From the NCBI RefSeq assembly GCF_000332315.1, contig NZ_KB235938.1, forward strand, positions 315,155 through 349,141: DNA of 33,987 bases, given 5' to 3'. Shown one piece after another: positions 1-33,987 of the stretch (position 1 is the first letter of the stretch; every line of letters begins with the position of its first letter). Source of the DNA: Prochlorothrix hollandica PCC 9006 = CALU 1027 (lineage in GTDB: Bacteria; Cyanobacteriota; Cyanobacteriia; Prochlorotrichales; Prochlorotrichaceae). Under the pieces are notes generated by a model. That model had not been told where the DNA came from. It was given only the letters and a program-made list of their open reading frames with translations, and did not search any database. Made by a program: the position numbers and the translations under genes.

Positions 1-1
1 G

Positions 2-106
2 GGAGTGGATCGCTATGCTTACCGCCAAGGTTTGTTTGTCATTCGCCAATCGGGGGATACCGTGGAATTGGCCAATAACCCTCAGTTTCGTCCCACCCCC
101 TGGTAA
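2..106 (+). CDS. 3' end of an unidentified protein gene (partial)
   Basis: An open frame enters from the left edge and ends at TAA, giving 34 residues that finish NNPQFRPTPW. The tail has the pattern AYRQGLFVIRQSGDTVEL, which resembles the C-terminus of cyanobacterial DUF3782-type, PD-(D/E)XK nuclease-like proteins. That is a recollection of the family pattern and not a search result. Too little of the gene is present to assign a function. Confidence 0.55.
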   Translation, partial: GVDRYAYRQGLFVIRQSGDTVELANNPQFRPTPW

Positions 107-137
107 CTCTTCACCCTGACTCGATCGACGAATCCCT

Positions 138-175
138 ATTTCCTACTTCAGTCCAGATTTCCTACTTCAGTCCAG
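138..175. repeat. 19-bp direct repeat, two tandem copies
   Basis: ATTTCCTACTTCAGTCCAG occurs twice back to back, at 138-156 and 157-175, in the spacer after the first partial gene. No coding function is seen. Confidence 0.85.
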
Positions 176-202
176 CCACCGCCAGCGCGTCACTGTGTAC
201 GC

Positions 203-239
203 ACAAGGTATACACAAGGTATACACAAGGTATACACAA
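203..239. repeat. 11-bp tandem repeat (ACACAAGGTAT)
   Basis: Three consecutive GTATACACAA blocks with an 11-bp period, preceded by a degenerate copy (GTACGCACAAG). It lies downstream of the flavoprotein remnant and looks like slippage-generated spacer sequence. Confidence 0.75.
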
Positions 240-276
240 ATTGATCTCAGTCTCGAAGTCCTGACAGGCCAGGTTT

Positions 277-600
277 TTAAGGGTTAATGGCTTGCACTGT
301 CCACTGCTATCCCGATCGCTGGTATAGCCAACGCTCCTGGGGATCTCCCCGTAGGTTGAGATAGTCCACGCGATCGGGAGCCAGCAACAGCCCACAGAAA
401 TCGGCTAAAGGTTGTTCCGGGGCGGGGGCGGGGGGGTCAAACTGGTGTTGGGGCGATCGGGGTGCCCCTGGGTCTGGCCCAGCAAAGGCGCAACGGGCAG
501 GGTCAGAGAGGGATTGCCACAGGTGTTGCCGGCGCTGTTGCAACGCCCCATCCTCGGTATCGGGGGTGATCAGGGTAAGCATGGCAACGGGCCGGGGGCG
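277..600 (-). pseudogene. Remnant of FMN-dependent PPOX-type flavoprotein (C-terminal part)
   Basis: The frame encodes a C-terminal segment with LTLITPD, a QQRRQHLWQSLSDPARCAFA stretch, FCGLLLAPDRVDYLNLRGD and RWLYQ. These match the tail of the cyanobacterial Npun_F5749/Alr4036-type flavin-binding pyridoxamine-oxidase-like family. Two lesions are visible. The N-terminal half is absent: upstream of about 600 the sequence is the end of a Uma2 gene. An in-frame TAG at 307-309 separates the main part from a perfectly family-like ending, QWTVQAINP, followed by TAA at 277-279. Both lesions together make this a dead gene. Homology probably begins near codon LTLIT, so the exact breakpoint is approximate. 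Confidence 0.7.
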
Positions 601-601
601 A

Positions 602-1249
602 TTAACCTGACTCCCACGTTCCAGACCGGAGGCTTTGGCGGAACGCCCGGATCAAGGCCGTATCGTTGAGGGTCTCTGCCTTCAGGATCCAGGGCAACAG
701 GTGATCGGGGGTGAGGCGGGGGAAGGTGTGGCTGGTGGTGATTTCTTGGTACTGCCCCTGTACCAACTGCCAAAACTGCAACGTCTGACCATCAAACTCC
801 CAGACTTCCCCTACACCCAATGCAGCATAAATGGTTCGGCGATCGAGGGTGCGATGGGTAATGTCAATTTCAAGGGCTAAATCAGGGGGAGGATCGTGGC
901 GTAAATCCAGACGTTGTTTGCCTTGAATGGCGGCTGCATTTTGGCTATAAAAGCATTCATCCGGCTCTAGTCCCCGTTCTAAGTCTTGGCGCTTACAGGT
1001 GGTGGAGCCACCTCCCACTAGGGGAATATCCCACTCTTCCGCCAGGGTTTCCACCAGTCGAGCCAGGAGTTTTTTATAACGCTCGTGCTGGAAGGACAGG
1101 ATCATCAGTTCGAGGGTTCCGTGGCTATAGGTGAAGCGCAGGGGTCGATCGCCCAAAAGGTTCAACAAGGTTTCGTAGTGTTCCCAACTGATGTTGGTTA
1201 GGGTGAGGCGTTGTTCAGGAGCCATCAGGGTCTGGATCATACCGTTCAT
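602..1249 (-). CDS. Uma2 family putative endonuclease (DUF820)
   Basis: A 215-residue protein of the Uma2/DUF820 family, a PD-(D/E)XK-like fold greatly expanded in cyanobacteria. In-vivo function is largely unknown and the nuclease role is predicted. Diagnostic elements are the early F(T)YSHGTLELM strand, EPDECFY near residue 95 and PDLALEIDIT near residue 125, which supply the acidic residues of the predicted active site, followed by VGEVWEF(D). Length is normal. The ATG at 1249 is used because no better start with a clear Shine-Dalgarno is visible; Met4 and Met9 are alternatives. Its 3' end directly abuts the flavoprotein remnant, so the gene may have replaced the missing part of that gene. 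Confidence 0.85.
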   Translation of the reverse strand: MNGMIQTLMAPEQRLTLTNISWEHYETLLNLLGDRPLRFTYSHGTLELMILSFQHERYKKLLARLVETLAEEWDIPLVGGGSTTCKRQDLERGLEPDECFYSQNAAAIQGKQRLDLRHDPPPDLALEIDITHRTLDRRTIYAALGVGEVWEFDGQTLQFWQLVQGQYQEITTSHTFPRLTPDHLLPWILKAETLNDTALIRAFRQSLRSGTWESG

Positions 1250-1640
1250 CCAAGGGGTAATCGATCCTGAGAGGTTAGACCAGTCCTGAGAGTTTAGACC
1301 AGTGGTGTAGCGCTGCGGCAGGCAACGTCGCTAGGTCTTTAGATCTCTAGACTTCCATATCTCCAGATCTCTACAGAATCTCTAGGTTTCTACAGAGTAG
1401 GACACTATTCCCGCGATCGCAGGATAATCGATCGCGGAATGCCCATTGTAGAGTTACAGATCGCGGGGCCACCCTTTAGCCTGGTCCCCAGATCCTGCAA
1501 TATCCTTAAAGATTCCAGGCTAGGTTGAAAACCTCTGGCACACTGCAAAGGGGCGAATCGCAGGTCAGACCGGGGACTTGTCTGTTCCAGGTTTGGCGCG
1601 ATCGCCCCGTGTTCTCCCCTTTGGTTACCTAAAATCTGGG
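1250..1640. other. Intergenic stretch with short repeats and a HIP1 palindrome
   Basis: No gene is seen. An imperfect direct repeat built on GAGAGGTTAGACCAGT lies at about 1267-1305. It is followed by a run rich in ATCTCTAG/ATCTCTAC words. A 9-bp inverted repeat, CCGCGATCG (1411-1419) and CGATCGCGG (1429-1437), is built around HIP1 octamers. Confidence 0.6.
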
Positions 1641-1643
1641 TCT

Positions 1644-1905
1644 AAAGCCCCGTCCTTCTAGGACGGCTTTTCTTCCTGCAACTGATCTATCCAGCCTTCT
1701 CCATCTATGCTATTTTAGTTAGCATAAAAGCACGATAAAAGTCTGGGTTGGAGCTAATCCAAGACTCTAAATGGACAAAGAACGGGCGTAAGACCAGTAT
1801 TTCTGGCAATCCGACTGCTTTGTCTAGCCATCCGTACAGCGAACAGCTTGGACTATTCGCCTAGTCGGAGAATCCCCGCACCTTTAGGTCGGGGAGCATG
1901 TCAAC
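1644..1905. mobile_element. Probable IS200/IS605-type relic without transposase
   Basis: The left side has a hairpin, AAAGCCCCGTCCTTCTAGGA then CGGCTTT (1644-1670). The right side has an imperfect hairpin, ATCCCCGCACC-TTTA-GGTCGGGGAG (about 1872-1895), followed by CATGTCAA. Subterminal hairpins of this kind, without terminal inverted repeats, are typical of IS200/IS605 ends in cyanobacteria. The roughly 200 bp between them has no TnpA or TnpB frame, so only the ends remain. Assignment is by resemblance; alignment to annotated IS605 ends would settle it. Confidence 0.4.
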
Positions 1906-2018
1906 CACTCCAGGATCCCCCCCACCCTTGAACCCAGATCCCCCAGGGGATCTGCCCGGACATCCAGCCGCCTAGTTCAGCACCCCTAGTTCAGCACCAC
2001 CTGTTCCGCCGGACTGTG

Positions 2019-2148
2019 TACTGTGTGCAACGTACTGTGTGCAACGCCGTGCGCAACGCCCTGTGCAACGCCGTGCTCAACTCGGACGGTGCGGCTGAGA
2101 TGGTTTGCTTGGATAGTTCGTCTGGGATAGTTCGTTTGGGATAGTTCG
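2019..2148. repeat. Two short tandem-repeat blocks upstream of ndhD
   Basis: The first block (about 2019-2085) repeats GTACTGTGTGCAACG and GCCGTGCGCAACG variants with a 13-15 bp period. The second (about 2110-2148) has three copies of GGATAGTTCG spaced by 14 bp. They fill the presumed 5' untranslated region of ndhD. No recognisable operator is seen. Confidence 0.7.
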
Positions 2149-2226
2149 GCTCTAGGGAAAGGGGGGTGAGCCATTGAGTATAGATCCGGAGATCTTCTGT
2201 TGTTGCCCACGCCTAGCGATCTGGTC

Positions 2227-3825
2227 ATGGATCTAGCAAATTTTCCCTGGTTAACCACCACCATCCTGTTCCCCATTGTCGGTGCCCTTCTAATTCCCTT
2301 CATCCCGGATAAGGGCGACGGCAAGACCATCAAATGGTATGCCCTAACCATCGGCTTAATCGACTTCATTATCCTGGTGTATGCCTTTTACACCCGCTAT
2401 GACTTCGCCAACCCCGATTTACAACTGGTGGAAAGTTACCCTTGGGTTCCCCAAATTGACCTCAACTGGTCTGTGGGAGCCGACGGCCTTTCTATGCCCC
2501 TGATCCTGCTCACGGGCTTTATCAGCACCCTGGCGGTTTTGGCCTCCTGGCCGGTCACCCTCAAGCCCCGGCTGTTTTATTTCCTGATCCTGTCCATGTA
2601 TGGGGGACAGATCGCGGTATTTGCGGTCCAGGATATGTTGCTGTTTTTCCTGACCTGGGAACTAGAGCTGATCCCGGTCTATCTTCTGCTCTCCATTTGG
2701 GGGGGGAAAAAGCGGCAATATGCAGCCACCAAGTTCATTCTCTACACCGCCGGTAGCTCCCTCTTTATTTTGGTGGGAGCCTTCGCCATGGCCTTCTATG
2801 GGGACACCATCACCTTTGACTTTACGGCTCTGGCAGCTAAGAACTATGCCATTGGCTTCCAGTTATTGGTCTATGCCGGGTTCTTGGTGGCCTATGGGGT
2901 GAAGTTGCCCATTGTGCCCCTCCACACCTGGCTTCCCGATGCCCACGGCGAGGCCACTGCGCCAGTGCACATGTTGCTGGCGGGCATTTTGCTGAAAATG
3001 GGAGGTTATGCCCTCATTCGCATGAATGCTGGCTTTCTACCGGAGGCCCATGCCCAATTTGCCCCTGTTCTGGTGATTTTGGGCATTATTAACATTATCT
3101 ATGCGGCCCTCACGTCTTTTGCCCAACGGAACCTTAAACGCAAAATCGCCTATTCGTCCATTTCCCACATGGGCTTTGTCTTGATTGGCATTGGTTCCTT
3201 TACGGACATTGGCATGAGCGGCGCGATGCTGCAAATGATTTCCCACGGTTTGATTGGGGCTAGCCTCTTCTTTTTGGTGGGGGCCACCTACGATCGCACC
3301 CATACCCTGATGTTGGATGAAATGGGAGGCGTGGGCAAACACATGAAGAAGCTGTTTGCCATGTGGGTCACTTGTTCCATGGCTTCCCTAGCCTTGCCGG
3401 GTATGAGTGGTTTTGTGGCGGAACTGATGGTGTTTGTGGGCTTTGCCACCAGTGATGCCTATAGCGTCACCTTCCGCTTGGTGGGGGTGATTTTGGCAGC
3501 GGTGGGGGTGGTGCTGACCCCCATCTATCTCCTGTCCATGTTGCGAGAAATCTTCTACGGTCCAGAAAATAAGGAACTCTCAGAGTCCCAAAATCTGGTG
3601 GATGCGGAACCCCGCGAAATCTACATTATTGCCTGTTTGTTGGTGCCCATTATCGGCATGGGGTTCTATCCCAAAATCGTGACCCAGATCTACGATGCCA
3701 CGGCTGGCAAGATTACCGATCGCCTGCGGGGTGCGGTGCCCAGTTTAGCCGATCACCCTTCCCCTGCTCCCGGTTCCTTTTTTGAGGGTCTGGAGTTGGC
3801 CCAGGCTCCGGCGATCGCCGACTAA
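2227..3825 (+). CDS. ndhD: NAD(P)H-quinone oxidoreductase chain 4 (NdhD1)
   Basis: Membrane-arm, antiporter-like subunit of the thylakoid NDH-1 complex, which works in respiration and in cyclic electron flow around photosystem I. It is about 532 residues with about 14 hydrophobic segments. Strongly conserved blocks include [31 protein letters not shown] (the membrane glutamate), [35 protein letters not shown] and [14 protein letters not shown]. Conservation is close to NdhD1 rather than the CO2-uptake paralogues NdhD3/D4. A TTG-initiated frame opens at 2200, but ATG at 2227 gives the family-typical start [11 protein letters not shown] and is preferred. In many cyanobacteria ndhF1 precedes this gene; here a repeat-rich spacer does. 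Confidence 0.95.
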
Positions 3826-3833
3826 GCCTTTGT

Positions 3834-3870
3834 CCCTCTCCCGTTCTGGGAGAGGGATTTAGGGTGAGGG
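3834..3870. repeat. Dispersed CCCTCTCCC palindrome, copy 1
   Basis: A perfect 9-bp stem, CCCTCTCCC (3834-3842) and GGGAGAGGG (3848-3856), with loop GTTCT is followed by ATTTAGGGTGAGGG. A close relative is at 12031-12073. It sits directly after the ndhD stop and could also shape the mRNA 3' end. Confidence 0.7.
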
Positions 3871-3920
3871 TAGCCAACGCGGGATGCACCCGGTTCAACC
3901 GAATGGGTTCTAGCCATCCA

Positions 3921-3956
3921 ATCCCCGATCTGGTGTGACAGGTCGGGGATTTTTAT
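3921..3956 (+). terminator. Rho-independent terminator after ndhD
   Basis: An 11-bp stem, ATCCCCGATCT and AGGTCGGGGAT (one G-T wobble), with loop GGTGTGAC is followed immediately by a T run. It lies about 100 bp after the ndhD stop in the ndhD direction. Confidence 0.8.
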
Positions 3957-4069
3957 GACTTTGGCGATCACGTTTAAAAACAAAACAAATAGGGCAGGCA
4001 CTGGGAGCCTACCCTACTTCGCCAAAATTGGCATATTAACCCGATCAACTGGGATATTACAACAAATAA

Positions 4070-4151
4070 TGGGCAGAGGGAGACTTGAACTCCCATGACC
4101 GAAGCCGCCGCATTTTGAGTGCGGTGCGTCTACCAATTCCGCCATCCGCCC
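4070..4151 (-). tRNA. trnL-CAA: tRNA-Leu (anticodon CAA)
   Basis: The reverse strand folds as a class II tRNA. The acceptor arm is GGGCGGA/TCTGCCC with discriminator A, the D region is TGGCGGAATTGGTAGACGC, and the anticodon stem-loop is CCGCA-CTCAAAA-TGCGG with CAA at positions 34-36. A short variable arm and T arm GGGAG-TTCAAGT-CTCCC follow. The CCA end is not encoded. Its 5' 22 nucleotides are shared with the 3' end of the upstream M48 protease gene on the same strand. Confidence 0.95.
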
Positions 4152-5005
4152 AGGGACTTAGCTTTATTATTATAGCGGCTTTTGGTCGAACGCAACAATT
4201 CTTCATACATAGCACTGCTGCCCCAGCGATCGATCTCCCTGGCCCGCAATACCGGTAGAGGATGGGTGAGGGGGGCGGTTTGCAGTTGTTGGATCAGTTG
4301 GCCCAGTTCCGTGGCACTGGATCCGTCATAGGCTTTGGCCTGGTCAATGAAGGCATCCAGGTTTAACTGAGCCGCCAATTGGGGCGATCCCCCCGTCAGT
4401 TTCATCAACACCGAAGCCACCACCCTGGGGTCTTGGCTGACCAGGAGAGCCGCCCGATCGCAGGTAAATTCGGCACAGCGGACCCACTCCATCAGTTGTT
4501 CCTGGAGATTCTGGGCCAGGGTCAGTCCCCAGTTGGGAATTTGCTCCGCCGCCAACACCAATAGATTGGCGAGGGTTAAGTAAACCCCATGGTCACATTT
4601 CAGGTGTCCCAATTCATGGGCCATCACCGCTTGGATCTCCGGCAGGGTCAGCAGATCCAGCAGGGCGGTGTGGATGACCATGAAGGGCTGCTTGCCCCGC
4701 ATGGCGAAGGTGTAGGCATTGGGGACGGGGTTTTGGCGGATGTAGAGGGCGGGAGGCTCCAGATCCAGGATTTGGGCAGCTTCCTGGAGAAGTTGGTGGA
4801 GGTGGGGCAGTTGGCGATCGCTGACCAAAATGCTGGCGGCCATATTTTCCAGGTAAAAATATTGCTCAGCAACCGGGGCCAACAGGTTCCGAATCACCAG
4901 ATCAAAACCGGGCAACTGTTTGAGGGCAGTGGTGGCCTCGTAGTCTAAGGGATGGCGAAAGGCATCGGCTTGGAGTCCCTTGAGGGTAATTTTGGGGGCG
5001 TTCAT
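4130..5005 (-). CDS. M48 family zinc metallopeptidase
   Basis: About 291 residues. The HELGH zinc-binding motif is at about residues 130-134, preceded by the family-typical PNAYTFAMRGKQPFMVIHT segment (substrate-edge strand). The third zinc ligand is probably the glutamate of EFTCDRAALL, about 60 residues later. This is the HtpX/Ste24-like catalytic domain, with no strongly hydrophobic transmembrane anchor obvious, so it is likely soluble or peripheral. A TTG start at 5014 is possible, but ATG at 5005 (MNAPKITLKG) is preferred. The frame does not stop until inside the tRNA-Leu gene, ending GGWRNW, so the last seven codons come from the 5' acceptor and D-arm sequence of the tRNA. Confidence 0.88.
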   Translation of the reverse strand: MNAPKITLKGLQADAFRHPLDYEATTALKQLPGFDLVIRNLLAPVAEQYFYLENMAASILVSDRQLPHLHQLLQEAAQILDLEPPALYIRQNPVPNAYTFAMRGKQPFMVIHTALLDLLTLPEIQAVMAHELGHLKCDHGVYLTLANLLVLAAEQIPNWGLTLAQNLQEQLMEWVRCAEFTCDRAALLVSQDPRVVASVLMKLTGGSPQLAAQLNLDAFIDQAKAYDGSSATELGQLIQQLQTAPLTHPLPVLRAREIDRWGSSAMYEELLRSTKSRYNNKAKSLGGWRNW

Positions 5006-5051
5006 TGTAGTCAAGGCAGGGAGAGGGAATCAGAGGGGGAAAAGGGGTGCG

Positions 5052-5864
5052 CTAGGGTAATTGGTTGGGATCCAGCCCCAGGGATCGGATATAGTCCGCG
5101 AGGCGATCGGCCCGTTGCCGCTCCTGCTGGGCTTGGCTCTGGGCGGTGTCGGCCCGTTGCCGCTCCTGCTGGGCTTGGCCCTGGGCGGTGTCGGCCCGTT
5201 GTCGTTCCCACAGCCACTGCTGACGGGTCACCTCCGGTAGAACCTGGGGTTGACCTTGGTCATCAAACCAGGCCAGTAGCTCCTGATCGATGCCCCACAG
5301 GGTTTGCTGATGTCGCCCCAACCCTAAGCCCACCTCCGGCATCCAGTAGGGTTCCCCCCCCTGGAGGGCGTACTGGCCTTGGATCAGTTTGTAGACTTCC
5401 AAGGGTCGATGGCGATCGCGCCGCCAAAATTCAGGGTTATAAATCGCGTAATATAAGACCCCCAGACGGCCATAGAGGGCCATTTTGTCCCCATATTCCC
5501 CCCCCGGTTTATGGGACACCATTTCCAGCACTAAGGTGGGCACCATCCAGTTTTCTTCCCAGAGGGCATAGCTGCGGCGGGATTTGCCTCCCTTTTTCCG
5601 CTCCACGTTCAAACTCAAGAAACCGTCGGGCACTACGGGGATCCTGGGGTTTTCCCCAGTGGTGTGGTACACCGCCATATCGACTCCAAAATACCAATCT
5701 TGGCGATCGGCCCAAAGACTAGCTAAGGCGAACAGTAACAGATTGGGGAGTAAGTTCTGATCTTCATTGTCCACAGGGGTATCGTCGGAACAGGGGAGTT
5801 CCTCGGTGGAAGGGAGGAGTTGGGGATTAAGTTGGGGATTAAGTTGGGGGTCAACTGAGAGCAT
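5052..5864 (-). CDS. Uma2 family putative endonuclease with C-terminal coiled coil
   Basis: A 270-residue Uma2/DUF820 protein. The core has VVPDGFLSLNVER (about 78-90) and TLVLEMVSHKPGGEYGDKMALY with LGVLYYAIYNPE, the predicted catalytic region and the closing strand of the fold. The tail (about 218-258) is a repeated QERQRADTAQ(G/S)QAQ heptad-like segment predicted to form a coiled coil, encoded by near-identical DNA repeats. The N-terminus carries a small PQLN repeat. It belongs to the large Uma2 subclass with extended tails. It follows the M48 gene's start by about 45 bp on the same strand but is transcribed ahead of it, so the two could be co-transcribed. Confidence 0.87.
   Translation of the reverse strand: MLSVDPQLNPQLNPQLLPSTEELPCSDDTPVDNEDQNLLPNLLLFALASLWADRQDWYFGVDMAVYHTTGENPRIPVVPDGFLSLNVERKKGGKSRRSYALWEENWMVPTLVLEMVSHKPGGEYGDKMALYGRLGVLYYAIYNPEFWRRDRHRPLEVYKLIQGQYALQGGEPYWMPEVGLGLGRHQQTLWGIDQELLAWFDDQGQPQVLPEVTRQQWLWERQRADTAQGQAQQERQRADTAQSQAQQERQRADRLADYIRSLGLDPNQLP
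5110..5203. repeat. In-gene tandem repeat encoding the Uma2 coiled-coil tail
   Basis: GGCCCGTTGCCGCTCCTGCT-type units of about 42 bp recur two to three times, keeping frame and encoding the QERQRADTAQ repeats of the Uma2 protein on the minus strand. The third unit is partial. Confidence 0.8.
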
Positions 5865-5927
5865 TGCTGTTGTCTCCAGGGGGAACAGCAGGGGCTTGAA
5901 TCTTGCTGTTAGTGTAGACGATTCCTA

Positions 5928-6026
5928 GGGCACCTCGATTAATTGGGTTGGGCGGCGAAGCCGCCCAACCCAACCCCTATTCTTGCGTTGGTCCAGGGGC
6001 GAGAATTTGGATTTTTCGAGGTGCCC
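5928..6026. repeat. Small inverted-repeat element with an internal perfect hairpin
   Basis: Outer inverted repeats GGGCACCTCGA (5928-5938) and TCGAGGTGCCC (6016-6026) enclose a central 14-bp perfect stem, TTGGGTTGGGCGGC / GCCGCCCAACCCAA (5943-5973, loop GAA). The outer and inner symmetry and the size of about 100 bp suggest a MITE-like or REP-like unit. The sequence ACCTCGATTAA.TGGGTT recurs near 12860, a partial relative. It sits just after the hisC stop and could also act as that gene's terminator. Confidence 0.65.
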
Positions 6027-6027
6027 C

Positions 6028-7224
6028 CTAGGGGGTAAGGCTGGCCATGACGGCTTGGAGCCGATCCACCGTTCGTTGGTTTTCTTCGGGACTCCCCACC
6101 GTGATCCGTAGTCCGCCCCCCGTGTGGCGAATGAGGCTGCCCCGCTGGGCCATGTGTTGGCAGATGTGGGCTAGGGTTGCCCCTGGTGCTGATTTAGGGG
6201 ATCCAGCCTTAGGGGATCCAGCATCAGGGGATCCAGCCTCAGGCCGTAGCTGGAGGAACAGGAAATTAGCGGCGCTGGGGTACACCTGGAACGGGGGCAA
6301 CTGGCCTAGGGCTTGGGCGAGGGTCGATCGCTCCTGGCGCAGTTCTGATAAACAGCCCAAGAGGTCTTGGCGGTGTTGTAGGGCTACGATCGCCGCTGCC
6401 TGGGCAAAACTGGGCAAATTGTAGGGCAACCGCACCCGTTCCAGGGCCGCAATCAGACCGGGGTTAGCCACCCCATAGCCGACCCGATGGCCCGCCAACC
6501 GGAACCCCTTGGAAAAGGTGCGTAGGACAATCCAGTTGGGCCGGGTCAGGGCTTCCGCCACCACGGTGGTTTGGCTAAATTCAAAATAGGCTTCATCAAT
6601 GACCACCAAAATCTCCTCTGGCACCTGGCGCAGCCAGTCCAATTCCGTTTCGGTCAGGGCATTGGCGGTGGGGGAGTTGGGATGCACCACAAACAGCAGG
6701 CGCAGGGGGGGGCTGGCGGGGGACTCTAGGGCGGCTTGGGCTGCGTCCAGGTCCAGGGCAAAGGTGTGGGGCGATCGCGTTCCCCGCTGCACCGACACCC
6801 CCAAGGTTTCGGCAATGACCCCATACATGGAAAAGGTGGGTTCTGCCACCCACACGGAACCGGCTCCCCCCACACAGGTGGCAATGACCAGGGATCGAAT
6901 TAACTCATCGGATCCATTGCCCACGGTCAAGTGCTCAACCCCCAGGGTTTCCCCGGAACCCAGGGCTTCCTGGACATAGGCTGCTAGCTCGGTTTTCAGC
7001 TCGCTGTGACTGCCATCGGGGTAGCGGTTGCTGTGGAGATGGTGGCAATAGCTCCAGGCCAGCTTTTCCTTGAGGGCCAGGGGCAGGTCGTAGGGGCTTT
7101 CGTTGGTGTCCAGTTGATCGACCCGGTCTGTGGGGCCGATCGCTGCTCCACTATGGCCGGGATTGGCGGTATAGCCCCCCAACTGGGCAAGGCTAGGGCG
7201 CAGGTAGGGTAAGGACGGAACCAT
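6028..7224 (-). CDS. hisC: Histidinol-phosphate aminotransferase
   Basis: A 398-residue fold-type I, PLP-dependent aminotransferase that converts imidazole-acetol phosphate to histidinol phosphate in histidine synthesis. Visible motifs: LDTNESPYDLP near residue 40, VGNGSDELI near 101, VVHPNSPTANAL near 179 (substrate/PLP region), VVIDEAYFEF near 207, and TFSKGFRLAGHRVGY with the PLP lysine at about 239. The C-terminal domain has the conserved IRHTGGGLRITVGSPEEN. Residues about 329-345 are an unusual AGSP(D/K) repeat from three 15-bp DNA units, absent from typical HisC. The ATG at 7224 gives a normal N-terminus. Confidence 0.93.
   Translation of the reverse strand: MVPSLPYLRPSLAQLGGYTANPGHSGAAIGPTDRVDQLDTNESPYDLPLALKEKLAWSYCHHLHSNRYPDGSHSELKTELAAYVQEALGSGETLGVEHLTVGNGSDELIRSLVIATCVGGAGSVWVAEPTFSMYGVIAETLGVSVQRGTRSPHTFALDLDAAQAALESPASPPLRLLFVVHPNSPTANALTETELDWLRQVPEEILVVIDEAYFEFSQTTVVAEALTRPNWIVLRTFSKGFRLAGHRVGYGVANPGLIAALERVRLPYNLPSFAQAAAIVALQHRQDLLGCLSELRQERSTLAQALGQLPPFQVYPSAANFLFLQLRPEAGSPDAGSPKAGSPKSAPGATLAHICQHMAQRGSLIRHTGGGLRITVGSPEENQRTVDRLQAVMASLTP
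6194..6238. repeat. In-frame 15-bp tandem repeat inside hisC
   Basis: Three units of T(T/C)AGGGGATCCAGC(C/A) at 6194-6208, 6209-6223 and 6224-6238, each with a BamHI-like GGATCC core. On the minus strand they encode AGSP repeats near the C-terminal domain of HisC. Confidence 0.9.
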
Positions 7225-7333
7225 AGGACAACTCCAACTCAGGGAACGATCGAGGGCTAGGCTATCAACTGAAGCGGCAACCTGGGGCGATTAATCTACC
7301 AGGAATAAACCGGCACGAATAAACCAAGGGGGC

Positions 7334-7389
7334 AACCTACAGGGACTAACCTACAGGGACTAACCTACAGGGACTAACCTACAGGGACT
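7334..7389. repeat. 14-bp tandem repeat, four copies, overlapping a stop codon
   Basis: AACCTACAGGGACT is present four times head to tail (7334, 7348, 7362, 7376), without interruption. The last unit overlaps the first two bases of the TAG stop (7388-7390, minus strand) of the EAL gene. There are no variable spacers, so it is not a CRISPR. Confidence 0.92.
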
Positions 7390-8662
7390 AAGAGACCCCA
7401 TGGGGGCTGGGTTGATGTTCCTGGAGGAACTCGATCGCCTGCCCCAGGGACAAGGGCTTGGCATAGAAATAGCCTTGGCCGTAGCTACAACCCATATCCG
7501 CCAGCAATTCCCCCTGGGTTGCCTGTTCAATCCCTTCCGCCACCACCGTCATCCCCAGGGCATGGGATAAATCGATAATGGCCTTGCAAATACTGCGGCT
7601 ACTGGCATTGTCCTCCAGTTCCTGCACAAAGGATTTATCCAGCTTGAGGGTGTCAAACTGGTACTGGTTCAGGTACCCCAGGCTGGAATAGCCGGTGCCA
7701 AAATCATCCAAGGTCAAGGGAAAGCCCAACTGGCGACACTCCTCCATCCAGCGGGGAGCCAGTTGACTATCCATCAGCGTTCGTTCCAGAATTTCTAGCT
7801 TGATCCGCTGGCGGGGGATCCCATAGCATTGGGCTTGGTTCACCAAATAATCTGTCAGTCCTGGCTCCTCAATCTGGCGATTGGCAATGTTGAGGCTAAT
7901 GAAGGGGGTATTCCCGGTCACCTGTTCCATTTGGCGCATGGCCTCAAAGGCGGTTTTCACCACCCACTCCCCCACGGGAATAATCAGGGATGTACATTCC
8001 GCCAAGGGCATAAAAATACTGGGGGGCACTAACCCTCGGCTGGGGCTATACCAGCGGGTCAAGGCTTCAAAGCCCACTACTGTATTACTGGCTAAATGTA
8101 AGATCGGTTGGTATACCAGCTTTAGCTCTCCGTCCCTGATGGCGCTCTGGAGTTCGCTTTCCATGCGGATCAGGTCTACTGCTTGGGAGATGCGGGGTAG
8201 GAGATCCGTCCTTTCCCTTAAACCGATGCTAAAGTTGGGGCTATTGCGCCTCCGGAAGTGGGTGCTTTCCATGCGCAGATACCCCAGCACCACAAACAAC
8301 AACATGCGCAAAATGGGGTCAGCGGACTGGATCCGCTCATCCACCTGTTCCCGGGTCACCAAGGTCAACAGGGTGTCCGTGAGGGCACGGGCCGAGGCCG
8401 ATCGGGTGCGCCCATCCACCAGCGCCAGTTCCCCGAAAATGGCCCCTGGCTCTAGCACCGACAGCACATAAAGCTGATCCTCTAGGGTCGTGAAAATTTC
8501 GACACTACCCTGGTCAATGATGTAGGCATAATCCCCTCGATCGCCTTCAGTGAAGATGCACTCCCCCGGCTTAAGGCGGCGCTGCCTGAGTCTGTCGTAG
8601 TACCGATAGTCCACGTTAGTTGCCACCCCTTGGCGCTGGTCAGGTTGCTGGCTCGGTCTCAA
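7388..8662 (-). CDS. Cyclic-nucleotide-binding domain + EAL c-di-GMP phosphodiesterase
   Basis: About 424 residues. The N-terminal cNMP-binding domain (about 20-135) has the typical PGECIFTEGDRGDYAYII...GAIFGELALVDGRTRSASARA phosphate-binding cassette. The EAL domain (about 165-415) has GFEALTRW, ISLNIANRQ, KLEILERTL, TLDDFGTGYSSLGYL, LKLDKSFV and VVAEGIE, so the metal- and c-di-GMP-binding residues appear intact and hydrolysis to pGpG is expected. There is no GGDEF domain. A small ligand such as cAMP may gate c-di-GMP turnover. The frame's first start is TTG at 8662; GTG codons 13 and 17 are alternatives and no in-frame ATG is nearby, so the true start is uncertain. Confidence 0.9.
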   Translation of the reverse strand: MRPSQQPDQRQGVATNVDYRYYDRLRQRRLKPGECIFTEGDRGDYAYIIDQGSVEIFTTLEDQLYVLSVLEPGAIFGELALVDGRTRSASARALTDTLLTLVTREQVDERIQSADPILRMLLFVVLGYLRMESTHFRRRNSPNFSIGLRERTDLLPRISQAVDLIRMESELQSAIRDGELKLVYQPILHLASNTVVGFEALTRWYSPSRGLVPPSIFMPLAECTSLIIPVGEWVVKTAFEAMRQMEQVTGNTPFISLNIANRQIEEPGLTDYLVNQAQCYGIPRQRIKLEILERTLMDSQLAPRWMEECRQLGFPLTLDDFGTGYSSLGYLNQYQFDTLKLDKSFVQELEDNASSRSICKAIIDLSHALGMTVVAEGIEQATQGELLADMGCSYGQGYFYAKPLSLGQAIEFLQEHQPSPHGVS

Positions 8663-9302
8663 CCCAGCCTTAAGGATACCTGTCCTGTTGTGTCCTAGGC
8701 TAGAGTAGCAGATCTCTTTGGGTGATCTTCATGAAAGCGATCTATGATGCCTAGGGGAGAAGGCCATGGCAGGTTATAGCCCTTAGGATTTTCGCTAAGG
8801 TTGACAGCAATGCAATCCATAGGGTAGGCTTTTTGCCATAGACATTCCTCCTGGCTCGTTTCCATGAACCCCATCTTCGTCCGGGGCGTTAGACTCAGGC
8901 CAAGATTAACAAACTGACTGCCTTTGTTACCTGGAGACCATTGTATGGTCTGGGTTTAAGTTAGTTAAATAGTACGATTGACTGTTGAAAAGTGGGCTTT
9001 GAAGGTCAAGATTGATCTCAGTCCCTTGCCCTGGATAACTCCAACCTTAGTGTTATCCTGTCAGGGCTGAATATCTATAGTTTAAAAAATCTCTCTAGTG
9101 TAGAGTACAGGATATTGCGGCTATCAACTTAAGGCGAGAGAGTGGGTTAAGGCGAGAGAATGGGGCGCGGAGTGCCCCACTCTCTCATTAGATTTTTCGG
9201 CTTTAATAAGTTTTACTTATAGAGGATGAAATTATTCAGGGATCCACAGGAAAATGAAGGTTTTAGGCTCTAGGCAACAGACCTTAGGCGATGTGAGAGG
9301 TT
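8663..9302. other. Long intergenic region, no gene recognised
   Basis: About 640 bp with no convincing coding frame. A TTGACA word at about 8801 has no good -10 partner. A small hairpin, AGACCA-TTGTA-TGGTCT, lies near 8935-8951. The strongest element, the hairpin at 9154-9186, is listed separately. Base composition becomes more AT-rich from about 9060 onward. Confidence 0.5.
9154..9200 (+). terminator. Strong hairpin, terminator-like
   Basis: 13-bp arms GAGAGAATGGGGC (9154-9166) and GCCCCACTCTCTC (9174-9186) with one mismatch and a 7-nt loop are followed by ATTAGATTTTTC. The left arm is preceded by a related direct repeat (AAGGCGAGAGAGTGGG). Structurally it fits a terminator, but no plus-strand gene ends nearby. 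Confidence 0.45.
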
Positions 9303-9467
9303 TCATTTCACTGGGGTGATCGCCCCGATTTTGGTAGGGGCAATCCCCCCGTGGTTGCCCCGGTTGTGGGTCACCAAGAGGGTCGGCACGGGGGCGAGAA
9401 CCTTAGCCGAGGTCGATGGTTCCCAGGTGAAATCCACCCCGTTGATCCGGCTCTGACCGGCCATCAT
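9303..9467 (-). CDS. Possible small ORF or gene remnant of unknown function
   Basis: A minus-strand frame starting ATGATG encodes 54 residues including GQSRINGVDFTWEPSTSAKV and LAPVPTLLVTHNRGN. The frame stays open upstream of the ATG (..ASEQGCSS), suggesting the tail of a longer, eroded gene. Composition looks protein-like, but I do not recognise the family and no ribosome-binding site stands out. Confidence 0.3.
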   Translation of the reverse strand: MMAGQSRINGVDFTWEPSTSAKVLAPVPTLLVTHNRGNHGGIAPTKIGAITPVK

Positions 9468-9585
9468 GGAGCTGCAACCCTGCTCACTTGCCCCCTGAAT
9501 AGTTACTGGAATATGTAAATTTGATTGAGATTTAAATAGTAAAAGAAGAAATTCTCAAATAGAGATTGATGAAAATCGAGAGAAT

Positions 9586-9996
9586 ATGCCTTCACTTAAT
9601 CACAGTTATGTTTGCCTTCAGATTTTAAAAGAGCTACTTAACCATGATGAGATTTTGCCATTACCTGAATTAACCCTAGATATTGCTAATGATTTAACTC
9701 CTGATATTTCAGTGTTTTCAAAAAGTAAAATTAAACCCAATTTTTTCCATGATGTTTCAAAATTTCCTGAGAAACCAATTTTAGCGATCGAAGTCATCTC
9801 ATCTAGTCAAACTATTCAGGAAATGTTACAAAAAGCAAAACAATTAGTTGGCGAGGGAGTTAAAATTGTCTGGACGGTAGAACCCTATAGTCAAACTGTT
9901 TTTGTCACGACAGTTGCTCAGGAGACCCTTTTCCATTCAGAGATTGTTAAAAATGACGGTATTGAAGTTGACTTTGCCAAAATTTTTACTAATTAA
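9586..9996 (+). CDS. Short Uma2 family protein
   Basis: 136 residues with LTPDISVF near residue 36 and PILAIEVISSSQTIQEMLQK near 64, the predicted acidic catalytic strands of Uma2/DUF820, then GVKIVWTVEPYSQTVFVT, the closing strand of the fold. It is shorter than the usual 180-200 residues because the N-terminal strand-helix segment is reduced, so it may be a degenerate or minimal member. Codon use is AT-rich, unlike the Uma2 genes upstream, marking the beginning of the AT-rich island. It ends 37 bp before wzm on the same strand. Confidence 0.75.
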   Translation: MPSLNHSYVCLQILKELLNHDEILPLPELTLDIANDLTPDISVFSKSKIKPNFFHDVSKFPEKPILAIEVISSSQTIQEMLQKAKQLVGEGVKIVWTVEPYSQTVFVTTVAQETLFHSEIVKNDGIEVDFAKIFTN

Positions 9997-10033
9997 AATA
10001 GTCTTTTAAGTTAGCGGTCTTATTTAGTTTTCT

Positions 10034-10867
10034 ATGCAAAATTCTACTCCTACCTTAGTGATTGAAGCAGGGCGTACTGAGCGCCAATACTGGCAGGACT
10101 TGTGGCGATATCGGGAGTTATTTTACTTTTTAGCGTGGCGCGATATTTTGGTGCGCTATAAGCAAACGGCGATCGGAATTCTCTGGGCTTTGATTCGTCC
10201 CTTTTTGACCATGGTGGTTTTCAGTGTCATCTTTGGCAAATTGGCTGGCTTAGAATCTGAGGGCAATGCCCCTTATCCTATTATGGTTTTTTCTGCCATG
10301 TTACCGTGGCAGTTTTTTGCTAATTCCCTGTCTGAATCTAGTAATAGTTTGATTTCTAATGCCAACCTGATTTCTAAGGTCTATTTCCCGCGCCTTGTGG
10401 TGCCCACTAGTGCGGTGGTGGTCAGTTTTGTTGATTTTATGATTTCGGGCATTATTTTGCTGGGTCTGATGGCTTGGTATGATTTCGTTCCCAGTTGGCG
10501 CATTGTGTTGCTGCCGGTTTTCATTGCGATCGCCTTCGCCGCTTCCATGGGGGCTGGCTTGTGGTTGGCTTCCCTAAATGTCCAGTACCGCGACTTCCGT
10601 TACGTGGTTCCCTTCCTGGTTCAGTTTGGTCTGTATATTTCACCGGTGGGGTTTAGCAGTCAAATTGTACCGGAGCGATGGCGCTTGCTCTATTCCTTAA
10701 ACCCTATGGTGGGGGTGATTGACGGTTTTCGCTGGGCTATTTTAGGCAATAGCTCCCAAATTTACTGGCCCGGTTTTCTGTTGTCGAACACCTTGGTGCT
10801 AGTGCTGCTCGTGAGTGGCATTTGGTTCTTCCGTCGCATGGAACGAACCTTTGCGGATGTGATTTAG
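10034..10867 (+). CDS. wzm: ABC-2 type polysaccharide exporter permease (Wzm-like)
   Basis: 277-residue inner-membrane permease with about six transmembrane segments. It has the family N-terminus YWQDLWRYRELFYFLAWRDI, the amphipathic VRYKQTAIGILWALIRPFLT, PWQFFANSLSESSNSL, LISKVYFPRLVVP, SLNVQYRDFRYVVPFLVQFGLYISPV and NPMVGVIDGFRWA. Such permeases pair with a Wzt ATPase to export O-antigen or other glycans. The ATPase gene normally follows immediately. Here only repeated 5' fragments of it are found, starting about 3.4 kb downstream, so this permease has no complete partner inside the window. Confidence 0.92.
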   Translation: MQNSTPTLVIEAGRTERQYWQDLWRYRELFYFLAWRDILVRYKQTAIGILWALIRPFLTMVVFSVIFGKLAGLESEGNAPYPIMVFSAMLPWQFFANSLSESSNSLISNANLISKVYFPRLVVPTSAVVVSFVDFMISGIILLGLMAWYDFVPSWRIVLLPVFIAIAFAASMGAGLWLASLNVQYRDFRYVVPFLVQFGLYISPVGFSSQIVPERWRLLYSLNPMVGVIDGFRWAILGNSSQIYWPGFLLSNTLVLVLLVSGIWFFRRMERTFADVI

Positions 10868-10912
10868 CGCTGATGCCTGAATTACCCCAAGACTGTGCGG
10901 AACAGGTGAGAG

Positions 10913-11293
10913 ATGTTTGATTACGCAAGCGCCCGTCAGTATCTAAAGCACAAGCAAGAGCAAGCACAAGCTCAACGCTTCTCCCTCTGGCAAAAAGCAA
11001 AGGCGGATTCGGTCACAATCATCGAGATGATCATTGAAAAATACAGCCCAGAACAGATCATTCAATGGGGATCTATCCTAAAGCCAGAACACTTTTCTGA
11101 GATTTCTGATATTGATTTAGCTGTTTCTGGTGTTGATTCGATCGTCTTTATGGACTTATTAGCTGATGCAGAAAATCTCACTCAATTTTCCTTGGATTTA
11201 GTGCGTTGGGAAGAGTTGTGTGATCCATTCCAAAGGATTATTTCAATGAAGGGAACGGTAGTCTATGGAAGATCTCTTACTCTTAATTGCTGA
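10913..11293 (+). CDS. MNT-type nucleotidyltransferase antitoxin (MntA-like)
   Basis: 126 residues with the minimal nucleotidyltransferase signature GSILKPEHFSEISDIDLAV (about 52-70): GS, then D-I-D for metal binding. In type VII toxin-antitoxin systems such proteins inactivate a HEPN RNase toxin by adding AMP residues. The start is supported by an AGGTGAG sequence seven bases upstream. The gene overlaps the next by 29 bp, the usual arrangement for MNT/HEPN pairs. It lies 45 bp after wzm, where wzt would be expected. Confidence 0.82.
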   Translation: MFDYASARQYLKHKQEQAQAQRFSLWQKAKADSVTIIEMIIEKYSPEQIIQWGSILKPEHFSEISDIDLAVSGVDSIVFMDLLADAENLTQFSLDLVRWEELCDPFQRIISMKGTVVYGRSLTLNC

Positions 11294-11759
11294 AATACAG
11301 GAAGGTCAGGCCGTTTTAGACAAGTTGCACCGTTTATACAAGACCTACGAATCCTCCTTTAGCAATCTTGAACAGCGTGATTTGAGAGATGCGGTGCTAC
11401 TCTCTGACATTTTGTGTAATACCTACACCTGCTGTGAAACGATTTTTCTTCGTATTTCTAGGCTTTTTGAAAATCATTTAGATGAGTCTCAGTGGCATAA
11501 GGAGCTTCTGAAAAAGATGCGAGTGGAAATTCCTGGCATTCGCAAGGCTCTCCTCACCCATGAGTCTTATCAACTGTTAGACGAACTCAGACGGTTCCGA
11601 CACTTCAAACGCTACTACTATGACTTTGACTACGACTGGTTGCGACTGGATTACCTAAGCGCGGTTTATAACCAGTTAGTCCCCTTGCTGGAATGTCAAC
11701 TAGCTGAGTACATTCATTTTTTACGAGATTTACACAGTCAAAGCCCTCATCCAGTTTAA
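11265..11759 (+). CDS. HEPN-domain HepT-like ribonuclease toxin
   Basis: 164 residues, almost all helical. It contains LLDELRRFRHFKRYYYDFDYDW near residues 105-126, with the RX3-6H pattern and downstream tyrosines used by HEPN RNases and by MntA for AMPylation. It partners the overlapping upstream MNT gene. The start overlaps that gene by 29 bp, implying translational coupling. Assignment to the HepT-like subfamily is by motif and gene pairing. I see no internal lesion, so the pair may be active. Confidence 0.8.
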   Translation: MEDLLLLIAEIQEGQAVLDKLHRLYKTYESSFSNLEQRDLRDAVLLSDILCNTYTCCETIFLRISRLFENHLDESQWHKELLKKMRVEIPGIRKALLTHESYQLLDELRRFRHFKRYYYDFDYDWLRLDYLSAVYNQLVPLLECQLAEYIHFLRDLHSQSPHPV

Positions 11760-11787
11760 AGTCCAGAATGCTTCAGATTGAGTACTA

Positions 11788-11886
11788 CAGCAGTCCTAAA
11801 TGGGTCGTGTGGTGTGCCCCCGGAGGGGGCACACCACACCAAGGGTTTCAGCCATCGAGATGCCTACAACTGATTTAGGGTTGCTG
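11788..11886 (-). mobile_element. 99-bp MITE, copy 1
   Basis: Flanked by TA on both sides (11786-11787 and 11887-11888). Imperfect terminal inverted repeats run CAGCAGTCCTAAATGGGT / (reverse of) CAGCAACCCTAAATCAGT. The centre is a perfect 15-bp hairpin, GTGTGGTGTGCCCCC and its complement, with a 5-base loop. It is in the opposite orientation to copies 2 and 3. It carries no coding capacity and is intergenic, after the HEPN toxin. Confidence 0.9.
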
Positions 11887-11888
11887 TA

Positions 11889-12124
11889 TAGTGATCCGAC
11901 GTGAAATCTGAATACTCTTGCTCCCCTCTCCCGGGTCCATCCAACTTTAGACGGGCCAGAGGCCCATCCTACCCAAGAGGTTGTTGTGGGATAGCCGTCT
12001 CGGCTGTCCATCTGCGAAAGTGGGATACACCCCCTCTCCTCCTTGGGAGAGGGGCTGGGGGTGAGGGCTTTTTGTAGATCCCAAGCCGGATCACTCTATT
12101 CTTTCCAAGGTAAGGCCCAGGGTT
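11889..12124. repeat. Spacer with the dispersed CCCCTCTCC palindrome, copy 2
   Basis: The main element is the stem CCCCTCTCC (12031-12039) / GGAGAGGGG (12046-12054) followed by GCTGGGGGTGAGGGCTTTTT. It is a relative of the element after ndhD and is terminator-like because of the T run. A half copy (CCCCTCTCCCGGG) lies near 11912. Nothing coding is recognised between them. Confidence 0.6.
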
Positions 12125-12826
12125 ATGACAGCAACACTAGAGAAGGCCATCATTTACCCCGATAGCGATGGTCAACCGATGGCAGACAATACCAAGCAGT
12201 TTCGTTGGATTGTATTGATCAAAGAAAATCTAGATGCCTTTTTTGCAGACGAAGAGGCTGTTTTTGTGGCGGGAGATCTGCTGTGGTATCCGGTGGAAGG
12301 TCGTCCCGATATTCGCGTTGCCCCCGATGTTCTAGTGGCCTTTGGCCGTCCCAAGGGAGATCGAGGCTCCTATCGGCAATGGCAGGAGAACCAGGTAGCG
12401 CCGCAGGTCGTGTTTGAAATTCTATCGCCGGGAAACACCACCAAGGAAATGAGTCGTAAATTACTATTCTACAACCACTATGGTGTGGAAGAATATTATA
12501 TTTACGATCCAGATCACAATGAACTCACGGGTTTAATCCGGACGGAGGGGGAGTTAACCCCTGTTGAAGAGATAGACAACTGGGTTAGTCCTCGTTTGGG
12601 TATTAAGTTTGAGCGAACGCCCTCAACTTTAAATCTCTATGATGGTGAAAATAATCTATTTTTATCTCCTCTAGAGCTGAGACAGAAACTGACCCAGGAA
12701 AAGGTCAGGGCCGACCAGGAAAAGGTCAGGGCTGACCAGGAAAGGGCTAGGGCCGACCAGGAAAGGGCTAGGGCTGAACGTTTAGCAGAACAACTCAAAG
12801 CTCTAGGGGTGGATCCTGTGGAATAA
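12125..12826 (+). CDS. Uma2 family putative endonuclease with coiled-coil tail
   Basis: 233 residues. The Uma2/DUF820 core shows GRPDIRVAPDVLVAFG (about 58-73), QVVFEILSPGNTTKEMSRKLLFYNHYGVEEYYIYDPD (about 98-134) and a conserved C-terminal LGIKFER segment. The tail (about 190-225) is four repeats of QE(K/R)(V/A)RAD, a short coiled coil from 18-bp DNA repeats at about 12698-12780, ending LAEQLKALGVDP. It is the same tail design as the Uma2 gene at 5052-5864. It lies in the wzm-wzt interval. The ATG at 12125 is preceded by AAGGTAAGG. Confidence 0.88.
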   Translation: MTATLEKAIIYPDSDGQPMADNTKQFRWIVLIKENLDAFFADEEAVFVAGDLLWYPVEGRPDIRVAPDVLVAFGRPKGDRGSYRQWQENQVAPQVVFEILSPGNTTKEMSRKLLFYNHYGVEEYYIYDPDHNELTGLIRTEGELTPVEEIDNWVSPRLGIKFERTPSTLNLYDGENNLFLSPLELRQKLTQEKVRADQEKVRADQERARADQERARAERLAEQLKALGVDPVE

Positions 12827-12938
12827 GCCAGTTAGAATGGACAGAGCATCCCATGGGGACCTCGATTAAATGGGTTCATAGCATTAGTCACCAGCCCCTG
12901 TCCTAGTCCCGATCGCTCTCCTGAAAAAATACTGCTTT

Positions 12939-13508
12939 ATGATTGCCATCTCCCCCACCAAAGCCAACTTAAGCCTAGAAGCCTTCTTGGCTCTGCCGGA
13001 GACCAAACCCTATGGTGAATATATTGATGGTCATATTGAGCAGAAGCCTATGCCCCAAGGCGAACATAGCACGCTACAGATTCGCTTAGGAACTACTATT
13101 AATCAGAGTGCATTGCCTCAAAAGTTAGCCCACGCTTTTACCGAACTCAGATGTAATATCAATGGACGTTCCTTTGTGTCGGATATTGGTGTTTTTACTT
13201 GGGAGCGTATTCCTAAAACCCCAAGCGGTCGTATTGCCAATCGTGTTGATACCTATCCTGACTGGATGATTGAAATCTTATCACCGGAGCAGTCGGCAAA
13301 TAGGGTCATCAAAAAAATTATGGTTTGTTTGGAAGCAGGGACTCAGTTGGCTTGGCTGGTTGATCCGGAGGATGAGTCGGTGTTGGTTTTTAAGCGGCAG
13401 CAGTTTCCCGAAATGAAGTCTGAGCAGGATAGGTTACCGGTTTTGGAAATCTTGCCACGGTTGGAGTTATCGGCTGGAGAGGTCTTTAGCTGGCTAAGCT
13501 TTATTTAG
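12939..13508 (+). CDS. Uma2 family putative endonuclease
   Basis: 189 residues: SLEAFLALPETKPYGEYIDGHIEQKPMPQGEHS (the conserved N-terminal glutamate region), SFVSDIGVFTWERIP near 78 and YPDWMIEILSPEQSANRVIKKIMVCLEAGTQLAWLVDPE (about 108-146) with the predicted catalytic residues. Length is normal and no lesion is seen. It is adjacent to another Uma2 gene on the left and a Phd-like/PIN toxin-antitoxin pair on the right. Confidence 0.88.
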   Translation: MIAISPTKANLSLEAFLALPETKPYGEYIDGHIEQKPMPQGEHSTLQIRLGTTINQSALPQKLAHAFTELRCNINGRSFVSDIGVFTWERIPKTPSGRIANRVDTYPDWMIEILSPEQSANRVIKKIMVCLEAGTQLAWLVDPEDESVLVFKRQQFPEMKSEQDRLPVLEILPRLELSAGEVFSWLSFI

Positions 13509-13520
13509 GTTGGATGGTTC

Positions 13521-13808
13521 ATGAAGGCTAACTACAGAGCCGACTACCCGTGCAGTTATCGTTATGACGAATCTGAGGAATCAGTTAACAAAATGTATTG
13601 CACTGCCCGGTTAGATGCGACGAAGGAAACCCAGATAGAAATGCCAAAAGATTGTCCCTACTCAATTGGTGATGTATTAACAAAAGTAATTGCAGGGGAA
13701 TATCAATCTAAGCGACAACGGGTGCTAGATCTTAACAAAGGTGAAATATGGATGAGTGATGACTTTAATGCTCCACTCTCTGACGAATTTTGGCTAGGAA
13801 AAGAATGA
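13521..13808 (+). CDS. Phd/DUF2281-like antitoxin of a PIN toxin
   Basis: 95 residues. The C-terminal part, KGEIWMSDDFNAPLSDEFWLGKE, is the toxin-binding tail typical of small antitoxins paired with PIN nucleases in cyanobacteria. The first 60 residues look unlike usual Phd or DUF2281 N-termini, so the start may be later (Met25) or the gene may be chimeric. Its stop overlaps the ATG of the PIN gene (ATGA at 13805-13808), which fixes the pairing. Confidence 0.65.
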   Translation: MKANYRADYPCSYRYDESEESVNKMYCTARLDATKETQIEMPKDCPYSIGDVLTKVIAGEYQSKRQRVLDLNKGEIWMSDDFNAPLSDEFWLGKE

Positions 13809-14292
13809 AATTATTGATGGATACTCATGTGTTGTTGTGGCTTGCTGGAGATTCAAAGAATCTTTCTACAAAAGTTGTAGATCTAATTTTAGATGCGCAA
13901 AGTTCTTTATTTTTAAGCTTTGCTAGTATTTGGGAAATTCAAATCAAATCACAGCTACAGCAACCCTAAATCAGTTGTAGGCATCTCGATGGCTGAAACC
14001 CTTGGTGTGGTGTGCCCCCTCCGGGGGCACACCACACGACCCATTTAGGACTGCTGTAGGCAAGCTAACTATTACTAAGCTATTGCCAGAGTTGATTCAG
14101 CAGCAATGTCAAGACAATGACATCCAACTTTTGGAAGTTAAGCTAGAGCATATCTATGCATTGAAAGATCTACAAAATCATCATCGAGATCCCTTTGACA
14201 GATTATTAATTGCTCAAACACAAACTGAAAATATGACCCTGGTATCGGCAGATAGGGTCTTCACTCTCTATGACGTAAATTTGTTTTGGTAA
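13805..14292 (+). pseudogene. PIN-domain ribonuclease toxin (VapC-like), interrupted by a MITE
   Basis: The first half, MKLLMDTHVLLWLAGDS...SFASIWEIQIKSQL, carries the first PIN aspartate and the conserved glutamate. The second half, GKLTITKLL...HHRDPFDRLLIAQ...LVSADRVFTLYDVNLFW, carries the DPFDRLLIAQ and SAD acidic motifs. A 99-bp MITE at 13958-14056 separates them. Deleting the MITE plus one TA (101 bp) joins QL directly to GKL in frame and rebuilds a normal 128-residue PIN protein. In its present form the frame stops inside the MITE, so the toxin is inactive while its antitoxin gene remains intact. Confidence 0.93.
13958..14056 (+). mobile_element. 99-bp MITE, copy 2 (inside the PIN toxin gene)
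   Basis: Same family as copies 1 and 3: ends CAGCAACCC...GGACTGCTG, TA at both flanks (13956-13957 and 14057-14058) and a central perfect hairpin, GTGTGGTGTGCCCCC / GGGGGCACACCACAC. TA target duplication with short imperfect inverted ends suggests mobilisation by an IS630/Tc1-mariner-type transposase. That is an inference, since no such gene is in the window. Confidence 0.93.
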
Positions 14293-14312
14293 CTACTCTA
14301 CCCCACTCCTTA

Positions 14313-14465
14313 ATGTCTGATACTGTTATTCGGGTTGAAAATTTAGGGAAGAAGTACATCATTGGGCACCAGAAGCAAGAGAGGTACACTTCACTGCGGG
14401 ATATGATTGCGGATGGGGCGAGGTCTGTTTTTAGTTCTCTCACTCAAAACTCAAACAAAATTTAG
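14313..14465 (+). pseudogene. wzt: wzt 5'-fragment, copy A
   Basis: Encodes MSDTVIRVENLGKKYIIGHQ, then about 30 more residues including TSLRDMIADGARS, and stops at TAG after 50 codons. The start matches the N-terminus of Wzt, the ATPase of polysaccharide ABC exporters, but the Walker A motif, signature and Walker B that follow in a real Wzt are missing. It begins 20 bp after the PIN toxin's stop. Downstream, GATGTCTTGATATGCCAGTC (14466-14485) is shared with the other copies and leads into the DUF29 gene. Confidence 0.85.
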
Positions 14466-14521
14466 GATGTCTTGATATGCCAGTCGATACCTATCACCGT
14501 AAACCCAGGAGAGCCGAGCAA

Positions 14522-14959
14522 ATGGAACTTAACCAGTTGTTATACGAACAGGATTTTTACACTTGGACAGAACAACAAGCCCAGGCTTTAGCCCAGCATC
14601 GGGTAGAAAACTTAGACTGGGAACATTTAGCGGAGGAGATGGCAGATTTGGGAAATCGTCATTACGATCAGTTGAATTCTCGTCTGGCAGTTTTAATCGG
14701 TCATCTGTTGAAGTGGAAGTATCAACCAGAACGTCAAGGAAGTTCATGGCGAGCTACAATTCGGGAACAACGCCGTAAGATTAGTCGCCTGCTCCACAAA
14801 AATCCAGGTCTAAAAAGTCGCTGGCAGGAAGTCTGGGAAGAGGCTTGGTTGGATGGTCGAGATTTGGCGATCCGGGAAACCGGTATGGATGAGTCTATTT
14901 TTCCAGAAGTTCCCTGTTTTGATTCTGAGCAAGTTCAAGATGAGGGTTATTGGCCTTAA
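14522..14959 (+). CDS. DUF29 family protein
   Basis: 145 residues: LYEQDFYTWTEQQAQALAQH, NLDWEHLAEEMADLGNRHYDQLNSRLAVLIGHLLKWKYQPE, SSWRATIREQRRKISRLL. This is the conserved helical DUF29 pattern common in cyanobacteria, with unknown function. The frame extends 15 codons further up to an ATG at 14477, but that part is the shared post-wzt junction sequence, and ATG at 14522 gives the normal DUF29 start. It is placed between wzt copies A and B like a cassette. Confidence 0.82.
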   Translation: MELNQLLYEQDFYTWTEQQAQALAQHRVENLDWEHLAEEMADLGNRHYDQLNSRLAVLIGHLLKWKYQPERQGSSWRATIREQRRKISRLLHKNPGLKSRWQEVWEEAWLDGRDLAIRETGMDESIFPEVPCFDSEQVQDEGYWP

Positions 14960-15029
14960 ATTCCAACAGTAAATTTCAGTCTGCTAGTGTCAATATTGGA
15001 ATTTGGAAACTATCAATCTCTGCTCTGCG

Positions 15030-15151
15030 GGGAGCATCTCACTTATGCAAGTGGGTAACTATACTCATGCCTGAGATCGGTTTTTAGCAAGGCTTCCAAG
15101 ATAGCTTGACATAACACCTAATTTAGGAGGTTACAAAAGTGAGATGCTCCC
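15030..15151. mobile_element. 122-bp MITE-like element with perfect 15-bp terminal inverted repeats
   Basis: GGGAGCATCTCACTT at 15030-15044 and its exact reverse complement AAGTGAGATGCTCCC at 15137-15151. The interior is non-coding. It is of a different family from the 99-bp MITEs. No target duplication is evident. Its right end touches wzt copy B exactly where that copy loses its 5' part, suggesting a deletion associated with the element. Confidence 0.75.
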
Positions 15152-15195
15152 GGTCTATTTTTAGTGCTCTCACTCAAAACTCAAACAAAATTTAG
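15152..15195 (+). pseudogene. wzt: wzt 5'-fragment, copy B (left-truncated)
   Basis: Only the last 44 bp of the 153-bp repeat remain, from GGTCTATTTTTAG through to TAG, followed by the common junction GATGTCTTGATATGCC. The left part is lost at the edge of the 122-bp MITE. It differs from copy A by two bases (A for G, G for T). Confidence 0.8.
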
Positions 15196-15258
15196 GATGT
15201 CTTGATATGCCGGCCAGAACTCCTAACGCAACTGGCACAATGCAGTTTAAATACCGAT

Positions 15259-15337
15259 CAAGGTGTTAGCATACCAGAATTTATAGATTCATGATGTATT
15301 AATTTTTATTCTCTTATTATTTTTATGTCTGATACTG
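15259..15337 (+). pseudogene. hicA 3' remnant followed by a 13-bp wzt start
   Basis: CAA GGT GTT AGC... to TGA at 15292-15294 encodes QGVSIPEFIDS, the C-terminus of a HicA toxin. About 30 bp later ATGTCTGATACTG (15325-15337) is the first 13 bases of the wzt repeat, then sequence changes to the DUF4160 gene. The segment 15262-15337 aligns throughout with 16553-16631, so both come from one hicA-wzt junction. A short hicB-like word, CCAGAACTCCTAAC, lies just upstream (about 15214). Confidence 0.65.
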
Positions 15338-15340
15338 AAA

Positions 15341-15568
15341 ATGCCTAGAGTTGCTTTTTTCTTTGGAATTTCTATTTATATGTACATGGATGATCATGGT
15401 GTTCCACATTGTCACGCAGTATATGGAGATCATGCTGGTTCCTTCAGTATTGAAAATGGAGAGTGTTTAGCGGGACAGATGCCACCCAGTCAATCCAAAA
15501 AAATCAAAAACTTTATACTGGACAACCAAGCAGACTTGATGGAGAAATGGAATGAACTTTCAGGTTAG
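15341..15568 (+). CDS. DUF4160 family protein
   Basis: 75 residues: MPRVAFFFGISIYMYMDDHG...PHCHAVYGDHAGSFSIENGE, the DUF4160 signature with the conserved (P)HxHA motif, then LAGQMPPSQ. DUF4160 proteins are usually encoded directly upstream of DUF2442 genes and the pair is suspected to be toxin-antitoxin-like; biochemical function is not established as far as I know. It overlaps the next gene by 17 bp. It starts immediately after a 13-bp stub of wzt. Confidence 0.82.
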   Translation: MPRVAFFFGISIYMYMDDHGVPHCHAVYGDHAGSFSIENGECLAGQMPPSQSKKIKNFILDNQADLMEKWNELSG

Positions 15569-15815
15569 AACGCCATGGATTAAGGCTACGATCGTTACCC
15601 CCCTAGAAAACTATCGATTACAAATTGTTCTTGAAACTGGTCAAGAAATGATTTTAGATCTGACCGATGTGATCGGACGTAAAGAAAGTTACTGGCGATT
15701 GAAAAATCCTCGCTATTTTCGACAAGCTCAAATAGATTCTTTAGGCGGCATTTTTTGGCCAGAAGGAGAAGATTTAGCACCGGATGGGCTGAAGCGCTAT
15801 TTAGCGAAAGACTAA
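15552..15815 (+). CDS. DUF2442 family protein
   Basis: 87 residues with a DUF2442 pattern: NYRLQIVLETGQEMILDLTDVI near 20-42, then RYFRQAQIDSLGGIFWPEGEDLAPDGLKRYL. It is translationally coupled to the upstream DUF4160 gene by a 17-bp overlap. The pair is a complete two-gene module lying between a wzt stub and wzt copy C. Confidence 0.82.
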   Translation: MNFQVRTPWIKATIVTPLENYRLQIVLETGQEMILDLTDVIGRKESYWRLKNPRYFRQAQIDSLGGIFWPEGEDLAPDGLKRYLAKD

Positions 15816-15838
15816 TTTCATTACTTCAATTACTTTTT

Positions 15839-15991
15839 ATGTCAGATATAGTAATCACAGTTGAAAATTTAGGGAAGAAGTACATCATTGGGCACCAGAA
15901 GCAGGAGAGGTACACTTCACTGCGGGATGTGATTGCGGATGGGGCGAGGTCTGTTTTTAGTTCTCTCACTCAAAACTCAAACAAAATTTAG
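15839..15991 (+). pseudogene. wzt: wzt 5'-fragment, copy C
   Basis: A 50-codon frame, MSDIVITVENLGKKYIIGHQ onward, ending at TAG 15989-15991, with no Walker A. It is nearly identical to copy A in the body but diverges in the first 25 bases (GATATAGTAATCACAG). The frame can be extended upstream to 15755 only by reading through the end of the DUF2442 gene, which is artefactual. It is followed by GATGTCTTGATATGCAAGTC. Confidence 0.85.
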
Positions 15992-16021
15992 GATGTCTTG
16001 ATATGCAAGTCGATATAATTA

Positions 16022-16108
16022 ATGGTTAAGTTGGAAGGGTTGGGAGAAGTATTGTTAGAGTTCCGGGGCATCCAGGACTTGGAAGCTTGGTTGTCTATTG
16101 AACGATAA
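16022..16108 (+). pseudogene. C-terminal fragment of a DUF4351 (Rpn/transposase-like) protein
   Basis: Encodes MVKLEGLGEVLLEFRGIQ then DLEAWLSIER and stop. This is the characteristic ending of cyanobacterial DUF4351 domains (pattern LExLGEALLDFxxLxDLExWL), usually found at the C-terminus of Rpn-family PD-(D/E)XK proteins. Only 28 codons remain. It is sandwiched between wzt copies C and D. Confidence 0.65.
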
Positions 16109-16127
16109 GGATAAATGAACCAGTCTT

Positions 16128-16280
16128 ATGTCTGATACTGTTATTCGGGTTGAAAATTTAGGGAAGAAGTACATCATTGGGCACCAGAAGTAGGAGAAGT
16201 ACACCTCACTGCGAGATGTGATTGCGGATGGAGCGAGGTCTATTTTTAGTTCTCTCACTCAAAACTCAAACAAAATTTAG
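16128..16280 (+). pseudogene. wzt: wzt 5'-fragment, copy D (with nonsense mutation)
   Basis: Same 153-bp unit, but codon 22 is TAG (16191-16193; CAA or CAG in the other copies), so only 21 residues could be made. A few further substitutions (GAGAAG, GCGAGAT, TCTATTT) show it is an older or independently diverged copy. It is followed by the common junction leading into hicB. Confidence 0.85.
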
Positions 16281-16291
16281 GATGTCTTGAT

Positions 16292-16483
16292 ATGCCAGTC
16301 GAAATAGATGAAAAAAAGTCTTCTCTTCAACTTATTTCAATTGTTATTGAAGGCAATGAAGAAGGCTATCTAGCCAGAATTCCTAACATTCAAGGGGCTT
16401 TTGCAGAAGGTGATACCCCTCAGGAAGCGATCTTTAACTGCTTAGATGTACTGAGTATGATTATTGAATATCGAAAGCAGTAG
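16292..16483 (+). CDS. hicB: HicB family antitoxin
   Basis: 63 residues: LQLISIVIEGNEEGYLARIPNIQGAFAEGDTPQEAIFNCLDVLSMII. This is the partial RNase H-like fold of HicB, which neutralises the HicA mRNA interferase. Length is normal for the short HicB class. The first codons, ATGCCAGTCGA, are the shared junction sequence found after wzt copies A and D, so the junction repeat may have originated from the 5' end of hicB. The cognate hicA immediately downstream is broken. Confidence 0.8.
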   Translation: MPVEIDEKKSSLQLISIVIEGNEEGYLARIPNIQGAFAEGDTPQEAIFNCLDVLSMIIEYRKQ

Positions 16484-16491
16484 TCATTCCA

Positions 16492-16587
16492 ATGCCTAAT
16501 CATGGCAGTAAATCGATTCGCAAGGGAACACTTAGAGCTATCATCAAGTAAATAGGTGTTAGCGTAGCGGAATTTATGGATTCATGA
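16492..16587 (+). pseudogene. hicA: hicA toxin remnant
   Basis: ATG CCT AAT CAT GGC opens MPNHGSKSIRKGTLRAIIK, the C-terminal half of a HicA (YcfA-like) toxin including the conserved NHGSKSIRKGTLRAI. TAA at 16549-16551 sits where family members have CAA (Q), and the frame continues IGVSVAEFMDS to TGA. The N-terminal half with the catalytic histidine is missing. It is therefore non-functional, leaving hicB as an orphan antitoxin. The end runs into wzt copy E. Confidence 0.8.
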
Positions 16588-16618
16588 TCTACTAATCTTT
16601 ATTCTCTTCGTATTTCTT

Positions 16619-16663
16619 ATGTCCGATACTGTTATTCGCGTTGAAAATTTAGGGAAGAAGTAC
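16619..16663 (+). pseudogene. wzt: wzt 5'-fragment, copy E (cut by ISL3)
   Basis: ATGTCCGATACTGTTATTCG and on to AAGAAGTAC, the first 45 bases of the repeat, then the left end of the ISL3 element. The sequence right of the element is unrelated to wzt, so the rest of this copy is not present. This could be the original full gene, lost through an IS-associated deletion. Confidence 0.8.
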
Positions 16664-17922
16664 GGCTCTCTGGGAATGAGGCCGTATAGTGTATAATAGG
16701 TTACGTCTTGAGTGAAGTCAGCTTATGTTCCTTTCTTTAAATCAAATCATTAAGATTCCTGGCTGGGAAGTGTGGCATACCAACATAGAGAGTGACCGTA
16801 TTACCTTTTTGCTAAGGTATTTGAACGAGATAGAGGTTTGTCATTTTTGTGGCTCGAAACAGATTTCCGTCCATAAAATTCGCAAAGTATCAGTAAGAGA
16901 CTTAGAGTTTTTAGACAAGAAAACCTTTTTAGAATTAGAGAGACACCAATACTACTGCAATGAGTGTCGTAAATATTTTACTGAATCGTCCAGCGACATC
17001 GACTTTCAACGCGGAATGACAGAAAGATACAAAAATAGAATCTTTGAGAAAATTAAAAATTCAACGATTACCCATGTTGCTCAAGAAGAAGGTTTAACTT
17101 ACGATCAAGTAAAAGGTATTTTAGAATCAAAATTTAATGGAAGCAACAATCTGAATTGCAATATCAATAAAATAAGTATAGATGAGTTCAGTCACCGTAA
17201 AGGTCAGGGAAACTTTGCGACAGTGATTTGTGATTTAGAAACAGCAAATCTCATCGAAGTGATTGACTCTCACCAACAGGATAAAATCATCGAAATCCTT
17301 ATGGAGTGGCCGTTAGAGGTAAGAGAGGCTATTACAGAGGTTAGTGTAGATATGTGGGGCGGATTTACAAAAGTCATCCAAACTGTGTTCCCAAATGCAC
17401 GTATTGTATATGATCGTTTTCATGTCATGAAAATCTTGAATGAAGAACTTAATAAAATACGAAAACAGTGTAATTCGGTGCTTAAAGATCTCAAAATAAA
17501 GCATATCCGTAGCCTTATTCTAAAAAACGGAACAGATCTTAATGACGAAGAAAAAAAGCTCCTAGAAATCATCCTGAAATCCTCTGAAAGGCTAAGCAAT
17601 GCCTATCAGCTAAAGGAAGATTTTCGTCAAATCTATGAAACAGATCAAGAACCTGAAGTGGCTAAAGTTAAATTAGAAGAATGGTTAGCCAAAGCATCCA
17701 AATTTTATAGTCAAGTAATCACGACAATCAAAAATCATTTTGATGGAATCTGTAATTACTTTTATAACCGTACAACTAGCGGTAAAATGGAGGGAATTAA
17801 TAACAAAATAAAGGTTATCAAGCGTCAAGCTTATGGATTCACAAACTTTGATCATCTGAGAATGAGACTCATCATAGCCTGTTCTCATTAGTTTTACTTA
17901 TCAGCTTCATTCCCAGAGAGCC
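16664..17922 (+). mobile_element. ISL3-family insertion sequence, copy 1 (1259 bp)
   Basis: Terminal inverted repeats GGCTCTCTGGGAATGA / TCATTCCCAGAGAGCC bound a single transposase gene. Flanks are AGAAGTAC on the left and GAATTCTT on the right, so there is no target duplication, unlike copy 2. The two copies have the same length, and I spotted only about five base differences. Lack of duplication suggests recombination or adjacent deletion after insertion. Confidence 0.93.
16725..17891 (+). CDS. ISL3 family transposase
   Basis: 388 residues. The N-terminal zinc-ribbon has CHFCGSKQ and CNECRKYF (about 38 and 77). A helix-turn-helix segment follows, then the DDE transposase core with ISIDEFSHRKGQGNFATVICD, VSVDMWGGFTKVIQTVFPNA and YDRFHVMKILNEELNKIRK. 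A C-terminal helical part ends GKMEGINNKIKVIKRQAYGF. Length and order are typical for ISL3 and the frame is intact. It differs from the copy at 26897 by two residues (H/N after EVW, I/L near the end). Confidence 0.95.
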   Translation: MFLSLNQIIKIPGWEVWHTNIESDRITFLLRYLNEIEVCHFCGSKQISVHKIRKVSVRDLEFLDKKTFLELERHQYYCNECRKYFTESSSDIDFQRGMTERYKNRIFEKIKNSTITHVAQEEGLTYDQVKGILESKFNGSNNLNCNINKISIDEFSHRKGQGNFATVICDLETANLIEVIDSHQQDKIIEILMEWPLEVREAITEVSVDMWGGFTKVIQTVFPNARIVYDRFHVMKILNEELNKIRKQCNSVLKDLKIKHIRSLILKNGTDLNDEEKKLLEIILKSSERLSNAYQLKEDFRQIYETDQEPEVAKVKLEEWLAKASKFYSQVITTIKNHFDGICNYFYNRTTSGKMEGINNKIKVIKRQAYGFTNFDHLRMRLIIACSH

Positions 17923-18066
17923 GAATTCTTGATGAAAGTTGGTTTCCTTAAAAGCTCGACTTTGTGCAGAGTTAAGACTTTGATTGCCACTAAATCCGAC
18001 CCATGAAGAAGTCACGATAGCTGCCAATAATTCAATGCCCCATAATATGTAACTCTTTCTCTCTCG
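17923..18066 (-). pseudogene. Minus-strand coding remnant cut by ISL3 copy 1
   Basis: From the IS edge, the reverse frame reads 48 codons without a stop, including ILWGIELLAAIVTSSWVGFS and GNQSLNSAQSRAFKETNFHQ. An N-terminal hydrophobic helix followed by a polar stretch looks like the beginning of a small membrane protein. No start codon is obvious, and a TAA precedes the frame at 18067-18069. The family is not recognised. The 3' part would have lain on the other side of the IS but is not there. Confidence 0.35.
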
Positions 18067-18127
18067 TTAGTTATGGGTACTAATTTGCTCGTAATTTAAC
18101 TTCGCAGTGATAAAAACGACAAAAATA

Positions 18128-19921
18128 ATGAACTTTGTTAGAAAATTATTAAAGCTTCTCAAATTTTTACCCAAAAAACGCACTCGGCAGCTAAACATAT
18201 TGTTTGTTTTAGGATTGATAACATCAATTAGCGAAATAGTAAGTATTGGTGCTTTATTGCCATTTCTAAATGCAATATCTAATCCCAGTTATATGCTGGA
18301 AAATAGTTATATCCAAATAATTACTACAAGTTTTAAGATTACTTCTCCTCGTGATTTATCAATCTTGCTAAGTTTGGTATTTATCTTAGCAATAGTTATT
18401 GCTAATGGCTTGAGACTCATTACTTTATGGGTTCAAACAAAATTAGTAGCTTTAATGGCGAATGATTTGAGCTTTGCTTGTTACCGCACAAGTATTCTGC
18501 AACCCTACAGCTTTTATCTTAAAAGTAATAGCAGCACAATAATCGTTCAATCAACAGAATATGTAGATGGAACGATTGGAATAATTTATGCTTCGCTTAG
18601 CTTCATTCTATCCTTTTTAACCCTGATAGCCATTTTATTTGGTCTATTGATTGTTAATTGGAAAATCACTTTAGGAGGAATTTTAATCATTTCTGTAATG
18701 ATTTTGCCTGTGATTAATTTTAGTAAATATCGCTTAACAAAAAACAGTAGACAAATAGCCAATTACTCTCAAATGAGGATCAAACTTATACAGGAAAGTA
18801 TCGGTGGAATTAGAGATATTTTACTGGGTGGTTCCCAATCTATTTTTCTTAAAAATTTTTATATTACAGACCTAACTCTAAGAAAACTTCATGCCAATAA
18901 TCAGTTTTTAGGTTCGGTTAATCGACCATACATGGAAGCGATGACAATGGGGGCGATCGTCCTACTCATTTTATTTATGTTGCAAACCAACGCTTCACCA
19001 TCCACGGTATTAACCATATTAGGGACAATGATTTTAGGATTAAATAGGCTTTTGCCATTGGTGCAACAATGTTATAGTTACTGGGCATTTATGAGAAGTA
19101 ATAGTTCATATTTGTATGAAATACTTGTCGTGTTACAAAGACCTATTTCTCAATATTACCTTGAGCCTAAATCAAATGTATTGTCTTTTAAGAAAGAAAT
19201 TCGCCTTGATAATGTTGGCTTCAGATACTCTTCTGAATTAGATTGGGTACTGCAAAATGTTAACCTAACTATTCCAGTAAATCAGACGATTGGTTTTTTT
19301 GGTGGTTCGGGATGTGGAAAAACCACTACTGCTGATTTAATTTTGGGATTAATCAAGCCTGAACTGGGAGAACTTTTTGTCGATAATACATCACTTACTG
19401 ATGATAAGCTTAGATGGGCTTGGCAAAAAAATGTTACAAATGTCCCTCAATCTATTTATTTAAGTGATGCTTCTATAGCCGAAAATATTGCTTTTGGATT
19501 AGAAGCTTCAGAAATTGATATAAACAGAGTGAAAGAAGCAGCCTATTTAGCTCAAATTCATGAATTTGTAGAAAAACTTCCTAATAAGTATCAAGAAACC
19601 GTAGGAGAAAGAGGTGTTAGACTTTCGGGAGGGCAACGTCAGCGTATTGGTATTGCCCGTGCTTTGTATAAACGCGCTTCTTTAATTATATTTGACGAGG
19701 CAACCAGTGCATTAGATAATGAAACTGAACAGGAGGTAATGGATGCGATTTACAATCTTAGGGAAAGGGTAACTATTATTATTATTGCTCACCGTCTCAG
19801 CACGTTGAGACTTTGTTCTCAAGTTTTTGAGTTTAAAGATGGGATCATTTCATTTAAAGGTAGTGGTAAAGATATTGCAGGAAAGCCAATTGAAGATGCC
19901 TCAGAAAAACTACTTATTTGA
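18128..19921 (+). CDS. ABC transporter, membrane-fused ATPase (PglK-like flippase)
   Basis: About 597 residues. The N-terminal transmembrane domain (about 25-340) has six hydrophobic helices and early text RTRQLNILFVLGLITSISEI, typical of PglK/WlaB-type lipid-linked oligosaccharide flippases. The nucleotide-binding domain (about 365-580) has Walker A GGSGCGKTT, Q-loop VPQSIYLSDASIAENIAFG, signature LSGGQRQRIGIARAL, Walker B LIIFDEATSALD and the H-loop IIAHRLST, all intact. It probably flips or exports a glycan lipid for this cluster. A GTG start at 18107 adds seven residues; ATG at 18128 (MNFVRKLLKLL) is preferred. Confidence 0.9.
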   Translation: MNFVRKLLKLLKFLPKKRTRQLNILFVLGLITSISEIVSIGALLPFLNAISNPSYMLENSYIQIITTSFKITSPRDLSILLSLVFILAIVIANGLRLITLWVQTKLVALMANDLSFACYRTSILQPYSFYLKSNSSTIIVQSTEYVDGTIGIIYASLSFILSFLTLIAILFGLLIVNWKITLGGILIISVMILPVINFSKYRLTKNSRQIANYSQMRIKLIQESIGGIRDILLGGSQSIFLKNFYITDLTLRKLHANNQFLGSVNRPYMEAMTMGAIVLLILFMLQTNASPSTVLTILGTMILGLNRLLPLVQQCYSYWAFMRSNSSYLYEILVVLQRPISQYYLEPKSNVLSFKKEIRLDNVGFRYSSELDWVLQNVNLTIPVNQTIGFFGGSGCGKTTTADLILGLIKPELGELFVDNTSLTDDKLRWAWQKNVTNVPQSIYLSDASIAENIAFGLEASEIDINRVKEAAYLAQIHEFVEKLPNKYQETVGERGVRLSGGQRQRIGIARALYKRASLIIFDEATSALDNETEQEVMDAIYNLRERVTIIIIAHRLSTLRLCSQVFEFKDGIISFKGSGKDIAGKPIEDASEKLLI

Positions 19922-19969
19922 ATCTATACTCAAACCTCTAATTGTATTGACTTTTATTCTCGGCTTATT

Positions 19970-20946
19970 ATGAATAACTTTATTTCTTTTCAAAAATCAA
20001 GATTCAGTAGAATCAAGAAAATGAGCTTTTCTCAGTTCTATTCTAAGCTCATTGAAAAATTAGACCATCTTTTCTCTCCCATAAAAAATCTGCGCCGCGC
20101 TGCCTTTGCTTTAGATAAATTTAGCCTAAGTTTTTTCGAGGATAACTATCAAGAAAGGGAAGAAGTTGGAGCGGTTAATTTTGAAGTGAAGACTGAGCGT
20201 CAACAGATGGGGGGGTATTTTGAACAACCATTGATTGTGTTACTAAATAGAGCGTGTAACCAATTAATTAACTATGATTCTTCTTGTCAAAAAATCTTAG
20301 AGGTTGGTAGTGGCACTGGTATTTTTGCTTATGAAGCTGCCAAAGAAAATGGAAGACAGGTTGTCGCCAGTGAATTTAATGATGGTGCTAGGAGTTGGGC
20401 AGATGCTAATCGTAAACGAGACAACTTAACTTACTGTAAGCTTCCTTTATCTGAATTCACAAAAAATGAATTTGATGTTGTTGTTTCCATTGAAGTAATA
20501 CAGCAACCCTAAATCAGTTGTAAGGATCTCGAAGGCTGAAACCCTTGGTGTGGTGTGCCCCCGGAGGGGGCACACCACACGACCCATTTAGGACTGCTGT
20601 AGAACATATTTATGATTATCATTCTTTCTTGTTGGAACTTTCATCTGTTGCTCCTAAGGCAATTATTACAACCCCTAACAAAAATAGAAACCCTTTTGAC
20701 TCGATTATAAATACCCCTACATATGGTGAACATTGTCGAGAGTGGACATCGGGAGAATTTTATTGGGTGTTGCGGACTTTTTACAAGCAAGTCTTTTTGT
20801 ATTCATTGCCAAACCTTGATGATCAGATTAGGCGATTTCTTGAAAGTCCAGATTCCTATGTTCCTTTAATGTCATCTGTGGGCGTTCTCAGCAAAGAACA
20901 TATTTTAATTGCTAAGTGTGAAGAACCCTGTTTTTCGATAAATTAA
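19970..20946 (+). pseudogene. SAM-dependent methyltransferase, interrupted by a MITE
   Basis: The N-terminal part carries the class I methyltransferase motif I, ILEVGSGTGIFAYEAA (about 107-122), and reaches FDVVVSIEVI at the MITE. The part after the MITE continues EHIYDYHSFLLELSSVAPKAIITTPNK. Deleting the 99-bp element plus one TA joins SIEVI to EHIYD in frame, the usual post-motif sequence (VIEHI.D), giving a 291-residue protein. The present frame stops inside the MITE, and the ORF that resumes at 20545 starts artificially inside the element. The likely substrate is a sugar or lipid-linked glycan, inferred from the neighbourhood. Confidence 0.92.
20501..20599 (+). mobile_element. 99-bp MITE, copy 3 (inside the methyltransferase gene)
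   Basis: CAGCAACCC...GGACTGCTG with flanking TA at 20499-20500 and 20600-20601 and the same central 15-bp hairpin. Same length and orientation as copy 2, with only a few differences (for example AAGGATCTCGAAGG for AGGCATCTCGATGG, and inverted loop sequence). Confidence 0.93.
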
Positions 20947-20989
20947 TTAGGGTAAATCAGGGATCTAATGAAATAACTTAATTAAAATC

Positions 20990-22804
20990 ATGATATTTTC
21001 CAACAATCTTATTCATATCCTTGGACACTATACTTCTGAAAATAAGGATTCACTGACAAACCTGCTAAATACTCAGTATAGTGATAACAATAAATTTTTT
21101 AAATCATTTTTTCAATTAAAGAATCTTGTTCTATCTCTTGCCTCAAGAAATACTATTGAGACCGAACCTCGTAACTTTTCTCATCAAGATTGGTATATTT
21201 GGTTAATTGGTGAAGTTTATCAATGTAACGCTATCGGGTTTGACGCTAAAAATTCTAATTGCCTAGACCATCAGGATTTTGGACACTTTCTTATTGATAA
21301 AATATGCAGTCCTAGAAACTGGAAAGCTTTACAAGAAATTGATGGACAATTTATTTGTGTATTTTATAGCAGGTCAGAAGAAGCTTTGTATATCGTCAAT
21401 GATCGCTTTGGTGGTATTCCGTTATACTACTCTGTTGCATCTAATCAATTTTTCTTTTCTACCAGTCTAAATTCGATCGCCACTCTGCCTAACTTTAACT
21501 ATCAACCAGATGAGGAAGCGTTAAAAGAATCCATTAATTTCGGTGGTTTTAGGCTAGGTGATCGCACTGGTGTTGCTGGCATCAAAATACTGCCTTGGGC
21601 TTCGGTTTTAGAATTTAAACTAGAATCACCGCCTCGGTTAATCAGATATTGGAATCCTCAAGATACTCAAAGACAAAACTTATCCAATAACTTAGAAGAT
21701 TTAGTTGAAGAAGCCTATCACCTTTGGCAATTAGCGATCGTTAGACGAGTTGTAGATCTCAAAATCCCCGGTCAAACACTAAGTGGCGGGTTAGATAGTC
21801 GAGCGATATTAGCTGAAGTCCACGAACGGTTTCCTCAGTGGACAGGTATTAGTTTTGGTGTGCCTAATTGTGATGATGTAAGGTATGCTTTTCAAGCATC
21901 TCAAGCAACTGCAATACGTTATATATGTCATCCAATGTATTACGGCTTTAGTGAATACTGGTTTGAAAAACGTCTAGGTTATGTGTGGGAATCGGACGGG
22001 ATGGTAGATTTTTCTAATTTATTACACTGGGAAACTTTACCTCTACAAGAAATGCTTTTTGATGGACATATTTCAGGATTTATCGGTGATGTAATAGGTG
22101 GAGGAAGTTGGGACGAAGTTAAAGACGTTAAATCCTTTTTAAACCGACTGCCTTTCTATGACACTAATCTGGGGATTGATTCAGCTAAAGCAAAAGAAGG
22201 AGTAGACTCAATACTCAAAAATACAACGGACAGAAAAATTAAATATGTCTTTTATGAAGCTAAGGTATCACAGCAGACTAATCTACTATTTCAAGCTCCT
22301 TATAATCGCATTAAAGTCAGGAAGCCATTTGTTGATTACCAATTGTTTGACTTTTTTGAGTCTTTATCAGATGAAGTAAGAAAATTGCTTTATCCTACGA
22401 TGCTCAAAAGTAAATACCCCAGTTTATATCAGCATATCCCCAACCAAAAAACGGGAATGCCTATTCTCACTCCATCGTGGAAGTTGAATATAGAACGGGC
22501 AAGAAGATTAATTTATCGAAAAACCCAGCCTTCACTCAAGAAATTAGGCTTCAACTGTGAACCTAGAGCTAGACTTTTTTTAGATGATTACAAGGCTGTT
22601 AATATTGGAGACACTAAACACAAAATTCGAGAGTTACTTTTGTCTAATGATTCAATAGTCAAAGAAGTTTTGGACCAAGAGCGATTAGAGAAGTTTATAT
22701 CTGCTTGGCTCGATTTTGGTAATGCACCAACCAATGCGATCGGTGCTATGATTTCTTTTGAGGTTTTTCATCAAGAAATTAAAAAAAGGAGGCTTAACTA
22801 TTAG
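20990..22804 (+). CDS. Asparagine-synthetase-like protein lacking the glutaminase cysteine
   Basis: 604 residues. The N-terminal Ntn-like domain is recognisable (QEIDGQFICVFYSRSEEALYIVNDRFGGIPLYY, about 118-150), but there is no Cys2: the protein begins MIFSNNLIHILG, so it should not hydrolyse glutamine. The synthetase domain has the ATP-pyrophosphatase loop LSGGLDSRAILAEV near 260. In sugar-polymer clusters such AsnB-like proteins are thought to amidate sugar acids or related groups; the exact substrate is unknown. It is intact and lies in the polysaccharide operon between the broken methyltransferase and an acyltransferase. Confidence 0.82.
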   Translation: MIFSNNLIHILGHYTSENKDSLTNLLNTQYSDNNKFFKSFFQLKNLVLSLASRNTIETEPRNFSHQDWYIWLIGEVYQCNAIGFDAKNSNCLDHQDFGHFLIDKICSPRNWKALQEIDGQFICVFYSRSEEALYIVNDRFGGIPLYYSVASNQFFFSTSLNSIATLPNFNYQPDEEALKESINFGGFRLGDRTGVAGIKILPWASVLEFKLESPPRLIRYWNPQDTQRQNLSNNLEDLVEEAYHLWQLAIVRRVVDLKIPGQTLSGGLDSRAILAEVHERFPQWTGISFGVPNCDDVRYAFQASQATAIRYICHPMYYGFSEYWFEKRLGYVWESDGMVDFSNLLHWETLPLQEMLFDGHISGFIGDVIGGGSWDEVKDVKSFLNRLPFYDTNLGIDSAKAKEGVDSILKNTTDRKIKYVFYEAKVSQQTNLLFQAPYNRIKVRKPFVDYQLFDFFESLSDEVRKLLYPTMLKSKYPSLYQHIPNQKTGMPILTPSWKLNIERARRLIYRKTQPSLKKLGFNCEPRARLFLDDYKAVNIGDTKHKIRELLLSNDSIVKEVLDQERLEKFISAWLDFGNAPTNAIGAMISFEVFHQEIKKRRLNY

Positions 22805-22809
22805 CCAAC

Positions 22810-22932
22810 TTGATCTCTACTTCTTTGTGGGGTGCAGACTGTTGGGAAAAGCCCTTAGATGTGTGGGAGAAAGATCCAAATTCTTTATTTAGAATCTTAA
22901 CCATTTTGCATTATATAAATAAAAATCCTTAA
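22810..22932 (+). other. Short open frame, possible gene remnant
   Basis: In the 135-bp gap after the AsnB-like gene, a frame reads LWGADCWEKPLDVWEKDPN then SLFRILTILHYINKNP and stop, preceded only by a TTG. Amino-acid composition is protein-like and suggests the C-terminus of a lost gene or a frameshifted extension. The family is not recognised. Confidence 0.3.
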
Positions 22933-22939
22933 AGCAAAA

Positions 22940-23623
22940 ATGAAAAATCCTATAAAACATATTAATTGGTTATCTGCTTTTCATATAATGCGTAGCATTA
23001 ATTTTCATTTATCTCATCATGTGGTTAAGAATTCTATATCGAAAAAGTATTTAGGGCTTTGTTCTTATATGGATGCTTTTACTAACGTTTACTTTGAAAA
23101 GAATTCTGTTGTTGAATTTAATAACGAAGGTTTTTTAGTCTTTGGAACAGAAAGAAGTAGCTTTCAGGGATGGGCTAAGCCCAATTCTCTTTTTTTAAGA
23201 AGCGCAGGAAGACTCATTATTAATGGTTATAATGAGATTGGGCGAGGCTCATTGGTATGGATTTTAGATAACGGAACAATTACGCTGTCAGGTAATTCCT
23301 ATACAGCAGGAAACAATATGTTGGTTTCTAAATCAAGTATTGAAATTGGTAAAGACTGTTGTATCGCTTGGGGAGTGACAATTTGTGATCATGATTTTCA
23401 TAAATATTATGTTAATGGAATTCAACAAACTGAAACATCGCCAATAGTCATTGAAGATAGCGTTTGGATTGGAATGAATGCAACTATCCTAAAAGGAGTC
23501 AGGATAGGAAGCGGTGCAATAGTGGGCGCTCATTCAGTTGTCACAAAGGATGTTCCTTCAAAAGCGATCGTAGCGGGGAATCCTGCGCGGATTATTAAAG
23601 AGAATGTTGAATTTTACGGCTAG
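22940..23623 (+). CDS. Hexapeptide-repeat acyltransferase (left-handed beta-helix)
   Basis: 227 residues. The C-terminal two-thirds is a hexapeptide-repeat helix (EIGKDCCIAWGVTICDHDFH, then SVWIGMNATILKGVRIGSGAIVGAHSVVTKDVPSKAIVAGNPARII), the catalytic form of O-acetyltransferases such as the maltose/galactoside acetyltransferase and WbbJ types. The histidine in CDHDFHKYY is the likely catalytic base. It probably acetylates a sugar of the exported glycan using acetyl-CoA. No signal peptide, so cytoplasmic. Confidence 0.9.
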   Translation: MKNPIKHINWLSAFHIMRSINFHLSHHVVKNSISKKYLGLCSYMDAFTNVYFEKNSVVEFNNEGFLVFGTERSSFQGWAKPNSLFLRSAGRLIINGYNEIGRGSLVWILDNGTITLSGNSYTAGNNMLVSKSSIEIGKDCCIAWGVTICDHDFHKYYVNGIQQTETSPIVIEDSVWIGMNATILKGVRIGSGAIVGAHSVVTKDVPSKAIVAGNPARIIKENVEFYG

Positions 23624-23647
23624 TTTACTATCAAATCTACCCTAGTT

Positions 23648-24853
23648 ATGCAAGAAAATACAGAAATAAATACTTATATGCCTTTACTAAATAAGAGGGT
23701 AACTATCTTATTGCCTGGCAATACTATTTTCGGTCAGGAGCGCGCATTAGTTGCATTGGGAGAGCTAATTCGTGATTGCGGAGGAAATGTCGATTTTATA
23801 ATTCACAAACAATGGGGCATTGGAGAAATATCTAACTATCTCGAAAATAAAAAATTCGCTTGGGAAGTTTATCCTTTCGGAACTTTGTGGATGAAAAATA
23901 GACCTAAGGTTATTTTTTTTAATCTTATCTCATTATTTATATGTTCCTGTAAGTTTTTATCTTTTAAGATTAAGAGGAAACCTGATTTATTGATTTGTGG
24001 TAACTACACATTTACTTGGTATATATTACCAGCGATTTTTGTAACACGACAGAAATTATTGTTTAGATTTGGTGATGTACTACCATCACATAATATAGTT
24101 CTAAAGCTATTGAATAAATTAATTCTTTTGTGTTCATCAGAAGTAGTATCAAATTGTTGTTATTTGTCAAACTGTATATCTCAGGAATTTAATATTGATA
24201 AACCCTTAGTTATATACAATAAATCTGCGCTCGAAAAAAAACTGAGTCATAAGCAGGTTGCCAACAAAAAAACAAAAAACCTACTCGATACTATAAAAAT
24301 CTTATATGTTGGTCAAATCTCGGAGCATAAGGGCGTAGATATTTTACTTAACGCTGTTACTAGAATCCTTGAAAGCCAAAAGTATAACATCGAGTTATAT
24401 TTGGTAGGTAAACCCTCTGGTGTAGATAAAGAGCAGATAAACAGTTTATCATTAAAAATAAATGATACTTGCAAATTATTTCCCGAAAAAGTTCATTGGA
24501 TACGTGACTCAAATGACCCTGTAAGCTACTATGAATCTAGCGATATTCATGTCTGCCCATCGCTTTGGGCAGAGCCTTCGCCAAACGTGGTATTTGAAGC
24601 TAAGTCTTTTGCGTTGCCATCTGTGATTTTTCCAGTTGGAGGATTGCCTGAACTAGTAGAACACATGGTTGATGGTTTTATATGTAAATCAACATCAGAA
24701 ATGGGGTTGATTGAGGGAATCAGTTACTTTCTTGAAAACCCAAATCAAAGAAATAACTGTTCAAAAATGGCTCTGCTTTCTTCGGAAAATAAGTTTTCAG
24801 CGTCTTCTTACCGCCATTCTTGGTTAAGATGCTTGCAAACTATTCTTGCATAA
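23648..24853 (+). CDS. Glycosyltransferase family 4
   Basis: 401 residues, GT-B fold. The N-terminal domain begins RVTILLPGNTIFGQERALVALG. The C-terminal nucleotide-sugar domain has ILYVGQISEHKGVDILLNAV (about 219-238) and HVCPSLWAEPSPNVVFEAKSFALPSVIFPVGGLPELV, with the E-x7-E-like donor-binding motif (E of AEPSP and E of FEAKS). It transfers a sugar to the growing glycan on the cytoplasmic face. The 3' end overlaps the longest frame of the next gene but not its preferred start. Confidence 0.9.
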   Translation: MQENTEINTYMPLLNKRVTILLPGNTIFGQERALVALGELIRDCGGNVDFIIHKQWGIGEISNYLENKKFAWEVYPFGTLWMKNRPKVIFFNLISLFICSCKFLSFKIKRKPDLLICGNYTFTWYILPAIFVTRQKLLFRFGDVLPSHNIVLKLLNKLILLCSSEVVSNCCYLSNCISQEFNIDKPLVIYNKSALEKKLSHKQVANKKTKNLLDTIKILYVGQISEHKGVDILLNAVTRILESQKYNIELYLVGKPSGVDKEQINSLSLKINDTCKLFPEKVHWIRDSNDPVSYYESSDIHVCPSLWAEPSPNVVFEAKSFALPSVIFPVGGLPELVEHMVDGFICKSTSEMGLIEGISYFLENPNQRNNCSKMALLSSENKFSASSYRHSWLRCLQTILA

Positions 24854-24891
24854 ATATTTGTCAAAACAAAAATAACAACGACAACAAAACT

Positions 24892-25599
24892 ATGAGTACT
24901 CAAAATAGACTGAATCGAGTGACAAATAAAATTATTACAGGACATGAAAATAGTAGTTTTCGTAAATCCAGATTTCATGATGCCAAAGGTAATTTTATTG
25001 GTTGGAGTCGTTTAATTAAACATACTCCTATTGCTGTTATGACAACTCTAGCTCGTGTCTTATTTGGATATCGATTCCAGTTGCCATGGATATCATACCA
25101 AAGCATATTTTTATTTAACTCATTTTTAAACAAAGATAAGTGTGTCTTTGAATTTGGCTCTGGTATGTCAACCGTTTGGTATGCAAAACATTCTAAATTT
25201 GTAACTGCGGTAGAAGACGATGGTGATTGGTATGCAATGATTGACAAAAGTATAAAAACAATGGATATTGTTAATGTCGATTACATTTTTTGTGAATCTG
25301 CTGAAGACTATACCTCTATTATCTCCAAAAAGGATACGAAGTTCGATCTTATTGTTGTTGATGGTAGCTGTAGAGATGTGTGTATGCAAAACGCCATCAA
25401 ATTCGTTAATATAGGTGGAATCATTTATTTAGATAATTCAGATGCATATGCTTACCATGATTTGAATAATGACCATGTACGCCAAGCAGAAATTACTGCT
25501 ATCGAATTTGCCCGTAAAAATAATTTTAAATTTGAATTTGTTACAGACTTTTCTCCTGGACAACTTTTTGTTCATCAGGCATTAATAATTTTCTGTTAA
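24892..25599 (+). CDS. Class I SAM-dependent methyltransferase-like protein
   Basis: 235 residues from ATG 24892 (MSTQNRLNRVTNK). An earlier start at 24820 overlaps the previous gene and is less likely. A Rossmann signature is visible as KCVFEFGSGMSTVWYAKHSKFVTAVEDD (motif I plus acidic end of strand 2), followed by FDLIVVDGSCRDVC and GGIIYLDNSD, the pattern of Methyltransf_24-type or FkbM-like proteins. Substrate unknown, presumably a glycan component. Low GC throughout. Confidence 0.75.
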   Translation: MSTQNRLNRVTNKIITGHENSSFRKSRFHDAKGNFIGWSRLIKHTPIAVMTTLARVLFGYRFQLPWISYQSIFLFNSFLNKDKCVFEFGSGMSTVWYAKHSKFVTAVEDDGDWYAMIDKSIKTMDIVNVDYIFCESAEDYTSIISKKDTKFDLIVVDGSCRDVCMQNAIKFVNIGGIIYLDNSDAYAYHDLNNDHVRQAEITAIEFARKNNFKFEFVTDFSPGQLFVHQALIIFC

Positions 25600-25675
25600 A
25601 TTGATTACTGATGGCTCTTCAACATACTTGCCCATAAACTAATACTTCTTGAATAAATTAAGGTCAAATTAAATC

Positions 25676-26278
25676 ATGCAAGCAAAAACTTTAATTCATA
25701 CCGTTAAATACTTTCTAGGCATTGATAGTGCGGATACCCAAACTTCTCTCAATGAAAGAGATGCCTTGAAACATTTGGCAAAAAATGCGAGTAAGGTGTT
25801 GGAAATTGGTGTTTTTGAAGGACATTCCACCAAATTACTGGCTGAGTCCATGAGTTCTTCGGGAATACTCTATGCGATCGATCCTTTTTTTGCTGGTCGT
25901 TTAGGTATTAGCTATGGAGAATTAATTAGCCGATCGCAAATCAGCAAGGCTTGTCAGCAGAACAAAGGAGTTCGAGTTAAGATCTTAAAAGATCTTAGCC
26001 ATATTGTAGCTCAGAAAAATACAGACTTATGTGATTTAGATTTAATTTTCATTGATGGGGATCATTCCTTAGAAGGCATTACAAGAGATTGGCAAGATTG
26101 GTCTGAAAGAGTAAAGAAAGGGGGAGTTATAGCTCTTCATGATACTAAAGTTCCTGCCTACAATCCAAATGTTGCAAATTTAGGGAGTTTTCAATATTTT
26201 GAGTCTCATATTAAACACGATCAGGGTTATGAATTGCTTGAACAAATAGATTCTCTCAGTGTTTTACAAAGAAAATAA
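25676..26278 (+). CDS. Class I SAM-dependent methyltransferase (Methyltransf_24 type)
   Basis: 200 residues: KVLEIGVFEGHSTKLLAESM (motif I, about 40-60), GILYAIDPFFAGR (strand 2 acid), DLDLIFIDGDHSLEGITRDW and GGVIALHDTKVPAYNP. The DGDHS...HDT arrangement is typical of cephalosporin-hydroxylase or macrocin-O-methyltransferase-like proteins found in surface-polysaccharide clusters. Complete, no lesion seen. Confidence 0.85.
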   Translation: MQAKTLIHTVKYFLGIDSADTQTSLNERDALKHLAKNASKVLEIGVFEGHSTKLLAESMSSSGILYAIDPFFAGRLGISYGELISRSQISKACQQNKGVRVKILKDLSHIVAQKNTDLCDLDLIFIDGDHSLEGITRDWQDWSERVKKGGVIALHDTKVPAYNPNVANLGSFQYFESHIKHDQGYELLEQIDSLSVLQRK

Positions 26279-26835
26279 TTTCAAATAATATTAGTTAATG
26301 TCATTAAATTATCATTCGCACCAAGGTCAAGACAAAAGACAAATCTTTCAAGTAGTTGTCTGGGTAGTTTCTTTAATTTTTGGGACTTGGGGGTTACTCA
26401 CTCCTAATCCCTTAGAATCTTTTATATCCTGTTTGATTTTTCCGATTCTTTTCTCTCTACTGTGGAAATCGGGCGAGATTCCTGTATTACTTTTTGTCGC
26501 TAGTTTTCAATCCCTAGAGATTACTACTCCTGTTTTGAATGCCAATTTATTAGGTATAACCCTAGAAGAACAGTTTGGAGGATCAGAGTTAGCTTTGTCA
26601 TTTTACTTTAGTATAATCTCCATTATTATTCTTGTTTTCGGAATGAAAATGGGTTTAGGAAAGCAGTCAAATATTAATTTTTCTGAAATCAATCTTAACT
26701 CATTTCAATTGACACCTTCTCGCTTGGCAATTTTATATATTTTATTATTTGTTTTTTCGCTGTCTATACGTTCTTTTGCTTTTGCTAATCCCTCTATTAC
26801 ACAAGTTGTTTTACCCGTAGCTTCATTAAAATGGT

Positions 26836-28094
26836 GGCTCTCTGGGAATGAGGCCGTATAGTGTATAATAGGTTACGTCTTGAGTGAAGTCAGCTTATGT
26901 TCCTTTCTTTAAATCAAATCATTAAGATTCCTGGCTGGGAAGTATGGAATACCAACATAGAGAGTGACCGTATTACCTTTTTGCTAAGGTATTTGAACGA
27001 GATAGAGGTTTGTCATTTTTGTGGCTCGAAACAGATTTCCGTCCATAAAATCCGCAAAGTATCAGTAAGAGACTTAGAGTTTTTAGACAAGAAAACCTTT
27101 TTAGAATTAGAGAGACACCAATACTACTGCAATGAGTGTCGTAAATATTTTACTGAATCGTCCAGCGACATCGACTTTCAACGCGGAATGACAGAAAGAT
27201 ACAAAAATAGAATCTTTGAGAAAATTAAAAATTCAACGATTACCCATGTTGCTCAAGAAGAAGGTTTAACTTACGATCAAGTAAAAGGTATTTTAGAATC
27301 AAAATTTAATGGAAGCAACAATCTGAATTGCAATATCAATAAAATAAGTATAGATGAGTTCAGTCACCGTAAAGGTCAGGGAAACTTTGCGACAGTGATT
27401 TGTGATTTAGAAACAGCAAATCTCATCGAAGTGATTGACTCTCACCAACAGGATAAAATCATCGAAATCCTTATGGAGTGGCCGTTAGAGGTAAGAGAGG
27501 CTATTACAGAGGTTAGTGTAGATATGTGGGGCGGATTTACAAAAGTCATCCAAACTGTGTTCCCAAATGCACGTATTGTATATGATCGTTTTCATGTCAT
27601 GAAAATCTTGAATGAAGAACTTAATAAAATACGAAAACAGTGTAATTCGGTGCTTAAAGATCTCAAAATAAAGCATATCCGTAGCCTTATTCTAAAAAAC
27701 GGAACAGATCTTAATGACGAAGAAAAAAAGCTCCTAGAAATCATCCTGAAATCCTCTGAAAGGCTAAGCAATGCCTATCAGCTAAAGGAAGATTTTCGTC
27801 AAATCTATGAAACAGATCAAGAACCTGAAGTGGCTAAAGTTAAATTAGAAGAATGGTTAGCCAAAGCATCCAAATTTTATAGTCAAGTAATCACGACAAT
27901 CAAAAATCATTTTGATGGAATCTGTAATTACTTTTATAACCGTACAACTAGCGGTAAAATGGAGGGAATTAATAACAAAATAAAGGTTATCAAGCGTCAA
28001 GCTTATGGATTCACAAACTTTGATCATCTGAGAATGAGACTCCTCATAGCCTGTTCTCATTAGTTTTACTTATCAGCCTCATTCCCAGAGAGCC
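26836..28094 (+). mobile_element. ISL3-family insertion sequence, copy 2 (1259 bp, with target duplication)
   Basis: Inverted ends GGCTCTCTGGGAATGAGGC on both sides (19 bp). An 8-bp direct duplication, AAAATGGT, at 26828-26835 and 28095-28102 marks a simple, probably recent insertion. Same orientation as copy 1, 8.9 kb away. Confidence 0.96.
26897..28063 (+). CDS. ISL3 family transposase
   Basis: 388 residues, identical to the transposase at 16725 except Asn for His after EVW and Leu for Ile in the last ten residues. The zinc ribbon (CHFCGSKQ, CNECRKYF) and the DDE-domain segments are intact, so it should be active. Confidence 0.95.
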   Translation: MFLSLNQIIKIPGWEVWNTNIESDRITFLLRYLNEIEVCHFCGSKQISVHKIRKVSVRDLEFLDKKTFLELERHQYYCNECRKYFTESSSDIDFQRGMTERYKNRIFEKIKNSTITHVAQEEGLTYDQVKGILESKFNGSNNLNCNINKISIDEFSHRKGQGNFATVICDLETANLIEVIDSHQQDKIIEILMEWPLEVREAITEVSVDMWGGFTKVIQTVFPNARIVYDRFHVMKILNEELNKIRKQCNSVLKDLKIKHIRSLILKNGTDLNDEEKKLLEIILKSSERLSNAYQLKEDFRQIYETDQEPEVAKVKLEEWLAKASKFYSQVITTIKNHFDGICNYFYNRTTSGKMEGINNKIKVIKRQAYGFTNFDHLRMRLLIACSH

Positions 28095-29059
28095 AAAATG
28101 GTTTATAATTTTCTTAATTGGTTGGTCAGGTCTTCGACAAAATAATTTCAGGACTTTGATGTATATTGTACTCGCCATTGAGGTTATATTGGGTTTTAGT
28201 GGTTATTTTAGTGGTTTTAAGACAATTTTTTTCCTATTTATTGTTTTAGCTTCCGGTAAAATTAAGCGACTTAAAGATGTTCTTCGACCTATATACTTAT
28301 TCCTATTGATTGGTGTGTTAATTTTAACTACTTACTGGCAAAGTATTAAATTTGATTACCGAAATTATGTTAATTTAGGTTCTAACACTCAAACCATCCA
28401 GGTTTCTGGGGTGGATATAGTTAACTTTCACCTCAACAATATTAAAGATTTTAATTTAGAAGATTTTAATAGCGGCTTAGATTCTGGCTTGAGAAGATTG
28501 GGTTATTTAAACTTTTTTGCTTATAGTATCCGTCAAGTACCAGCAAGTATCCCTCACCAAAACGGCAGACTTTGGTTTGAGGTCATTCGTCATATTCTTA
28601 CGCCCCGAATATTATTCCCCGATAAACCACCCATCAACGATTCCGATCGAACCAATGAATTTACAAGATTAGGAGTTGCAGGAGCAGATAAAGGTACATC
28701 TATTAGTATTGGTTATATGGGAGAAAGTTATATTGATTTTGGATTTCCATTAATGTTATTTCCTATTTTCATTTTAGGTTATTTTTGGGGTGCATCTTAC
28801 CGATTGTTGATCAATATTCCTAAATACCCTATTTTAGGTTTAGCCGCCGGGACAATTTTTCTCTTAAGTTTTGGTATTTCTGTCGGTACTTCTAATATTA
28901 AAATGGTAGGTGGTGCTATTAGTACTTTGATAATTTATGTCTTTGTACTTAAATTCTTTGATCAAAGAGTTTGGAAACTGTTGGCCGCTAATCAAAGAAT
29001 CAAGAAAATTGTCTAAACATGAATTTTAATAATTCAAAAATGACGTTACTAATACTCGT

Positions 29060-30241
29060 ATGAAATTAGCGGTTATTACCTCTCATCCCATTCAATATTA
29101 TGCACCTTGGTTTCGTTATCTTAATGATCATACGGAACAGTTGGGTTTGAAAATAAAAATTTTTTATCTATGGGATTTTGGAGTCACTGAAAAACTAGAT
29201 GTGGGCTTTAAGAAATCTATTCAATGGGATATTCCGCTTCTAGAAGGTTATGAATACGAATTTGTAACCAATCTCAGTAAAGATCCTGGTACTCATCATT
29301 TTTGGGGATTGCAAAATCCTAACCTATTTAAGCAAGTTTATGATTACCAACCCAATGCTGTTTTATTAATGACCTACAATTACGCCAGTTTATATCAATT
29401 TATTTGGTCTTGGAAAAAAACAAATATCCCTTTAGTATTTCGTGGTGATTCGCATAGATTATTCGCAAATCAAAGAAGTTTAAAATTTAAATTAAAGCAC
29501 AATATTATTAAATTTATCTATAAAAACTTTTCAGCTTTTTTGTATGTGGGCAAGGCTAACTACGACTATTTCCGTATTCACGGAGTTCCTATAGAAAAGC
29601 TTTTTTTTGCACCCCATTCTGTAAATAACGATTACTTTTTTGAACAAGCTGAACAGGCTAGAATAAAGACAAAAATATGGAAGCAAGAATTGCAGATTGC
29701 AGAAGATAATCTGGTTATTTTATTTGCAGGTAAATTAGAAGAAAAAAAACGACCATTGGACTTATTAACAGCATTTACTCAAGCAAATCTATCTAATACC
29801 ACTTTACTTTTTGTAGGTGACGGAGAATTAGACAACAAATTAAAAAATCAGGCTAAATCCTTTCCTAATGTAAAGTTTGCTCCGTTTCAGAATCAAAGTT
29901 TAATGCCTCGTACTTATGCGATCGCCGATTTGTTTGTATTACCAAGTTATAGCGAAACTTGGGGGTTAGCGGTAAATGAAGCTATGTGCTTATCCCGCCC
30001 TATTATTGTCAGCGATCATGTCGGTTGTGCTTCGGATTTAGTAATTCCTGATCAAAATGGATTAATTTTTCCTGCGGGTAATATTAATGAGTTAGCACAA
30101 GTCATTAAAAAGGCTTGTGCTAATAAAGAAAGATTAAAAAATTGGGGTAAACGTAGTCGAGAGATAATTAATGATTATAGCTATGAGCGTTTAACAAATG
30201 GACTTTTGCAATCTTTAAAATACTTATCAATTATCAATTAA
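29060..30241 (+). CDS. Glycosyltransferase family 4
   Basis: 393 residues. The N-terminal domain starts MKLAVITSHPIQYYAPWFRY, a pattern seen in cyanobacterial and proteobacterial exopolysaccharide GT4 enzymes. The donor domain has VILFAGKLEEKKRPLDLLTA (lysine/arginine phosphate-binding loop, about 223-242) and ADLFVLPSYSETWGLAVNEAMCLSRPIIVSDHVG with the E-x7-E motif. The stop TAA is immediately followed by the ATG of the next glycosyltransferase (no gap), so the two are translationally coupled. Confidence 0.92.
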   Translation: MKLAVITSHPIQYYAPWFRYLNDHTEQLGLKIKIFYLWDFGVTEKLDVGFKKSIQWDIPLLEGYEYEFVTNLSKDPGTHHFWGLQNPNLFKQVYDYQPNAVLLMTYNYASLYQFIWSWKKTNIPLVFRGDSHRLFANQRSLKFKLKHNIIKFIYKNFSAFLYVGKANYDYFRIHGVPIEKLFFAPHSVNNDYFFEQAEQARIKTKIWKQELQIAEDNLVILFAGKLEEKKRPLDLLTAFTQANLSNTTLLFVGDGELDNKLKNQAKSFPNVKFAPFQNQSLMPRTYAIADLFVLPSYSETWGLAVNEAMCLSRPIIVSDHVGCASDLVIPDQNGLIFPAGNINELAQVIKKACANKERLKNWGKRSREIINDYSYERLTNGLLQSLKYLSIIN

Positions 30242-31405
30242 ATGATCAATAAATCTAATCAAAAAAAGTTTCATTTATGGATTCCCAGTCTTTTTTCGAT
30301 GAAAGGCGGAATTGAAACCTATTCAATGTTTGTCTGGGAAGCAATAAAGCAAAATATATATGACGGTTCTTATAACTCCTATAACATATTTATCAAAAAT
30401 GATACGGCAATACCAACTGATTTTGTTTCTCCATCAACAGAATATACTTTCGCAGGAAAAATACCTTCGCCTTTAAGAACTATAATTTTTTCGATTCAGC
30501 TAATTGTAGGAGCAATTTGGAAAAAACCTAATCTAATTATCACAACTCATCTTAACTTTATTCCTGTTGCTCATTTTCTTAAAACATTACTTGGTATTCC
30601 CTATTATACTGTTGCCCATGGTATTGAAGCTTGGAATATTGAAAATCATAGGCTAATTACAGCATTAAAGGATGCCGACAAAATTTTAGCAGTCAGTAAC
30701 TATACAAGAGACAAATTAATTAAAGAGCAAAATCTTAATCCCGATAATATTCTTGTTTTAACCAATACTTTCGATCACCAAAAATTCAAAATATCAGCAA
30801 AGACAGATTATTTATTACACAGACATCACTTAAAAAGAGATACAAAAATTATTTTGACGATAGCGAGACTCTCTGCTAGTGAGCAATATAAAGGCTTTGA
30901 TCAAATTATTCGGTCTTTGCCTCAAATCATTATCGAAACTCCCAATATTCACTATGTTCTTGTCGGCAAAGGCGATGATCGAGCTAGAATAGAAAACTTA
31001 GTTAAGGGTTTACAACTAGAAAATTACGTCACTTTAGCAGGATTTATTCCTGATGAAGAATTATGCGACTATTATAATTTATGTGATGTTTTTGCCATGC
31101 CTAGTAAAGGAGAAGGGTTCGGAATTGTTTATCTAGAAGCAATGGCTTGTGGAAAACCCTGCTTAGGGGGCAATCAAGATGGAGCATTAGATGCCTTAGA
31201 TCAGGGAGAAATAGGCGTTCTAGTGAATCCAGATGATATTGATGAAATTGCAGAAGCTTTAATTCAGATTCTTCAAAAGAAATATCCAAATCCTCTCCTC
31301 TATCAGCCCGAACAATTGCGTCAAGCTGTAATCGATCGCTTTGGTTTTGAAATCTTTCAGCAACGCCTTCATGAATACTTGGATGATTTTATGACTTGTT
31401 TGTAA
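30242..31405 (+). CDS. Glycosyltransferase family 4
   Basis: 387 residues. The N-terminus, WIPSLFSMKGGIETYSMFVW, has the acceptor-domain GG loop. The donor domain has ILTIARLSASEQYKGFDQII (about 201-220) and FAMPSKGEGFGIVYLEAMACGKPCLGGNQDGALDAL with E-x7-E. Starts directly at the preceding gene's stop. Probably adds a sugar in the same repeat unit. Confidence 0.93.
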   Translation: MINKSNQKKFHLWIPSLFSMKGGIETYSMFVWEAIKQNIYDGSYNSYNIFIKNDTAIPTDFVSPSTEYTFAGKIPSPLRTIIFSIQLIVGAIWKKPNLIITTHLNFIPVAHFLKTLLGIPYYTVAHGIEAWNIENHRLITALKDADKILAVSNYTRDKLIKEQNLNPDNILVLTNTFDHQKFKISAKTDYLLHRHHLKRDTKIILTIARLSASEQYKGFDQIIRSLPQIIIETPNIHYVLVGKGDDRARIENLVKGLQLENYVTLAGFIPDEELCDYYNLCDVFAMPSKGEGFGIVYLEAMACGKPCLGGNQDGALDALDQGEIGVLVNPDDIDEIAEALIQILQKKYPNPLLYQPEQLRQAVIDRFGFEIFQQRLHEYLDDFMTCL

Positions 31406-31497
31406 TCTATTCGTAATCTAATAGACGCTAGAAATCATGATGACTAAGTTAAACTAAACCAATGGTCAGCTTTTTAGCTGCGTGACTGAGGATTAAC

Positions 31498-31953
31498 ATG
31501 AAAGTCGATCGTGATTTGTACCAGAGAGATATTTACTGTTGGGCAGAACAAACTGTCTCCGTCTTACGGCAGAAATCTTGGGACAATTTAGATCTCAATC
31601 ATCTTATTGAGGAGATTGAAGATTTGTCAAAACGAGAGCGAGATCGGCTGTTGAGTTCGATCGAAATTCTTTTGCTTCATTTACTAAAGTGGAAATATCA
31701 AAGGCAAAAACGAAGCAGAAGTTGGAAGGTTTCTATCGATCGAGAACGCATTAATTGTCAGAGTTACTTGGAAGACACCCCCAGTCTTAAGCAATTTTTA
31801 ACTGAACAGTGGATTAGTAAGTGTTATCAAAGGGCACGGAAAAAAGCAGCGAGTGAAACAAACCTAGATTTAAGTTGCTTTCCCAGTGATTTACCATTTA
31901 GAATTGATGAAATCCTTCGCTCAGAATTTTTTCCCTGCTCTACTGGTGAGTAA
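31498..31953 (+). CDS. DUF29 family protein
   Basis: 151 residues: LYQRDIYCWAEQTVSVLRQKSWDNLDLNHLIEEIEDLSKRERDRLLSSIEILLLHLLKWKYQ, then SRSWKVSIDRERINCQSYL. Canonical DUF29 with the conserved LLKWKYQ, second member in the window (the other is at 14522). GAGGATT lies about five bases before the ATG. Function unknown. Confidence 0.85.
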   Translation: MKVDRDLYQRDIYCWAEQTVSVLRQKSWDNLDLNHLIEEIEDLSKRERDRLLSSIEILLLHLLKWKYQRQKRSRSWKVSIDRERINCQSYLEDTPSLKQFLTEQWISKCYQRARKKAASETNLDLSCFPSDLPFRIDEILRSEFFPCSTGE

Positions 31954-31986
31954 GGTATAAGCATAAAACTTACGAGGTTTTTCAGT

Positions 31987-32172
31987 ATGTGTGGGATCAG
32001 CGGTGTCATTAGTACCCAACAAATCGCAGGGTTAGGATTGATCGCTCAACGGTTGCAAAATGCTCTGACTCACCGGGGACTAGACGATCGCGGTATCTAC
32101 TTCTCCCCTACCCAGCAAGCAAGCCTGATCCACACCCGCCTCTCTATTCTCGATCGCTCATCCAACTCCTAA
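31987..32172 (+). pseudogene. asnB 5' fragment (glutaminase domain start)
   Basis: MCGISGVISTQQIAGLGL...ALTHRGLDDRGIYF...ASLIHTRLSIL is the N-terminus of a glutamine-dependent asparagine synthetase, with the catalytic Cys2 and the HRG(P/L)DD.G and H.RLSI.D motifs. It stops at TAA 32170-32172 after 61 codons, where about 600 would be expected. The continuation is a glycosyltransferase in another frame. The join lies in CGATCGCT, a HIP1-like word. It is a truncated relic, unlike the AsnB-like gene at 20990, which is full length but lacks Cys2. Confidence 0.88.
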
Positions 32173-33379
32173 CCCCAATGCTCGCAATGCCGCCCTTGCA
32201 CTTTACGATCTAGGCTATCTGAATTCTATTATTACAACCATTTCTTATAATCCCAATAGTCGGCTAGCAAAATATATATTAAGTTTACCAAGGTATGGCT
32301 CTAAGATTCATCAGGAGTTAAGCCGTCGAACCTGGATAGCTCCACCCAAGACTAAACTTTACACCCATCCCTGGCAAGAGTTGATCCGTATTTTGAGCGT
32401 TAAATCTGGCCTTAGCCACTCTCCCCAAGGCTGTATTAACCAAGTTTATAAATCTTTAGATACTCAAGTTGCTCGACAGCATCTCAATAACATTGATGCA
32501 ATCTATGCCTACGAAGATGGAGCAGCCACAACCTTCCATGCTGCAAAAGCTAAAGGTATTCTTTGCCTTTACGACTTACCGATTCCATACTATAAAACCA
32601 GTCGTCATATTCAACAAGAAGAAGCCCAGAACTTTCCTGAGCTAGCCAGTAGCTTACAAGCCATTGATGAACCTCAATGGAAGCTCGATCGCAAAGAGCA
32701 AGAAATTGCCTTGGCTGATCATATTTTTGTTGCTTCCTCCATGACCTATAACTCCTTAATTGACGCTGGAGTACCCGGTGATCGCATTTCAGTTATTCCC
32801 TATGGTGCCCCGATCGACTACTTCAAACCTCAGCCCAAACCGGATTCAACCTTTAGGGCACTCTTTGTCGGTCGCGTTGGCCCTCGCAAAGGCGTTCACT
32901 ATCTTCTCCGAGCTTGGCAGTCCCTCCAGTTACCAGAAGCTGAACTCCAACTCATAGGAATCAATGAGTTTCCTGCACATTGGTTAGAAAATTACCAAGA
33001 TCACATTGTTTATACACCTAGCGTCCCCCATCATACTCTCCAGCAGCATTATACCCGTGCTTCCGTTTTTGTGTTCCCCTCTTTGTTAGAAGGCTTCGGC
33101 TTAGTTTTACTAGAAGCCATGGCCTGCGGTATCCCGGTGATCACAACACCTAACACAGCCGGTCCTGATATCATTCAAGACGGAGTTGAGGGGTTTATTA
33201 TTCCCATTCGTGATGTGGAAGCTCTAAAGGAGAAAATTGAGTGGTGTTATCATAACCCTGAAGAACTAACAGAAATGGGGCACGCCGCACGTCGAAAAGC
33301 TGAGGATCTTACATGGGCGCAATATCGTTTCCAGCTAGGAAACCAAATCAAGAAATTAAAATCACTAAAAACCAAGTAA
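32159..33379 (+). pseudogene. Glycosyltransferase family 4, start codon lost
   Basis: The frame is open from the asnB junction: HPTPNPNARNAALALYDLGY, the usual second to twentieth residues of this GT4 group (which begin M-x-h-h-h-HPTPNPNARNAA), through to 33379. Donor-domain motifs are intact: ALFVGRVGPRKGVHYLLRAW and VFVFPSLLEGFGLVLLEAMACGIPVITTPNTAG. The native start is missing because of the fusion, and no ATG, GTG or TTG occurs before TTG at 32381, which would remove about 75 residues of the acceptor domain. Probably inactive or expressed in truncated form. Confidence 0.8.
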
Positions 33380-33405
33380 TAAAGTACTTAAATGAGTAAA
33401 ATTCA

Positions 33406-33987
33406 GGCTCTCCGATGATCTTGGTGTAAACTGTATAGAGCGATACATTTAGCAGGGGATGCTTACCATGGCTTTTCATCTAGATAATCTTCTAAATATA
33501 CCAGGAGTTACGGTTGAGACTTGTGCTTATCAAAATAATGAAGTTTATCTAACATTGCGGCTATTGACTGAAGAGAGTAGCTGTCCTCACTGCGGCACAC
33601 AGACTGCCGATATTCATCAAAACCGCCCCATCTTAATGCGAGATTTACCAGTCTTTGGTCAACCAGTTTATCTCAGGACTCCTCGTCGTCAGTTCTACTG
33701 CTCTGATTGCCAGCGTTACTTTACAGAGGATCTACATTTTGCGGACTGGGAGCGCCGATATACTCGACGCTACGAAGAATATATTTATAAGCGGGTGCAG
33801 AGTTCAAATATCACACAAGTCGGGCGAGAGGAAAACCTGAGTTTTACCCAGATCCAAGGGATTTTTAACCATCAAAGGGATCAAAAAAAAAGAAACCTGG
33901 GGTAATGTGAAACGACTAAGTATTGATGAGATTAGTCAACGCGAAGGCCATAAAGATTTTGTCACTGTAGTGGCAGATATTGATCAG
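33406..33987 (+). mobile_element. Third ISL3-family element, partial (runs off the window)
   Basis: The left end probably begins GGCTCTCCGATGATCTTGG, similar in the first seven bases to the ends of copies 1 and 2, 62 bp before the transposase start. Nucleotide sequence is otherwise distinct, so this is a different ISL3 species. Confidence 0.65.
33459..33987 (+). pseudogene. ISL3 transposase with frameshift at an A9 run (partial)
   Basis: The frame from ATG 33459 (a second ATG is at 33468) reads the zinc ribbon CPHCGTQT...CSDCQRYFTED and QVGREENLSFTQIQGIFNHQ, then stops at 33903-33905. Beyond a run of nine A near 33883-33891 the homologous continuation KETWGNVKRLSIDEISQREG and then HKDFVTVVADIDQ is in the +1 frame and open to the window edge. 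Removing one A restores the frame. It is either a dead gene, a slippage-expressed transposase, or a sequencing error in the homopolymer. Confidence 0.8.

Follow-up and report, generated by a model that had tools for sequence, protein, structure and literature searches.

Near the end of the 33,987-nucleotide stretch of DNA analyzed here (the window), the first codons of an asnB-type gene are joined to a GT4 glycosyltransferase gene (GT), and it is probable (about 0.8 by our estimate) that illegitimate, that is, non-homologous, recombination joined two exopolysaccharide modules at this point, in the form of either a deletion or a replacement. Relatives show two operon types, one ending in c2-asnB-c4 and another arranged as c1-GT-c2-c4. 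Judged by gene order, the window is a hybrid of both types that ISL3-type insertions have cut again. The features are listed in Table 1.

Table 1. Features on both sides of the joint, in window coordinates (c1, c2, c4 and wzy are our labels)
Feature	Position	Strand	Basis
Membrane-protein gene labelled wzy, split by an IS	26298..29016	+	Empty site of 484 positions; 48% match in G288
GT4 glycosyltransferase preceding c2'	29060..30241	+	55-61% identity to the gene before c2-asnB in 4/20 loci
c2' glycosyltransferase, of the family usually upstream of asnB	30242..31405	+	Cluster c2; c2 upstream of asnB in 16/20 loci
DUF29 gene between c2' and the asnB remnant	31498..31953	+	PF01724, E 5.1e-46
asnB remnant, codons 1-56 of about 600, AsnB-type amidotransferase	31987..32154	+	TIGR01536 and TIGR03108 matches; relatives
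CGATCG word at the joint	32151..32156	+	Breakpoint scan, posterior 0.90 (after 32153, 32154 or 32155); no counterpart in 29 asnB and 18 GT relatives
End of the lost gene c1 with its stop (TAA 32170-32172), now in the asnB frame	32155..32172	+	Stop register; tail likeness
GT4 glycosyltransferase of the c1-GT-c2-c4 operon, lacking the start codon and about 5-8 N-terminal codons	32156..33379	+	Alignment of relatives
Start of c2 (ATGAGTAAAATTCA) as far as the IS	33392..33405	+	c2 resumes on contig C1 past another IS copy; shared 8 bases AAAATTCA
ISL3-type IS running off the contig end	33406..33987	+	PF14690, PF13542; transposase frame of 148 aa versus 387 aa in the C1 copy

Position and reading frames of the joint

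The window covers positions 315155-349141 of contig C6, and its end is the contig end, which lies 608 bases past GT and inside an insertion sequence (IS). Its GC content drops from 54-60% before position 9000 to 32-37% at 16001-32000. The AsnB frame begins at ATG 31987, runs through the motif SILD and stops at TAA 32170-32172 after 61 residues; the GT4 frame lies at +1 relative to it, is open across the joint and ends at TAA 33379. The word CGATCG at 32151-32156 spans the joint.

The switch between the two sides was located by a position-weight breakpoint scan with matrices built from 29 asnB and 18 GT relatives. The asnB set comprised 29 loci from the 30 best matches of the relative search, with the window's own locus left out; all 18 GT relatives were used, with looser patterns serving to place two of them (G075 and G102) and with one (G006) possibly out of register. 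The change from asnB-like to c1/GT-like sequence was found after 32153 (0.164), 32154 (0.140) or 32155 (0.593), and the summed posterior was 0.90 for these three bonds, all of which lie inside CGATCG. The joint is real, and the 1441-base stretch across it occurs once in the genome. An assembly or sequencing artefact might be suspected in a draft of 13 contigs in which this contig ends in a repeat 608 bases past GT, but it is very unlikely; the joint stretch is single, the joint lies 1.2 kb from the repeat, and the c1 stop described below has kept its register.

The asnB remnant

The remnant has kept 56 of about 600 codons, and approximately 90% of the gene is lost. Its match to TIGR01536 (E 3.7e-8) reached 32.8 bits against a cut-off of 267.1, a fragment's score below the family cut-off; the matches to TIGR01536 and TIGR03108 cover nearly the whole fragment, both below their cut-offs, and Pfam returned no match for it. 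The piece is 44-56% identical to its relatives (24 best) and has a GC content of 52.4%. The C-terminal synthase domain is absent from the remnant gene. In the whole genome, a full AsnB query hit this fragment and, apart from it, only a distant 22% match (window 21122-21820, equivalent to C6:336276-336974); in a profile search, two places narrowly exceeded the PF00733 cut-off of 21 bits (28.1 and 22.3). The asnB remnant is dead.

The glycosyltransferase and the lost gene c1

Comparison of GT with 25 relatives revealed 57-68% identity, with alignments from residue 2-5 to 405-410 of the 412-residue frame. The frame has no internal stop, and its C-terminal GT4 domain (PF00534; E 5.1e-37) scored 127.5 bits, above the curated cut-off of 26.4. 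We examined the neighbourhoods of 18 of the 25 strong GT relatives (17 fetched and locus L025), labelling ORFs by clustering or best BLAST match, and found that a gene for a protein of 448-523 aa, c1, lay directly upstream of GT in 18 of 18. The c1 stop and GT start were parsed in 16 of these neighbourhoods, G075 and G102 being left out. An in-frame ATG is present nine codons ahead of a conserved His codon, which is found at 32159 in the window, in 11 of the 16; the remaining parsed relatives start 7 (two), 10 or 13 codons before this His, or with GTG at 17. Taken together with the joint at 32153-32155, these starts indicate that GT has lost its start and about 5-8 codons.

In 13 of the 16 parsed relatives, c1 overlaps the GT start out of frame. 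The distance from the first base of the GT His codon to the end of the c1 stop is 14 nt in nine, the overlap figures in four further relatives are 11 (G133), 11 (G170), 20 (G209) and 8 (G006), and the two genes do not overlap in three (G016, G171 and G022). The stop of the asnB remnant in the window is also found at +14 from the His codon, in the same frame as the c1 stop of those nine relatives, and the tail of the remnant, RSSNS*, resembles the c1 tails PRSSHQ* (G167) and PGSSHQ* (G039). By stop register and tail likeness, the asnB remnant reads in frame into the last codons of c1 and ends at the c1 stop. The difference in frame between asnB and GT thus arises because the remnant runs in frame into the c1 end, which overlaps GT out of frame. 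A c1 query returned no match in the whole genome in a search run without a positive control, and a different c1 query picked up a weak match to c1 (24%, E 1e-8) near the start of contig C1.

Normal translation of GT is probably lost, because GT no longer has its start inside c1, and a common in-frame start codon is not met again until TTG 32381, about 85 codons into the proteins of the relatives; there is no ATG, GTG or TTG ahead of it in the GT frame. A living fusion, in which frameshifting or reinitiation downstream of the asnB-c1 mini-ORF would still yield GT, would suit a GT frame that is open throughout and a mini-ORF whose stop stands where that of c1 stood. We nevertheless consider it unlikely, as no start codon of these three kinds lies near the mini-ORF stop, and an IS interrupts the following gene, c2, in its fifth codon.

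These results revise the first-pass annotation in several respects. It had described the asnB frame as breaking off after SILDR at the point where a GT4 frame begins; the joint, the frames and the CGATCG word are all present, but asnB is not simply out of frame, since its tail carries the frame and stop of c1. It had also treated both genes as having lost a half, one of them being a headless glycosyltransferase. That description overstates the loss from GT, a gene that is nearly complete, and understates that from asnB. For its statement that the missing parts are not nearby, the downstream view is limited to the 608 bases before the contig end; in the whole genome, the AsnB query gave the result stated above.

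Two parental gene orders

To either side of the joint, the genes belong to a different conserved gene order, and the switch between the two lies within three bonds. Among 20 fetched asnB loci, c2 was found within two ORFs upstream of asnB in 16, and c4 was the next gene downstream in 19, one of these being a weak 34% match (G210). The counterpart of the gene at 29060 lies just before c2-asnB in four of these loci (G362, G288, G210 and G380) and is 55-61% identical to it. The order in the window, namely the wzy-like gene, the 29060 gene, c2', the DUF29 gene and asnB, is that of the front of an asnB-type operon; the 3' part of the wzy-labelled gene had no Pfam or NCBIfam match. In the 18 GT neighbourhoods, c2 was present in 16 and c4 in 14, not always adjacent, and AsnB was present in one (G102), downstream of GT in the order GT-c2-asnB-c4. 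We also observed that the DUF29-type genes at window 31498-31953 and 14477-14959 are about 36% identical. Additionally, a single cluster of G380 holds three c2 genes, including a tandem pair ahead of asnB (L144 6636-9098 and 17855-19024), which shows that such modules multiply in other cyanobacteria.

In the recombination that we propose, a front module, wzy-GT-c2'-asnB, would have been cut after asnB codon 56, and a rear module, c1-GT-c2-c4, would have been cut a few codons short of the c1 stop, where c1 and the GT start overlap. Provided that the two modules once lay on one strand, the front one upstream, the event would be a deletion, removing the rest of asnB, anything between the modules, nearly all of c1 and the first GT codons. 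Consistent with joined modules, the rear c2 and c4 are found on contig C1 behind another IS copy with 8 matching bases, and the GC content of the asnB remnant differs from the 32.5-34.4% of wzy, the 29060 gene and c2'. Against it, GT has no internal stop, which is unexpected after a long silence, AsnB is present in only one of the 18 GT neighbourhoods, and the genome contains the weak c1-like match on C1 and the two places above the PF00733 cut-off. Since AsnB was found only downstream of GT, in G102, deletion from a tandem arrangement is put forward as a proposal.

The parents are represented here by distant relatives, 44-56% identical for the asnB piece (24 best) and up to 68% for GT. The nearest GT is that of G039, at 68%, and all listed relatives belong to the same class. 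In none of the 18 GT neighbourhoods does the front module precede the rear one. A sister genome was sought among 39 genomes (own included), 388 of the class, and the orders of G039 and G102 (3 and 63 genomes), and none was found; exact peptide patterns against species contigs, which reach close relatives only, yielded one relative, the Cyanothece sp. SIO2G6 MAG.

Deletion is the simplest form of the event and a plausible one, and replacement by incoming DNA also fits. In a replacement, the end of incoming DNA carrying the low-GC front module would have joined a resident c1-GT operon and displaced its 5' part. This form, which we hold as possible but doubtful, would explain the contrast in GC content between wzy, the 29060 gene and c2' on the one hand and GT (44.3%), c2 (39.1%), c4 (46.5%) and a 211-kb genome sample (53.7%) on the other; the identity of 55.7% between c2' and the c2 on C1, within the range of either to other genera, also fits. 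However, the asnB remnant, at 52.4% GC, is unlike the rest of the supposed incoming module, and neither a donor nor a recipient state for a replacement was found. We infer a deletion rather than a replacement, together with loss of function.

The same c2 comparison bears on a head-to-tail joint of a tandem-duplicated GT-c2-asnB segment. The order in G102 offers a model for it, as duplication of that segment would put asnB against the front of GT. A duplication is scarcely credible, however, and we rejected it: identity between the two c2 genes is only 55.7%, a tree leaves them unresolved among other genera, C1 has c4 directly after c2 with asnB absent between them, and the genome has a single GT copy.

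Insertion sequences around the hybrid

The module on the rear side is interrupted by an IS within the fifth codon of c2. The C1 copy of this IS is 1248 bases long (L132 3020-4267, minus strand), is 99% identical over 584 compared bases and has c2 and c4 behind it. The left flank of the IS on C6 and its right flank on C1 have AAAATTCA in common and together restore the first codons of c2. The left side of the C1 copy differs (GAAGAGAT); this would fit recombination between IS copies or an assembly that jumps from one copy to another.

On the front side, an ISL3-type IS at 26836-28094 splits the wzy-labelled gene and is flanked by the 8-bp duplication AAAATGGT; the empty site translates into 484 positions with no internal stop. 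A second copy of this IS is present at window 16664-17922. It is 99.6% identical, has no matching 8-bp duplication (AGAAGTAC / GAATTCTT) and follows a short frame ending in VIRVENLGKKY, a motif that we take to resemble the start of an ABC-transporter ATPase. The flanks of this copy may have been rearranged.

The CGATCG word at the joint

The first-pass annotation had proposed that a deletion joined both genes, perhaps by short homology at the CGATCG word. A recombination joint is well supported by the two gene orders and the narrow switch, with deletion as such being its simplest form only. Shared homology at this word is not supported: CGATCG was present at the joint place in none of the 29 asnB relatives and none of the 18 GT relatives, and the endpoints in these distant relatives, which are not the actual parents, lack a shared copy. 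The residue after SILD in the 29 asnB relatives is Leu in 26 and Thr, Phe and Val in one each, and never Arg. Identity across the joint in 522 pairs of relatives was 0 (77), 1 (363), 2 (44) or 3 (38) nt, with a maximum of 3; runs of at least 3 nt occurred in 7.3% of pairs versus 10.9% in shifted registers and are not above the controls, a comparison made on the sequences of relatives, from which the parents may differ.

Recombination mediated by HIP1, in which both parents would have carried CGATCG and the two copies would have recombined, draws on the position of the most probable breakpoint inside the word. Additionally, only one or two changes would be needed on either side to give CGATCG, as TCGATC, with the last G missing, is found at the joint place in seven of the 29 asnB relatives, and GT of G102 has TCTATCGCTCA where the window has TCGATCGCTCA. 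We consider it quite unlikely, in view of the missing words, the Arg never seen after SILD, cross-joint identity no greater than in shifted controls, and the roughly 1% of local bonds that fall inside a CGATCG regardless. In particular, bonds inside a CGATCG make up 0.7% of the window and 1.0% of 29000-33405, and the window has 49 copies of the word (1.44 per kb), against 2.75 per kb in the 211-kb genome sample. The full octamer GCGATCGC is absent at the joint, where 32150-32157 reads TCGATCGC, and its sole occurrence right of 29000 is at 29918. A single joint inside such a word, chosen after the fact, is weak evidence for a role of HIP1. HIP1 receives a single mention in a review on recombination in cyanobacteria (PMC5101192).

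In a one-sided variant, a site-specific nuclease or failed methylation or repair would break a CGATCG-type site that is then sealed to an unrelated end. It is most unlikely in our estimate; if true, HIP1-type words would be breakage points on one side only, with no shared homology. Most likely, the word was formed by the joint and was not its cause, with asnB contributing between CGA and CGATC and the GT side the rest.

Implications and comparison with known systems

Overall, the polysaccharide locus is riddled with insertion sequences and looks like a case of ordinary gene decay through illegitimate recombination. It offers a small, clear example of polysaccharide operons that are recombined into hybrids and later degraded by insertion sequences. 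It also cautions that a joint can itself create a suggestive word; no support was found here for HIP1 as a recombination signal.

Deletions bordered by HIP1 are reportedly found at the Synechococcus smt locus, with the word at both borders. The present joint is similar in lying inside a CGATCG word, whereas the relatives, which are not the actual parents, have the word at neither endpoint. The asnB remnant matches the N-terminal end of both asparagine synthase (TIGR01536) and the XrtA-system amidotransferase (TIGR03108), but it has no synthase domain at all and is missing the greater part of the glutaminase region. Among HpsP/HpsL-type cyanobacterial polysaccharide genes (NCBIfam NF038295 and NF038300), c4 on C1 matches HpsP over its full length (336.5 bits), and c1 of G039, which has no Pfam match, gives a weak HpsL match (41.5 bits); both matches are under the NCBIfam cut-offs (550 and 640), so that these genes are relatives at most, and not HpsP or HpsL. 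The insertion sequences resemble known ISL3-type elements in their transposase domains (PF14690 and PF13542) and 8-bp duplications, with no notable difference seen.
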